DNA from: a virus
DNA length: 45,755 nt
Strand: one strand, 5' to 3'
Virus record (IMG/VR): IMGVR_UViG_3300042878_001948
Span: 1-45,755 of that record
The translations under genes were made by a program, and so were the position numbers. Below, one piece after another: positions 1 through 45,755 of this stretch. Positions within the stretch are counted from its first letter, which is position 1; each line of letters starts with the position of its first letter. A model generated the notes under the pieces. The model saw only the letters and a list, made by a program, of their open reading frames with translations, did no database searches and was not told the DNA's origin.

Positions 1-64
1 TTCGCATATTGGAAACTTCTTCCACGGCTTCTTTGATCAATGCTTTTAGTTCTGATTTTTTCAT
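1..64 (-). CDS. Partial N-terminus of small phage protein (MKKSELK family start)
   Basis: Only the first 21 codons are inside the window; the gene runs off the left edge. The visible residues start MKKSELKALIKEAVEEV, almost the same as the start of the 83-residue protein at 42879-43130. The segment ends in an I-K-E/A site that resembles the [LI]-x-E cleavage site of T4-type prohead protease, so this may be a capsid-targeting propeptide; that is inference. A TATATTTAT motif (80-88) and a sigma70-like promoter (83-111) lie upstream. Function of the mature protein is unknown. Confidence 0.6.
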   Translation of the reverse strand, partial: MKKSELKALIKEAVEEVSNMR

Positions 65-82
65 ATATATGCTACTACTATA

Positions 83-111
83 AATATAACGACATCACAG
101 AATGAAGTCAA
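83..111 (-). promoter_or_regulatory. Sigma70-like promoter, overlapping TATATTTAT motif
   Basis: On the minus strand, TTGACT (106-111) is followed after 17 nt by TATATT (83-88). The -10 overlaps the TATATTTAT motif at 80-88 that recurs before other genes. It would drive the gene leaving the left edge of the window. Confidence 0.4.
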
Positions 112-212
112 TATATATACTTTTTATAGAAATGTACAAACAATAATAAAAATCACCCCAAGCAGCAAAACAATCTCCGCCAAATTTTTAATAAATTCGA
201 CGACTTTTCTAA

Positions 213-647
213 TCATGTACCATATGTGCCCAAACCAAGATGTTGCTTATCTTCTTTGGTCAATATATTCTTGATATAAAACTTTACAATTCTTCCAGAC
301 ATTACATTGGCTTCATCTTCAATTTCTCCACCAATCTCTTGTTCATTGCCATTTATTCTATTATCAACATCTTGTTTCATATGAGTTAATTCATGAGCAA
401 TTGTGCGACAATAATCAATCATATGCCTACCATCACATATAGTAGATATAGTTTTGTTTTGAGGTGAATAACAGCCAGTTGTGATAGGTTCATTTGGTGA
501 CTTGCCCAATAGTCGTATCTTCACTTCAACATCTTGCAACTTCAATTCATTAATAGCATACTTCAAAAATTTGACCAACAAAGCAAGAGTTTGTTTGTCC
601 AAATCTGGACAGCCCGCACCTTTAAACACTCTTAGATTTTTTGCCAT
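213..647 (-). CDS. Small zincin-like metallopeptidase (HExxH)
   Basis: This 144-residue protein carries a zinc-peptidase signature HELTH at residues 85-89 (His85, Glu86, His89). An acidic cluster EIEDEAN at about 108-114 could supply the third metal ligand. There is no signal peptide or membrane segment. Similar small zincin-like proteins occur in large phages, but their substrates are mostly unknown; maturation of a virion or host protein is only a guess. The ATG start is preceded by TATATTTAT (654-662) six bases upstream, the motif seen before several virion-type genes, and no Shine-Dalgarno is visible. Confident as a gene with an HExxH motif, not about its role. Confidence 0.75.
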   Translation of the reverse strand: MAKNLRVFKGAGCPDLDKQTLALLVKFLKYAINELKLQDVEVKIRLLGKSPNEPITTGCYSPQNKTISTICDGRHMIDYCRTIAHELTHMKQDVDNRINGNEQEIGGEIEDEANVMSGRIVKFYIKNILTKEDKQHLGLGTYGT

Positions 648-678
648 ATGCTAATAAATATATACCACTTATTACAAA

Positions 679-706
679 TTGACACTTTTTTGGATGTGTG
701 TAGTAT
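679..706 (+). promoter_or_regulatory. Sigma70-like promoter of the GMP reductase-like gene
   Basis: TTGACA (679-684), 16 nt spacer, TAGTAT (701-706). The predicted transcript start near 713 is only about two bases from the ATG at 715, so the mRNA would be essentially leaderless. Confidence 0.65.
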
Positions 707-714
707 GAATTCAT

Positions 715-1740
715 ATGTCAAAAACCTATTATTCTTATTCCGAAGTGTTTCTAAAGCCTCGTTATAGCGAGTTTCATTCTCGAAGTGAAGCAGATACTTC
801 TATAAAACTCGGTAATAAAACATTTAAATTACCAGTTGTTCCAGCCAATATGGAATGTACCATGAATGTTGATAAAGCAAAGTATATGAGTGAACATGAA
901 TATTTTTATATCATGCATCGCTTCAACGCAGACAAAACCGCACCTGCCAACACAGATAATAAAAAGTTCATTGAAGTTGCAAACAAAGAAAATTGGAAAA
1001 CTATTAGTATCAGTATTGGTGTGAAAGAAGAGGATGTGGAATTGATTCATTATTGCATCTTAAAAAATCTTCGCATAGATTTTCTAACTATTGATATTGC
1101 GCACGCACACAGCGTAAGAATGAAAGAAATGCTTGAGTTCTTACATAGTGTTTATAAAAGAGGAGTATATGAACGACCATTCATCATTGCTGGAAATGTT
1201 GCTTCGGCGGGTGCGGTTGTTGACTTGGAGAATTGGGGTGCAGACGCAGTAAAATGTGGAATTGCTCAAGGTGATGCTTGTACTTCATATGGTCAAACTG
1301 GATTTGGAGTGCCCATGTTCACTTGTATTCAAGAATGTGCTGATATTGCAACCAAACCAATTATAGCAGATGGTGGAATTCGCACCAATGGTGATTTTGC
1401 TAAAGCAATTGTGGCGGGTGGAACTATGGTTATGGCAGGAAGCATCTTTGCGGCTTGTATTGATTCTCCAGCCGAAACTGTGTATAGAGAAATTATAACA
1501 AATGAACTGTCCGGCAAAGGCACTGGTAAAATAATTGTCAAACCATATAAAGTATATTATGGCAGTGCTTCAGTAAAGAATAAAGGAACCAATGTTCATG
1601 TTGAAGGTCGTGCTGTTGAACTTGAATGCAACAAGATGATATATGCGGAAAAACTACATGAAATAACTGAAAGCTTGCAGAGCAGTATATCATATGCTGG
1701 TGGCGATTTCACTGAAGTAGAATATGGTATCAGGAACTAA
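715..1740 (+). CDS. guaC: GMP reductase / IMP dehydrogenase family protein
   Basis: The 341-residue protein has the (beta/alpha)8 barrel signatures of the IMPDH/GMP reductase family: DIAHAHS (127-133), AGNVAS (159-164), catalytic-loop cysteine Cys189 in GDACTSYGQTG, and ADGGIRTNGD (218-227). It lacks the CBS pair usual in IMPDH and has GMP-reductase-like length (about 345). GMP reductase converts GMP to IMP using NADPH; in a phage this would rebalance purine pools for DNA synthesis, alongside the dUTPase and dNMP kinase here. Its own promoter and terminator make it a single-gene plus-strand unit among minus-strand genes. IMPDH activity (IMP to XMP) cannot be excluded from sequence alone. The loop differs from the usual GSVCTT form. 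Confidence 0.88.
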   Translation: MSKTYYSYSEVFLKPRYSEFHSRSEADTSIKLGNKTFKLPVVPANMECTMNVDKAKYMSEHEYFYIMHRFNADKTAPANTDNKKFIEVANKENWKTISISIGVKEEDVELIHYCILKNLRIDFLTIDIAHAHSVRMKEMLEFLHSVYKRGVYERPFIIAGNVASAGAVVDLENWGADAVKCGIAQGDACTSYGQTGFGVPMFTCIQECADIATKPIIADGGIRTNGDFAKAIVAGGTMVMAGSIFAACIDSPAETVYREIITNELSGKGTGKIIVKPYKVYYGSASVKNKGTNVHVEGRAVELECNKMIYAEKLHEITESLQSSISYAGGDFTEVEYGIRN

Positions 1741-1916
1741 CCTATCAACTTACGCAAAAAATCTAAATGGTGAACGCCTTCATACTTCGCCAAATAATAA
1801 CAAAACGCCGCAGTTGTTGCGGCGTCTTCTTTTTGTAGTTCTTCTGACAATTTTATATAAAGTCCATCTCTGAACATTTCCAAATAAAAGACACACTTGT
1901 CATCAGTGGTGCTCAT
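1737..1916 (-). CDS. Small hypothetical protein, 59 aa
   Basis: An ATG-initiated 59-codon ORF starting MSTTDDKCVFYLEMF and ending LRKLIG. Its stop overlaps the end of guaC by four bases, in convergent orientation. The composition (amphipathic, no low complexity) suits a real small soluble protein, but no family is recognised. A terminator-like hairpin for guaC sits inside it, which argues that some of the apparent coding signal may reflect RNA structure. Confidence 0.45.
   Translation of the reverse strand: MSTTDDKCVFYLEMFRDGLYIKLSEELQKEDAATTAAFCYYLAKYEGVHHLDFLRKLIG
1805..1833 (+). terminator. Rho-independent terminator after guaC
   Basis: Perfect 8-bp stem ACGCCGCA/TGCGGCGT (1805-1812, 1818-1825) with a 5-nt loop, followed by CTTCTTTTT on the plus strand. 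It lies inside the small convergent minus-strand ORF at 1737-1916, so the same bases may be both coding and terminator. Confidence 0.65.
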
Positions 1917-1922
1917 AAAAAC

Positions 1923-1956
1923 AAAAAGACGCCGATATTACTCGTCGTCTTTTTTT
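1923..1956. terminator. Bidirectional terminator hairpin
   Basis: Stem AAAAAGACG-cCG / CGt-CGTCTTTTT around an 8-nt loop, with U-tracts in both directions. It ends the minus-strand dUTPase-region transcript just past the stop at 1938 and overlaps the last codons of that gene. Confidence 0.7.
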
Positions 1957-2099
1957 ATACTATTGTCTTTTGATTTACCCTTGATGTTCTTTTTATTTTT
2001 TGGACGAAACTTCTCAAATTTCTCTGTGTCTATTTCTTCCAATTGTTCAATGTCTATTGTTGAATAATCTTCTTTGTATCTATCGTGATTTTTACTCAT
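1938..2099 (-). CDS. Small charged hypothetical protein, 53 aa
   Basis: Starting at the ATG at 2099 gives MSKNHDRYKEDYSTIDIEQL and a strongly charged, lysine-rich C-terminal half (KNKKNIKGKSKDNSIKKDDE). A longer in-frame extension to 2249 would overlap dUTPase in another frame and reads as hydrophobic nonsense, so the short start is preferred. It follows dut at the end of the transcript, before the bidirectional terminator. No function recognised. Confidence 0.55.
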   Translation of the reverse strand: MSKNHDRYKEDYSTIDIEQLEEIDTEKFEKFRPKNKKNIKGKSKDNSIKKDDE

Positions 2100-2136
2100 A
2101 TCACATAATAAATATACTTTAAAAAAAAGAAAATGA

Positions 2137-2691
2137 TCACTTTCCTGTAGATCCAAATCCACCACCGCGATCATTATTGTCCAATATATCCACTGGATGA
2201 AACTCAATATCGTGTGTTTCCATAGGTAGTAGTTGACAAATCTTATCACCCATATTGTATAATTTGCTCAAATTAGGTGTACCTAAAATTAGGTCATCTA
2301 TAATAGAATAATCTTCTGGTTGCCAAATATATTTGAAGCGAACCAATATTTGATTTCTATATCCACGATCAATAAGACCAACAGAATTAGCAAGCACAAT
2401 ATTATATTTACTTATTGAACTGCGCGGTCTCAAATCTGTGTGACAATTATAAATAGAATATGAACTTTGGCAAGAATCAATTGCTTCGGTAGCTGGATGA
2501 GTATATAAATTGGTTTCATACTCAATATAATCTATGCGTTTGTAATAATTTTTACCACTACTACTGTTCCAAGTTTGTCCTATAATATTAGCGGGACTTG
2601 TTGATATAATATCATAACCAGCGTCAGTTTTATTTGCTCGCGCTGGAAAAACAAGTCCTTTTACATTTTTGATATAATATTTTACTTTCAT
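2137..2691 (-). CDS. dut: dUTP pyrophosphatase (trimeric type)
   Basis: All five motifs of trimeric dUTPases are present in 184 residues: I DAGYD (23-27), II PRSSI (89-93), III NSVGLIDRGYRNQI (102-115), IV GDKICQLLPM (148-157), V RGGGFGSTG (175-183). It hydrolyses dUTP to dUMP and pyrophosphate, keeping uracil out of DNA and feeding dTTP synthesis. It is longer than the usual ~150 residues because of about 30 extra residues between motifs I and II, including two cysteines. The stop overlaps nothing downstream; the start overlaps the upstream gene's stop (ATGA-type), so it is in one operon with 2688-3269. Confidence 0.95.
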   Translation of the reverse strand: MKVKYYIKNVKGLVFPARANKTDAGYDIISTSPANIIGQTWNSSSGKNYYKRIDYIEYETNLYTHPATEAIDSCQSSYSIYNCHTDLRPRSSISKYNIVLANSVGLIDRGYRNQILVRFKYIWQPEDYSIIDDLILGTPNLSKLYNMGDKICQLLPMETHDIEFHPVDILDNNDRGGGFGSTGK

Positions 2692-2957
2692 AAATTTAAT
2701 TGTCTGTTGTGTTCTGCTACCATTTTGCTCAATTCAAGATACTCAGCATGAATTTTCATATACTCATTGCCTGTGGTATCAGATATCTTCATCAACCCAT
2801 GATTACGATCATATGTTGAAATACGACACAGTTGAACAGCATCTACACGATCAATTCCAAATGTTTTCATGTATGCTTCTACATTATTTTCTGATGGAAG
2901 TTCTGGTAATATTTTATCTAACCTAGCATCAATATCTTCCATTGATAATAATTTCAT
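2688..2957 (-). CDS. Hypothetical protein, 89 aa
   Basis: A soluble, mostly helical 89-residue protein (MKLLSMEDIDARLDKILPEL...). It overlaps the dUTPase start by four bases and is 3 nt from the gene upstream, so it is cotranscribed with dut. No recognised domain or metal motif. Confidence 0.65.
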   Translation of the reverse strand: MKLLSMEDIDARLDKILPELPSENNVEAYMKTFGIDRVDAVQLCRISTYDRNHGLMKISDTTGNEYMKIHAEYLELSKMVAEHNRQLNL

Positions 2958-2960
2958 ATA

Positions 2961-3269
2961 TTATGCTACACTAACAACAACATCATCATGAGTCAATCCA
3001 TAATCATCTTTCCAACCAGCTTCACTCAATCCAAACACAATATGTTCTTCTGAACCATCTGTGCGATATACAACCATATTGGGATGATCTGCTGAAGTTT
3101 CTTTAGTAAATTTCATGAGTGCGGCTATTTCTTCTCTGGATAGAAAGGCATCAAACATATTAGTGATTTCTTCCAATGTTGTTTTGCGTGTAATAACAAC
3201 TCCGCGACCTTTGCCGCCAAGTTGTTTTACATGTGTAACAACAAAAGTGAATAAGTTATCGTAGTTCAT
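2961..3269 (-). CDS. Hypothetical protein, 102 aa
   Basis: A 102-residue protein starting MNYDNLFTFVVTHVKQLGGKGRGVV; mixed alpha/beta composition, no membrane segment or known motif. Its start overlaps the stop of the glycosyltransferase upstream by four bases, which ties the dUTPase group to the long glycosyltransferase transcript. Confidence 0.65.
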   Translation of the reverse strand: MNYDNLFTFVVTHVKQLGGKGRGVVITRKTTLEEITNMFDAFLSREEIAALMKFTKETSADHPNMVVYRTDGSEEHIVFGLSEAGWKDDYGLTHDDVVVSVA

Positions 3270-4444
3270 ATTTTTATAAGTGATTTGCTAATGTCTTTTA
3301 CAATCTTTGTTTTCAATTTGAATATACCCAGTTCCATTTCAGCATTGTCTTCTACACCTTCTGATATAATATCAGTGAGTTTAGTTATGATTGCTGAGTT
3401 TTCATTACCATTGAGCATAAAGTCCTTCTGACTGAAATACAAAAGAATGTCATTATTGATTTGTTCTATATAGCCATGATTATATATGCGAGCCTTCAAA
3501 TCAATCTTTGTGGTTGGTTGTTCTTTTGCTATGTATCTATTACCGGAAATAGTATTATCAATAAATATATTTGAAGCCCACGGCTCAACAAAATGAATAA
3601 AGTCTTCGGTGGTTACATCGGTTAGTACAAATCCAATATTATATTTTTTTGGAATTATGGGATGTTGATATTCATCATTCTTGATCCAACTCTGCCATTT
3701 TCTGATATAATATCTACCGGATCTGTTTCGCATTTCATGAAACTTTGGATCAACTGTCTGCTTTTCAACGCCATCTTGGAACTGACCACCTCGACATGTA
3801 AAGTGATATACAAGTGCATCCCATGCTTGAACCATCGTGCATCCGTTCAAAATCATTCTTTGGAACAAGTCCGAGTCTTCATAATATGAATGAAGAGTTT
3901 CGTCGTGCATTCCAATGTCAGTCAGGTTTTTCTTATATGTCATCCAAGGTGCAAAAATTCCACTGGTTGTAACGTCTGTGTTTTTAACCTTGGCATCTTC
4001 AACATAATCATCAAACGCTTTCTTATTGAAGTCTTCTGGGTACATGCCAAATGGCATAACAATCTTTTCTTTTCCCACCGGGTGCAACGGTGGTTCTATT
4101 CTTGTTGCCGCAACAACCGTATTGGGTTTAAGATGCTTGATCAGATTAGTGTCAAATCCCTTACCCATATACATATCGGCGTGAAATACACATATGACAT
4201 CACCGGTGGCATTCTCTATACAGCGATTGTATCCATGTGCTATGCCCTTGTATTCGTATGATGTGTTCTTTGTATATTTTACTTCGGGTGCGTTCTTTTT
4301 CAGCCATTCTTCCGTACCATCGCTGTTGGAGTCAATAAATACCACAATCTCGTATGGCAAAGAAGAATTCTCTTTGATTGATTTAATAGAGCCCTTCAAG
4401 TATCGAAGATTGTTTTTCGACGGAATACAGTATGAGATTTTCAT
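3266..4444 (-). CDS. Family 2 (GT-A) glycosyltransferase
   Basis: The N-terminal ~240 residues show the GT2 fold: start ISYCIPSKNNLRYLKGSIKSI, then EIVVFIDSNSDGTEEW (32-47), a conserved GYNRCIENATGDVICVFHADMY with the DXD-like HAD at 88-90, and a late HD/ED-type motif YYEDSDLFQRM. The C-terminal ~130 residues have no recognised domain. GT2 enzymes move a sugar from a nucleotide-sugar donor; the acceptor here is unknown (virion protein, modified DNA or host glycan are all possible). It has its own promoter (4451-4478) 34 nt before the ATG and is the first of a large sugar block. Confidence 0.88.
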   Translation of the reverse strand: MKISYCIPSKNNLRYLKGSIKSIKENSSLPYEIVVFIDSNSDGTEEWLKKNAPEVKYTKNTSYEYKGIAHGYNRCIENATGDVICVFHADMYMGKGFDTNLIKHLKPNTVVAATRIEPPLHPVGKEKIVMPFGMYPEDFNKKAFDDYVEDAKVKNTDVTTSGIFAPWMTYKKNLTDIGMHDETLHSYYEDSDLFQRMILNGCTMVQAWDALVYHFTCRGGQFQDGVEKQTVDPKFHEMRNRSGRYYIRKWQSWIKNDEYQHPIIPKKYNIGFVLTDVTTEDFIHFVEPWASNIFIDNTISGNRYIAKEQPTTKIDLKARIYNHGYIEQINNDILLYFSQKDFMLNGNENSAIITKLTDIISEGVEDNAEMELGIFKLKTKIVKDISKSLIKI

Positions 4445-4450
4445 AAGTCT

Positions 4451-4478
4451 TTTATATCCTTTTTACCCACAATGTCAA
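4451..4478 (-). promoter_or_regulatory. Sigma70-like promoter, leaderless geometry
   Basis: Minus strand TTGACA (4473-4478), 16 nt, TATAAA (4451-4456). The first base of the -35 box is 34 nt from the ATG at 4444, so transcription would start at the start codon. The promoter overlaps a 16-codon ATGA-coupled reading frame (4441-4491) that is probably not a gene. Confidence 0.6.
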
Positions 4479-4487
4479 TAAATTCTT

Positions 4488-4670
4488 TCATATCTTGTCG
4501 TGTTCTATTCCTACAATGTGTATCAACTGCTTTTCTTTTTCGGTCATATTATTATAATACTCTATTATATCCTGTCGCAGTTTGTTGGATTTTTCTTGTA
4601 TAGTATTTTCATCAATACAGCGTTGTATTTTATAATACAACTCAAAATATTTACGAGCGTGCTCTGTCAT
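4488..4670 (-). CDS. Small helical hypothetical protein, 60 aa
   Basis: From the ATG at 4670 the protein reads MTEHARKYFELYYKIQRCID and is rich in charged and aromatic residues, probably helical. An upstream TTG in frame (4697) would overlap the preceding gene; the ATG placed 2 nt after that gene's stop is preferred. No function recognised. Confidence 0.55.
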   Translation of the reverse strand: MTEHARKYFELYYKIQRCIDENTIQEKSNKLRQDIIEYYNNMTEKEKQLIHIVGIEHDKI

Positions 4671-4672
4671 AG

Positions 4673-5266
4673 TTAAACGCTTTTGGAAGGCATCCAATAA
4701 GTTCCAATTGGATATTTCTCTCTTACAGTTTCGTAAATCTTCTTAATAGCATCAGTATTGTCATATTCTGCCTTATATAGCATTTCAGCGAGTGCCTCAA
4801 ACACTTTAGTGCGTTCAACATTATAACGCAATGACTCTAAAGTTTTGCCGTGAGATAATTTCATATGCTCTTTTTCTTCTTTCCAAGATTCATTTAACGA
4901 TCTAAAAGCTGCATCAATAATAGCATCAGGTGGATGATTCTCAAATGTGCCTCCAGTACTACAAAAAATCTGTTTTCCGATAAGGCGAATATCTTTCACC
5001 AAATCTTCATACTTTTCTTTATACTTTATTGCTCTATCTGCTTCACGCAACGCTCTTTCACGCTCTTCATCCCAAGAAGCTATAGCAGCATTGTGACGTT
5101 GAATGAGTTCTTCATTGTTTTTCTTAAAAGCAGCAAGTTCGGTTTCGAGGATGTTGGTGTGCTCTCTCCAAACTTGGTGATCGGTCTTTATATAGTCGGT
5201 TCGTGTGCGAATATATGTATCAATCGCATCTGTTCTTGGCGTGCTAAATTTTAGTTCTCTATTCAT
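4673..5266 (-). CDS. Coiled-coil hypothetical protein, 197 aa
   Basis: Residues ~30-95 are a heptad-rich, highly charged stretch (WREHTNILETELAAFKKN..., DEERERALREADRAIKYKEK) predicted as coiled coil; a second helical part covers ~125-165. No catalytic motif, signal peptide or membrane segment. It overlaps its upstream neighbour by four bases and sits 2 nt before the next gene, so it belongs to the same operon. Role unknown. Confidence 0.65.
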   Translation of the reverse strand: MNRELKFSTPRTDAIDTYIRTRTDYIKTDHQVWREHTNILETELAAFKKNNEELIQRHNAAIASWDEERERALREADRAIKYKEKYEDLVKDIRLIGKQIFCSTGGTFENHPPDAIIDAAFRSLNESWKEEKEHMKLSHGKTLESLRYNVERTKVFEALAEMLYKAEYDNTDAIKKIYETVREKYPIGTYWMPSKSV

Positions 5267-5562
5267 ACATCCTTTATGACACTAGTGTAATCACCTGTCA
5301 AGTATTTTCCGCCTTTAACAACTCTTACAGAGTCCATAGAAAAATAATCATCCAAATGATCACAATGTAAAAAATGATATGCCGGATATTTTCTTCCATT
5401 CCACTCAATAAACATTTCTCCGTTTTCTTCAATAACCTCTGCTATGTTACAGTACATATGCATATATCCATCTTCATCCACTCCGGACCATTGAAAGTCC
5501 AATGTATCAAAATGCTCCGCCTCGAACTCAGGAGAAAATTTTGGTTTAAATTTGATTTTCAT
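5263..5562 (-). CDS. Hypothetical protein, 99 aa, with KYLTGDY tail
   Basis: A 99-residue protein rich in His, Tyr and acidic residues (MKIKFKPKFSPEFEAEHFDT...). Its last residues GKYLTGDYTSVIKDV nearly repeat the C-terminus of the glycosyltransferase just upstream (DKYLTGDYSSVIM). The shared part is also visible at DNA level as 17 identical bases at 5291-5307 and 5588-5604. This suggests duplication of a gene end or a common short tag. No known domain. Confidence 0.65.
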   Translation of the reverse strand: MKIKFKPKFSPEFEAEHFDTLDFQWSGVDEDGYMHMYCNIAEVIEENGEMFIEWNGRKYPAYHFLHCDHLDDYFSMDSVRVVKGGKYLTGDYTSVIKDV

Positions 5563-5566
5563 ATCA

Positions 5567-6481
5567 CTACATTATTACACTACTATAGTCACCTGTCAAG
5601 TATTTATCTCTGTTCTTGTTATATATTTCACGCATTTTATCGGTTACTTTGATAAAACCTACTTCGTCATACGACGGTGGCTCTCCCCATATCTTCAACC
5701 ACTTTTGATAGTTACGAGCTTCACCTTGTTTTTGTCTATCAGATGTGCCAGTAAGTTTGTCGTGCTGTCCAAGAAAATGACTACTGCGTGCTCCAAAGTG
5801 CCAAGTTAGTGCTTTTCCAGACACAACAAAATTATATCCTTCTAATTGCATTCTAACACTTTGGTCATGATCTTCGTATGATGTAGGTTTATACGCATCC
5901 GAGTTTGGTATAAAATACTTTGTTCGCATCATATATGACACGCCTTCTACTTTTCTAAATGTCGGTGCACTCGAAGATACAAATGCGTGATCAGCCCAAT
6001 CCAAGAATTCATTTTTTCTAAAGTCGTGATGATATGTTCCAAATCCATCTGTCGTATTTGGTGGTGAAAATATTGTACCAAATCTATCTGTGTTGTTGAA
6101 TATGTTTGGTTCAAGCCGCCACGCACCTGCTACTAGTGGCTTTTCTGAGCTAGATACAAGATCAAACAATGGCTTGTCATAGTTTTTGCTTATATAAAAA
6201 TCACTATGTATAAGAGAAAAGTATTCTGTTTTTACACGCTCTATTGCTTTGTTTACTCCACCACCAATACCAACAGGAACAACATTTTCTTCATAGATAG
6301 TTTCTATGTCTGGCTGTTGTGCTAACCAATCTCGTGTGTCTGTGTCATTTTCGCAATACACAAGAATGGGTTGATTTTTGTAATAAGCATTCTCACGAAT
6401 AGACTCAATCGCAAGCCGCAAATACGGAGTGCTTTTGTAAGTATTTATAATCCAAGTGAATAAAGGCTCGTTCACATTCAT
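5567..6481 (-). CDS. Family 2-like (GT-A) glycosyltransferase
   Basis: The protein starts MNVNEPLFTWIINTYKSTPYLRLAIESI, continues with a Rossmann-like N-terminal domain and a GVNKAIERVKTEYFSLIHSDFYI segment whose HSD replaces the DXD metal motif. A later YEDHDQSVRM resembles the ED motif of GT2 enzymes. The ATG at 6481 overlaps the upstream TGA (ATGA); the in-frame GTG at 6490 is less likely. The C-terminus ends with the KYLTGDYSSVI tail shared with the next gene. Sugar and acceptor unknown. Confidence 0.85.
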   Translation of the reverse strand: MNVNEPLFTWIINTYKSTPYLRLAIESIRENAYYKNQPILVYCENDTDTRDWLAQQPDIETIYEENVVPVGIGGGVNKAIERVKTEYFSLIHSDFYISKNYDKPLFDLVSSSEKPLVAGAWRLEPNIFNNTDRFGTIFSPPNTTDGFGTYHHDFRKNEFLDWADHAFVSSSAPTFRKVEGVSYMMRTKYFIPNSDAYKPTSYEDHDQSVRMQLEGYNFVVSGKALTWHFGARSSHFLGQHDKLTGTSDRQKQGEARNYQKWLKIWGEPPSYDEVGFIKVTDKMREIYNKNRDKYLTGDYSSVIM

Positions 6482-6771
6482 GATTTCCACTCTGTATTAT
6501 TTTTCTTTTGGTCAACCAATGTGCCTTGAGTGTGCTTTTTTATAATACAATCAACGAATCTTTGAGCACTTTCATCAACACTGCCGCTAAACTTCATTGT
6601 GCCATCATTCCAATCCAACTTGCCAATCACATTTTTACCATCATAAAAAGTCATGGTCAAATCGGCCTTAAAGGTAGTAGTTAAATAACTATCTTTATTT
6701 AGCCAATCAAATGTCAGTTGTGCCGGTGCAAAAAAGTCAAACTGTAATTGTGTTTCAGTTGTTGTATTCAT
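6478..6771 (-). CDS. Hypothetical protein, 97 aa
   Basis: Starting at MNTTTETQLQFDFFAPAQLTF, this protein looks beta-rich (alternating hydrophobic and polar residues) with a polar tail ending NNTEWKS. The ATG at 6771 limits the overlap with the upstream glycosyltransferase to 17 nt; an upstream ATG at 6798 is possible. It sits between two glycosyltransferases and overlaps the downstream one, so translation is probably coupled. No domain recognised. Confidence 0.6.
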   Translation of the reverse strand: MNTTTETQLQFDFFAPAQLTFDWLNKDSYLTTTFKADLTMTFYDGKNVIGKLDWNDGTMKFSGSVDESAQRFVDCIIKKHTQGTLVDQKKNNTEWKS

Positions 6772-7549
6772 AATTTTGTGCTTTGGTTCGTAGTTCAATA
6801 TATTCTGTCCACAAATTTTTCTTTATAAAGAAGTTTTTCATACCTTCTTCTGCCAATCTACAATATGTTGGTATATCCAAACCAGCTACACCTCGTTTCA
6901 CAGTTAGAGAGTTGTGATGTAATATACAGCATCTATCAACTACTCCAAGATTATATCCCAGTTTTTTTGCTATAAGAGCAAAGTAAAAATCCGGTCCCCA
7001 ACCGTACTTCAGATCTATATCAATCTCTTTTACTTCTTCAAGTAATCTACGAGAAATCAAAGGACATTGAAAATCAACATAATCAACTTTTCTTGTTTCT
7101 TTAGAGTTGCGACTATGCATGCATTTCCAATGACATTGTTGATTTGGTTCTATGTTATAGAATGTTGGAGCAACAATATCATATTTGATTTCTCTATTTA
7201 CCCACTTTCCTGCAAGCACATCATCAAACACATCCTCAAACATTTCTTCTCGCATTGTTGATATATAATTATATGGATGAATTGTAAGATCATTGCTCAA
7301 GAACATCATACTATCATACTGCTTGTTTTCAAGTGTATATTGCATGGCAGCATTTAAGCCACCACCGAAATAAACATTCTCTTCCAACTCAAATGAAGTA
7401 TGCTTGCTCTTTCCTTCAGTTGATGAAGCATTGTCTATAACAAACAAGTCATAGTATGTTCGCTCATATGGCTTTAGCGACTCATACAACATGTCTGTAT
7501 AGTCAGGTAGATTGTGATTTAATATAAACGCCGCTGTTTTGGTTTTCAT
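6755..7549 (-). CDS. Family 2 (GT-A) glycosyltransferase
   Basis: A 264-residue GT2-like protein: start KTAAFILNHNLPDYTDMLYESL, DLFVIDNASS (33-42), GGGLNAAMQYTLENKQYDSMMFLSNDLTIH, where SND stands at the DXD position, and YGWGPDFYFALIAKK near the expected acceptor-binding acidic motif. This pattern is typical of rhamnosyl- and related transferases. The start overlaps the upstream gene by four bases. Acceptor unknown. Confidence 0.87.
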   Translation of the reverse strand: MKTKTAAFILNHNLPDYTDMLYESLKPYERTYYDLFVIDNASSTEGKSKHTSFELEENVYFGGGLNAAMQYTLENKQYDSMMFLSNDLTIHPYNYISTMREEMFEDVFDDVLAGKWVNREIKYDIVAPTFYNIEPNQQCHWKCMHSRNSKETRKVDYVDFQCPLISRRLLEEVKEIDIDLKYGWGPDFYFALIAKKLGYNLGVVDRCCILHHNSLTVKRGVAGLDIPTYCRLAEEGMKNFFIKKNLWTEYIELRTKAQNYEYNN

Positions 7550-7980
7550 TTGTCGCCCTCCACGTCTTCTTTATCTCCGTTGAATACTTTCATTTGAATA
7601 CTTTTACCAGTCATTTCTGCCTCTTCAATATAAATCTTTTTGGTTGGTTCAGTAACCTCAAAGAAGTGTTCTAGTTCTTCTGTGCTATCAGCAAACATCA
7701 TAAATGCGTCTTCTTTGCCACTTTCTTTACATTTGAATAGTTTATATTCAGTGGTTGTTATGATAGTATATCCAGCATCATGTCTGAATACTTCTCCCAA
7801 CCAAATCATTTCTATGAGAATCATAATAGAATTTGATGCGGTCTTTAACATGTCAGACCATAGCGTTTCATTCATCCATTGTGCTTTTAGTGCAAGCAAT
7901 CCGCTCAATGCAAGTGGAAAGCCAATAATGGCAAAAGCGCACATCAGATAATAATACCAACCTTTTTTCTGTGTAGTCAT
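7546..7980 (-). CDS. Small inner-membrane protein, two TM segments
   Basis: 144 residues. Residues ~10-32 (YLMCAFAIIGFPLALSGLLAL) and ~45-62 (TASNSIMILIEMIWLGEVF) are hydrophobic and likely span the membrane; the remaining ~80 residues form an acidic soluble domain (TEYKLFKCKESGKEDAF... to the C-terminus). No recognised family. It lies between the helicase and a glycosyltransferase and overlaps the latter by four bases. It could anchor a glycosyltransferase or act at the host membrane; both are guesses. Confidence 0.65.
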   Translation of the reverse strand: MTTQKKGWYYYLMCAFAIIGFPLALSGLLALKAQWMNETLWSDMLKTASNSIMILIEMIWLGEVFRHDAGYTIITTTEYKLFKCKESGKEDAFMMFADSTEELEHFFEVTEPTKKIYIEEAEMTGKSIQMKVFNGDKEDVEGDK

Positions 7981-7986
7981 AATTTA

Positions 7987-9339
7987 TCAATCCTCATCAA
8001 CAAAGAACTCTATCTCTTTTTCATCAATTTGCGAGTTATAAAAATCTAAACACTTTTTATTTGTTTTTATTTTGTGTGGAGAAAAACTGAGTATTTTTAG
8101 TGAAGCCAAGTTACGCACTCTGCTCAATGCCACATACACTTGTCCAGCCGCAAATGCTTCGCTCACATCAATTTCTGCTCTATCAAGTGTACTGCCCTGA
8201 CTTTTGTGAATTGTTATTGCCCACGCAAGTTTCAGTGGCAGTTGTGAGCGCGAAGCCAATACAATCTTTTTCATATTACCAGTCAATGCATCATACTCGT
8301 TTTGCTTTATTTCCCATTTATATGTTTCAATAATTTGAGCACCACAAGCAAATTTTATATCAACATATGTATCATATACCTCGGTCACTGTGCCAACACT
8401 GCCATTGACCAATCCAAGTTTTGTATCCAGATTGACCAGCAAAATAACTTGAGCACCTTTACGCAATTCTAGTGTAGTTGGTGCTGGACAATTCTTATCA
8501 AAAAATTGACGCCACATATCACCGCCCGAATCAGATGAATGATAAAACTTACTTTGATTTTTTATCTTATACAACTCATCGTGGTTATATTTGCTTACAT
8601 CAATATTTTTACAAAACAGCTTTACTGGTTTGATGCCATCATCTGGAAACTTTCTGTTTATACAATCTGTAAGTAGTGTATAATCTTTAGCTTTCCCCAT
8701 TCGTATTTCATTTAGTAACTTAGCAAAGTCCGGTTCGTCATGCTGTCTTACAATTTCAGTCAAATGAATTGTTTTTACTTTAGCATCGCGCCATGCTTGA
8801 GAATCAAAAGCAAACTTTTCTTCATCAAAGTTCTTGAATACGGGTGGTAATTGCATGAAATCACCCACAAACACAACTTGAATACCACCAAAAGGTTTGT
8901 CTTTGTTTCTGATATATTGACAAACAATGTCCAGTTTATCAACCAAATCACTCTTGGCCATTGATATTTCATCTATGATGAGCACTTTGCTGTGCTTGAT
9001 ACGATTGACTGCCTTGTTATTTTCAGACACTTTATCAAGCAGTTCCATACCATGTTCTTCGGCCAATCCCATACCAGACCATGAATGCAAAGTTACTCCA
9101 CCTATATTTAGGGCAGCTACACCAGTTGTTGCAGTTTTCGCATAAAAAATTCCATTCAAATCGAGGAACTTGAATAAGAGACTGGCGCAATACGACTTTC
9201 CAACACCGGCGGCACCAGTCAAGAATATATTTCTTCCGGAGAAAAAATCCTTGAAGAACTTCTTTTGAAGAGTCGTCAAGTTTTTATACTCATTCAGTTC
9301 TTTGAAACTGGTGAACAGGGCGTTGGTTATTTTTGCCAT
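7987..9339 (-). CDS. Pif1/Dda-like SF1 DNA helicase
   Basis: The 450-residue protein has the superfamily 1B motifs in order: Walker A TGAAGVGKS (41-49), motif Ia KTATTGVAALNIGG followed by the Pif1-type TLHSWSGMG (83-91), Walker B VLIIDEISM (119-127), VGDFMQLPPV (158-167), and near the end AITIHKSQGSTLDRAEIDV and VYVALSRV. These are hallmarks of 5'-3' Pif1/RecD2/Dda helicases, which in T4-type phages act in replication initiation, fork restart and recombination. It has its own promoter 40 nt upstream of the ATG and is the only DNA-metabolism gene in the sugar block. Confidence 0.92.
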   Translation of the reverse strand: MAKITNALFTSFKELNEYKNLTTLQKKFFKDFFSGRNIFLTGAAGVGKSYCASLLFKFLDLNGIFYAKTATTGVAALNIGGVTLHSWSGMGLAEEHGMELLDKVSENNKAVNRIKHSKVLIIDEISMAKSDLVDKLDIVCQYIRNKDKPFGGIQVVFVGDFMQLPPVFKNFDEEKFAFDSQAWRDAKVKTIHLTEIVRQHDEPDFAKLLNEIRMGKAKDYTLLTDCINRKFPDDGIKPVKLFCKNIDVSKYNHDELYKIKNQSKFYHSSDSGGDMWRQFFDKNCPAPTTLELRKGAQVILLVNLDTKLGLVNGSVGTVTEVYDTYVDIKFACGAQIIETYKWEIKQNEYDALTGNMKKIVLASRSQLPLKLAWAITIHKSQGSTLDRAEIDVSEAFAAGQVYVALSRVRNLASLKILSFSPHKIKTNKKCLDFYNSQIDEKEIEFFVDED

Positions 9340-9351
9340 AGTAGAAAAGAT

Positions 9352-9379
9352 ACTATGAACATTTTTACCAAACAGTCAA
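9352..9379 (-). promoter_or_regulatory. Sigma70-like promoter of the helicase gene
   Basis: Minus strand TTGACT (9374-9379), 16 nt, CATAGT (9352-9357). The start codon at 9339 is about six bases from the predicted transcript start. The -35 box lies in an inverted repeat (9374-9398). Confidence 0.6.
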
Positions 9380-9398
9380 ACTATAATAAGTTTTGACT
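9374..9398. repeat. Inverted repeat overlapping the helicase promoter -35
   Basis: AGTCAAA (9374-9380) and TTTGACT (9392-9398) are perfect inverted arms separated by 11 nt. One arm is the -35 box of the helicase promoter; the other is an outward-facing TTTGACT on the plus strand. It may be an operator. The surrounding 9340-9442 interval holds no gene. Confidence 0.4.
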
Positions 9399-9442
9399 TT
9401 CAAACTTCTCATATAAACAGAATAACATTTTAACTATATCAA

Positions 9443-10309
9443 TTAAGTTATTATACCTATGATCTGGTCGGCTCGTTTTTCTGCTCTGTGATATAAATTA
9501 ATTTTTTTATAGATATTTTCAGATAAAACATTTCTTATATACTCGTTGTTTATCAAATATTTAATTTTTTCCGCAGCATCTTGTTCCGTATCATAATACA
9601 GTATGTCTTTACCATCAACAAACATGTCATATATTCCAGTTGCGGTGGATATGCGGTTTGTCACAACTGCCAGTTTACATCCACCCGCCTCAAATATTCT
9701 TCTAGTTATTTCATCCCATCTTGCGTATTGAAATGCAATAGTACCGCCATTGTAAAATTCGTTGTTTTCTTCAGCCAATGTTTTACGGTATATAAAATTC
9801 GAACCAAGGGCCGATGAAAGATATTTGGTGTATTTCTCGACACCGCAAGTAGTCACGCATATGTTTGATCTTGGTATAGTGCTATTGTGTTCAAACAGAT
9901 ATTCATCCCCCCAATGAGTTATCCAATGTGCATTTATTCCCATTTCAATATATTTCTTTTGGCACCTTATGTCCGGAGTATATATAGCGTCTGCAATTTT
10001 AGCTCGTTCAATTCCTTGACCAAATGTTTGCGGTTCATCGCCCATCTCAAGTACAATCTTTTTGTGACTGATTGTTCTCAATTTTTTCAACTGTTCATCA
10101 AGTGATTTTGAATTCCATGGCCAACTCACCCATATGAAATCGTAATTATTTGATACTATAAAAAATTTTTCCAGATCGCAATTCGCAGCATCGAATTTGA
10201 ATACATCAACACTGTGTCCAAGTCTTTTAAAAGCAAACGATAATCCAAGGGGGCAATTCCAATATTCTTCCACCGTTGAATCGCCATGCCATAACATTGC
10301 TATTTTCAT
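9443..10309 (-). CDS. GT-B glycosyltransferase (CgeB-like, family 1-type)
   Basis: 288 residues. The N-terminus (KIAMLWHGDSTVEEYWNCPL) begins a Rossmann-like domain; the C-terminal part QYARWDEITRRIFEAGGCKL, MFVDGKDILYYDTEQDAAEK fits the Glyco_trans_1_2 domain of CgeB-like GT-B enzymes. These transfer sugars from nucleotide sugars without a metal-binding DXD. It overlaps the next upstream gene, an epimerase, by four bases and is the last gene of the dideoxysugar-type operon. Acceptor unknown. Confidence 0.8.
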   Translation of the reverse strand: MKIAMLWHGDSTVEEYWNCPLGLSFAFKRLGHSVDVFKFDAANCDLEKFFIVSNNYDFIWVSWPWNSKSLDEQLKKLRTISHKKIVLEMGDEPQTFGQGIERAKIADAIYTPDIRCQKKYIEMGINAHWITHWGDEYLFEHNSTIPRSNICVTTCGVEKYTKYLSSALGSNFIYRKTLAEENNEFYNGGTIAFQYARWDEITRRIFEAGGCKLAVVTNRISTATGIYDMFVDGKDILYYDTEQDAAEKIKYLINNEYIRNVLSENIYKKINLYHRAEKRADQIIGIIT

Positions 10310-11130
10310 AAATTTTCAATTATTTTGTCCACAGCTTGAAAAGTAGTATATTTTTGTTTAAATCCCAAATTTCTTAATTTCTCACTGTCCATAAAAAAAT
10401 TTGGGCATTGTACTATTTGATGAAACTCGGGAGCATCAATGTATGTTATCTTGGTATTAGAATTTGTTTTTCTGCGAACATAATCAACAATGTCATTTAT
10501 ACTAGTACTTTCTTCTCCTCCAATATTATATATTTCATTAAGTTTACCCTTCTTAATTACCATATTGGTGGCGGTACACACGTCTTCCACATGAAGAAAA
10601 TTTCTATAATTATCTCCGTGGTATAAATTAATTGGCTCTCCGCGCACAACATTTCCAACTAGATACTCCAATGCATTTTTTTTGGTTCCGGCTTTGGCAT
10701 CTCCTCCAATAACATTGCACAATCTTAATATGCGATAATTCTTTTTAAAAGTTTTACAATAAGATTCTACAAGATCTTCCGCTGTCTTTTTTGTTATAGA
10801 ATAAAATCCCTTTGGATTGCAATAATCCGTTTCTTTGGCCGGATTATATTTTCCATATCCACTCCCGTAAACGAACCAACTTGATACAAAGTTGAATGTT
10901 CCATTTACATTTGGTAATACATCCACCAATTTATTGAGATTGGTATTTATATCCTTGTGAAGATCATCTAGAACATGATAATTATGAGTAGTACTGATTA
11001 GATACAACACATCTTTCATATCCTCGATTTTGTTTTCCTCTCTTGGTATAATTACAGTCTTATTTGGATACATTCTTGCGAAATTTCCACCAACAAATCC
11101 ACTTCCTCCAAATATGCTTAGTTTTTCCAT
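10306..11130 (-). CDS. Extended SDR (NAD-dependent epimerase/reductase)
   Basis: 274 residues with a nucleotide-binding GGSGFVG (8-14), the active-site region FVSSWFVYG (81-89), and the catalytic YxxxK at Tyr110/Lys114 (GFYSITKKTAEDL). Downstream signatures RLCNVIG and NFLHVEDV are typical of nucleotide-sugar epimerases, dehydratases and reductases. It lies directly downstream of the RfbH-like 3-dehydrase and overlaps it by 13 nt, so reduction or epimerisation of a 3,6-dideoxy-4-ketohexose (abequose, paratose or tyvelose type) is a reasonable inference. Substrate not proven. Confidence 0.85.
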   Translation of the reverse strand: MEKLSIFGGSGFVGGNFARMYPNKTVIIPREENKIEDMKDVLYLISTTHNYHVLDDLHKDINTNLNKLVDVLPNVNGTFNFVSSWFVYGSGYGKYNPAKETDYCNPKGFYSITKKTAEDLVESYCKTFKKNYRILRLCNVIGGDAKAGTKKNALEYLVGNVVRGEPINLYHGDNYRNFLHVEDVCTATNMVIKKGKLNEIYNIGGEESTSINDIVDYVRRKTNSNTKITYIDAPEFHQIVQCPNFFMDSEKLRNLGFKQKYTTFQAVDKIIENL

Positions 11131-12428
11131 GTTGACATTATATTGTTGATATGATCAAGATTTTCCGCAGATATGGTTGGCGCACATCCGACAAAGAATA
11201 CCAAATCCAATACTTTATTGGCGTCTGGATATTTACGATAGTCATCCAAATGCTTGTATCCATTATGCATCAACAGATTTCCCGCAAAATAGTTTCTAGT
11301 TTGAATACCGTTGGATTCTAGAAAAGTCACAAGCCTATGTTTAATTTCTCGGTTTTTGCAAATAACTGGTACGCCAAATGGAACCCACGTCGTTTCAGAA
11401 TATACTGCCGGAAAGCTCAAATCGTTTACATATGTTTGAAGTATGTTTTGTATCATTATGCGATTGTCATTTCTCAATTGGCATATACTATCAAGCTTTT
11501 TAAGCTGCTCCAATCCAATCGCAGCCTGCAAGTCTAATGGCTTTAAATTCCAACCAATACGATTGAATACATACTTATGATCAATGATCAATTCTGGAAA
11601 CTCGGGAATCCAATTTGAAAATCTCTTGTTGCATGTACCATTGCATAAAAGATTGGCAGCACCTACGCAATAACAGTCTCTTCCCCAAGTTCCAAAGCTT
11701 CTTGCCAAATCGACGATTTCTTGAATGTCCGAGGATACCATACCACCTTCCAATGTTGTGATTTCATGCGCTGGATAAAAGGAACAACTGGATACAACTG
11801 CGTACTCATTAAGATATTTGCCTCTCCACTTAGTTCCCAAAGAATCGCAGTTATCCAACAACAGTTTGATATTATGTTTCTTTGTGATTGCAATCAATTC
11901 ATCCATATTTGGAGGATTGCCAAGAACGGGACTGAGGAATATAGCTTTAGTTTTATCTGTTATTTTTTCTTCAATTTTTGATAGATCAAAGTTCAATGTT
12001 GACCACTCAATATCAACGAATGAAGGTTTTAAGTCATTATGTACGATTGCAGATACTGTGGTTGGAAATCCGACCGATGATACAATAATTTCGTCCCCAT
12101 CCTGCCATCCAAAATATTCTCTACAAGCTGCTATCAGCAAAAGATTGGCACTTGATCCGCTGTTACAAAAAAAGGAAAACTTATTATTGATATGTTTTCC
12201 AAATTCTCTTTCAAAACGAGCGCATACTTCTCCCGAAGAAGACCATTTACCAAATAGCAAGGTGTGAATTGCCGCGACTATTTCGGTATTATCAAAGTAA
12301 GGTCCGGAATAATACACTTTTTTCTTATCCTTGGCTGCAAGGTTGTGTGCGAACTTTGGAATATGGCCATGCTTTTTTGCCATTTCCTCCACGAATTTAG
12401 ATATTTCTATGCGTTGATCATTGTCCAT
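11118..12428 (-). CDS. rfbH: CDP-4-keto-6-deoxyglucose 3-dehydrase (E1/RfbH type)
   Basis: A 436-residue DegT/DnrJ/EryC1-fold PLP enzyme in which the usual PLP-binding Lys is His221 (SFYPAHEITTLEGG). Cys194, Cys252, Cys254 and Cys262 give the spacing C-x57-C-x1-C-x7-C, the [2Fe-2S] ligand pattern of E1. His replacing Lys plus this cluster separates E1/RfbH from sugar aminotransferases. E1 removes the 3-hydroxyl from CDP-4-keto-6-deoxyglucose in 3,6-dideoxyhexose biosynthesis and needs a reductase partner (E3), not seen here and perhaps supplied by the host. It sits in an operon with an SDR and glycosyltransferases. Length matches the family (about 437). Confidence 0.93.
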   Translation of the reverse strand: MDNDQRIEISKFVEEMAKKHGHIPKFAHNLAAKDKKKVYYSGPYFDNTEIVAAIHTLLFGKWSSSGEVCARFEREFGKHINNKFSFFCNSGSSANLLLIAACREYFGWQDGDEIIVSSVGFPTTVSAIVHNDLKPSFVDIEWSTLNFDLSKIEEKITDKTKAIFLSPVLGNPPNMDELIAITKKHNIKLLLDNCDSLGTKWRGKYLNEYAVVSSCSFYPAHEITTLEGGMVSSDIQEIVDLARSFGTWGRDCYCVGAANLLCNGTCNKRFSNWIPEFPELIIDHKYVFNRIGWNLKPLDLQAAIGLEQLKKLDSICQLRNDNRIMIQNILQTYVNDLSFPAVYSETTWVPFGVPVICKNREIKHRLVTFLESNGIQTRNYFAGNLLMHNGYKHLDDYRKYPDANKVLDLVFFVGCAPTISAENLDHINNIMSTWKN

Positions 12429-12430
12429 AA

Positions 12431-13159
12431 TTAATTGTAATTGCAGGTTTTATTGAATATTTCTTCCCAATTTATCACCGGACTCATATATTGAGGCTCG
12501 CAGTGTGTAGAATAACCAGGTAAAGGATTTATCAGTGTTCTACCTTCAGTCGCAAATTTAGCGAATTTATCGAAGTCTCTTGTAAGTCCACCCACAACAT
12601 CGCAGTATTTAACGTGAGTCGAATAATCTCGTCGCAGCGTCTTGCCAAGACACGCATATGTGTTCGTTGTGTTAGGAATTGTCTTCCAGTGAACGCTTGG
12701 CGTAACCCCAACTTTGGCTAATAGTTCCTCGTACATGGGAAAAAAATATTTATCATTGTGATCATATAGCGTTATATAGTCTACGTCAATAAATTTAAAT
12801 CCCTCTTTTAAGATTTTTGCCCATCCGATATTATGAAGATAGTCATCTTCAACAAAATATATTATGTCATCATCAGCAAAGTTTGATTCTGTCACGGTTT
12901 TTAGTAAATTAAGAAAACTCTTGCCATCGTTGCCACCATCTTTTTCTACGAGCTTGAACTTACCATTATACTTTTGGTTTTCTAAAAAATGTCCGCTACC
13001 GGATACAATGCCATCAAAACACACCGTGAGTTCACAGTCTTCATCCATTGTATTGAGGAAACTGTTGAAACATCCTTCTCTGGTAAAAAATGATGGTCTC
13101 GGTTTATTGGCCGAATTGCTGGAAAACTTACAGTGTCTTGCGAATATCTTAATTTTCAT
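12431..13159 (-). CDS. GT-A-like glycosyltransferase
   Basis: 242 residues. DDDIIYFVEDDYLHNIGWAK contains an EDD motif at the DXD position, preceded by a GGNDGKSFLNLLK segment that resembles the donor-binding region of GT2-like enzymes. The late CEPQYMSPVINW may complete the site. It is two bases from rfbH and overlaps its upstream gene by four, so it is cotranscribed. Family assignment is weaker than for the other GTs here; donor and acceptor unknown. Confidence 0.7.
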   Translation of the reverse strand: MKIKIFARHCKFSSNSANKPRPSFFTREGCFNSFLNTMDEDCELTVCFDGIVSGSGHFLENQKYNGKFKLVEKDGGNDGKSFLNLLKTVTESNFADDDIIYFVEDDYLHNIGWAKILKEGFKFIDVDYITLYDHNDKYFFPMYEELLAKVGVTPSVHWKTIPNTTNTYACLGKTLRRDYSTHVKYCDVVGGLTRDFDKFAKFATEGRTLINPLPGYSTHCEPQYMSPVINWEEIFNKTCNYN

Positions 13160-13917
13160 TCTATTTTAATATTCAAATATGGATATACGGTTTTGTATTC
13201 AAATTTAAATATCATATCCTTGCCACGAAATGGTTCACTAAACTCTTTTTCAACTAGTGAAGACCAATCCTGATCCTTGTTGTGACTCCAGCAGCTTACT
13301 TTCTTCAACATAGCTTCTTTGGAACGAACCCAAGAATAATGATGTATGAATGGCTTACCGTTATATGTGACATTTCTGGCACGAAGATGGGATGGCACAT
13401 AATCAAACACACCAGAACGTTCGTGTGGATGCATTATGAATTGGTCGTCAGTGAATGTTCCTTTTTGTACTAGCGCAATTGAATCCTGCCATTCATTGCA
13501 TTGATATTTGAAATCCCTGAAATAAAAGTAATTTGACAGCTTATAGCTCACCAATGGATTGATTTGTTGTTCTGTCCACCACGCATTAAATTCATTTGGT
13601 ACAATGATTTCATCAGTATCCAAGAACATAAAATAATCGGTCTCTTCTGGTGCAAGCATTGTGCCAATCTTTCTTGAAATATTGCAATGCCATCTGGATG
13701 ATTCATTTTTATTATATTCAAATTCAACAAACTCGGCTTTTGAATTTTCACTAGCGGACTTCAATAATAACTCTTGATCTTGTTCAGTTCCATCGTGAAA
13801 ATGTGTGCAAAATGGTACAATTACTTTGTGCGAAACTTTCAACGCAGCATCAATGCACGGCTTAAGAAACATATAGTCATTTGTGCAATAATTGATTACC
13901 GTTGTGATATTTTTCAT
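13156..13917 (-). CDS. Family 2-like glycosyltransferase
   Basis: 253 residues; TVINYCTNDYMFLKPCIDAA start, then EETDYFMFLDTDEIIVPNEF with a DTDE metal motif, and a C-terminal FIHHYSWVRSKEAMLKKVSCW. The pattern resembles the GT2/GT92-like group in which a DxDE motif binds the nucleotide-sugar metal. Overlaps both neighbours by four bases. Acceptor unknown. Confidence 0.8.
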   Translation of the reverse strand: MKNITTVINYCTNDYMFLKPCIDAALKVSHKVIVPFCTHFHDGTEQDQELLLKSASENSKAEFVEFEYNKNESSRWHCNISRKIGTMLAPEETDYFMFLDTDEIIVPNEFNAWWTEQQINPLVSYKLSNYFYFRDFKYQCNEWQDSIALVQKGTFTDDQFIMHPHERSGVFDYVPSHLRARNVTYNGKPFIHHYSWVRSKEAMLKKVSCWSHNKDQDWSSLVEKEFSEPFRGKDMIFKFEYKTVYPYLNIKIE

Positions 13918-14855
13918 TTAATGAATACTTCTTTAAATTTGTTTATAACATTCTTTGGTGAGAACTTGATTGAATAACAGTCCCACTCTACATCCTTTAC
14001 ATACGGTTTGTCAATTTGTAATAAATAAGAAAGTAGTTCTTCTTTATTTTTATATTTCAAAGCCTTGTCACCAAGCATATCAATGTGTGCTCGCATATAC
14101 CACCAATATGGTGCGTCATATGTGAATACAGGTTTGTTGAATGATGAAAATTCTCCAATCGCCAATCCAAAAGTTTCTCCGTCCGAACGTGCGTGTATCA
14201 TAGCATCGCACGTGTTGATAAACTTGCTTTTATATGACAGTTCCGGTTGAAATGGTATGAACTTGGCACGAGGGTGATCAACGAATGGCTTTGTGTTCAA
14301 GAATATAGCCCACAAGTCCGACCGCTTGTTCAATGCTTCAATCACAGCCGCTTGAGCATCCGGTACATCAAATTGTTCATATCCACCCAATCTTCCGATC
14401 ACAAACGCATTTTTAGGTACACCTAAATCATTATGCAGAGTTTCATTTGTTTTTGGCAGATTTATGATATGAGGAACCCACAGTTCCTTTTTGAAATATT
14501 TTGATAACCATTCACTCACACCAGCATACACATCTCCATGTGGTTCATGCATCTGAAACACACAATGAATACCCGTTTTACAATTTGTTGGCGTCAGCTT
14601 ATCGTCTGTGCCATACTTTATCATATAAAACAAATCTATCTTTTCTTTGTCTATGATGTATGGAATTTCGGATGTTTCTTCATACAAAAAACAACCAAAC
14701 TCACCATATTTGTCCATTGGATGTGTGGACTTTTTTTTGGAACTCACAATAAACGGTTCATGACCAAGAATATCTCGCAAAGCCAATGAATAGTCATATG
14801 GCACAGTGCCACAACCTCTATGATCCAATTGATCTACATGTATTCCAATCTTCAT
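13914..14855 (-). CDS. GT-B glycosyltransferase, family 1/4 type
   Basis: 313 residues. The N-terminus KIGIHVDQLDHRGCGTVPYD resembles the acceptor-side GT-B domain; FVIGRLGGYEQFDVPDAQAA begins the C-terminal domain, and HARSDGETFGLAIGEFSSFN is the E-x7-E-like donor-binding signature. Overlaps neighbours on both sides by four bases. It probably transfers a hexose or derivative within the same glycan as its neighbours. Confidence 0.85.
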   Translation of the reverse strand: MKIGIHVDQLDHRGCGTVPYDYSLALRDILGHEPFIVSSKKKSTHPMDKYGEFGCFLYEETSEIPYIIDKEKIDLFYMIKYGTDDKLTPTNCKTGIHCVFQMHEPHGDVYAGVSEWLSKYFKKELWVPHIINLPKTNETLHNDLGVPKNAFVIGRLGGYEQFDVPDAQAAVIEALNKRSDLWAIFLNTKPFVDHPRAKFIPFQPELSYKSKFINTCDAMIHARSDGETFGLAIGEFSSFNKPVFTYDAPYWWYMRAHIDMLGDKALKYKNKEELLSYLLQIDKPYVKDVEWDCYSIKFSPKNVINKFKEVFIK

Positions 14856-15595
14856 AATACATTCCTTCGTAGTTTATATATTTCATCAGGCATTGTTGCT
14901 TTATCAAGTTTTTCCCAATCGTCCCATATAGCACTGATGAATCTACCAGATATTCCATCACTCTTTTCAGACAACAACCATTCAATCAAATTTAGCATAC
15001 GAGATGGGTCGTCTCCTTGCGTAGACTGCTTTAGTGCTTTGTTGTACTCATCTTCACCAATCACACTCGGTCCTGCTTTGAGTGCTCCATCAATGATGTT
15101 TGTTTTTATTGCACCCGGTGCCACCGCATTTATATCTAAGTTTTGTTCTTCCAATGACATGCTTTCGACCAAACGAACCACCGCCGTCTTTGCTGCTGCA
15201 TAAGCAGAGAAATATGGTCGACCATTGGCAGAACCTCCGCCAGCCAAACATACAATCTTTGCTCTGTGAGATTTGTCCATGATGGGATAAAACGCACGAA
15301 TGGCATTATATGTTCCATTTAGATTCACTGATATAGTTTCTGCCCAAGCTTCTGCATCCGTTTTAGATGTTTTTCCAACTTCACCCTGCGTTCCTGCACA
15401 TGTTATTAGTGCATGTATATTTATATCGGCATCAAGAAAATATCTGGCCCAATCTTCAACTTGTTCATAGTTGGTTACATCACATTTATACTCCGAAGAA
15501 CGCGATAATCCATACACAACATGTCCATTGGACACAAGTCTGTCTGTCAACATCTTGCCAATACCTGCACTATTACCAGTTATTACGATGTTCAT
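14852..15595 (-). CDS. Classical short-chain dehydrogenase/reductase
   Basis: 247 residues, the standard SDR length. NAD(P) motif TGNSAGIG (6-13), ITCAGTQG in place of NNAG (64-71), and the catalytic Tyr132/Lys136 in YAAAK, with a nearby Ser. The fold is clear; the substrate is not. Placed between a GT-B enzyme and a UDP-sugar-dehydrogenase-like protein, it may reduce a keto-sugar intermediate. It overlaps the next gene upstream by 23 nt. Confidence 0.87.
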   Translation of the reverse strand: MNIVITGNSAGIGKMLTDRLVSNGHVVYGLSRSSEYKCDVTNYEQVEDWARYFLDADINIHALITCAGTQGEVGKTSKTDAEAWAETISVNLNGTYNAIRAFYPIMDKSHRAKIVCLAGGGSANGRPYFSAYAAAKTAVVRLVESMSLEEQNLDINAVAPGAIKTNIIDGALKAGPSVIGEDEYNKALKQSTQGDDPSRMLNLIEWLLSEKSDGISGRFISAIWDDWEKLDKATMPDEIYKLRRNVL

Positions 15596-16361
15596 CGTTT
15601 GATTTCTTGATTGATGGAATTAGATTTAATCCTAAATTAAATTTTTTGTCAAGTTCAATTAATGTATGAATTTCTCTGCCCAGTGTATCATTTGTATATG
15701 GACCGCCCGGTTTTAGATACGACAACTGTCCAATGCGTTTATCTGATTGTAGTCCCATTGACACTTCATTTTTGTCTGCGTGTGCTGCCTCACATACCTC
15801 GGCAATTTCATTGATAAAAGTGATGCTCAAAGCCAAAAAAGAATTTATGGCGTGCTTGATCATTTCCGCTGACTCCAAACCAACAAAAATAACTGGCTTG
15901 TTCAATGGAGCAAACAAATCTTCTATGGTCGCCAGTCCATAATTCTTTCTGTCGTCTGCTTGAGTTAAAGCACTTCCATCCAAACCAACAATGATGCGAT
16001 CTGGGTTCATAAAGTCGTTGATTGCTTTGCCGCGACGAAGATTTTCTGGCGAACAAGCAATTCGTAATTTTGGAAATGCATAAACAAGTTCTCGACATGT
16101 GCCAACTGGAATTTGAGATGACACCAGTACAATTGTACCTTCACTGGTATTTGGTAAAATGTTTCTCAATCTGTCAACAACAACTTGTGAGCTTGGCTTT
16201 CCATCGGCATCAACAGGAGTATCATAACATATCCAAACAATCTTCGACGCTTGCAGCTTCTCAATGTCAGTTTCATCAACATTCACTTTATGAAATTGTT
16301 CCATACACGCTGCCGTGATATATGCCAAATGACCATGGCCAACAATTGTTATATTCATCAT
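15573..16361 (-). CDS. UDP-glucose/GDP-mannose dehydrogenase-like protein, truncated, no catalytic Cys
   Basis: 262 residues matching the N-terminal NAD domain (ITIVGHGHLAYITA) and central domain (MIKHAINSFLALSITFINEI, with Lys169 and Asn173 conserved) of UDPG/GDPM dehydrogenases. The family's active-site GGSCFPKD segment reads GGPYTNDTLGRE here, so the nucleophilic cysteine is replaced (Thr at about 226). The C-terminal UDP-binding domain is absent; family members exceed 400 residues. It cannot be a normal two-step dehydrogenase. It may be a one-step oxidoreductase, a regulatory relic or a structural partner. Start may be the second Met (16358). Confidence 0.78.
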   Translation of the reverse strand: MMNITIVGHGHLAYITAACMEQFHKVNVDETDIEKLQASKIVWICYDTPVDADGKPSSQVVVDRLRNILPNTSEGTIVLVSSQIPVGTCRELVYAFPKLRIACSPENLRRGKAINDFMNPDRIIVGLDGSALTQADDRKNYGLATIEDLFAPLNKPVIFVGLESAEMIKHAINSFLALSITFINEIAEVCEAAHADKNEVSMGLQSDKRIGQLSYLKPGGPYTNDTLGREIHTLIELDKKFNLGLNLIPSIKKSNDEHRNNW

Positions 16362-16362
16362 A

Positions 16363-17043
16363 TTATCCTTGTCCCATATTGGCTTTTATTGACCAATTTT
16401 TGTTGTAGAATTCATTTTGTGCTCTCTGCCTGTCAATCGTTTTGTCATGAATAATAGACCACTCAACTTCTTTAGGAAGATGTGCCACAATAGATGCTCC
16501 CACAATTGTTTCGTGTAATGGTTTTTGCCATTGTATTCTTAAACTATTTTTATAAATACGAGATTGATAATCTCCATTGCCCCAATTTATAATAGGCAAG
16601 TCACCAAACTCCGATAATTTTGATATATGCCATCCCCAGTTTCTGGCATCATTGTCTGTGGCACCTCGTACAATATTGACTCGTGGAACTCTATACAATT
16701 CAACCGTTGGATTTGACTCTAGCAACTCGTGCATATTATTCAATAGTGCCGGATACAAATATTCGTCGGCGTCACATTGTACAATATAATCACCCACACA
16801 ACGCTTGCTGCCATAGTTCTTGTGCTCTGCAAAGTTTTTGTTTAGTGCATGTTGAACTACGGCGAACCCATAACTTTTTGCTTTGGCAAGAATTTTCTTT
16901 GTATCTTCGTTGTTTGAAAAATCGTCCAGTATAACAACTTCATCGTTTGGGGCAACAAAGTCTATATGAGTCTTGAGCTTCTCAATCAGTTGCAGAAGCT
17001 CAAGTGTCTCATTCTTGCAAGTTACTAAATAACTTATTTTCAT
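16363..17043 (-). CDS. Family 2 (GT-A) glycosyltransferase
   Basis: 226 residues with a clear GT2 layout: KISYLVTCKNETLELLQLI, DEVVILDDFSNNEDT, NKNFAEHKNYGSKRCVGDYI, then the metal motif CDADEYLYP. The order and the DADE motif match small GT2 enzymes such as lipopolysaccharide core transferases. Its ATG overlaps the stop of the upstream GT by four bases; it lies 1 nt from the next gene. Acceptor unknown. Confidence 0.88.
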   Translation of the reverse strand: MKISYLVTCKNETLELLQLIEKLKTHIDFVAPNDEVVILDDFSNNEDTKKILAKAKSYGFAVVQHALNKNFAEHKNYGSKRCVGDYIVQCDADEYLYPALLNNMHELLESNPTVELYRVPRVNIVRGATDNDARNWGWHISKLSEFGDLPIINWGNGDYQSRIYKNSLRIQWQKPLHETIVGASIVAHLPKEVEWSIIHDKTIDRQRAQNEFYNKNWSIKANMGQG

Positions 17044-18347
17044 CCTGCGACTGGTACTGTTGGTGTAATTTTCTTGAACTTTGGAAGAGTAATTGCCACT
17101 TTCTTTTCAAACGCTGGCAAATTCTTTTCCAATACTTCAATCAATTTCTTACCGGCTTCTTCGAGATTAAATCTCTCATTATTTTGAATACGCAGCTTTT
17201 CTGACTTTGGAACATAGTTTATATAATTTTCGTATATATCTTCCAGCTTTTGAGCAGCAATGCTGTAATTGGCGTTGAACCATTGGGATTCTTTGATTAA
17301 CCAATCATTGCATGCACTTGGAGGAATATTGACTAGTGTACCAGGTAGAAGATTTGCCAAATTTTCGGGCAAGAAATCTATGTGTCCACTCCAATTTGTA
17401 GTGAGAAGCGGCTTGCCACTCAAAGTTGCTTCCAACAAAGGACGCCCAAATCCTTCACCATGTGTGAGACTGGCGTGCGCTTTTATTTTTGGATGATTAT
17501 ATAGTCTATTCAATTCGACCGGTGTAAGATCACCATGGATCAAATATATGTTTGGTAGATTTCCAGACAATGTAGATCTAATATCATTTATTTTCTTTAA
17601 TATTTCAGTCTTATCTACCTTTGAGAATGTTGCTCCACTTGTTTTGAGTATCAATGCGGGCGGATTATTTTTATTTTTAAACACCTCGCTAAATATCTTT
17701 ATAAGCATCCCAATATCTTTTCTATCCGCGCCAATATCACCTTGCAACCAATGTCCGACGAACAAATAACAAAATGTCTCAGGTATTGACTCAAGTGCCA
17801 AATCAATATCTTTAGATGGCTCTGATGTTTTTTTGTAAATATTGGTATCCACTCCTTCAAATACAACTTCAATTGGTTTGTTCAACTGAAGCTTGTCGTT
17901 CATACCTGTTTTATCATCTCGTCGATCATATATTGTTTTAATGAAAACCTCTTTAGAAAAAACAGAAGGAACAATGTTAAGATTCATTCTATTTAATCCC
18001 TCAATCCATTCCGCTCTTGGTGCGGTCGATTCTATTCCGGCTGTAATTCCGATGTTATATTTTCCCCGAGGCTGAAATTCGTTGGGTATTGATACCTGAA
18101 TAAATAATTCCGGTTGCGATGTAAGGTTGGTAGTAAGTATTTTACTTTTAATTTCTTTAACCATCGGTCGAGTTTCGTCATCAAGCATTGTGTTTGGACA
18201 AACCCCCCAACGCATAGGTACAATTTTGACATCAAACTTGTCCCACTTGATGATGTCGGACACAATTGCAAAACAGTGATCTCCGTAACCACTACGAGAT
18301 GCCACCGGTCCTTGGATTACACACACAGGTTTTATTTCATTACTCAT
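17040..18347 (-). CDS. GT-B glycosyltransferase (GT1/GT4 family)
   Basis: 435 residues. A C-terminal GT-B signature HASLTHGEGFGRPLLEATLS followed by GKPLLTTNWSGHIDFLPE is the family 4 donor-binding site (E-x7-E). A CVIQGPVASRSGYGDHCFAI start suits the acceptor domain. A basic, proline-rich tail (FEKKVAITLPKFKKITPTVP) follows. The first ATG is preceded only by AT-rich sequence, without Shine-Dalgarno. It is the second of two large GT-B enzymes. Confidence 0.9.
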   Translation of the reverse strand: MSNEIKPVCVIQGPVASRSGYGDHCFAIVSDIIKWDKFDVKIVPMRWGVCPNTMLDDETRPMVKEIKSKILTTNLTSQPELFIQVSIPNEFQPRGKYNIGITAGIESTAPRAEWIEGLNRMNLNIVPSVFSKEVFIKTIYDRRDDKTGMNDKLQLNKPIEVVFEGVDTNIYKKTSEPSKDIDLALESIPETFCYLFVGHWLQGDIGADRKDIGMLIKIFSEVFKNKNNPPALILKTSGATFSKVDKTEILKKINDIRSTLSGNLPNIYLIHGDLTPVELNRLYNHPKIKAHASLTHGEGFGRPLLEATLSGKPLLTTNWSGHIDFLPENLANLLPGTLVNIPPSACNDWLIKESQWFNANYSIAAQKLEDIYENYINYVPKSEKLRIQNNERFNLEEAGKKLIEVLEKNLPAFEKKVAITLPKFKKITPTVPVAG

Positions 18348-18373
18348 AGTTTTATATAACCTTTATTTTATTA

Positions 18374-18565
18374 TTACGGAGTTGTTCCAGCCGTATTCTG
18401 GGCTTCTTGTTCATCAATGATTGCTTCAATTTCATTTTCCACGTCATTGATGCGATCCTTAAAATCAACATTTGCCGATTTTTTCTCCTTGCGGATTTCA
18501 GCGAGCTGTTTTGTTAGCTCGTAAACTTTTGTCTTTGCTTCGTCTTTTGTTAGTGCTTTTGCCAT
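18374..18565 (-). CDS. Small coiled-coil protein, 63 aa
   Basis: From the ATG at 18565: MAKALTKDEAKTKVYELTKQ, continuing in a highly charged heptad pattern to EQEAQNTAGTTP. A long helix or coiled coil is expected. It lies between two large GT-B genes on the same strand, with 13 nt to the upstream gene. A longer in-frame extension would overlap that gene and is rejected. Role unknown; it could be an oligomerisation partner. Confidence 0.6.
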   Translation of the reverse strand: MAKALTKDEAKTKVYELTKQLAEIRKEKKSANVDFKDRINDVENEIEAIIDEQEAQNTAGTTP

Positions 18566-18578
18566 AATATTTTTTAGT

Positions 18579-20054
18579 TTAGTTGAATTTGTTTTTTGCT
18601 TCTGCTCTGTCAATCTTTGGTATAATGAAACCAAGGCTTTTGTTTGGCATGTTGTGCCCAACATATTCATCATGACGATGAATGTTGAAGCGTTCTCTGC
18701 CCTTCCAATTTGATAACATGTTGTCAATTCCAACTGCCATAGTTTCACACATTCTCTCGGAACTCAATCCTTCTGAACTCATGAGCCATTCACGTCCCTT
18801 TGATCCGCGATCTTTGCGATTGTCGCGACCAACTTCATACCAGTGCATCATTGCTACAGCAGCATCTTCCCAACGAGCATAATCTGCGAGAATATATGGT
18901 GTAGGAATACTTCCCTGTACCATTCTTGCACCGGGAAATATTGGTGTAACCCAAGTACCGTGATTCTTGTATCTACCATCCGCATTGGTTCCCCAGTTTG
19001 TATCAAACTCCACAGGATTACCATTTTCATCTGTAAATCCACATTGATCTTGCAAACCACCGGTTACTGTTACGATAATGGGTGTGCCAGCGGCGATACT
19101 TTCCGCCGTTCCAAGTCCAAATCCCTCATTATCAGAAAGATTGATTGTAACATCGGAAATATTATAGTACTGATTTAGACGATCTGGCATGATCTTGTCA
19201 GTACTGAAAACGACATCATAATCGGGACAGAAAGCGGTCTTACATGCCAACAAGTCGGTACCCGCATCATCCAGTGGAGGAGTATGCATAAACAATACAC
19301 ATTTGGATGCTTCTTCTTTGGTTAAATTATCACAGAAGTTTCTATAAGCAAGCATGATTGTGCTGGTTTGCTTGCGACGAATGTTACGATTGTTATAAAA
19401 AATAACATAGTTATAATCTTTCTTGAATAATTGCTTTTTTACCACATTCAGTTCTTTTAGTTCAGACTCACTTGTCAATGGTCTAAATGTCTTGGTGTTG
19501 ATGCCATGTGGCACATAAGACACCGTGGTTGGCTTGTTTAATACAGAACCCAAGACCCCGTCAACAATATTCTTGGTTTGTTTGCTGATGCAACCAATCC
19601 AATCGCAGCTTTCATAAAACGCACGATTATACATTGGATACGGTAAATCATCCCAAATACTATAATAACCAATTGGCATCTTTTGACGAAGTTCACGTTC
19701 CATCTGATACAACCAACCCCAAAAACGAGGATCGGTGAAATGCATCAAAGCGTCCGGCTTTTCAAGCTTGATGATTTCATTTAGAATTTCCGGATTGCCA
19801 TAGCCATCAACTGGATATAAACGAACATATGCATCGCTGATACCCGCGCCGATATTTACTGCACTGTCCAAATTCATTATCTTTCCCTTTTCAGGATGTT
19901 GAACAGAGCCAGCGATTTGAACCCAATTATACTTGCCAGCAAGTCCAGTTACAAACTCTCTTGCCATAGTGGCAATACCAGAATGCATTCTCAAGTCGTC
20001 GCAAAGTAGTATAATTTTCTTTCTGTCCTTTTGAGGAATATAACCATTATTCAT
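18579..20054 (-). CDS. Large GT-B glycosyltransferase (GT4 family)
   Basis: 491 residues. N-terminal KKIILLCDDLRMHSGIATMA with the conserved early Gly-rich loop, and a C-terminal INLSDNEGFGLGTAESIAAG followed by TPIIVTVTGGLQDQC, the E-x7-E donor site of family 4. Between them DYNVIFYNNRNIRRKQ opens the second Rossmann domain. It is the first gene of a long minus-strand sugar operon, driven by a promoter about 40 nt upstream. Confidence 0.9.
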   Translation of the reverse strand: MNNGYIPQKDRKKIILLCDDLRMHSGIATMAREFVTGLAGKYNWVQIAGSVQHPEKGKIMNLDSAVNIGAGISDAYVRLYPVDGYGNPEILNEIIKLEKPDALMHFTDPRFWGWLYQMERELRQKMPIGYYSIWDDLPYPMYNRAFYESCDWIGCISKQTKNIVDGVLGSVLNKPTTVSYVPHGINTKTFRPLTSESELKELNVVKKQLFKKDYNYVIFYNNRNIRRKQTSTIMLAYRNFCDNLTKEEASKCVLFMHTPPLDDAGTDLLACKTAFCPDYDVVFSTDKIMPDRLNQYYNISDVTINLSDNEGFGLGTAESIAAGTPIIVTVTGGLQDQCGFTDENGNPVEFDTNWGTNADGRYKNHGTWVTPIFPGARMVQGSIPTPYILADYARWEDAAVAMMHWYEVGRDNRKDRGSKGREWLMSSEGLSSERMCETMAVGIDNMLSNWKGRERFNIHRHDEYVGHNMPNKSLGFIIPKIDRAEAKNKFN

Positions 20055-20064
20055 ATATAAAATT

Positions 20065-20094
20065 TAGTATGTTTTAAATTTGACTATTGTCAAA
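20065..20094 (-). promoter_or_regulatory. Sigma70-like promoter with palindromic -35
   Basis: Minus strand TTGACA (20089-20094), about 17-18 nt, CATACT/ATACTA (20065-20071). The -35 is embedded in a palindrome, AATTTGAC-TATT-GTCAAATT (20077-20096), so a dimeric regulator could bind here. Drives the GT-B gene starting at 20054. Confidence 0.55.
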
Positions 20095-20097
20095 TTA

Positions 20098-20307
20098 TTA
20101 AAATGCACTGCCGCTAATTTGTAAAGAATTTGTGTCGTCAATTTTCTTTTTGAAATCAGCATCGTTGGTGTATAGATATACACAACGATTGACTAACTTT
20201 TGCAGTGTCATGCCGCTACTTACACCAGCTTCTTTGAATGAAGTATATTTGTCTTTAAAAATGTGAATACTGGTAAAAGATGTTTCGTGATTTGATTTTA
20301 GTTTCAT
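20098..20307 (-). CDS. Putative ribbon-helix-helix DNA-binding protein, 69 aa
   Basis: 69 residues. TSIHIFKDKYTSFKEAGVSS followed by GMTLQKLVNRCVYLYTND resembles an Arc/MetJ-type ribbon-helix-helix: a short beta strand, a helix, a turn and a second helix. A hairpin-forming inverted repeat lies in its own leader (20312-20348), and a palindrome lies in the promoter just downstream (20077-20096), both plausible targets. The fold call is from pattern only. Confidence 0.5.
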   Translation of the reverse strand: MKLKSNHETSFTSIHIFKDKYTSFKEAGVSSGMTLQKLVNRCVYLYTNDADFKKKIDDTNSLQISGSAF

Positions 20308-20311
20308 ATGT

Positions 20312-20348
20312 TGTTGTTTTTCCTATATACATATATATGAAAACAACA
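20312..20348. promoter_or_regulatory. Inverted repeat in the leader of the RHH-like gene
   Basis: TGTTGTTTTTC (20312-20322) and GAAAACAACA (20339-20348) are inverted with one bulged base and an AT-rich 16-nt loop, directly upstream of the ATG at 20307. It may be an operator for autoregulation or an mRNA hairpin that masks the start. Confidence 0.45.
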
Positions 20349-20392
20349 TTCCGTATATATAAGAAATCAAATTAATATATAAAAACTACTTA

Positions 20393-21400
20393 TCAAGTTT
20401 CTTTTCCGTCACAATATAACTTTCCTTCAGAGTTCTTCAGTTCTTTAAAGATACAATATTTGCAATTCTTCTTGGCTTTGCCGGGTTGCTTAGGAAACAC
20501 ACCGTCTTTATTATATTCACCGGCAGCATCAAATCCAGCATTGATAAACTCCAAGAATGATGTTTCAACTTGTTTCATGCTAATTTTACCATCGGGTGGA
20601 GAAATACGTTGAATGCGTTGTTGTGGAAAAGCTACATCCTCGTATAGTTTGCGTTTTACAACAAAGAATTCAATTTCGATGTCAGTCATCGGAACCTTGA
20701 ACATTTGATTATAAAACCGCTTATACAACAACAGTTGATCAATCTTGGTTCTGTCTGCCTTCTGATATTTATTCCAACCATTGGTTGATGTCTTGAAATC
20801 TAAAATAAGTACCTTCTTGGTCAGTTTGTCTTTTAGCACAATGTCAAGAAAGCCTTTGTATAATATTGTGCCACCTTTTAATGGAATTTCCAATGGCAGT
20901 TCAATACCAACAAGTTCATATTTTTTACTTGGAAAATGCTTGCTGCGTTGAGCATATGCTAGTGTATGATCCATAATAACTTTACCATCGTTCTCAAACT
21001 CTTTGACTGTATCTTGAGTGATCAAGCCCAATATATCTCTTTCATCTTCAGTCAACTTGAGCTGTTCATCTGTAGCAATCTTGAGGTCTTTTAAGCCTTC
21101 TTCATATTCTTTCTTGAACAAACCAAATGCATCCAAAGCATCTGCTTCGGCAGTTCCTACTGTATATAACAAACGAAGATATTCTTGTAATGCGGCATGA
21201 ATAGCTGTACCAAATGTGGTATGAATGCTTGCTTCATATGGAGCCAACTTGTCAATATAAGAAAGTTTCCAATCCATTGGACATTTTAACCATTTGCTAT
21301 ATTGACTGAAACTCACATTCTTGAGTTTTTTTACTGGCTGAGTGGGTTCGGTTATAACCGGCACAGGATCGGGAGTTTCTACAAGAAATTGATTGGACAT
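20393..21400 (-). CDS. PD-(D/E)XK nuclease, Cas4/RecB-like, with Fe-S cysteines
   Basis: 335 residues. Motifs of the PDDEXK_1 superfamily in order: VSFSQYSKWLKCP (first Cys), GTAIHAAL (the GxxxH motif), GFLDIVL, ILDFKTS (the D-x-K catalytic pair), and QLLLYKRF. Three cysteines at the C-terminus (CKYCIFKE...YC) complete the C...C-x2-C...C set that binds a [4Fe-4S] cluster in Cas4 and AddB. It is likely an exonuclease acting in recombination or end processing. It has its own leaderless-type promoter. Confidence 0.88.
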   Translation of the reverse strand: MSNQFLVETPDPVPVITEPTQPVKKLKNVSFSQYSKWLKCPMDWKLSYIDKLAPYEASIHTTFGTAIHAALQEYLRLLYTVGTAEADALDAFGLFKKEYEEGLKDLKIATDEQLKLTEDERDILGLITQDTVKEFENDGKVIMDHTLAYAQRSKHFPSKKYELVGIELPLEIPLKGGTILYKGFLDIVLKDKLTKKVLILDFKTSTNGWNKYQKADRTKIDQLLLYKRFYNQMFKVPMTDIEIEFFVVKRKLYEDVAFPQQRIQRISPPDGKISMKQVETSFLEFINAGFDAAGEYNKDGVFPKQPGKAKKNCKYCIFKELKNSEGKLYCDGKET

Positions 21401-21408
21401 ATACTACT

Positions 21409-21436
21409 ACTATACATAAAAAAAACTATCTGTCAA
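21409..21436 (-). promoter_or_regulatory. Sigma70-like promoter, leaderless geometry
   Basis: Minus strand TTGACA (21431-21436), 16 nt, TATAGT (21409-21414). The ATG at 21400 is 36 nt from the first base of the -35 box, so the predicted start of transcription lies a base or two before it. Confidence 0.7.
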
Positions 21437-21465
21437 TGTTAATGACTGTATATTTATTAATAACG

Positions 21466-21945
21466 ATGCAAAATAAATCTTTCACGCACATATTACAAAA
21501 AACGGGTGTGCTAAAAACATTCACAGTTGCAAAAATTGTCAAGAAACAAGACATTGACGAGCTAAAAGCACTAATAAAAAGTGTGGCATCGGATGATGCC
21601 GAATATAAAAAAATGTTGAAAGAAGAAATGTCTAAAATCTCCGACATGCACAATAAACGCAACCCAATACCTGGCATCATTTATCCCACGCCAGAAAATG
21701 ACATAAAAAAATTATTGGTTGCCATTACTAAAAAATTTTGTAAAGGAATAAAATCACAAAAATTTAGCAAACGAGAACTTGCTTTCTTGGTATCAGCAAT
21801 CATAAACGATCTTGGTTTGACACAAGAAGATTTTGTTAAACTAAAAGAAGAGCTTGAAAGTCAGATTCGGGATGATGATGAAGAAGATGAAGATGATGAA
21901 GAAGATGATGAAGAAGATGATGAAGAAGAAAGTCAGAGCTTCTGA
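21466..21945 (+). CDS. Acidic-tailed hypothetical protein, ~159 aa
   Basis: From the ATG at 21466 (MQNKSFTHILQKTGVLKTFT). The body is basic and helical; the last ~35 residues are almost only Asp and Glu, ending ESQSF. The overall organisation (basic core, polyacidic tail) resembles DNA-mimic or histone-like proteins, but no family is recognised. It is convergent with the dNMP kinase and overlaps it by 13 nt. The ORF could begin up to 30 nt earlier. Confidence 0.65.
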   Translation: MQNKSFTHILQKTGVLKTFTVAKIVKKQDIDELKALIKSVASDDAEYKKMLKEEMSKISDMHNKRNPIPGIIYPTPENDIKKLLVAITKKFCKGIKSQKFSKRELAFLVSAIINDLGLTQEDFVKLKEELESQIRDDDEEDEDDEEDDEEDDEEESQSF

Positions 21946-22562
21946 ATCCAAATATTCATAAACTTGTCTACGTGAGCATTTAGTTGAGTGTCAAGTAATA
22001 AATCTTCTGGTAGTTTGCATTCTACATGTTCCCATTTAATGGAATGATGTGCAGCAGCGTCAATCTTTGGATCATTTTCTTTTTCATGTTCATTTGCTGG
22101 CTGAATAAATACTTTGTGTCCCCATTGAATATCCCAAGTAAATTTGCTGATATGACACAATACTCCATTCACTTCATTTTTTAGAAAGTATAGCTCGTCT
22201 TTTTCATATGCATCATAGCGAATATCTGTTATGATATAATAATCATAATTGGTTTCATCAATGGTCTTCTTGGCAATATCAATCCAATATCTACCATCTG
22301 TGCGCTTGCGTTGAGCATCGCCATACCATACAAGCATGGGACGAATAATCAACTTTTCTTCTGGAATAGTTGTGAAGGCAGAAATGCCAAGATTCTCCAT
22401 CAAGAAATTATCAACATCTGCTTTTAATGGATCAGCCAGTGCAATTCTTTTTACAGATTTACCTGCCTGTTGAAGTTTATATGCAAGAATGGAAGCGAAT
22501 GTATCTTTACCACTGCGAGCGCAACCGCCAATACCCACTACTTTTTTATTTGATGTTTGCAT
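21933..22562 (-). CDS. Deoxynucleoside monophosphate kinase (T4 gp1-like)
   Basis: 209 residues. A P-loop GIGGCARSGKDT (10-21), then LADPLKADVDNFL, MLVWYGDAQRKRTDGRYWID and YIITDIRYDAYEKDEL are arranged as in phage dNMP kinases of the T4 gene 1 family, which phosphorylate dGMP, dTMP and (in T4) hydroxymethyl-dCMP. It supplies dNDPs for replication, alongside dUTPase and GuaC. The gene upstream encodes the clamp-loader subunit, 3 nt away. Confidence 0.88.
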   Translation of the reverse strand: MQTSNKKVVGIGGCARSGKDTFASILAYKLQQAGKSVKRIALADPLKADVDNFLMENLGISAFTTIPEEKLIIRPMLVWYGDAQRKRTDGRYWIDIAKKTIDETNYDYYIITDIRYDAYEKDELYFLKNEVNGVLCHISKFTWDIQWGHKVFIQPANEHEKENDPKIDAAAHHSIKWEHVECKLPEDLLLDTQLNAHVDKFMNIWIQKL

Positions 22563-22565
22563 ATT

Positions 22566-23039
22566 TTATCGTTTACTCTTTTCCAACAACTCTTCAATTT
22601 GATCTGTGTCATATCCATAATTTTGCACAATGCTGCGAATATCATCATTGGTCATGATACTCATATATTCAACAACATTGCGTTCACTATCCTTGAAATG
22701 CATACATAACAAAGTCAATAAAGTTTTATTATATTTCTCTCCGCTGTTTTTTATATATGGCACAAATACCTTTGCTTTTGGTACAATGTCAATACAAACT
22801 CTATAAAACTGCTCTGGAGTTAGTTTGTCTTGATAATATTGTAAATCATTGATGCTGTCAACAAAGTCCATCTGCATACTCAAAAATCTACACACCATAT
22901 AATTACTCCAAGTCTTTTTATCCGCATCAGACAATGTATCAAAGTATTTAGGATTTTTTCCCACACGCACTTCATTGAGGTGGTCAAATAAACTTTTATT
23001 CTTTGGCTTTTTATCAACTTCGTTTTTTATTTTTGCCAT
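22566..23039 (-). CDS. Sliding-clamp loader small subunit (gp62-like)
   Basis: 157 residues, starting MAKIKNEVDKKPKNKSLFDH. Segments SLFDHLNEV, TWSNYMVCRFLSMQMDFVDS and KAKVFVPYIKNS, and the C-terminal VEYMSIMTNDDIRSIV, follow the pattern of Phage_clamp_A, the small subunit of T4-like clamp loaders (gp62). With gp44 it loads the gp45 clamp. The TTG-started extension to 23051 is rejected in favour of the ATG. Partner gp44/gp45 genes are not in this window. A promoter is about 39 nt upstream. Confidence 0.8.
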   Translation of the reverse strand: MAKIKNEVDKKPKNKSLFDHLNEVRVGKNPKYFDTLSDADKKTWSNYMVCRFLSMQMDFVDSINDLQYYQDKLTPEQFYRVCIDIVPKAKVFVPYIKNSGEKYNKTLLTLLCMHFKDSERNVVEYMSIMTNDDIRSIVQNYGYDTDQIEELLEKSKR

Positions 23040-23050
23040 GTTATTTATCA

Positions 23051-23078
23051 ACTATACAATAGTTCGGATATATGTCAA
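23051..23078 (-). promoter_or_regulatory. Sigma70-like promoter of the clamp-loader/dNMP kinase operon
   Basis: Minus strand TTGACA (23073-23078), 16 nt, TATAGT (23051-23056). The ATG at 23039 is about five bases past the predicted transcript start. Confidence 0.65.
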
Positions 23079-23083
23079 CAACA

Positions 23084-23290
23084 TCACACAATTTTAATAA
23101 ACCCATCGGTTATGCGATTTTTTAAAATAATGTTGGCGGCTTTTTCTAAAGCTTCTTCTTTAATTTTCAAGTAATCTTCCACAGTGGCAGTTGAAGCATA
23201 CTCCATTATCATATGATTATCATATGCTTGTTGAGCTTCTTCAAATGTTGATTTGTCTAAATCAAGTTGCGTTACGCCTATTTGCTTCAT
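23084..23290 (-). CDS. Small hypothetical protein, 68 aa
   Basis: From the ATG at 23290: MKQIGVTQLDLDKSTFEEAQ. Helical and charged, no known domain. An upstream in-frame ATG (23329) would overlap the next gene by 34 nt and is not used. It ends just before the clamp-loader promoter. Confidence 0.6.
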   Translation of the reverse strand: MKQIGVTQLDLDKSTFEEAQQAYDNHMIMEYASTATVEDYLKIKEEALEKAANIILKNRITDGFIKIV

Positions 23291-23295
23291 AAATT

Positions 23296-23571
23296 TTAAT
23301 CCCACTTTCTGTGGGTTTCTGCCACCCACTCATTACCATCATACTCTTCAATCTGCCATTGAACATCATCGGGAATCTCTACAACTTTAAGTTCAGCATG
23401 ACCACCATCGGCAGATTCTCCTAGTTGCTCTACAATTTCTACTAGAATAGGATTGTTGCGCTCGATATCACGTTCGTATGTAATTGTTGTACCAGATCGT
23501 TCATTAAACAGAGCAAGAGCTTCTTCAGAAAGCCCAAAGCCACCATAACAAGTATTGATTATAATTTTCAT
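23296..23571 (-). CDS. Conserved phage hypothetical protein (MKIIINTCYGGF type), 91 aa
   Basis: From the ATG at 23571: MKIIINTCYGGFGLSEEALA. This start (IINxCYGGFxxSEEA) is one I recognise from small proteins of many large phages; the function is unknown to me. The middle region contains charged repeats and an acidic core. The longer in-frame start (23610) would overlap the upstream gene. The ATG overlaps the upstream stop by four bases. Confidence 0.65.
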   Translation of the reverse strand: MKIIINTCYGGFGLSEEALALFNERSGTTITYERDIERNNPILVEIVEQLGESADGGHAELKVVEIPDDVQWQIEEYDGNEWVAETHRKWD

Positions 23572-23867
23572 TTTTTTATAGATAAGAGAACATTCAATGC
23601 AGAAGCACAAGGAAATTGTTCCCCAATTTTGAACTTAAATGCATTTAAGCTAAATGGTTTGAGCACTCTGTCGCCATTGACCCAACTTCTTTCTGTGCTA
23701 ATATAGTCTTGTTGTTCCAACATATCACGCAACTTTGTGAACTCTGGGTGATCAATTGTACCATGTGACATTCCAGATATGGTAGAACCATCATACATAT
23801 TCAATGTCATGTATTTGGTGTCTGCTATATCAGAAATATATTCACGTTTTAGCACAAACTTTTTCAT
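23568..23867 (-). CDS. Hypothetical protein, 99 aa
   Basis: From the ATG at 23867: MKKFVLKREYISDIADTKYM. Beta/alpha composition with Asn- and Phe-rich stretches; no motif recognised. The 28 codons upstream in frame overlap the neighbouring gene and are probably not coding. Coupled by a four-base overlap to the next gene. Confidence 0.6.
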   Translation of the reverse strand: MKKFVLKREYISDIADTKYMTLNMYDGSTISGMSHGTIDHPEFTKLRDMLEQQDYISTERSWVNGDRVLKPFSLNAFKFKIGEQFPCASALNVLLSIKK

Positions 23868-23868
23868 T

Positions 23869-24084
23869 TTATTTCTTCCATACCCTTTTGTCGTATTGTA
23901 CAAATGTAACAAGACCAAATGCGTTCTTTGCATTTGACCATTTGCCTTCATTGTTCTTTTGGCTGACTATTTTTGTGTATGCAGCGTTTTCAGTTAGTAT
24001 ATCTGGGTTTCCAAGAAAAAACTTGTTTCCAAGTTCCAACTTACCAAATTCTACCATACGCGGTCCTTCATTATTTGTTTTCAT
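23869..24084 (-). CDS. Small hypothetical protein, 71 aa
   Basis: 71 residues, MKTNNEGPRMVEFGKLELGN..., ending QYDKRVWKK. The GKLELGNKFFLGN stretch resembles a small beta-barrel surface, but no family is recognised. It overlaps the membrane-anchored gene upstream by 14 nt. Confidence 0.6.
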   Translation of the reverse strand: MKTNNEGPRMVEFGKLELGNKFFLGNPDILTENAAYTKIVSQKNNEGKWSNAKNAFGLVTFVQYDKRVWKK

Positions 24085-24403
24085 TTTCTTCCGTGGATTG
24101 TAAATTTATCTTTTGTTTTAAACCGTCTTTCATAGATCGGTTCATATTTTGCTCTAAACGATGTATTCTTGAGTTATATTCCGTCAATTTACCGTTTATT
24201 TTACTGTGGTCTGAGTTATTTTTCTTTAGTTGCTCAAATGCAACTTTTAGTGTATCTGCGATTGCATTTCCTGCTGTTGCAAGTGCTCTTTTATGACTTT
24301 CATTTTGTTCAAGGAGTTGCTTATTCAGTTTCTTTATTTGATAATAAGAACGAGTAGAATATGCAAGCAGTAAAACGCATAATGTTAGTGTGAAATATTC
24401 CAT
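24071..24403 (-). CDS. Membrane-anchored coiled-coil protein, 110 aa
   Basis: From the ATG at 24403: MEYFTLTLCVLLLAYSTRSYY, an N-terminal membrane anchor, followed by a polar coiled-coil region of about 85 residues (KLNKQLLEQNESHKRALATA...). Such anchor-plus-coil proteins are common spanin- or membrane-scaffold-like proteins, but no specific family is recognised. Transcribed at the end of the unit whose terminator lies just upstream of its ATG. Confidence 0.6.
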   Translation of the reverse strand: MEYFTLTLCVLLLAYSTRSYYQIKKLNKQLLEQNESHKRALATAGNAIADTLKVAFEQLKKNNSDHSKINGKLTEYNSRIHRLEQNMNRSMKDGLKQKINLQSTEENENK

Positions 24404-24441
24404 GAATAAAAAAGGATGTATCAGATTATGATACATCCTTG
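24404..24441 (-). terminator. Terminator downstream of the HNH gene
   Basis: Hairpin AAGGATGTATCA / TGATACATCCTT (about 24412-24440) followed on the minus strand by a T-rich run (24404-24411). It ends the HNH transcript immediately before the ATG of the next gene. Confidence 0.7.
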
Positions 24442-24458
24442 GATTTGTCAATATTTTT

Positions 24459-25115
24459 TTATGCTACAACTTCTTTCACATGCGTAACATGGTCTAAGAA
24501 ATGAACCCAACTTGGATGATGTGCCACATTGATTGTGGAACTTATGGGCAAAGACTTGGGAGCAAATGGCTTACGAATAAGTGTCAAACCTGCTTGCTTT
24601 GGCGTCTTGTCTGCCTTTTTGCTGTTGATGTCTTTGTGACACCATACCATGTTTTCAAACGTGTTTCTGCCGCCTTGAGAACGTGGAGTAACATGATCAA
24701 TGTTGCCGTCTTTCCAAGTTAGAACTTCGCCAGTATATTGACAAATACCACCATCACGCTTTCTGATTGCTTCCTTGGTTGGACGAGGCTGTACAGTTGG
24801 CATTTTGCTATAGTTGGGTTGAATAATAACGCGTGGAGCACGAATCTCCATGTTGGAGGTGTGAATAGCCAAGTCATATTCACGAACTGGAAGCTTTCGC
24901 CATTCGTCCCAGCCAACAGGTTGGGTATATTCGGGGTTGTTCCAATCAACATTGCCGTCAGCATCAATTGGAAATACCATGTCAATAGCCATAGCAGCAG
25001 GAGAATTTCCCTTTTCGCCTCCTAGCATGGCAATGAGAGCTTCTTTGACCGTTTTGGTGCCCAAAGCTTGCCAAACGCCATTTAAACATAATACCGGTTG
25101 ATTGATAACATTCAT
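24459..25115 (-). CDS. HNH endonuclease, 218 aa
   Basis: The C-terminal half holds an HNH nuclease core: ICQYTGEVL, NIDHVTPRSQGGRNTFENMV and WCHKDINSKKADKTP, i.e. Cys, the D-H pair, and Asn/His ligands. The N-terminal ~100 residues are a separate, basic domain (YSKMPTVQPRPTKEAIRKR). Free-standing HNH nucleases in phages are often homing or packaging-related enzymes. Own promoter and terminator indicate an independent unit. Confidence 0.85.
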   Translation of the reverse strand: MNVINQPVLCLNGVWQALGTKTVKEALIAMLGGEKGNSPAAMAIDMVFPIDADGNVDWNNPEYTQPVGWDEWRKLPVREYDLAIHTSNMEIRAPRVIIQPNYSKMPTVQPRPTKEAIRKRDGGICQYTGEVLTWKDGNIDHVTPRSQGGRNTFENMVWCHKDINSKKADKTPKQAGLTLIRKPFAPKSLPISSTINVAHHPSWVHFLDHVTHVKEVVA

Positions 25116-25130
25116 TTTTATATACCCATA

Positions 25131-25159
25131 ACTATGATGGCATTTTTATAAAAAGTCAA
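25131..25159 (-). promoter_or_regulatory. Sigma70-like promoter of the HNH gene
   Basis: Minus strand TTGACT (25154-25159), 17 nt, CATAGT (25131-25136), giving a short leader of about 9 nt. It starts inside the 3' end of the upstream small gene. Confidence 0.6.
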
Positions 25160-25350
25160 GATGTTTGTTCAGATATTTTTACTTTTAGTAAATCTTCTCG
25201 GATACATCTCAACTCACCAATATTGATTCTAAGAACTTCTGTAATAACAGAACCGGATGCGTTATTTGGATGATTAGTCAATACATCAAGCAATTCTTGT
25301 TTACCTGATATAGTATTGTTTAGATTATCTATAACATTTTTCAGTGTCAT
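25156..25350 (-). CDS. Small hypothetical protein, 64 aa
   Basis: 64 residues, MTLKNVIDNLNNTISGKQEL..., helical, ending KVKISEQTS. Overlaps the next gene upstream by four bases. No known motif. Its last bases overlap the HNH promoter. Confidence 0.55.
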   Translation of the reverse strand: MTLKNVIDNLNNTISGKQELLDVLTNHPNNASGSVITEVLRINIGELRCIREDLLKVKISEQTS

Positions 25351-25538
25351 TGTAAAACTTTGAGTTGAAGATACGGATCAACATCAACTTCCATATCGCC
25401 GTCAAACAGAATAATAGTTTTATTTCCTTTATTTATAATCAATGACACTGTTAGTGTTTTGCCCGACGCACTCAACACTTTGTCACCAACCACCAAACGC
25501 TTTGCTGCTTTTTCAATGTAATTTTTTGTTTTTGTCAT
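25347..25538 (-). CDS. Small hypothetical protein, 63 aa
   Basis: From the ATG at 25538: MTKTKNYIEKAAKRLVVGDK, then VLSASGKTLTVSLIINKGNK and a beta-rich end. It looks like a small beta-barrel (SH3/KOW-like strand pattern) but no family is recognised. Confidence 0.55.
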   Translation of the reverse strand: MTKTKNYIEKAAKRLVVGDKVLSASGKTLTVSLIINKGNKTIILFDGDMEVDVDPYLQLKVLQ

Positions 25539-25545
25539 ATATTGT

Positions 25546-26055
25546 TTATTTGATAATATCTTCAACTGCGGCGAGTTTTTCTTCTTCACTTCTGTATGTG
25601 AACAATGTGGCTTCTTCCGATCTGGTAATTTTTGTTAGTGTTTCATTCATTAGTGTCAATTTCATGCGATCAATTGATCTAATATTGTCAATCGCAATTA
25701 CAAATATAGCATCTTTGATTTTTTTATGATACTTTGAAGACAATCCTTCAATTGTAATAGTCCCACTATTGTATTCATAATTGACGCGAAAAAATCCTTT
25801 CTTTAATGCAGCAACACGTACAGGCTGTTCTTCATCTGGCAAAGTTTTAACATCCAATCCATACTTCAATGCAATTTTTGGATTGTTTTGCAACCATCTG
25901 TAATGCCATTGATCCAAAGACACAGGCTTACCGTCTGGTAAAATCCACATCTTGGATGTAAGAAGATCTGTCTTATGTGAAGACACTGACTTCAGTTCAG
26001 AAAACAATTTACTTTCTCTTAGCAATTCATATTTCTCTCTTAGTAGTTTAATCAT
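25546..26055 (-). CDS. Hypothetical protein, 169 aa
   Basis: 169 residues with a helical N-terminus (MIKLLREKYELLRESKLFSEL), then a WILPDGKPVSLDQWHYRWLQ segment and beta-rich middle, and a charged helical C-terminus. No catalytic motif seen. It has its own promoter (26086-26114) with a longer leader, and is followed at 7 nt by two small genes. Confidence 0.65.
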   Translation of the reverse strand: MIKLLREKYELLRESKLFSELKSVSSHKTDLLTSKMWILPDGKPVSLDQWHYRWLQNNPKIALKYGLDVKTLPDEEQPVRVAALKKGFFRVNYEYNSGTITIEGLSSKYHKKIKDAIFVIAIDNIRSIDRMKLTLMNETLTKITRSEEATLFTYRSEEEKLAAVEDIIK

Positions 26056-26085
26056 ATATTAATAAGTATATTTATAATATGCAAT

Positions 26086-26114
26086 AGTATAGGGCTTGAA
26101 CTATATAAAGTCAA
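26086..26114 (-). promoter_or_regulatory. Sigma70-like promoter
   Basis: Minus strand TTGACT (26109-26114), 17 nt, TATACT (26086-26091). The ATG at 26055 lies about 24 nt past the predicted start, one of the longer leaders among these promoters. Confidence 0.6.
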
Positions 26115-26125
26115 GCCTTGTGTTT

Positions 26126-27241
26126 TTACTTCAATACTTGATATAGCAATTTTTTATAATCATCAGTGCCGATGGTCTTGCGGTCTAACATCTTAAAGAT
26201 GATAGACGAGCGACCCGTTGAACCATATGCTTGTAATACTTCCTTTGCGGCAATATTACGAGGAATGTTCATACGAGCAGATGCAAACTCAAACAATGCA
26301 TTCATAATCTTGCGAACTTCTTTCATAGCATCGCAGATGCGCGAAGCATGTCCAGTTGCCATTGTAGCAATTTCAAAATCAAACTTCGTAGTTAGATATT
26401 CAAAGAATTCTACATATCCAGTTGGTTCGTGTGATAATGTGTTACGTGGCATAAACCAATCAATATACACATCAATCATTTTATCTATACTAGAAATTTC
26501 ACTTTTTGCACGATGTAAAAAAAGATATGATGCGGCTTTTACTTTACGAATTTGTTGTTCGTTGTTATAATACACACACAAACCTTCTTGGTCTTTCAAC
26601 ACCTCAACTGCCGACTTCATTTCTTCAACGGAGTTGTAGGAGAAAGTGCGGGGACGGCGCAGCCCAATATCAGATGCAAAATAGTCCAATTGAGATTGTC
26701 GCATCAAGGAATAATCATTGTGATTGATTACAGCAGTCAAAACCATGTCAGGTTCGTCGCCATAGTTCAATACAATGCGATTGGTTGGACTCAACCATTC
26801 TAGTACAAAAGACTCATTGCTAGTTTCTAGCATTTCAAGATATGTAATGAACTTCTTGTACTTTTCACACAAATAGTCTATCTCATGTCCATTTGCTTGC
26901 TTATGAGCATCAACAGTTCCGCGTGTGCGAATAACAGTGTGCCCCTTATAGCGAGAAAAGATTAAAGTAGAACCGTCCAACTTTTCCATCAACTTCGCAT
27001 TTTTTAGATCGGAGGGTGCAGGAAAGATGTCTGGCTTTTCGTCCCAATTAAAGAACTTGGGAAAACTCAACGACACAGGATGTCCGTCTTTATTCCACAA
27101 TGAAGAGCGATAAATGAGGTTTTCTTTATTCCAAGTTGCACCAATATGGATTGGTTGCACCAAAAAGCATTCATGCTCACCAACAAAGTGTTGATGAACC
27201 ATAAAAGACTCTTTGTCGATAGATTGTAGGTCAATTTTCAC
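26126..27241 (-). CDS. ATP-dependent RNA ligase (T4 Rnl1-like)
   Basis: 371 residues with nucleotidyltransferase motifs of the RNA/DNA ligase superfamily: motif I KLDG at 87-90 with Lys87 as the AMP site, upstream LSFPKFFNWDE as in Rnl1, motif III VLEWLSPTNRIV, motif IV EGLCVYYN and motif V IRKVKAASY (K-x-K). The C-terminal ~110 residues are a separate helical domain, as in T4 Rnl1. Rnl1 reseals tRNAs cut by host anticodon nucleases such as PrrC. The start is GTG, placed exactly where the promoter predicts the transcript start. It fits the RNA-repair genes further along. Confidence 0.88.
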   Translation of the reverse strand: MKIDLQSIDKESFMVHQHFVGEHECFLVQPIHIGATWNKENLIYRSSLWNKDGHPVSLSFPKFFNWDEKPDIFPAPSDLKNAKLMEKLDGSTLIFSRYKGHTVIRTRGTVDAHKQANGHEIDYLCEKYKKFITYLEMLETSNESFVLEWLSPTNRIVLNYGDEPDMVLTAVINHNDYSLMRQSQLDYFASDIGLRRPRTFSYNSVEEMKSAVEVLKDQEGLCVYYNNEQQIRKVKAASYLFLHRAKSEISSIDKMIDVYIDWFMPRNTLSHEPTGYVEFFEYLTTKFDFEIATMATGHASRICDAMKEVRKIMNALFEFASARMNIPRNIAAKEVLQAYGSTGRSSIIFKMLDRKTIGTDDYKKLLYQVLK

Positions 27242-27247
27242 TACTTT

Positions 27248-27275
27248 ACTATGACATCTTTTTATAAAATGTCAA
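27248..27275 (-). promoter_or_regulatory. Sigma70-like promoter of the RNA ligase, leaderless GTG
   Basis: Minus strand TTGACA (27270-27275), 16 nt, CATAGT (27248-27253). The GTG start codon at 27241 is 34 nt from the -35 box, i.e. at the predicted +1. Confidence 0.7.
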
Positions 27276-27282
27276 GGATTAT

Positions 27283-27486
27283 TTACAAATCGAAGTCGTC
27301 AACGTTGAGTATAACTGAATCGAGGCGTTTATGTATGTCTTTGGCATAAGTATATAGGTCAAATTTAACACCGAAATTTTCAGGCTTCGTCTTGTAATCT
27401 TTTAGATATGCACATAAACAATTCATTCCTACCCAAGCAGAAATCAAATCTTTACGTTGTTTTTTTGTAAGAGGTTTATTTTTCAT
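27283..27486 (-). CDS. Small hypothetical protein, 67 aa
   Basis: From the ATG at 27486: MKNKPLTKKQRKDLISAWVG, a basic helical start followed by DLYTYAKDIHKRLDSVILNV. Possibly a small nucleic-acid-binding protein from its charge; no family recognised. Confidence 0.55.
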   Translation of the reverse strand: MKNKPLTKKQRKDLISAWVGMNCLCAYLKDYKTKPENFGVKFDLYTYAKDIHKRLDSVILNVDDFDL

Positions 27487-27490
27487 ATAG

Positions 27491-27524
27491 AAAAAATCCC
27501 ACGGCAAACACCGTGGGATTTTGA
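27491..27524. terminator. Bidirectional terminator hairpin
   Basis: Stem AAAATCCCACGG / CCGTGGGATTTT around CAAACA, with T-runs on both strands. Ends the minus-strand unit containing the basic 71-residue protein. Confidence 0.7.
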
Positions 27525-27547
27525 TTTATAACCTTTGATTGCCAATA

Positions 27548-27763
27548 TTACTTGGCAATAACTCGGCGCAATGCAGCAACAGCGCGTCCATCAAGGCGAA
27601 CCTTGTTGACTTCACCAGTGGTAGGATTGAATCCCGTAACATTTAGATGAGTGCTTTCGCTCTTGACGCCCTTGACAGGACGAGAAAAAGAAAGTTCATA
27701 AGTAGAACCCTTGACGAGTGTGGAGACCTTGCGGCCATTGTTTGTTTTATTTGTTTTAGTCAT
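27548..27763 (-). CDS. Small basic hypothetical protein, 71 aa
   Basis: 71 residues, strongly basic (MTKTNKTNNGRKVSTLVKGS..., RLDGRAVAALRRVIAK). The charge suggests nucleic-acid binding, but no family is seen. It has its own promoter (27812-27841) and terminator, so it may be expressed alone and at high level. Confidence 0.6.
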   Translation of the reverse strand: MTKTNKTNNGRKVSTLVKGSTYELSFSRPVKGVKSESTHLNVTGFNPTTGEVNKVRLDGRAVAALRRVIAK

Positions 27764-27811
27764 ATTAGTATGATTTAGTTTTTATTTTTTGATGTAATGT
27801 TGATTACATAG

Positions 27812-27841
27812 TTAGTATGCCAATTATTTATCAAATGTCAA
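27812..27841 (-). promoter_or_regulatory. Sigma70-like promoter of the basic small protein
   Basis: Minus strand TTGACA (27836-27841), 18 nt, TACTAA (27812-27817), giving a leader of about 42 nt. It lies within the 3' end of the UvsE gene. Confidence 0.5.
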
Positions 27842-28777
27842 TAAGTTTTGGCGAGAAATCTTATTTATAGCAGATTCTTTGTGCTTAAACTCAAAATCAA
27901 GATGCAAATCTTTTTTATATATAGAATATACCATAGGTACAAATGTAGGAAAGTCGGCATGAGCACGTGGATTTTTACCAGCAAGTGATTCGCTGAAATG
28001 AAACAATGGAACAACATCTTTTGGCCAAGTAGATACAGATAAATCAAATGTTTGTTGTTCATCGAGAAGTGTGGATGGATTACATTTATTATGAAGATTG
28101 TCGTATGTGATTGGAATACCTGTGCGTTTATAAAGATGTTCGTGTAGATTATATACAGTCCAACTTTTTAGTTTATCTTCGTTCTCGAAAACAAGCCTAC
28201 TTGTTACAGATTTTGACATGCGTTTGAGAACTTTTTCCAATCTATCAATCACCTCACTAAACTTGGCGTCATTATAACAATTCATGTGAATATTGATTGG
28301 TGCTTCATATGATTGTGGTAGTTGAAGCAAATCCATAATCATAGCATGTTGTTCAAGGTCGCGAATAGAGTTTTCAGCAACACCATTTTTTGGACTTGCA
28401 GGAACCACAAACTGGTCAGGATGCATACTGCAACGTACTTTATTTTGTTTGATAGTGTCGGCACACAATTTAAATTCGTTATAAATTTCAGCAGCATTAT
28501 AAAAATCATCTATGCCAAATTTCAAATCGGGATGTGTCATCAATGGAAACACATTGCTGCCAATTCTATAATTCCATTTATTTTTGGCACATTCTTTGAC
28601 TATAACATGAATAGTCTTGATATTATTGAGCGAGCGGTCTGCTAGAACCTTCATTGCTGTGTCTTTTCCCAATTTCTTGTATTGAGCATAAGTCATGGTG
28701 TTGAATTTAACACCTTGGTCTTTTAGACCATTGTGAATACAACAAAGTGAAGGAACTATATTATGTGATAGAATCAT
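27824..28777 (-). CDS. uvsE: UV-damage endonuclease (UvsE/UvdE family)
   Basis: About 317 residues from the ATG at 28777 (MILSHNIVPSLCCIHNGLKD...). Signature segments of the UvdE TIM-barrel: VRCSMHPDQFVVPASP, PINIHMNCYNDAK, SRLVFENEDKL, GIPITYDNLHNKCNPS, LFHFSESLAG and RAHADFP, holding the metal-binding His/Glu/Asp set. The enzyme nicks 5' to cyclobutane dimers and 6-4 photoproducts. Start chosen at 28777 because a longer ATG (28795) falls between the -35 and -10 boxes of the gene's own promoter. T4 uses a different enzyme (DenV) for UV repair. Confidence 0.88.
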   Translation of the reverse strand: MILSHNIVPSLCCIHNGLKDQGVKFNTMTYAQYKKLGKDTAMKVLADRSLNNIKTIHVIVKECAKNKWNYRIGSNVFPLMTHPDLKFGIDDFYNAAEIYNEFKLCADTIKQNKVRCSMHPDQFVVPASPKNGVAENSIRDLEQHAMIMDLLQLPQSYEAPINIHMNCYNDAKFSEVIDRLEKVLKRMSKSVTSRLVFENEDKLKSWTVYNLHEHLYKRTGIPITYDNLHNKCNPSTLLDEQQTFDLSVSTWPKDVVPLFHFSESLAGKNPRAHADFPTFVPMVYSIYKKDLHLDFEFKHKESAINKISRQNLLTFDK

Positions 28778-28784
28778 AATAGTG

Positions 28785-28812
28785 ATATTACACATATGCT
28801 GTTGTTTGTCAA
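28785..28812 (-). promoter_or_regulatory. Sigma70-like promoter of uvsE, leaderless geometry
   Basis: Minus strand TTGACA (28807-28812), 16 nt, TAATAT (28785-28790). The ATG at 28777 is 35 nt from the -35 box, at the predicted +1. Confidence 0.65.
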
Positions 28813-28822
28813 CAATACAATA

Positions 28823-28856
28823 AAAAAAGGACACCATTTACGGTGTCCTTTTTTGA
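28823..28856. terminator. Bidirectional terminator hairpin
   Basis: Stem AAAAAGGACACC / GGTGTCCTTTTT around ATTTAC, with T-runs on both sides. Ends the minus-strand outer-membrane-protein gene at 28874 and precedes the uvsE promoter. Confidence 0.75.
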
Positions 28857-28873
28857 TAAAAACTAACTGATTA

Positions 28874-29587
28874 TTAGAACTTTACAGCCAAACCACCAGA
28901 CACTCCACTGCTGGTATTTCCAGCAGTAAATAGCGTGTCACGGGATTGATATACACCAATATTCAATGTGGCATATTTTGTGTAATATCCAATACCAACT
29001 CCAACCAATGCATATTGTTTTGCATTCTTCAATGCAGCAATTGTAGCGGCACCTGGATCATTGAATCCATATCCAATAGAAGGAACAATCTTTAGGTGTT
29101 GAAAACCAAAAGGAAGTCTAACATTTGTTTCTACATTGTTGGTGTGTAGCTTCAGATCAGAACGACCCGTGATATCCCACACACTATTCTTCCACAACTT
29201 GCCATCCAGCTTAACGAATGGTTCGTTTGTGCTGGCAATGTTGGAAATGCTCTTGCTATAAGAGGAATAGACAGAACCCAAGGTCAAGTTTGCCAGCGGA
29301 GCAGTAAACTTATAACCAACGGTTGTATCAATTCGCTTCAGTAGTCCAGAACTTACAATGTTCTTTCCTACGGCATTTGCTTGAATTGTGTTGAAGGTGC
29401 TTGCACCCAACACAAAACCCGCGACTTCGACATTTACACCAACGACTGCAACGTCATTGTATGCAACAACACCACGGTCCAAAAACTTGGTGTAGTATGT
29501 TGCGTCTGCGGTGACTGTCACAGGCGCGGCGGTTAGTGTGAGTGCGGCACATATTGCCGTAATCATTAATAGTATTTTCTTTGTCAT
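28874..29587 (-). CDS. Secreted beta-barrel-type outer-membrane protein
   Basis: 237 residues. An N-terminal signal peptide (MTKKILLMITAICAALTLTA, cleavage near AAP) precedes a beta-rich, glycine- and aromatic-rich mature part with alternating residues (LGVNVEVAGFVLGAST, YALVGVGIGYYTKYATLNIG). The last residue is Phe (GGLAVKF), the usual signal for outer-membrane beta-barrel assembly. No specific porin family is recognised. A phage copy might change host surface permeability or block superinfection, both guesses. Single-gene unit with its own promoter and terminator. Confidence 0.75.
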   Translation of the reverse strand: MTKKILLMITAICAALTLTAAPVTVTADATYYTKFLDRGVVAYNDVAVVGVNVEVAGFVLGASTFNTIQANAVGKNIVSSGLLKRIDTTVGYKFTAPLANLTLGSVYSSYSKSISNIASTNEPFVKLDGKLWKNSVWDITGRSDLKLHTNNVETNVRLPFGFQHLKIVPSIGYGFNDPGAATIAALKNAKQYALVGVGIGYYTKYATLNIGVYQSRDTLFTAGNTSSGVSGGLAVKF

Positions 29588-29637
29588 ATATATTATATAT
29601 TATTGTTTAATTTTTACACGATTGTAAAGCAAACATA

Positions 29638-29665
29638 AGTATATACAGGAAAATCATTTCGTCAA
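29638..29665 (-). promoter_or_regulatory. Sigma70-like promoter of the outer-membrane protein
   Basis: Minus strand TTGACG (29660-29665), 16 nt, TATACT (29638-29643), with a leader of about 44 nt before the ATG at 29587. No Shine-Dalgarno is present in that leader. Confidence 0.6.
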
Positions 29666-29698
29666 GAAAATTTCCTACATATATATATGTAATAAAAA

Positions 29699-30090
29699 TG
29701 GTGGACGTGCGGGGAGTTGAACCCACGGTGCTATATAACATACATCTAAACATATACAAGCTTATCTCTTATAATACATCAATGTTTGGTAGAGCACCAC
29801 ATTGAAGTTGAAGTTTAGTATTTGATTTGTGCTACCATCTTCTATCTCGCACAAACGGCCAGATGATGAACGTTGTTGACTTGTTATCTGTGTCACAAGG
29901 ACAACGGACAGCCTATTTTATTAGGCTGCGACAAGTGTCTCGGCTCCGCTGTTCTTGCGAACAGAAAGAAAAGACACCTTTGCAAGATTTCTCTTAGCAT
30001 TTATGTTTTCCAACGGGTATTATACAGAGACATTAGACTCTGTGCTTGCGGCTTAAACCTACATTATAAAGTAGAATCCAGAACACGCCC
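29699..30090 (-). ncRNA. ssrA: tmRNA
   Basis: On the minus strand the RNA starts GGGCGTG TTCTGGATTC, the tmRNA 5' consensus, and ends with TTCAACT (T loop), CACGTCC, A, and an encoded CCA. GGGCGTG pairs with CACGTCC to form a 7-bp acceptor stem. Near 29910-29927 an AGCCTA/TAGGCT hairpin carries TAATAA in its loop, as helix H5 does in known tmRNAs; the reading frame before it ends ETLVAA. The tag may start at a GCT near 29998 (25 codons) or a GCA near 29983, longer than the 10-residue E. coli tag. The T-stem is imperfect (two mismatches), and the pseudoknots were not verified. tmRNA rescues stalled ribosomes. Confidence 0.85.
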
Positions 30091-30099
30091 ATGAAAAGA

Positions 30100-30271
30100 A
30101 AACATGTAGGGACCAGAGTTCGGGCATCTGATACCGGAGTTCCATTCGGGGAATTCGTCCTATCTTCACGACTTCGGCTTTTAAACAAGAAACTTGATGC
30201 CTACTATGTTGTCTTGGAAGAATGACCGCGAGTTTCCTAAACAGCGGTCCTTTAAACTACCCTACATGTTT
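30100..30271 (-). ncRNA. Novel-looking structured RNA upstream of the tmRNA
   Basis: A 172-nt stretch closed by a perfect 12-bp inverted repeat, AAACATGTAGGG (30100-30111) and CCCTACATGTTT (30260-30271). Inside, on the minus strand, GACCGC/GCGGTC (30224-30229, 30244-30249) form a hairpin extended by GTTT/AAAC; GGCATC/GATGCC (30196-30201, 30123-30128) pair at long range and enclose CAAG-TTT-CTTG (30186-30196). No ORF of note. It ends about 10 nt before the tmRNA and shares its promoter (30300-30327), so both come from one transcript. Not matched by eye to 6S, RNase P, SRP or a known ribozyme. Orientation inferred from the shared promoter. Confidence 0.6.
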
Positions 30272-30299
30272 CAAAATTGATATCAAAGAACTGCTACTA

Positions 30300-30327
30300 T
30301 AAGTATCACATTATATGCTGTTGTCAA
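30300..30327 (-). promoter_or_regulatory. Promoter of the structured RNA/tmRNA unit
   Basis: Minus strand TTGACA (30322-30327), 16 nt, TACTTA (30300-30305). The predicted start near 30293 is about 22 nt before the structured RNA. A divergent plus-strand promoter lies at 30370-30397, so 30300-30400 is a bidirectional promoter region. Confidence 0.55.
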
Positions 30328-30369
30328 TGTTTTTTATTTTAAACAATTTTTAAAAAATGTCTTTTTCAC

Positions 30370-30397
30370 TTGACTTTTTATATACTTACTCTAATAT
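30370..30397 (+). promoter_or_regulatory. Sigma70-like promoter, leaderless geometry
   Basis: TTGACT (30370-30375), 16 nt, TAATAT (30392-30397). The ATG at 30407 is 37 nt from the -35 box, about three bases from the predicted start. Drives the zinc-ribbon protein gene. Confidence 0.6.
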
Positions 30398-30406
30398 TTT
30401 CGGTAT

Positions 30407-30685
30407 ATGAATGGTTTTACTCTATATAAAAATCCTTGCAGTTGCTGCTCTGAATCCATTGAGGATGCACGAGCCGAACTTGGTTTGCGTGTTTGCCTAC
30501 GTTGTGCAAAGCGTGGTGTATCACAATCAAAATATATGGGTGCTCAAGTATATGAGCACAAAACGGCTGGATTTCTGCAAGTTATGTTGCCAGACACATT
30601 TGCCGATTTTAAAGCCAAGACTAGTCGCAAAGGACAGTCCAGCACACTCAGAAATGTATTGGTTGGTGGAGGAAGATTACAATGA
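30407..30685 (+). CDS. Small zinc-ribbon protein, 92 aa
   Basis: 92 residues with two cysteine pairs, CSCC and CLRC, within the first 35 residues (LYKNPCSCCSESIEDARAEL...CLRCAK), likely a zinc-binding ribbon or knuckle. The C-terminal half (SQSKYMGAQVYEH...LRNVLVGGGRLQ) is basic. No specific family is recognised; DNA or RNA binding is plausible. A second ATG-frame at 30411 overlaps in another frame without cysteines and is rejected. The stop overlaps the next ATG (ATGA), so translation is coupled. Confidence 0.65.
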   Translation: MNGFTLYKNPCSCCSESIEDARAELGLRVCLRCAKRGVSQSKYMGAQVYEHKTAGFLQVMLPDTFADFKAKTSRKGQSSTLRNVLVGGGRLQ

Positions 30686-30852
30686 AAACAGATAACACTA
30701 TATCTTATACCAAAGAACAAATCAAAAAAGATTTGGAATATTGGAGTAAAAAGAAAGAGCACTTTGAGAAGACCAATAATAAAGCTGGTACAAGAGTAGC
30801 AAATTTGATGATAGACAAATACTTGGATAGTTACAACAACGCAATCATATAA
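30682..30852 (+). CDS. Small helical protein, 56 aa
   Basis: A 56-codon ORF whose ATG overlaps the previous stop (ATGA). It reads MKTDNTISYTKEQIKKDLEY and continues as a charged helical protein ending SYNNAII. No family recognised. Its coupling to the zinc-ribbon protein suggests they act together. Confidence 0.6.
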   Translation: MKTDNTISYTKEQIKKDLEYWSKKKEHFEKTNNKAGTRVANLMIDKYLDSYNNAII

Positions 30853-30856
30853 ACTC

Positions 30857-30884
30857 TTGACATTGTATATAATTTAGATATCAT
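30857..30884 (+). promoter_or_regulatory. Sigma70-like promoter of the RNA-repair pair
   Basis: TTGACA (30857-30862), 16 nt, TATCAT (30879-30884). The second ATG of the gene at 30891 is 34 nt from the -35 box, at the predicted start; the first ATG (30888) is three bases closer. Confidence 0.6.
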
Positions 30885-30887
30885 GAA

Positions 30888-31250
30888 ATGATGTATAAAT
30901 TATTTCTTGATGATGAACGCCTGCCAAAAAATGTTAATTGGGTAGAAATGCCGCTTGGTCCTTGGATTATAGCAAGAAATTATGATGATTTTGTAAAATA
31001 TATCATGCAACATGGTTTGCCATCGTTTGTTTCATTTGATCACGATTTGGGACTTGAACATTATATCGTTGGTGCTCCAAAATATAACGAATATAAAGAA
31101 AAGACTGGTTATGATTGCTGCAAATGGATTGTTGAATATTGTATGAACAATAATCTGGAATTTCCTGATTATCAAGTTCACAGTATGAATCCTATCGGCA
31201 GAGCGAACATTCGTAGTTATATTGAATCATACAAGAAAAACAGAAAATGA
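30888..31250 (+). CDS. Cyclic-phosphate-processing receiver-domain protein (cREC)
   Basis: 120 residues (or 119 from the second Met at 30891, which fits the promoter better). Key motifs: LFLDDERLP (6-13), SFDHDLG (49-55) and VHSMNPIGRANI (97-108). This matches the phosphatase-like receiver domain described by Burroughs and Aravind among RNA-repair systems, where it is predicted to process cyclic phosphates. It is coupled by a four-base overlap to the metallophosphoesterase gene. Enzyme activity is inferred from family and context. Confidence 0.75.
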   Translation: MMYKLFLDDERLPKNVNWVEMPLGPWIIARNYDDFVKYIMQHGLPSFVSFDHDLGLEHYIVGAPKYNEYKEKTGYDCCKWIVEYCMNNNLEFPDYQVHSMNPIGRANIRSYIESYKKNRK

Positions 31251-31897
31251 AGAAAATTAGTTTAAAATCAGCCGACCAAAAAATTTGGTTTGTAAGTGAT
31301 TTACATTTGGCACACAACAAACCATTCATATTGGGACCAAGAGGTTATTCAAATATAGAAGAAGCACTGAAGCATCAGTGGCAAATGTTGAGCGAGCATA
31401 TTGGACCAAATGATATTCTATTTAATCTTGGCGACATGGTTATTGGTGCTGGTGCAAATTCTATGGAATATGCTAAACGCATTGTATATCTACCCTGCAA
31501 GCATCAATATTTTATTTGGGGTAATCATAACGCAGGTATTCAACAAATGTATGATGAATGTCGCGGCGAAGTTGGTTTGCTTGCTGATGATATTGAAATA
31601 TATCCATTGAATTATCCAAATAGTCCATTTACATTTCTTGGTCATTATGCCGAAGTGACCATAGATGGTAGAGTAGTTGTGTTGACTCATTATCCAATTG
31701 CTTCGTGGAATCATATCAGCAAAGGTGCATATCATATTCACGGACACTGCCACCGCAATCTAAAAGAAGATACAACCCTACAAAGATTGGATGTTGGTTG
31801 GGAGTGGAAACGTCGTCCAGTTGAATGGAATGAAATTATCCGAGAATTGAGTCCGCGCAACACAGTTGCACCAGACCATCACGGCAAAGACGCATAA
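31247..31897 (+). CDS. Calcineurin-like metallophosphoesterase
   Basis: 216 residues with the metallophosphoesterase motifs: SDLHLAH (17-23), FNLGDM (59-64), WGNHN (91-95), and LTHYPIASWNHI with HIHGHCHRN further on. The family hydrolyses phosphodiesters with a two-metal site. Coupled to the receiver-domain gene, it may trim 2',3'-cyclic phosphates or ADP-ribose-type products as part of RNA end repair. It is cytosolic, without a signal peptide. Substrate unproven. Confidence 0.88.
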   Translation: MKKISLKSADQKIWFVSDLHLAHNKPFILGPRGYSNIEEALKHQWQMLSEHIGPNDILFNLGDMVIGAGANSMEYAKRIVYLPCKHQYFIWGNHNAGIQQMYDECRGEVGLLADDIEIYPLNYPNSPFTFLGHYAEVTIDGRVVVLTHYPIASWNHISKGAYHIHGHCHRNLKEDTTLQRLDVGWEWKRRPVEWNEIIRELSPRNTVAPDHHGKDA

Positions 31898-31900
31898 AAG

Positions 31901-31927
31901 AAAACCCACCGAAAGGTGGGTTTTTTG
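31901..31927. terminator. Terminator, AAAACCCACC/GGTGGGTTTT stem
   Basis: Ten-base stem with GAAA loop, followed by TTTTTT, ending both the plus-strand RNA-repair pair and the convergent minus-strand virion gene. The same stem occurs at 36052-36080 with another loop. Confidence 0.75.
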
Positions 31928-32380
31928 TTATACTCGACTTAGTTCAGTCAAGATAAAGTTTGGGCTAGAAGATTCTCCGAAATCGGTGTTTCCGCCAGCC
32001 ATTTCATTTACTTTCATGTAATATGTATATGTACCAGCTGAAACTGGATCTATGCAACTGATGTTATATGGAACATTTTCGTTTGCATCGGAGCTTTCAT
32101 ATTGAATCGTCTGGCATAATGCGGTTGTGCCTCTGTATAATTGAAGAACACCCCAAGTGCCATCTGTCAATGGATTTGCGTCTCCAGAACACATAATCAA
32201 TACAGGATTGCCGTATGTAGTAATGCTACCACTCACAACAGTCTTTGGAAATGTGCCTCCGGTAGCTATTGTTTTTTTACCTTGTGTACCTTGATAATAG
32301 TTTGCAGTGCTGCCATAAGCAGGTGCGATTGATGCTGTTATCATTTCATTGTTTGGGCCGGGTATCATTGTCATATACAT
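31928..32380 (-). CDS. Beta-rich virion-type protein, ~150 aa
   Basis: About 150 residues, with starts possible at 32380, 32374 or 32368 (MIPGPNNEMITASIAP). Beta-rich sequence with Gly, Thr and Ser, such as VLQLYRGTTALCQTIQYESS, PVSAGTYTYYMKVN, resembles virion decoration or tail proteins of marine and freshwater T4-like phages. No enzyme motif. An AATATTTAT motif directly precedes it, as in other virion-type genes. Confidence 0.65.
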   Translation of the reverse strand: MYMTMIPGPNNEMITASIAPAYGSTANYYQGTQGKKTIATGGTFPKTVVSGSITTYGNPVLIMCSGDANPLTDGTWGVLQLYRGTTALCQTIQYESSDANENVPYNISCIDPVSAGTYTYYMKVNEMAGGNTDFGESSSPNFILTELSRV

Positions 32381-32422
32381 ATAAATATTATAAAATCTAA
32401 CAAAAGTGCTATAAAATAAGTC

Positions 32423-32450
32423 TTGACTTTTTTATTTTTTTAGCAAGAAT
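32423..32450 (+). promoter_or_regulatory. Sigma70-like promoter of the macro-domain gene
   Basis: TTGACT (32423-32428), 16 nt T-rich spacer, AAGAAT (32445-32450). The ATG at 32457 is 34 nt from the -35 box, at the predicted start. Confidence 0.55.
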
Positions 32451-32456
32451 GTTGTA

Positions 32457-32963
32457 ATGAAAAAACTCATTTATAAAGAAGGTAATCTATTGCTTGCTAA
32501 AGATGTTGTAGTAATTGGACATCAAGCAAATTGTCAAAATACATTTGGCAGTGGCATTGCTCGCACCATTCGAGAAATGTATCCTGATGCTTATGCTGTA
32601 GATACATTGTGTGCTTCAAAGAAATCAAACATTCTTGGTAATTTTAGCATGGCATATATTCCAGAGGAACAATCTAAGAAGCATAACACGCAAATCAAAA
32701 AGATTTTCAATCTATATGGTCAAAATCTATATGGTAAAGGCACAAGACAAACTAACTATGATGCATTATATAATGCCCTTGAAGGTATGTCTAAATATTT
32801 GACAGAAAATGATATGGACCTTCCTGTTCCATCTGTTGGATTTCCATATCAAATGGGCAGTTTTCGCGGAGGTGGAAGCTGGGACATTGTTTCTAGACTC
32901 ATTGAAGTAGCATTTGATGATTATGCAAACGATGTAATGATATATCGCCTTGATATGAACTAA
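32457..32963 (+). CDS. Macro-domain (ADP-ribose-binding/phosphatase) protein
   Basis: 168 residues. The N-terminal VVVIGHQANCQNTFGSGIAR (17-36) is the macro-domain ADP-ribose loop pattern, and PVPSVGFPYQMGSFRGGGSW carries the second glycine-rich loop. Macro domains of the Poa1/Appr-1''-p phosphatase group remove the 1''-phosphate made when tRNA 2'-phosphates are transferred to NAD by Tpt1-type enzymes, or remove ADP-ribose from proteins or nucleic acids. Placement in the plus-strand set with cREC and metallophosphoesterase supports a role in RNA-repair or counter-defence; direct evidence is lacking. Confidence 0.85.
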   Translation: MKKLIYKEGNLLLAKDVVVIGHQANCQNTFGSGIARTIREMYPDAYAVDTLCASKKSNILGNFSMAYIPEEQSKKHNTQIKKIFNLYGQNLYGKGTRQTNYDALYNALEGMSKYLTENDMDLPVPSVGFPYQMGSFRGGGSWDIVSRLIEVAFDDYANDVMIYRLDMN

Positions 32964-32968
32964 AAAAG

Positions 32969-32996
32969 AAACCCCTCGATTTCGAGGGGTTTTTTG
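32969..32996. terminator. Terminator flanking the tyrosinase gene (left copy)
   Basis: Stem AAACCCCTCG / CGAGGGGTTT around ATTT, followed by T-runs on both strands. The same 24-base hairpin recurs at 34534-34560, on the other side of the tyrosinase gene. It ends the macro-domain transcript and also the tyrosinase transcript from the opposite side. Confidence 0.75.
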
Positions 32997-32998
32997 TT

Positions 32999-34489
32999 TT
33001 ATCTCATTACACTGAACTTTAGGTTTCTTATCAAAACGTCTTGGTCTATTCCATAAGCATAAAAATTCACATCGAATTTATACGCAACTGGAATTGCCTC
33101 GGAAATCTTACCCAATTGTCCAAGTGTCATCACAAATGTATGCGAAGCGTCTGGATTTGTTGTGCTTGGATCTCCGTCCATTATCTTGATTCTTCCTATA
33201 TATTTTTTACCAATATAAACTTTGATCGTGGCGCGGCCAGCATGAGATATTGGTCCGGTTTCAATTTCAAGCATTGATGTACCAGACTCAAGACCTTTAT
33301 TGATCAAGTTTTTCAGGCTTACAGAAGGCTCAATTGAAACACTCAACCCTGCTTTAGATACCGTCGATTTGTTTACAGGAATCGTAACAGACGCAGCATT
33401 CTTTAATGCTTTAGATGCACCTAGCTTCGCTTTGCTTGTTTGCGGTGCTTGATATGATACCGTTTGAGTCCATAGCATAATATCTTTGACCGATACGCTT
33501 ACGGGCGAACCATTCAAATCAGGGAACACATATCTTTGTTGACCCCATGGTCCATTTATATCTGGGATTGGATTCTTATACAACGAGAATATTCTATCCA
33601 AGTTGCAGTGGTGCATAAAGAAAATAGGATCGTCTGCGGCATAGCGCAGCGTACCCATTGTTCTGTTGCATCCATATCTTGTTCCAACCCAGTCGTGACC
33701 GTCATTGTGGGCACCGGCTTCAACCAATCCTTGACCAGTCTTACGATCAATACCGGGCTTTCCTCCAAATTGCTCCCAAGGAGTAGTCAGCATCAAGTCA
33801 ACATACTCTTTGCTCATATAACCAAGGCATTCGGCGACGTGATCTTTAGAATCTTGCCGCGTTTCGTTAGCGGGGTCTATTTTACTCTTTTCAAGTGTAG
33901 GACCACGGTTTCCATCGTATAATGCAAGATTATCAAAACCAAGATTGTCGCCAGCCACCATATTTTGTTGTGTTAGGTCATAGCCAAACAATGGACTTCC
34001 TAGCCCCTTCAACTCACGGAATTTTGTATTTGGCATTTCCTTGTGGTTGATCCAATCCCAATATGGAAAAGCAAACTTGTTACCATCAAGACCCAGTTGA
34101 TTCAAAGAATTTCCCAACAAGCGTTCGAGGAAAAATAAATAACCACGGTGCCAAGGAAGAAAATGATCACCCCAATGAACTTGTGGATGGTCAGCATCAA
34201 ACGCAGTGCAGTGTTTATAGTGTATGCGAGTAAATGTCTCCCAACTTGTTGGCGCTTCACGCGGAAGCTTGTTACGCATATAATCTACAGCCTTGCATAA
34301 AGTCTGTAATTCTTCGTCGGTTAAATCATAGAAACTCTTGCGAGTTCTCATTGGTTCATTGCCAAATACAAATTGTGGCACGTCGTTTGGATTGCAAAAT
34401 TCAACAGGCTTTTTTTCAGCCCCTTGCATGTTCAATCCAAGTAATCCCATTGCTCCTAAGCCTATAAAGCTTCTTCTTGATTGTTTCAT
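32999..34489 (-). CDS. Tyrosinase/polyphenol oxidase with Tat signal
   Basis: 496 residues. The start MKQSRRSFIGLGAMGLLGLN is a twin-arginine signal (SRRSFIG), so the protein should be exported folded. Copper A: His90 in IHYKHC (with Cys94), then QVHWGDHFLPWHRGYLFFLE with His105 and His114. Copper B: HNDGHDW (His261, His265) and PIFFMHHCNLDRIF (His293-294), the type-3 copper pattern of polyphenol oxidases. The C-terminal ~150 residues form a beta-rich domain. It oxidises phenols or catechols with oxygen. Such an enzyme in a phage is very unusual; it would act in the host periplasm or outside. Same terminator sequence on both sides suggests a cassette. Confidence 0.92.
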   Translation of the reverse strand: MKQSRRSFIGLGAMGLLGLNMQGAEKKPVEFCNPNDVPQFVFGNEPMRTRKSFYDLTDEELQTLCKAVDYMRNKLPREAPTSWETFTRIHYKHCTAFDADHPQVHWGDHFLPWHRGYLFFLERLLGNSLNQLGLDGNKFAFPYWDWINHKEMPNTKFRELKGLGSPLFGYDLTQQNMVAGDNLGFDNLALYDGNRGPTLEKSKIDPANETRQDSKDHVAECLGYMSKEYVDLMLTTPWEQFGGKPGIDRKTGQGLVEAGAHNDGHDWVGTRYGCNRTMGTLRYAADDPIFFMHHCNLDRIFSLYKNPIPDINGPWGQQRYVFPDLNGSPVSVSVKDIMLWTQTVSYQAPQTSKAKLGASKALKNAASVTIPVNKSTVSKAGLSVSIEPSVSLKNLINKGLESGTSMLEIETGPISHAGRATIKVYIGKKYIGRIKIMDGDPSTTNPDASHTFVMTLGQLGKISEAIPVAYKFDVNFYAYGIDQDVLIRNLKFSVMR

Positions 34490-34533
34490 AATGTGTATAA
34501 TCTTTGGTTCAATTTATAACTATATTTATAATA

Positions 34534-34560
34534 AAAAACCCCTCGATTTCGAGGGGTTTT
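34534..34560. terminator. Terminator flanking the tyrosinase gene (right copy)
   Basis: AAACCCCTCG-ATTT-CGAGGGGTTTT, identical to the hairpin at 32969-32996. Here it ends the glycine-rich-protein transcript and lies upstream of the tyrosinase start. Confidence 0.75.
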
Positions 34561-34585
34561 GTTTGTCTAAAACTATAAGGTTTTA

Positions 34586-35251
34586 TTAGTATGTTAGATA
34601 CAACACACCATCGCCACCAGCAGCTTCGGTTTCTGCGCCGTAGTCGTATGCGCCGCCGCCACCACCGCCTGGGTATGAGCCGGTTTCTGGTTGGAATACT
34701 CCATTAACATTAGCACCGGCGTAATAGAATCCACCGTTGCCACCATTACCTGTGCCGTCGCCGTTGATCCAAGAACCTGTTCCGCCCAATGACGCGGAAA
34801 CGGCTGTAGAAAAGAATGCGCTTTGGCCGTCTTGACCATTACCACCGTTACCAGCCCCGCCGCCGCCGCCGGAGCCATTATAACTGGCATATCCGGTATA
34901 GTCTGGGCATCCGATTCCACCGTAATACTTGGTGCTACCAGTTGCTTGTGGCAATTGCCATGCGATTGTACCGTCTTGTCTTCCGCCGCCAGCTTGACAA
35001 ATAATTACGTTCAAACTACCAGATTTGAACCATGTGTCGCCGCCGTTGCCATATCCGTTATAGTCGTTTTTACCAACCCCGATTAGGTATGAGCCAGAAC
35101 CAAGTGTTTTTGTTACTGCGGAATAAGCGCCACCTGAACCACCGTTACCGGTTTTAGAGCCGCGACCACCCGCACCAAAGCATTCGATGAGCACAGACTT
35201 ACTAGAAGTCAAGTTTAATGTCGTTGAGGACGTGAATTTGTATAGAGCCAT
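34586..35251 (-). CDS. Glycine-rich virion-type protein, 221 aa
   Basis: 221 residues with long glycine-rich runs (SGGAYSAVTKTLGSGSYLIG, GSGGGGGAGNGGNGQDG, PGGGGGGAYDYGAETEAAGG). Such glycine-rich domains are common in tail-fibre, adhesin or decoration proteins of T4-like phages. The start MALYKFTSSTTLNLTSSKSV is a beta-strand-rich domain of the same type. Function probably structural; no enzyme motif. Confidence 0.75.
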   Translation of the reverse strand: MALYKFTSSTTLNLTSSKSVLIECFGAGGRGSKTGNGGSGGAYSAVTKTLGSGSYLIGVGKNDYNGYGNGGDTWFKSGSLNVIICQAGGGRQDGTIAWQLPQATGSTKYYGGIGCPDYTGYASYNGSGGGGGAGNGGNGQDGQSAFFSTAVSASLGGTGSWINGDGTGNGGNGGFYYAGANVNGVFQPETGSYPGGGGGGAYDYGAETEAAGGDGVLYLTY

Positions 35252-35296
35252 AATTTTATAATATCAAAGGTTTACGAATATAAGTATAAAATAACC

Positions 35297-35327
35297 TTGA
35301 CAAAAATGCATTTTTATTCATCGTATA
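35297..35327 (+). promoter_or_regulatory. Sigma70-like promoter of the RlaP-like gene
   Basis: TTGACA (35297-35302) followed after 19-21 nt by CGTATA/TATATA (35322-35329). The ATG at 35335 is 38 nt from the -35 box. The -10 position is less certain than at the other sites. Confidence 0.4.
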
Positions 35328-35334
35328 TACACAA

Positions 35335-36048
35335 ATGAAAATGCTAGTAAAAGCTTTAGGAGGCAGCACAGCATATGGACTCAACACTCCTGAGTCTGAT
35401 CTTGATTATAGAGGTGTGTTCATAAATACAGATCCATCCAAAATACTTGGTTTGGAGCGTATGGATCATATACAAAAGCAAGAAACAGATGACATAGTTT
35501 ATTATGAAGTTCGTAAGTTTTTTGAGCTTCTTCGTAATGGTAATACAGGTGCGCTTGAAATACTATTCTCTGACAACTTGCTTGAAACAAGTGATATATT
35601 TGAAGAAATACAAACAAACAAGTTAAAGTTTGTTGACACAGACAAGATGTTTAGATGCTTGCTTGGTTATATGCAGGGTGAACGGCGTCTTGCCAACGGA
35701 GAACGCACAGGTCAACTTGGCAGCAAACGCAAGGCTCACCTTGATAAGTATGGTTTTAGTCCAAAGAACTTCACACAGCTTTTTAGACTAGCCAGCTGCG
35801 GCAAAGCATTGTTTGAAAAAGGTTATTTTCCTGTCAATATGAAGCAATATGACACAAATGTTCATACTTTTCTTATGAGAGTAAAAACTCAACCAGAAAA
35901 ATACACAGTGGAACAGCTAAATTTTCTTGCCGACAATTATGAAATAGAATTGAAGAAAGCATATGAAGATCGTAAATTCAAATATGAATTTGATCATACA
36001 TATGCCAATGATGTGTTGAGACGGGCATATCTGCCGTATCTAATGTAA
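35335..36048 (+). CDS. RlaP-like nucleotidyltransferase (DNA polymerase beta family)
   Basis: 237 residues. GGSTAYGLNTPESDLDYRG holds the nucleotidyltransferase motif GS...D-x-D (Gly9-Ser11, Asp22, Asp24), with a later acidic residue in the same fold, followed by a helical region ending AYLPYLM. This is the pattern of RlaP (PF10127), a DNA polymerase beta-fold enzyme recurrent in RNA-repair operons alongside RNA ligases, receiver domains and macro domains. Its exact reaction is not settled. Its presence on the same strand and in the same promoter style as the other repair genes supports a shared pathway. Confidence 0.82.
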   Translation: MKMLVKALGGSTAYGLNTPESDLDYRGVFINTDPSKILGLERMDHIQKQETDDIVYYEVRKFFELLRNGNTGALEILFSDNLLETSDIFEEIQTNKLKFVDTDKMFRCLLGYMQGERRLANGERTGQLGSKRKAHLDKYGFSPKNFTQLFRLASCGKALFEKGYFPVNMKQYDTNVHTFLMRVKTQPEKYTVEQLNFLADNYEIELKKAYEDRKFKYEFDHTYANDVLRRAYLPYLM

Positions 36049-36051
36049 AAA

Positions 36052-36080
36052 ACAAAACCCACCTTTCGGTGGGTTTTTTA
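36052..36080. terminator. Terminator, AAAACCCACC/GGTGGGTTTT stem
   Basis: Ten-base stem (36054-36063, 36068-36077) with TTTC loop and T-run. It ends the RlaP-like gene and, in the other direction, the virion gene at 36101. Stem identical to that at 31901-31927. Confidence 0.75.
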
Positions 36081-36100
36081 TTGAAATCAATTGGTTGTTA

Positions 36101-36439
36101 TTACCAAGGTGGAGCTAGTTGTTGTGTCGTTGGATTTATCATTGCATATATTGATGTATCAATGCTGGATGTTAGTTGACCATATCTTTCACCCATTGCA
36201 CCAATAACCCAACCGGTGACGGTTTCTTTGGTCAGTTGATTATATGCTATAAAAGAACCACTGTCTGGACTATATGGCGCAACAGATTGCATGCCATATA
36301 ATTCTATAGAATGTGATGATGTTTGATCTACTCCGTTTAGACGCCAGTGAATAGTGTAAACTACGTCTGTATAATCGCCTTGTTGTTTTGTTACTTCCAA
36401 TGCTGGAAACTGCCATGTGTATGTATTGTTATTAGCCAT
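36101..36439 (-). CDS. T4-like virion-type protein, 112 aa
   Basis: 112 residues, MANNNTYTWQFPALEVTKQQ... with DVVYTIHWRLNGVD and MQSVAPYSPDSGSF. This reads like a small structural protein family of T4-like environmental phages (the VVYTVHWRL pattern). Beta-rich, no enzyme motif. Upstream sequence is AT-rich, without Shine-Dalgarno. Confidence 0.7.
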   Translation of the reverse strand: MANNNTYTWQFPALEVTKQQGDYTDVVYTIHWRLNGVDQTSSHSIELYGMQSVAPYSPDSGSFIAYNQLTKETVTGWVIGAMGERYGQLTSSIDTSIYAMINPTTQQLAPPW

Positions 36440-36456
36440 AATATTTATATTTATAT

Positions 36457-37311
36457 TTAGAATTTTGATTTACGAAATCTTTTTGCTGCTGGTGATATAT
36501 ATTTTTTAATATCTGTTGTTGAGTTTGCTTTCAGAAATTCAATCATTTTTTGAAGCACTTGCATAAGCATTTTTACATCTTCTTTGGCATCATGCCAACC
36601 ATCAACTTTGACTCCCAACACTGCACCAAGTTTTCCAAGACTTGAACTATAACTTTTATATTTTGTCTTGGCAAGTAAACCATCCAATATAATTTTAACT
36701 TCTGGTATTGTTTCAAGTGCTTGCATTGCTGGTATAAAGAAAAATCGCGATATGTTTACTGTGTCTAATACCGGATATCTTTTTGTTGGCGGCAATCCAT
36801 TTAATTTTCTACGAGCCTCAATGAATTTCATATCAAATGTAGCATTGTGAGCAAGTATCACAACATTATCAAATTGACTCAAAAATTTTTCAAATTGAAT
36901 CAATGCTTCTTTTTCATCCAACTTTTCTGCATTTGGATTTTCATAACCAGTCATTTTTAATGCATCTCTTGGGTGCAAGTCTGGCTTGCCATATTTTTTC
37001 AATCTTCTATTCATTTCTTTATCCAACTGCTTTGCTTCTGTACTATTTGGATCATTCAATGCATTGTTCAAAGCGGAACCAATATTTACCTTTTTGGAAA
37101 ACTCTCCAATTTCTTTTAGTGAAGAACCTTCATATGCAATTGCAGCAATATGTGTAAGTTGAATATATGAAGTGTTTGGTTCTAATCCAACAGTTTCTGT
37201 ATCAAACAATATCATTGTTTTTCCATCAAACTGTAGAAACTTATCTAATACTTCTTTTATAGAATAAGAGTATAGTTTGGCTTCTGCTAATATGTCTTTC
37301 AGTTTGATCAC
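36457..37311 (-). CDS. DnaQ-like 3'-5' exonuclease with capsid-targeting-like N-terminus
   Basis: 284 residues. The exonuclease core shows ExoI ILFDTETVGLE, ExoII ILAHNATFDMKF and ExoIII GWHDAKEDVKML, i.e. the D-E-D-D set of the DnaQ/RNase T superfamily. Before it, MIKLKDILAEAKLYS matches the T4-type capsid-targeting form: a short basic helix ending in an I/L-x-E site (LAE/A). If so, the enzyme is packed into the head and cleaved by the prohead protease. The start is GTG, four bases after a TATATTTAT motif (37316-37324). The C-terminus is basic (KKYISPAAKRFRKSKF). Confidence 0.82.
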   Translation of the reverse strand: MIKLKDILAEAKLYSYSIKEVLDKFLQFDGKTMILFDTETVGLEPNTSYIQLTHIAAIAYEGSSLKEIGEFSKKVNIGSALNNALNDPNSTEAKQLDKEMNRRLKKYGKPDLHPRDALKMTGYENPNAEKLDEKEALIQFEKFLSQFDNVVILAHNATFDMKFIEARRKLNGLPPTKRYPVLDTVNISRFFFIPAMQALETIPEVKIILDGLLAKTKYKSYSSSLGKLGAVLGVKVDGWHDAKEDVKMLMQVLQKMIEFLKANSTTDIKKYISPAAKRFRKSKF

Positions 37312-37331
37312 ACTTATAAATATACGAGCAC

Positions 37332-37365
37332 AAAAAAAGAGGGTGGAATTTCCACCCTCTTTATG
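37332..37365. terminator. Terminator of the micropeptide unit
   Basis: Stem AA-AGAGGGTGGA / TCCACCCTCT-TT around ATT, with T-runs on both strands. Ends the small-peptide transcript from 37513 leftward. Confidence 0.7.
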
Positions 37366-37374
37366 ATTTTCTGT

Positions 37375-37449
37375 TTATTTTCTGTTATAATCGCCGTCCG
37401 CAATGACAATCAAGCCAAGAACAGCGTAACATGCTATAGCAATGAGCAT
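37375..37449 (-). CDS. Micropeptide, 24 aa, single TM helix
   Basis: ATG-initiated ORF encoding MLIAIACYAVLGLIVIADGD then YNRK. Hydrophobic first part and charged C-terminus suit a single membrane helix, resembling small regulators such as KdpF in layout only. It is the only ORF between a strong promoter (37520-37548) and its terminator, with a structured leader of ~64 nt and AGGA about ten bases before the ATG, one of few Shine-Dalgarno-like sites in the window. Confidence 0.5.
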   Translation of the reverse strand: MLIAIACYAVLGLIVIADGDYNRK

Positions 37450-37519
37450 AGTATGTATCCTTTCATATAAAAGTCACAGACCCGTAGGTTATATGACTAT
37501 TCTAACCCTAACAGACATA

Positions 37520-37548
37520 ACTATATGCTCGTTTTTATAAAAAGTCAA
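37520..37548 (-). promoter_or_regulatory. Sigma70-like promoter of the micropeptide
   Basis: Minus strand TTGACT (37543-37548), 17 nt, TATAGT (37520-37525); start near 37513. The leader contains TAGGGTTA/TAACCTA inverted arms. Confidence 0.65.
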
Positions 37549-37598
37549 GTGTCTGGTAGTAAATACTTATTATATAATGTTTTTATAAAGTTGAAGAA

Positions 37599-37675
37599 TG
37601 GTGCATCTGGTCAGATTCGAACTGACACTAAATGTGGGTAGAAACCACGTTGACTGTCCAATTGCCGACAGATGC
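37599..37675 (-). tRNA. tRNA-Arg (anticodon TCT)
   Basis: Minus strand. Acceptor GCATCTG pairs with CAGATGC, followed by A and encoded CCA. T-arm GTCAG-TTCGAAT-CTGAC is perfect. Anticodon loop TTTCTAC gives TCT. The D-arm is weak (GGC/GTC with a GG-containing loop) and the anticodon stem has one mismatch. It would read AGA codons, common in AT-rich phage genes. Confidence 0.8.
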
Positions 37676-37677
37676 AT

Positions 37678-38697
37678 TTATATATTACAAACAAACTCTT
37701 CAAATTTTCCTTCTGGAAAAGATTCTACAAATTCTATTTTTAAATTGAATGGATGATTGAGTCTTTTCAATACCAATTTCTTTACATCTTCAATTTTATC
37801 TTCTGGTACATTTCCTTGAATCTTCAATGTAATATCCGAATATGACTCTTGCACACATTGAAATCTTTTTATTGTATCACATGCATTTCTTATGGTATTG
37901 CTGCCAAACAGTGGCCACGCAGTTGTGCCATCTTGATACTTTATCATATTACGAATTCTACCAAGAACATTACGATTTATGGTTTGTAATTTTCTTCCAC
38001 AACTGCAAGTAGCAAACTCTCCTTTATCTCCAATTTTGTATCTCTTTATATATGGATGTGTGAGGTCTGTAACGAGGATGTCATTGTCATCTACGATTTC
38101 TATAACAATGTTCTCCATGATATGATATACATCCGGATTGTCTGGGCATTCTAATCCAATTGTACCAACTTCTTCTGAACTATAATTGGTTCCGCCTCTT
38201 TCACTTGTTGATTTTACATCTTTTAGTTTAGATGTATCAAGTGTGGCTATAATAGATGGATATGTATGCAAATAATCTGGTTGTATTCTATATAGCCAAC
38301 CTTGCAAGTCTCCGCGCGTTGGATGCATATAACACTTTCCAACTCCTTTTGTAAATAGATATGGATTTGTCGGCCAAGGTGTAATCTTTTCTTCTGTTAC
38401 AGGCGCATTGATTACAGCCAAATTTAATGATGTATCCCACTTTCTCCAAATTAGTTCACGCATATTGGTTGCCCAATACCATATATGCTGTGCCATATAC
38501 TTTTGAACAAATACTGGTTGACCGGTTGCTCCACTGGTGGATGAAAATGGTTTGGATTGGTCTATAGGTATTTTCTGCAACTCTTCTCTTGTCAATATAT
38601 TAAGTTTTGGTATCAATAACGATACATCACGCTCTTTGTATTGGTTTTCTTCCAATGCAGTTACTAACTTGTAAACTTCCAGATGAAAATCGGACAT
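37678..38697 (-). CDS. PaaK/CapK-like AMP-forming ligase
   Basis: 339 residues. The phosphate loop SSTSGATGQPV (52-62), YSSEEVGTIGLECP (the Y-x-SxE/G signature), VTDLTHPYIKRYKIGD and a C-terminal CSCGRKLQTI followed by GRIRNMI are the diagnostic pattern of the phenylacetate-CoA ligase/CapK family. These enzymes activate a carboxylate as AMP ester and usually pass it to CoA or another acceptor; CapK homologues occur in capsule loci. The protein is shorter than PaaK (about 430). It overlaps a methyltransferase-like gene by 34 nt. Substrate unknown. Very unusual in a phage. Confidence 0.85.
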   Translation of the reverse strand: MSDFHLEVYKLVTALEENQYKERDVSLLIPKLNILTREELQKIPIDQSKPFSSTSGATGQPVFVQKYMAQHIWYWATNMRELIWRKWDTSLNLAVINAPVTEEKITPWPTNPYLFTKGVGKCYMHPTRGDLQGWLYRIQPDYLHTYPSIIATLDTSKLKDVKSTSERGGTNYSSEEVGTIGLECPDNPDVYHIMENIVIEIVDDNDILVTDLTHPYIKRYKIGDKGEFATCSCGRKLQTINRNVLGRIRNMIKYQDGTTAWPLFGSNTIRNACDTIKRFQCVQESYSDITLKIQGNVPEDKIEDVKKLVLKRLNHPFNLKIEFVESFPEGKFEEFVCNI

Positions 38698-39116
38698 GAT
38701 TCATTTATTTCTGCTATTTTGATTGCGTTATGAAAATCTTTATAAAAAAATGTAGCGTATTTCATATACGAGAATTTTCTAGAAAATACTCTGCTTATGA
38801 ATCTATGGCACTTGGGACGAAGATTTTCAATTATCTTTTCTCCTTCTAAATTTAGAACTCCGTCTCCAATAATATTATCATAAAATTTTTCTATGTTATT
38901 CCAATCTCCCTTGATTATTTTTGGATCTTGTATTCTTGGAGTCAAGTCAATTGCTTCATCACACAAAGGTAATAAAGGAACTGTAGAACCAAGTAGCAAT
39001 GTAGTTCCAGTCAATAGATGTTGTTGATACATTTTTACTTCAGTATCATTTGGCTTCAATGGATATGGAGCATTTATCCAATGATTACCGCTTTCAATAT
39101 AAATCTCTTTAGTCAT
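38664..39116 (-). CDS. Class I methyltransferase-like protein, 150 aa
   Basis: 150 residues. GTTLLLGSTVPLLPLCDEAI followed by DLTPRI, IIKGDWNNI and FYDNIIGDGVLNLEG fits the SAM-binding Rossmann core of small class I methyltransferases (LGxTPxLxxL...D...GD.L). The usual C-terminal half is reduced or replaced. Its last residues overlap the CapK-like gene, so the two are translationally linked. It may methylate the product or acceptor of that enzyme. Confidence 0.7.
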   Translation of the reverse strand: MTKEIYIESGNHWINAPYPLKPNDTEVKMYQQHLLTGTTLLLGSTVPLLPLCDEAIDLTPRIQDPKIIKGDWNNIEKFYDNIIGDGVLNLEGEKIIENLRPKCHRFISRVFSRKFSYMKYATFFYKDFHNAIKIAEINESCPIFIWKFTS

Positions 39117-39273
39117 TCCAATGCTTTATTACTCCCGCGACAATGAATATGTTTGTAATAACATAACAAAGCACAATGAGTGTGCGAACAAGTGCAACAC
39201 GATCTGCTTCACAGTCATTTTCACTTGCTTTTTCTCCAAGGGCTTTTGCCCATATTCTCCATAATGTTTTCAT
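39109..39273 (-). CDS. Conserved T4-like small membrane protein, 54 aa
   Basis: From the ATG at 39273: MKTLWRIWAKALGEKASEND then one membrane helix (LVRTLIVLCYVITNIFIVAG). The MKTLWRIWAKALGEKAS start is one I recognise from many T4-like marine and freshwater phages; function unknown. An in-frame extension through the adjacent tRNA-Leu is rejected. Confidence 0.75.
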   Translation of the reverse strand: MKTLWRIWAKALGEKASENDCEADRVALVRTLIVLCYVITNIFIVAGVIKHWND

Positions 39274-39282
39274 ATTATAAAT

Positions 39283-39370
39283 TGGTAGCCGCAGAGGGAT
39301 TTGAACCCTCAATCCCTTACGGGCGTTGGATTTTAAGTCCAAAATGTATATCCAGTTCCATCATACGGCC
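39283..39370 (-). tRNA. tRNA-Leu (anticodon TAA)
   Basis: Minus strand. Acceptor GGCCGTA/TGCGGCT (one G-T, one G-T pair) with A and encoded CCA, anticodon stem TTGGA/TCCAA with loop CTTAAAA (TAA), long variable arm CGCCCGTAAGGGATT as in class II tRNAs, T-arm GAGGG-TTCAAAT-CCCTC. It reads UUA, a frequent codon in AT-rich genes. Confidence 0.93.
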
Positions 39371-39376
39371 ATAAAA

Positions 39377-39553
39377 TTATTTTTGTTTCAACTCAGCAAT
39401 CCATCTTTTTGCAACAACATCAGCTTTTTCACCGATAGTTTGATTTAGTTCAATCATATGTTGCATCTTCATTCGCTTTAATTCTTTACGCATTGCTTCT
39501 CGCTTTGCAATTTTTCCAGCATCATAGTTTGTTGTAATAGTTTGAGTATCCAT
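39377..39553 (-). CDS. Small basic helical protein, 58 aa
   Basis: ATG-initiated 58-codon ORF, MDTQTITTNYDAGKIAKREA, then strongly basic and helical (MRKELKRMKMQHMIELNQTI), ending ELKQK. Lies between two tRNA-Leu genes on the same strand. No family recognised. Confidence 0.55.
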   Translation of the reverse strand: MDTQTITTNYDAGKIAKREAMRKELKRMKMQHMIELNQTIGEKADVVAKRWIAELKQK

Positions 39554-39557
39554 AAAA

Positions 39558-39737
39558 TTATTCGTGTCTAAAGCATCCTTTGAAATTTTCCATCAAAACT
39601 TCATATGTGTATTCATTATACAAATGATTGGGGAATTCTTGTTTCATCATTTCAAGCGAATATGTTCCATTTTCATTAAATGAAAATACTTCACCGTCAT
39701 CAATACGAATGATTTGTTTTGGTAGTTTAGTTTTCAT
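39558..39737 (-). CDS. Small hypothetical protein, 59 aa
   Basis: ATG-initiated 59-codon ORF, MKTKLPKQIIRIDDGEVFSF, aromatic-rich, ending NFKGCFRHE. It stops four bases before the next small gene and begins four bases after tRNA-Leu(CAA). No domain recognised. Confidence 0.6.
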   Translation of the reverse strand: MKTKLPKQIIRIDDGEVFSFNENGTYSLEMMKQEFPNHLYNEYTYEVLMENFKGCFRHE

Positions 39738-39741
39738 AAAT

Positions 39742-39827
39742 TGGTAGCCGCAGAGGGACTTGAACCCCCACGCCCGTTAGAGCACTTGATTTTGAGTCAA
39801 GGTTGTCTACCATTCCAACATGCGGCC
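39742..39827 (-). tRNA. tRNA-Leu (anticodon CAA)
   Basis: Minus strand. Acceptor GGCCGCA/TGCGGCT (one G-T) with A and encoded CCA; anticodon stem CTTGA/TCAAG, loop CTCAAAA (CAA); long variable arm; T-arm with TTCAAGT. Closely related to the TAA isoacceptor at 39283, probably a duplication. Confidence 0.93.
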
Positions 39828-39835
39828 ATAAAGTG

Positions 39836-40093
39836 AAGTGCTGGCGGTAGTGACCTGCGTCTCCGCGCCATTGGTTCATCAGCAGGTGAGTCATCCCCAA
39901 TGTCAGCACTTATTTTTTTTCTGACTGCGCGTTGGGTTGGTCATCCCAAGGTATGGCACCGCAGTTATGCTCCCCTTCGATATACAATCAAGTCATTACC
40001 TCAAGGACTCTAATCTAACTATTATATCAGACCCGCGTGTCGGAAGTCGTTTCATTTCAATCAATAATAACCACGATTTTGTCATTGTATATC
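39836..40093 (-). ncRNA. Structured non-coding RNA region between tRNA-Leu genes
   Basis: About 260 nt with no convincing gene and three nested or adjacent stems: GATATACAAT (39979-39988) with ATTGTATATC (40084-40093), ten perfect pairs; ACTGCG (39924-39929) with CGCAGT (39960-39965); AAGTGCTG (39836-39843) with CAGCACTT (39904-39911). The innermost element contains ACCTGC/GCAGGT and a CATTGG...CCAATG pairing that could form a pseudoknot. Two segments share TTGGG(G)ATGAC. The orientation assumed is that of the flanking tRNAs. Function unknown. Confidence 0.45.
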
Positions 40094-40152
40094 AGCCAGT
40101 AAATGAGGCGACGAACCTCAAAGAATTTACTACCAGAAAAAAGTATTTAAAT

Positions 40153-40238
40153 TGGTGGGCGAGGTGGGATTCGAACCCACACGCCTTTCGGCACAAGTTC
40201 CTAAGACTTGCGTGTATATCCAGTTCCACCACTCGCCC
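40153..40238 (-). tRNA. tRNA-Leu (anticodon TAG)
   Basis: Minus strand. Acceptor GGGCGAG/CTCGCCC, perfect, with A and encoded CCA; anticodon stem CAAGT/ACTTG, loop CTTAGGA (TAG); long variable arm GTGCCGAAAGGCGT; T-arm GTGGG-TTCGAAT-CCCAC. Third leucine tRNA in the window. Confidence 0.95.
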
Positions 40239-40245
40239 ACATAAA

Positions 40246-40707
40246 TTATTTTCGTTGAGAATGACAATTTGGACACAAGAATTGGAGATTTTCTTTCTTA
40301 TTGTTTCTCCAATTTTCGTCAATATGGTCCACTTCAAGTGTAATGGGTAATCCATTATATTCTTTACCTATTCCACATTTAACACACGTATATTCCTCTC
40401 CCGACTCTATCAACGCACGTGTCATCATTTTTCCTTTCAATCTATATTCGGGGGAAAGATTGAATACTTCATCACACGTCTTCCGGGTCTTGAACGCTCT
40501 TTCTCTCGCAGCACTTCTAAATGATTCTAGATTGACCTCAAAGTGAGAAGTATCAATTCCGAACTTTTTGATTTGACGCTTTATATGCGCGTGATTTCCA
40601 CCGGACATTTTCATTCCAAGGTAACGCATTACATCAGCATAAGACTTGGACTTGCCAACGGTGTCTTCTAAAATTTCTTTAGTATATTTGTATTTGATGT
40701 TTGCCAT
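40246..40707 (-). CDS. HNH endonuclease, 153 aa, next to tRNA-Leu
   Basis: From the ATG at 40707 (MANIKYKYTKEILEDTVGKS). N-terminal helical DNA-binding-like part (SYADVMRYLGMKMSGGNHAH), then an HNH core at the C-terminus: CVKCGIG...LEVDHIDENWRNN...NLQFLCPNCHSQ, with two zinc Cys pairs and the D-H-N set. This is the form of free-standing homing nucleases. Its stop is seven bases from tRNA-Leu(TAG), a typical insertion spot. A TATATTTAT motif (40713-40721) and a promoter (40807-40834) lie upstream. Confidence 0.85.
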   Translation of the reverse strand: MANIKYKYTKEILEDTVGKSKSYADVMRYLGMKMSGGNHAHIKRQIKKFGIDTSHFEVNLESFRSAARERAFKTRKTCDEVFNLSPEYRLKGKMMTRALIESGEEYTCVKCGIGKEYNGLPITLEVDHIDENWRNNKKENLQFLCPNCHSQRK

Positions 40708-40806
40708 ATACAATAAATATAAAGAACTTTAGTCAAAAAGCATACAGAGTGGATTTTTTTCTCTTATTATTGCCATTTCAACTATCTTTATCAAAGAACA
40801 AACATA

Positions 40807-40834
40807 ACTATACACATTATATTGTTCTCGTCAA
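40807..40834 (-). promoter_or_regulatory. Sigma70-like promoter upstream of HNH and tRNA-Leu
   Basis: Minus strand TTGACG (40829-40834), 16 nt, TATAGT (40807-40812); start near 40800. It could transcribe the HNH gene and the tRNA-Leu/structured RNA cluster beyond it. Confidence 0.6.
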
Positions 40835-40844
40835 CTACAAACTA

Positions 40845-41501
40845 TCAAATCTTATCTAATTTAGAAACAATGTCACCCATTTCCATTTGTTTTAATTTCA
40901 ATCCAATTGCTGCTGCCGCTGGACCACCCAATGCCATAACTTGATCTGGAATATAACTTGCAATTTGATCTGCAATATCATGTAAATTCATTGGAAGTAT
41001 ACTATGTGAATTTTTTACAAGCAACACCAATCCAACTGCTGCCATCAATATAAATTCTTTTGATTTTAATATATTGAGTTTACGAACTGTGTCTTTGCAT
41101 CTTTCATTGTGTATATTCATCATTGTTACAGGAATACATGGATGCATAACAGATAATTTATCAAATCCATTTTGATCAAATACAGCAAGTTTAACACTGC
41201 TATTTGCTACAATACTTGCATTTCTTGGTGATCTACTAACCAATGCACCTTCTCCCAAAAATACACCTTGTCCAAGTGTGGCTAATTTCATCTTCTTTGG
41301 TCCTTTTAATACATCCACTTGACCATCAAGTATAATAAACATAAAGTCTCCTTTTTCACCTTCATTTATTATAAATGAACCAGCACTATACTCTTTTACT
41401 TCACAAAAAGTAGCCGCTTTTTTTACAAATTTTGGCGGCACTCCAGCAAACAAAGGACTATTTATTATATCAGTTGGTTTAACTTTGATCTTTTTAGCCA
41501 T
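40845..41501 (-). CDS. Cyclic-nucleotide-binding-domain membrane protein
   Basis: 218 residues. Residues ~15-130 form a CAP-type cyclic-nucleotide-binding domain: FIINEGEKGDFMFIILDGQV, then the phosphate-binding cassette GEGALVSRSPRNAS (83-96) with Arg93. Beyond it, FILMAAVGLVLLVKN (about 150-164) and a second weak hydrophobic stretch (186-201) suggest membrane attachment. No DNA-binding helix-turn-helix is present, so it is not a CRP-type regulator. It may bind cyclic nucleotides made by the host, for example as a sponge against Pycsar-type defence, or alter host membrane function. Inference only. Confidence 0.8.
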   Translation of the reverse strand: MAKKIKVKPTDIINSPLFAGVPPKFVKKAATFCEVKEYSAGSFIINEGEKGDFMFIILDGQVDVLKGPKKMKLATLGQGVFLGEGALVSRSPRNASIVANSSVKLAVFDQNGFDKLSVMHPCIPVTMMNIHNERCKDTVRKLNILKSKEFILMAAVGLVLLVKNSHSILPMNLHDIADQIASYIPDQVMALGGPAAAAIGLKLKQMEMGDIVSKLDKI

Positions 41502-41554
41502 ATATTATATAGAAATATATATAATATATATGACCAAAAGATATAATATATCAA

Positions 41555-41980
41555 TTAGTGTGCTTGCAGTTCGTCAACAATCAACAAAGCCCAAAATTTT
41601 GGAGATCCATATTCATTGACTATCATATCAAAATTTTCTGGTGGATGAAACAATTTATTGGTGTCTTCATATCTACTAACCTTTGTTCTATCAACCCAAA
41701 CAACATATGTATCTTGTGTTATAAATGCTTCCTGCGCTTCTTTTGTTGGACACACAAAATCTGCTATAGCATAATTTCCAGACCTGACAACTATATCACA
41801 TAGCACTTTCATACGACGTGCTTGTTCTATTCTATCTTCTATACTAAACGTCAAGTCTTTATTTATTTCTTTACGAATTTCGTCTGCATTGAAGTGTACT
41901 GCATTTAATGTACTTGCTAACTCAGTTGCCAGTGTTGTTTTTCCTGCGCCGGGCAGTCCCATTATTAATATTTTTTTCAT
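41555..41980 (-). CDS. APS-kinase-like P-loop kinase
   Basis: From the ATG at 41980 (MKKILIMGLPGAGKTTLATE). Walker A GLPGAGKTT, then VHFNADEIRKEINKDLTFSI, DRIEQARRM, ADFVCPTKEAQEAF and WVDRTKVSRYEDTNKLF are the pattern of adenylylsulfate kinase (CysC-like) proteins as found in many phages. The family phosphorylates the 3'-OH of APS, but phage members may act on other nucleotides or on RNA ends. About 141 residues, shorter than CysC (about 200). Substrate uncertain. Confidence 0.75.
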   Translation of the reverse strand: MKKILIMGLPGAGKTTLATELASTLNAVHFNADEIRKEINKDLTFSIEDRIEQARRMKVLCDIVVRSGNYAIADFVCPTKEAQEAFITQDTYVVWVDRTKVSRYEDTNKLFHPPENFDMIVNEYGSPKFWALLIVDELQAH

Positions 41981-42086
41981 TCTGTTTTTCAAGTATCTTT
42001 ATTAGATCACGTATCTGTATACACTTTCCTTTATATTCGGTAAATTGTTCCTTTGGAAGAATTCTTAGTAGATCAATTTCACTCAT
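41922..42086 (-). CDS. Small ORF overlapping the kinase start, 54 aa
   Basis: ATG at 42086 gives MSEIDLLRILPKEQFTEYKG, a protein-like first 35 residues, followed by a tail that is read out of frame over the start of the kinase gene. The 59-nt overlap makes the far end suspect. It may be a short leader peptide or a real small gene. It is the first ORF after the promoter at 42101-42128. Confidence 0.4.
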   Translation of the reverse strand: MSEIDLLRILPKEQFTEYKGKCIQIRDLIKILEKQNEKNINNGTARRRKNNTGN

Positions 42087-42100
42087 TTTTAATATTGCAA

Positions 42101-42128
42101 TTATTACTCAATAATACATATATGTCAA
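42101..42128 (-). promoter_or_regulatory. Sigma70-like promoter upstream of the kinase
   Basis: Minus strand TTGACA (42123-42128), 16 nt, TAATAA (42101-42106). Start near 42094; the ATG at 42086 is about eight bases downstream. Confidence 0.5.
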
Positions 42129-42139
42129 TATACAATAAT

Positions 42140-42215
42140 TGGAGCCACCGGTTGGAATCGGACCAACTTCTTATTCATTACCAATGAATTGTTCACCCAT
42201 ATGAACTTCGGCGGC
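42140..42215 (-). tRNA. tRNA-Thr (anticodon GGT)
   Basis: Minus strand. Acceptor GCCGCCG/CGGTGGC with T and encoded CCA; D-stem GTTC/GAAC; anticodon stem ATTCA/TGAAT, loop TTGGTAA (GGT); T-arm GTTGG-TCCGATT-CCAAC. All four arms are clear. Reads ACC and ACU. Confidence 0.93.
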
Positions 42216-42223
42216 ACTAAAAA

Positions 42224-42299
42224 TGGAAGTAGCGGTGGGAATTGAACCCACATAGAACGGCTTATGAAACCGCTGCCTTAACCAATCGACCTCGCTACC
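42224..42299 (-). tRNA. tRNA with CAT anticodon (Met or lysidine-Ile)
   Basis: Minus strand. Acceptor GGTAGCG/CGCTACT (one G-T) with T and encoded CCA; anticodon stem GCGGT/GCCGT, loop TTCATAA (CAT); T-arm GTGGG-TTCAATT-CCCAC. First pair is G-T and not the unpaired C-A of initiator tRNA, so it is an elongator tRNA-Met or an AUA-reading tRNA-Ile2. The identity elements needed to choose are not decisive by eye. Confidence 0.88.
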
Positions 42300-42309
42300 A
42301 TAAATAGCC

Positions 42310-42640
42310 GAGTAAACTAGTTCACACAATATTTTGGCTTGGTTTGGAATCAAGTTGAATATTATACTAGTTACTCTTTGCTAAAAATCTAATAAAATAT
42401 TTGAGAATACCTAGTTGCTAACCTAGAATGATGATGCTACAGTAGGTGTCTATCAACCGCCAGACATTCTACCTCTTGGCTGTGCTGAAACTCTGCTATT
42501 ATACGATGTGCTTGTACATCTACATCTAAGATGAGCATTACCTCGTAGTTAGACGACCAATCCTTTTGGACTGACGCAGCTTGCTTACTAAGTTCCCTCT
42601 AGCGAGGTTGCAAGCGTCACAATTATCATCGGGCCAAGTG
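42310..42640 (-). other. Structured non-coding region between tRNA genes
   Basis: No gene can be supported in the ~360 nt between tRNA-CAT and tRNA-Ile. Several stems are present: GAGTAAACTAGT (42310-42321) with ACTAGTTACTC (42366-42376) and nested CTTG/CAAG; GTAG-G-TGTCT (42442-42451) with AGACA-TT-CTAC (42462-42472); GACGC..GCTTGC (42573-42584) with GCAAGCGTC (42610-42618). This could hold degenerate tRNAs or stable RNAs like T4 RNA C and D. Function unknown. Confidence 0.35.
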
Positions 42641-42659
42641 CCTTTTTTATTCTCAAAAT

Positions 42660-42734
42660 TGGTCCTCCCGGTAGGACTCGAACCCACAACCATGCCCCTA
42701 TAAAGAGCCAGCTCTACCATTAAGCTACGAGAGG
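42660..42734 (-). tRNA. tRNA-Ile (anticodon TAT)
   Basis: Minus strand. Acceptor CCTCTCG/CGGGAGG (one G-T) with A and encoded CCA; D-arm GCTT/GAGC with AATGGTA loop; anticodon stem GGCTC/GGGCA (four pairs, one mismatch at the top), loop TTTATAG, anticodon TAT at the standard position; T-arm GTGGG-TTCGAGT-CCTAC. The weak anticodon stem leaves some doubt; shifting the register by one would give TTA, a UAA-suppressor anticodon, but that register does not pair. Confidence 0.7.
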
Positions 42735-42750
42735 AAAATATCAAAGAACG

Positions 42751-42835
42751 AGGAAGACACATATTGCGGTTCGTGTCCTTCGGAGGAAAGCCTACCCGTT
42801 ACCTCCGTGTGATCAATTCATCACACCCTTTTCTT
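42751..42835 (-). other. Hairpin-rich leader of the tRNA transcript
   Basis: Between the promoter at 42842-42870 and the first tRNA lie three hairpins: GTGTGAT/ATCACAC (42807-42826), GGAGG/CCTCC (42782-42806) and GACAC/GTGTC (42756-42777). No ORF. Probably RNA structure that is removed or folds during tRNA processing. Confidence 0.4.
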
Positions 42836-42841
42836 GATTAA

Positions 42842-42870
42842 GATAGTGGCAGAATTTTATCTAAAGTCAA
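42842..42870 (-). promoter_or_regulatory. Sigma70-like promoter of the tRNA cluster
   Basis: Minus strand TTGACT (42865-42870), 17 nt, ACTATC (42842-42847). It directs transcription into the hairpin-rich leader and the Ile, CAT and Thr tRNAs. Confidence 0.5.
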
Positions 42871-42878
42871 CAACTTTC

Positions 42879-43130
42879 TTAATCTTTTTTATCACCAAAC
42901 ATCAGTTTGTTGGCAACAGCATCAATGTTGTGATATGCTTGACTGATAAGATCAATCATCCAAGGTTCCAACTTAACATCACTTGATTTCATTATTTCTA
43001 GCATTTTTTCAGACTTTTGATTCAATCCATTCAACTGTGTAGTTGTCATTTGTTCTTGTTTTTCTGGATTAAGTTCTACTATTTCATCCATCACTTCTTT
43101 GATAAGATTTTTGAGTTCTGATTTCTTCAT
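42879..43130 (-). CDS. Small phage protein with MKKSELK start, 83 aa
   Basis: 83 residues, MKKSELKNLIKEVMDEIVEL..., mostly helical, ending ANKLMFGDKKD. The first 12 residues match the partial gene at the left edge of the window, differing by only one residue. LIKE/V fits the [LI]-x-E cleavage pattern of T4-type prohead protease, so the segment may direct the protein into the capsid. A TATATTTAT motif lies at 43139-43147, eight bases from the ATG. Function otherwise unknown. Confidence 0.7.
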   Translation of the reverse strand: MKKSELKNLIKEVMDEIVELNPEKQEQMTTTQLNGLNQKSEKMLEIMKSSDVKLEPWMIDLISQAYHNIDAVANKLMFGDKKD

Positions 43131-43158
43131 AAGTTATTATAAATATATATGAATATAA

Positions 43159-43190
43159 CAAAAAACCCAACCATTTAAGGTTGGGTTTTT
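43159..43190. terminator. Terminator after the FHA-like gene
   Basis: Stem AAAAACCCAACC / GGTTGGGTTTTT around ATTTA, T-runs on both strands. Ends the 657-residue exoprotein gene from the right. Confidence 0.75.
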
Positions 43191-43214
43191 GAAGTATACA
43201 CTTTATAATATCTA

Positions 43215-45188
43215 TTATGACTGTGGAGCCTTGTATCCTTTGGCAATGATGCTTGGACTCTTGTTATTCAAGTTTGTGATCAAACTCAAATTACTCAAGT
43301 CAACATTTCCACCAGACAATACTGTAACAGCATTAACAGCGCGGAAGTTTGCAGCAGGAACAAAATCCCCACCAACAACAACATTGAATGTATCAGCGAC
43401 TACTGGCAATATACCAGTTGTAATAACATCGAATGTACTTTTTACGGTTGCATTAGCAGCGCGAAGAGAAACAAGGTTTAAAGTTGTTTCTTCGGTGATT
43501 GTGGCAGTACCGGCAGTACCAACATCAACTGTGATGCCACCAAAGCCGTTGCCAGCATTTGATAGCGTCAATCCAGTTCCAACAAAGTTTGATGCACCCA
43601 AGGCATATACCTTTGTGTCAACCGCTTGAGCGATTGCTCCAGCAGAAGTAACTGTTAGTGTGCCACCCGTGGTTGTTGAGCCGAGAGTCACTGCGCCCGT
43701 TGATGCAACAGAAGCGTTGCCAGTTGCAGTTGTGGATATAGACAATGCACCGTTGTTGGCAAACACAATATCATTGCCGATGATTGTGTAATTTCCAGCA
43801 GAGTTTGTGGCAGCACCGAGTGTTATATTTCCAGTGCCCACAACAGAAACTAATGAGCTATTAACTACACCAGTTGTCGGAGTTTGAAAAATATAATCAA
43901 CAGAACGCAATGTCAACTTTGGTGTGTTAACAACGTTTAGTTGTGTGGCTGCATCTTCAAAGATCAAGGCTTCGCCAGTAGCAGATACGCTAACTGGACC
44001 AAAACTGTGTTGTCCTTTGTCGATAGTAACATTTCCAGCAGTTGCGGTGAAAGATGTTCCGCCATAAACAAAGATTCTGGACGAAGTGTCAGTCACGGCG
44101 GCACCAGTAAAAGAAGCACCAGCCAAACCTTCAACTTGCACCTTGCCCAATGTCAAATTGCCACCAGCAGATACGCTAGTTGCACCAACACCAGAATTGG
44201 TGACATTTACGGCAAGAGATGCGGGAGCGGATATTTGTACTGTGCCATTACCAACTGCGGTAACAGAAGGCGTACCAGCACCAGAACCAACATTAACAGT
44301 GACGTTTGTGCCAGTTACGGTTGTGTTGCTTGTGCTGATACGATCGGCTAGAATTGTTCCAGCCGTGACGTTCAGCGTCTTGGCTTGTATTGTGCCAGTA
44401 GCAACCGAAGAAAACGCACTTGTAGAATTTCCATTGACCACTAGGTTATTGGTGATAATTGTGTTGTTGCCAGCAGAACCAATTGTAGTTGTTCCAGTTG
44501 GATTATTGATAGTCAAATTGCCAGCGATATAAGCCATACCAGCAGAACCCACAGTAACATTACCATCGGCATTGAGCACGAGATTTCCTTGAGACAATAC
44601 ACCACCGACCGTGATATTCTTGGAAACAAGAGTAATATTTTCGCTTACTGCAATGATTGCACCATTGCTGATGGTTGTATTACCAGCTACAGGAACCAGA
44701 CCGTCTTGGGACGGAAGAAATCCATTTTGCTGGAAATAAAAACTAGCAAATGATGTGTTGTCGGATGTGCTCAAGCCCAAACGGTTGACATCAATTCGGG
44801 CACTTCCACCAATCAAAATGCCATTTGGATTCAGAACATATACATTACCGTTAGAGGAAAGTGTACCGTTGATGGTTGAAGATGCTCCACCAGCAACAAT
44901 GTTTAGTACGGATGCATTATTGGAAGGAAGTGTATAGTTTAGTGCATCTCCAATAGCAATAGTATCCGTGCCACTTCCAAAGTTCTGCCATGTAAGCACA
45001 GACTTGTTTGGGGCGACGATACTAAGAGTAGTACCTGCACCTGTAACTGTTACACCCGATGTTGTTTGTAGGTTTGTGGATGTAATGCCGGGAATGGCAA
45101 ATACACTGGTCACAGTGACCACAAACAGCATCATAGAAGCAAAGAGCTTCACAAGCAGCGAGTTATTTTGTGTGTTATTATATTTCAT
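43215..45188 (-). CDS. Filamentous-haemagglutinin-like TPS exoprotein
   Basis: 657 residues. A signal peptide (about 1-31, VKLFASMMLFVVTVTSVFA) precedes a two-partner-secretion domain: VLTWQNFGSGTDTIAIGDAL, LNIVAGGASSTINGTLSSNG and NPNGILIGGSARIDVNRLGL (120-139), the classic NPNGI signature of TpsA/FhaB proteins. The remaining ~500 residues are repeat-rich, threonine, valine and glycine-heavy beta-helix sequence. TpsA proteins pass the outer membrane through a TpsB partner, not seen here; host TpsB might serve. No late adhesin or toxin domain is visible. It is very unusual in a phage genome. Confidence 0.9.
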   Translation of the reverse strand: MKYNNTQNNSLLVKLFASMMLFVVTVTSVFAIPGITSTNLQTTSGVTVTGAGTTLSIVAPNKSVLTWQNFGSGTDTIAIGDALNYTLPSNNASVLNIVAGGASSTINGTLSSNGNVYVLNPNGILIGGSARIDVNRLGLSTSDNTSFASFYFQQNGFLPSQDGLVPVAGNTTISNGAIIAVSENITLVSKNITVGGVLSQGNLVLNADGNVTVGSAGMAYIAGNLTINNPTGTTTIGSAGNNTIITNNLVVNGNSTSAFSSVATGTIQAKTLNVTAGTILADRISTSNTTVTGTNVTVNVGSGAGTPSVTAVGNGTVQISAPASLAVNVTNSGVGATSVSAGGNLTLGKVQVEGLAGASFTGAAVTDTSSRIFVYGGTSFTATAGNVTIDKGQHSFGPVSVSATGEALIFEDAATQLNVVNTPKLTLRSVDYIFQTPTTGVVNSSLVSVVGTGNITLGAATNSAGNYTIIGNDIVFANNGALSISTTATGNASVASTGAVTLGSTTTGGTLTVTSAGAIAQAVDTKVYALGASNFVGTGLTLSNAGNGFGGITVDVGTAGTATITEETTLNLVSLRAANATVKSTFDVITTGILPVVADTFNVVVGGDFVPAANFRAVNAVTVLSGGNVDLSNLSLITNLNNKSPSIIAKGYKAPQS

Positions 45189-45294
45189 ATATTATTATTT
45201 AGTTTTCGTCTTTAGACGTTTGAACCGATAAATATGATACACGCTTACCAATTTGGCAAGATAATTTTTTATATAAAAACTGCGATGTTATGTT

Positions 45295-45755
45295 TTAGTC
45301 CAACTCTCTATGATCATATACATTCCAACCATCTGGTTTGCGAGTGTCGCCAAACTTGCGATTAAACATCCAATATAATTTGGTTAAAAATGACGGCCAA
45401 ACCCACATTTTTGCATGTGTACCAACAAGATTGATAGAATCTTTATCAACATATTTGCCACGAATAATGATTGGTCCACCATCTTTATTTTTGCAATTGA
45501 TAAAAGTAAAGCGACGAGCTTTTGGACGATCTTGTTGATCATATATGCTATAATCACCTATTAAAATATCATTGAATATGCAACTATGAAATGTTACATC
45601 ATGTACACCACCTTTTATACCAATGTCACATTGTTCTGCTATAGTATACTGTGATGCTACAGGCTTGCGTACAGTGTTTTCAAATATACATTCAGTAAAT
45701 GTAACATTGCCACCACGCACCATATCAAATGCTCGTGCAGTGCCATTCTTGAATG
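45295..45755 (-). CDS. Partial parallel beta-helix protein (5' end outside the window)
   Basis: The reading frame is open to the right edge, so the protein extends beyond the window. The visible ~152 residues show a right-handed beta-helix pattern with repeated NVTFTECIFENT, DVTFHSCIFNDI and RFTFINCKNKDG turns, as in tail spikes and polysaccharide lyases. A short C-terminal helical region (PSFLTKLYWMFNRKFGD) ends it. Catalytic residues are not recognisable in this part. Likely surface or virion protein. Confidence 0.7.
   Translation of the reverse strand, partial: FKNGTARAFDMVRGGNVTFTECIFENTVRKPVASQYTIAEQCDIGIKGGVHDVTFHSCIFNDILIGDYSIYDQQDRPKARRFTFINCKNKDGGPIIIRGKYVDKDSINLVGTHAKMWVWPSFLTKLYWMFNRKFGDTRKPDGWNVYDHRELD

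Follow-up and report, generated by a model that had tools for sequence, protein, structure and literature searches.

A conserved single-gene unit for a probable membrane micropeptide, with a structured leader, in a T4-related phage group

It is difficult to tell a very short phage gene from chance. Do a promoter, a structured leader, a 24-codon hydrophobic ORF with a Shine-Dalgarno sequence and a terminator form a unit given over to one tiny membrane peptide, or is the RNA itself functional? The source is an IMG/VR virus record of 45,755 bases, which as a whole is called the window. The initial annotation had proposed all of these elements without naming a strand; all of them are present, on the minus strand, and the terminator lies slightly outside the interval first annotated. 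The features of the locus are as follows.

37675-37599: tRNA-Arg, upstream of the unit promoter.
37520-37548, minus strand: unit promoter TTGACT-17-TATAGT (-35 TTGACT at 37548-37543, -10 TATAGT at 37525-37520, spacer 17), with the extended motif TTGACTTTTTATA-N11-ATAGTTAT.
37472-37498, minus strand: leader hairpin H1, 10 pairs, loop UACG in the window, 3' end 22 bases before the ATG.
37458-37463, minus strand: Shine-Dalgarno sequence AAAGGA.
37429-37456, minus strand: likely hairpin H2 with the start codon inside; its covariation is weak.
37375-37449, minus strand: 24-codon hydrophobic ORF, ATG at 37449, peptide MLIAIACYAVLGLIVIADGDYNRK.
37336-37362, minus strand: terminator hairpin of 12 pairs, then a T run; terminator-like on the plus strand too.
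From 37311: exonuclease gene (RNase_T, E 2.5e-12), listed after the unit terminator.

We interpret the locus, with moderate confidence, as a single-gene transcription unit of a T4-related phage group, encoding a single-span membrane micropeptide of 23-28 residues whose translation is probably restrained. Judged from sequence comparison, conservation is the chief evidence that the unit is real. The first relatives came from searches with the two neighbouring genes of the unit, which gave 12 and 11 viral loci in which the unit was then read. A scan of viral contigs for the promoter -10 (ATAGTTAT) plus H1, with the ORF left unconstrained, yielded 15 stretches on 15 contigs, and the reading frame was intact in all 15. 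The case that would speak against a peptide, a hairpin kept with the frame lost, was looked for and was found in none of the 15. A scan with a peptide motif, with the leader left unconstrained, gave 19 IMG/VR contigs, including all 15 of the former scan, and every one encodes a 23-28 residue peptide of the family. A further 18 peptide-motif matches in a genome collection were read as chance, since none of them had a family-like peptide or the leader. With an E limit of 1, a model of the leader plus ORF matched 10 of 27 records: eight matches were strong (five already known), one was cut by a contig end and one was noise; the other 17 records are fragments. A profile scan with the exonuclease gave 18 loci, 11 on contigs already found and seven distant ones with short-stretch matches. 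Two candidate relatives were discarded, L190 (E 0.36) as noise and L065 as chance (a GC-rich stretch with another protein). Leader counts exclude L189 and L193, whose contigs stop 6 nt short of the ATG, and L011, whose leader is identical to that of L009. In searches of 50,697 phage records, blastn of 37250-37700 (E up to 1) found nothing over the unit and matched six records, all upstream of the promoter in the tRNA stretch or adjoining it; tblastn of the peptide (E up to 10), which has little power at 24 residues, found no match. The carriers form a group of bacterial viruses of freshwater type. One relative of 297 kb carries a T4-type portal (E 2.7e-72), and therefore the group is called T4-related.

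Coding was tested over codons 2-21 of nine distinct ORFs drawn from the 19 contigs and the window. The pooled nonsynonymous proportion was 0.256 and the synonymous one 0.640, giving a pN/pS of 0.40 that is uncorrected and has a synonymous value near saturation. Differences at codon positions 1, 2 and 3 were 0.30, 0.17 and 0.52, lowest at position 2. None of 5000 column shuffles, 59 of them stop-free, attained the observed mean amino-acid identity of 0.62; this identity is somewhat inflated because the ORFs were gathered with a motif requiring some conserved residues, and eight of the nine had already been found without it. M1, G12, L13, I16, D20 and Y21 are invariant in seven aligned peptides. 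The micropeptide thus belongs with phage small proteins (<100 aa), being encoded in a phage genome by a short ORF on which purifying selection acts, and the comparison shows a real gene of 23-28 residues with its own control elements. The strongest hydrophobic stretch of 16 residues has a mean Kyte-Doolittle value of 2.6-3.0 in eight orthologs and is short for a membrane helix. No charged residue stands before position 18. From this hydropathy, the peptide is probably membrane-bound with a single span, and its Asp-Tyr tail would be cytoplasmic. The proposal that the unit is dedicated to a tiny membrane peptide is well supported by the intact frames, the pN/pS and the shuffles, with membrane insertion predicted from hydropathy.

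Database profiles gave the peptide no firm identity. NCBIfam had no match for seven family members and Pfam had only PF15940 and PF12113, with one member each (E 0.087 and 0.21), in searches where very short queries score poorly. The PHROG family phrog_3765, of unknown function, matched three of seven members weakly (E 0.0041). This match was too weak to be accepted as an identity; the same model also matches nine of 14 control genomes at E up to 10, and the match may reflect composition only. The family is unnamed in Pfam, NCBIfam and Rfam, with a doubtful PHROG match; this statement covers those databases and the literature on small phage proteins, Stp, type I toxins and phage tyrosinase.

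The promoter had been called strong. TTGACT-17-TATAGT does exist in the window, but TTGACT is absent in the lineage of L008, L009 and L011, which keeps the -10. Scored by a simple consensus the promoter is at chance level (nine sites of the same grade in 1.8 kb vs 8.5 expected), whereas the longer motif TTGACTTNNTATAAAAA-N6-TATAGT, at up to three mismatches, has two sites in the window and none in 100 shuffles. A sister copy of the unit promoter lies at 25131-25159 on the minus strand, before an HNH-nuclease gene (25115-24459, minus; PF13395, E 4e-8), so that this gene (stretch 25159-24459, minus) and the micropeptide unit have the same rare promoter. By eye, the extended motif was seen in the 31 distinct upstream sequences of 64 viral loci with HNH relatives, with departures in, for example, L092 and L107. 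At up to three mismatches it was matched in all 27 records, and the backwards control gave one match in each of three records. On one strand of the 297-kb record, exact copies stand before the unit and before the HNH gene, separated by 12.4 kb; three further copies in that record have three mismatches. A matrix was built from 18 HNH promoters, among which was the HNH site of the window; that site scored 41.2 and the unit 31.8, against maxima of 2.7-6.3 in three base shuffles. Weaker sites of the window were 30370 (+) at 13.9, and 36070, 23003 and 19383 (+) at 9.7, 8.9 and 8.8.

The weaker copy at 30370 (+), the third of the family, precedes a cysteine-rich 92-codon ORF (30407-30685, +). The -10-like word ATAGTTAT is also found upstream of a tyrosinase gene (34523, minus) and of a 155-codon ORF (40811, minus). 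Another word, TATAATAAGTA, lies at 37574-37564 (minus), upstream of the unit promoter, and is present in L005, L007, L014, L028 and L032 as well. The window has five such sites at up to one mismatch vs 1.8 expected, and the word is possibly a second promoter.

The leader hairpin H1 is established. It was predicted from seven leaders and counted on eight, in which 95% of 80 cells were paired and four of the ten pairs changed on both sides. Its covariation score was 0.379 vs 0.180 in shuffles, none of 500 shuffles being as high, and it was at most 0.221 when the partners were slid. Two of five measures lay within the shuffles, namely pairs changed on both sides (77/500) and further pair types (283/500). 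Five H1 hairpins folded alone gave z values of -2.3 to -3.6. In the full transcript, the four outer pairs form with a probability of 0.89-0.97 in five orthologs but of only 0.26-0.56 in the window's lineage (the window, L005 and L032). A model of H1 alone had one strong match in seven of ten records, always in the unit, as it also did in the window; other matches were at E 0.2 or worse and mostly on the opposite strand of the same hairpin. Since strong matches are confined to the unit, H1 is, at this level of similarity, not an operator used across the genome. Folding of the whole transcript, terminator included, was stronger than that of any of 200 shuffles (z -4.75). Three terminator-like sites were observed vs 0.8 expected, two of them being both strands of the unit's one hairpin, and the relatives have a hairpin and T run at the terminator position with stems that differ from that of the window.

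H2 is likely, and with it a restraint on translation of the micropeptide mRNA. The AUG was unpaired with a probability of 0.00-0.12 in the eight orthologs with a leader, and the consensus fold of their alignment is itself a stem with the AUG inside. The Shine-Dalgarno sequence is partly accessible in the full transcript, AAGGA being unpaired at 0.66 in the window and at 0.23-0.68 over the eight orthologs. Pairing of H2 cells was 91.7%, vs at most 48.8% when slid; only two pairs change on both sides, and the covariation score was reached by 424 of 500 shuffles. When the peptide was held fixed and 300 random synonymous draws were made per ortholog, 2-15% hid the AUG equally well and 1-22% folded the start region as strongly. 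The unit ranked third of 47 window genes in local fold strength (-6.8 kcal/mol; fourth, -3.3) and only eighth of 47 in AUG accessibility, a ranking that left out one of 48 genes, too near the record end.

The surroundings of the unit vary. In four of seven loci the exonuclease is the gene listed next after the unit. L028 and L032 have a convergent gene there instead, L194 has a different gene, and the unit is unchanged in these three. Sequence comparison shows that the frame, H1 and the layout of promoter -10 and terminator are kept together while flanking genes change. The tyrosinase-domain gene of the window (32999-34489, minus; PF00264, E 1.7e-34) has a Tat-like start by eye, and its homologue (63%) lies directly upstream of the unit in L009. 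Rfam places a tmRNA at 29699-30090 (minus; 87 bits), which ARAGORN did not report. The ORFs of a run at 3266-20054 (minus) resemble, by eye, glycosyltransferases and sugar enzymes.

Other explanations of the locus have to be weighed against this evidence. Because the unit keeps its shape while its neighbours change, it is not the leader peptide of the exonuclease gene. Such an attenuator would account for a short ORF and terminator directly before that gene in the window, yet another next gene follows the unchanged unit in three of seven loci; with no constant same-strand gene downstream, we rejected this explanation as extremely improbable. Under another explanation the functional product is a small regulatory RNA with a short ORF inside it, which would suit a short transcript with its own promoter, terminator and covarying hairpin. 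The initial annotation had left room for a functional RNA and had suggested weighing codons against RNA structure in relatives. The RNA is structured, but the codons are under purifying selection while H1 also covaries, the frame is kept in 15 of 15 contigs, and no Rfam family is above threshold for the unit: only tRNA and tmRNA exceeded the gathering score, and at E up to 5 sraA reached 27.9 bits vs 56 needed. A regulatory RNA is thus very unlikely, and the simplest reading of the structure is control of peptide translation.

Type I toxins are hydrophobic, membrane-damaging peptides silenced by the structure of their mRNA together with an antisense or trans-acting RNA. The size, hydrophobicity and probably held start codon of our peptide fit a toxin-like peptide governed in this style. 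On the opposite strand, however, a consensus scan of eight orthologs put the antisense promoter at chance level, 21-92% of shuffles equalling it, and the best antisense site of the window was matched only in its near relatives; we consider a toxin rather unlikely. Small phage membrane proteins often act in lysis or assembly, and the peptide could be an accessory acting late in either process. Against this, the ORFs listed around the unit in seven loci, most of them without a family search, included none recognised as a lysis or structural gene, and the eight leaders contain no late element like TATAAATA (up to one mismatch), a result that counts if the phage uses such an element. A role in lysis or the virion is decidedly unlikely.

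We therefore return to the unit for a translationally restrained membrane micropeptide, which may operate as follows. A host polymerase of the sigma-70 type would transcribe a short mRNA ended by the terminator, and expression would probably be early. Ribosomes would bind the AAAGGA that lies between the two hairpins and would then have to open H2, so that few peptides would be made per mRNA. H1 may be a stabiliser of the mRNA or the site of a regulator. The peptide would enter the inner membrane of the host, leaving its Asp-Tyr tail on the cytoplasmic side, and might bind a host membrane protein, leading to cell take-over or to the exclusion of other phages. As a tentative extension, which we hold possible at a low probability, H1 and H2 would together form a switch: a phage or host factor on H1 would decide whether H2 opens, and so dose a peptide that retunes a host membrane protein, in a regulated take-over module tied to the HNH nuclease by its promoter. 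The ligand of H1 in such a switch may be a protein, a metabolite or a membrane-stress signal. The unit is small and defined enough for the study of minimal peptide action on a host membrane and of dose limiting, and G12, L13, I16, D20 and Y21 are named residues for mutational tests.

Among known systems, type I toxins such as TisB are short hydrophobic peptides with a structured mRNA. The unit is like them in both respects and unlike them in having no antisense promoter beyond chance. As a kind, a micropeptide gene is no surprise, given that more than 2 million small genes have been reported in phages (PMC11323111); the available part of that review, which omits anti-defence proteins, describes no such peptide. 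The other comparisons are with T4 as described in the available part of PMC3014915. There, T4 gene 43 has an operator hairpin about 40 bases before its start codon, with the loop UAAC; H1 is likewise a hairpin upstream of a start codon, but its loops are UACG, CUAG or UAUG, and the gene encodes a peptide, not a polymerase (PMC3014915). The T4 genes e, soc, 49 and I-TevI have the start codon and/or Shine-Dalgarno sequence in an RNA helix (PMC3014915), as the start codon of the unit is likely to be in H2. In gene e it is the longer early transcripts that carry the structure (PMC3014915); here the hairpin is preceded by the unit's own promoter, and the leader contains no late-promoter-like element. 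T4 Stp is an anti-restriction peptide of 26 residues, of which the N-terminal 18 are conserved (PMC3014915). Compared by description, Stp differs in that this part of the source does not describe it as a membrane peptide, the conserved residues here being G12, L13, I16, D20 and Y21 (PMC3014915). The likeness is that of a tiny peptide in a T4-type phage, and Stp acts on a host protein (PMC3014915).
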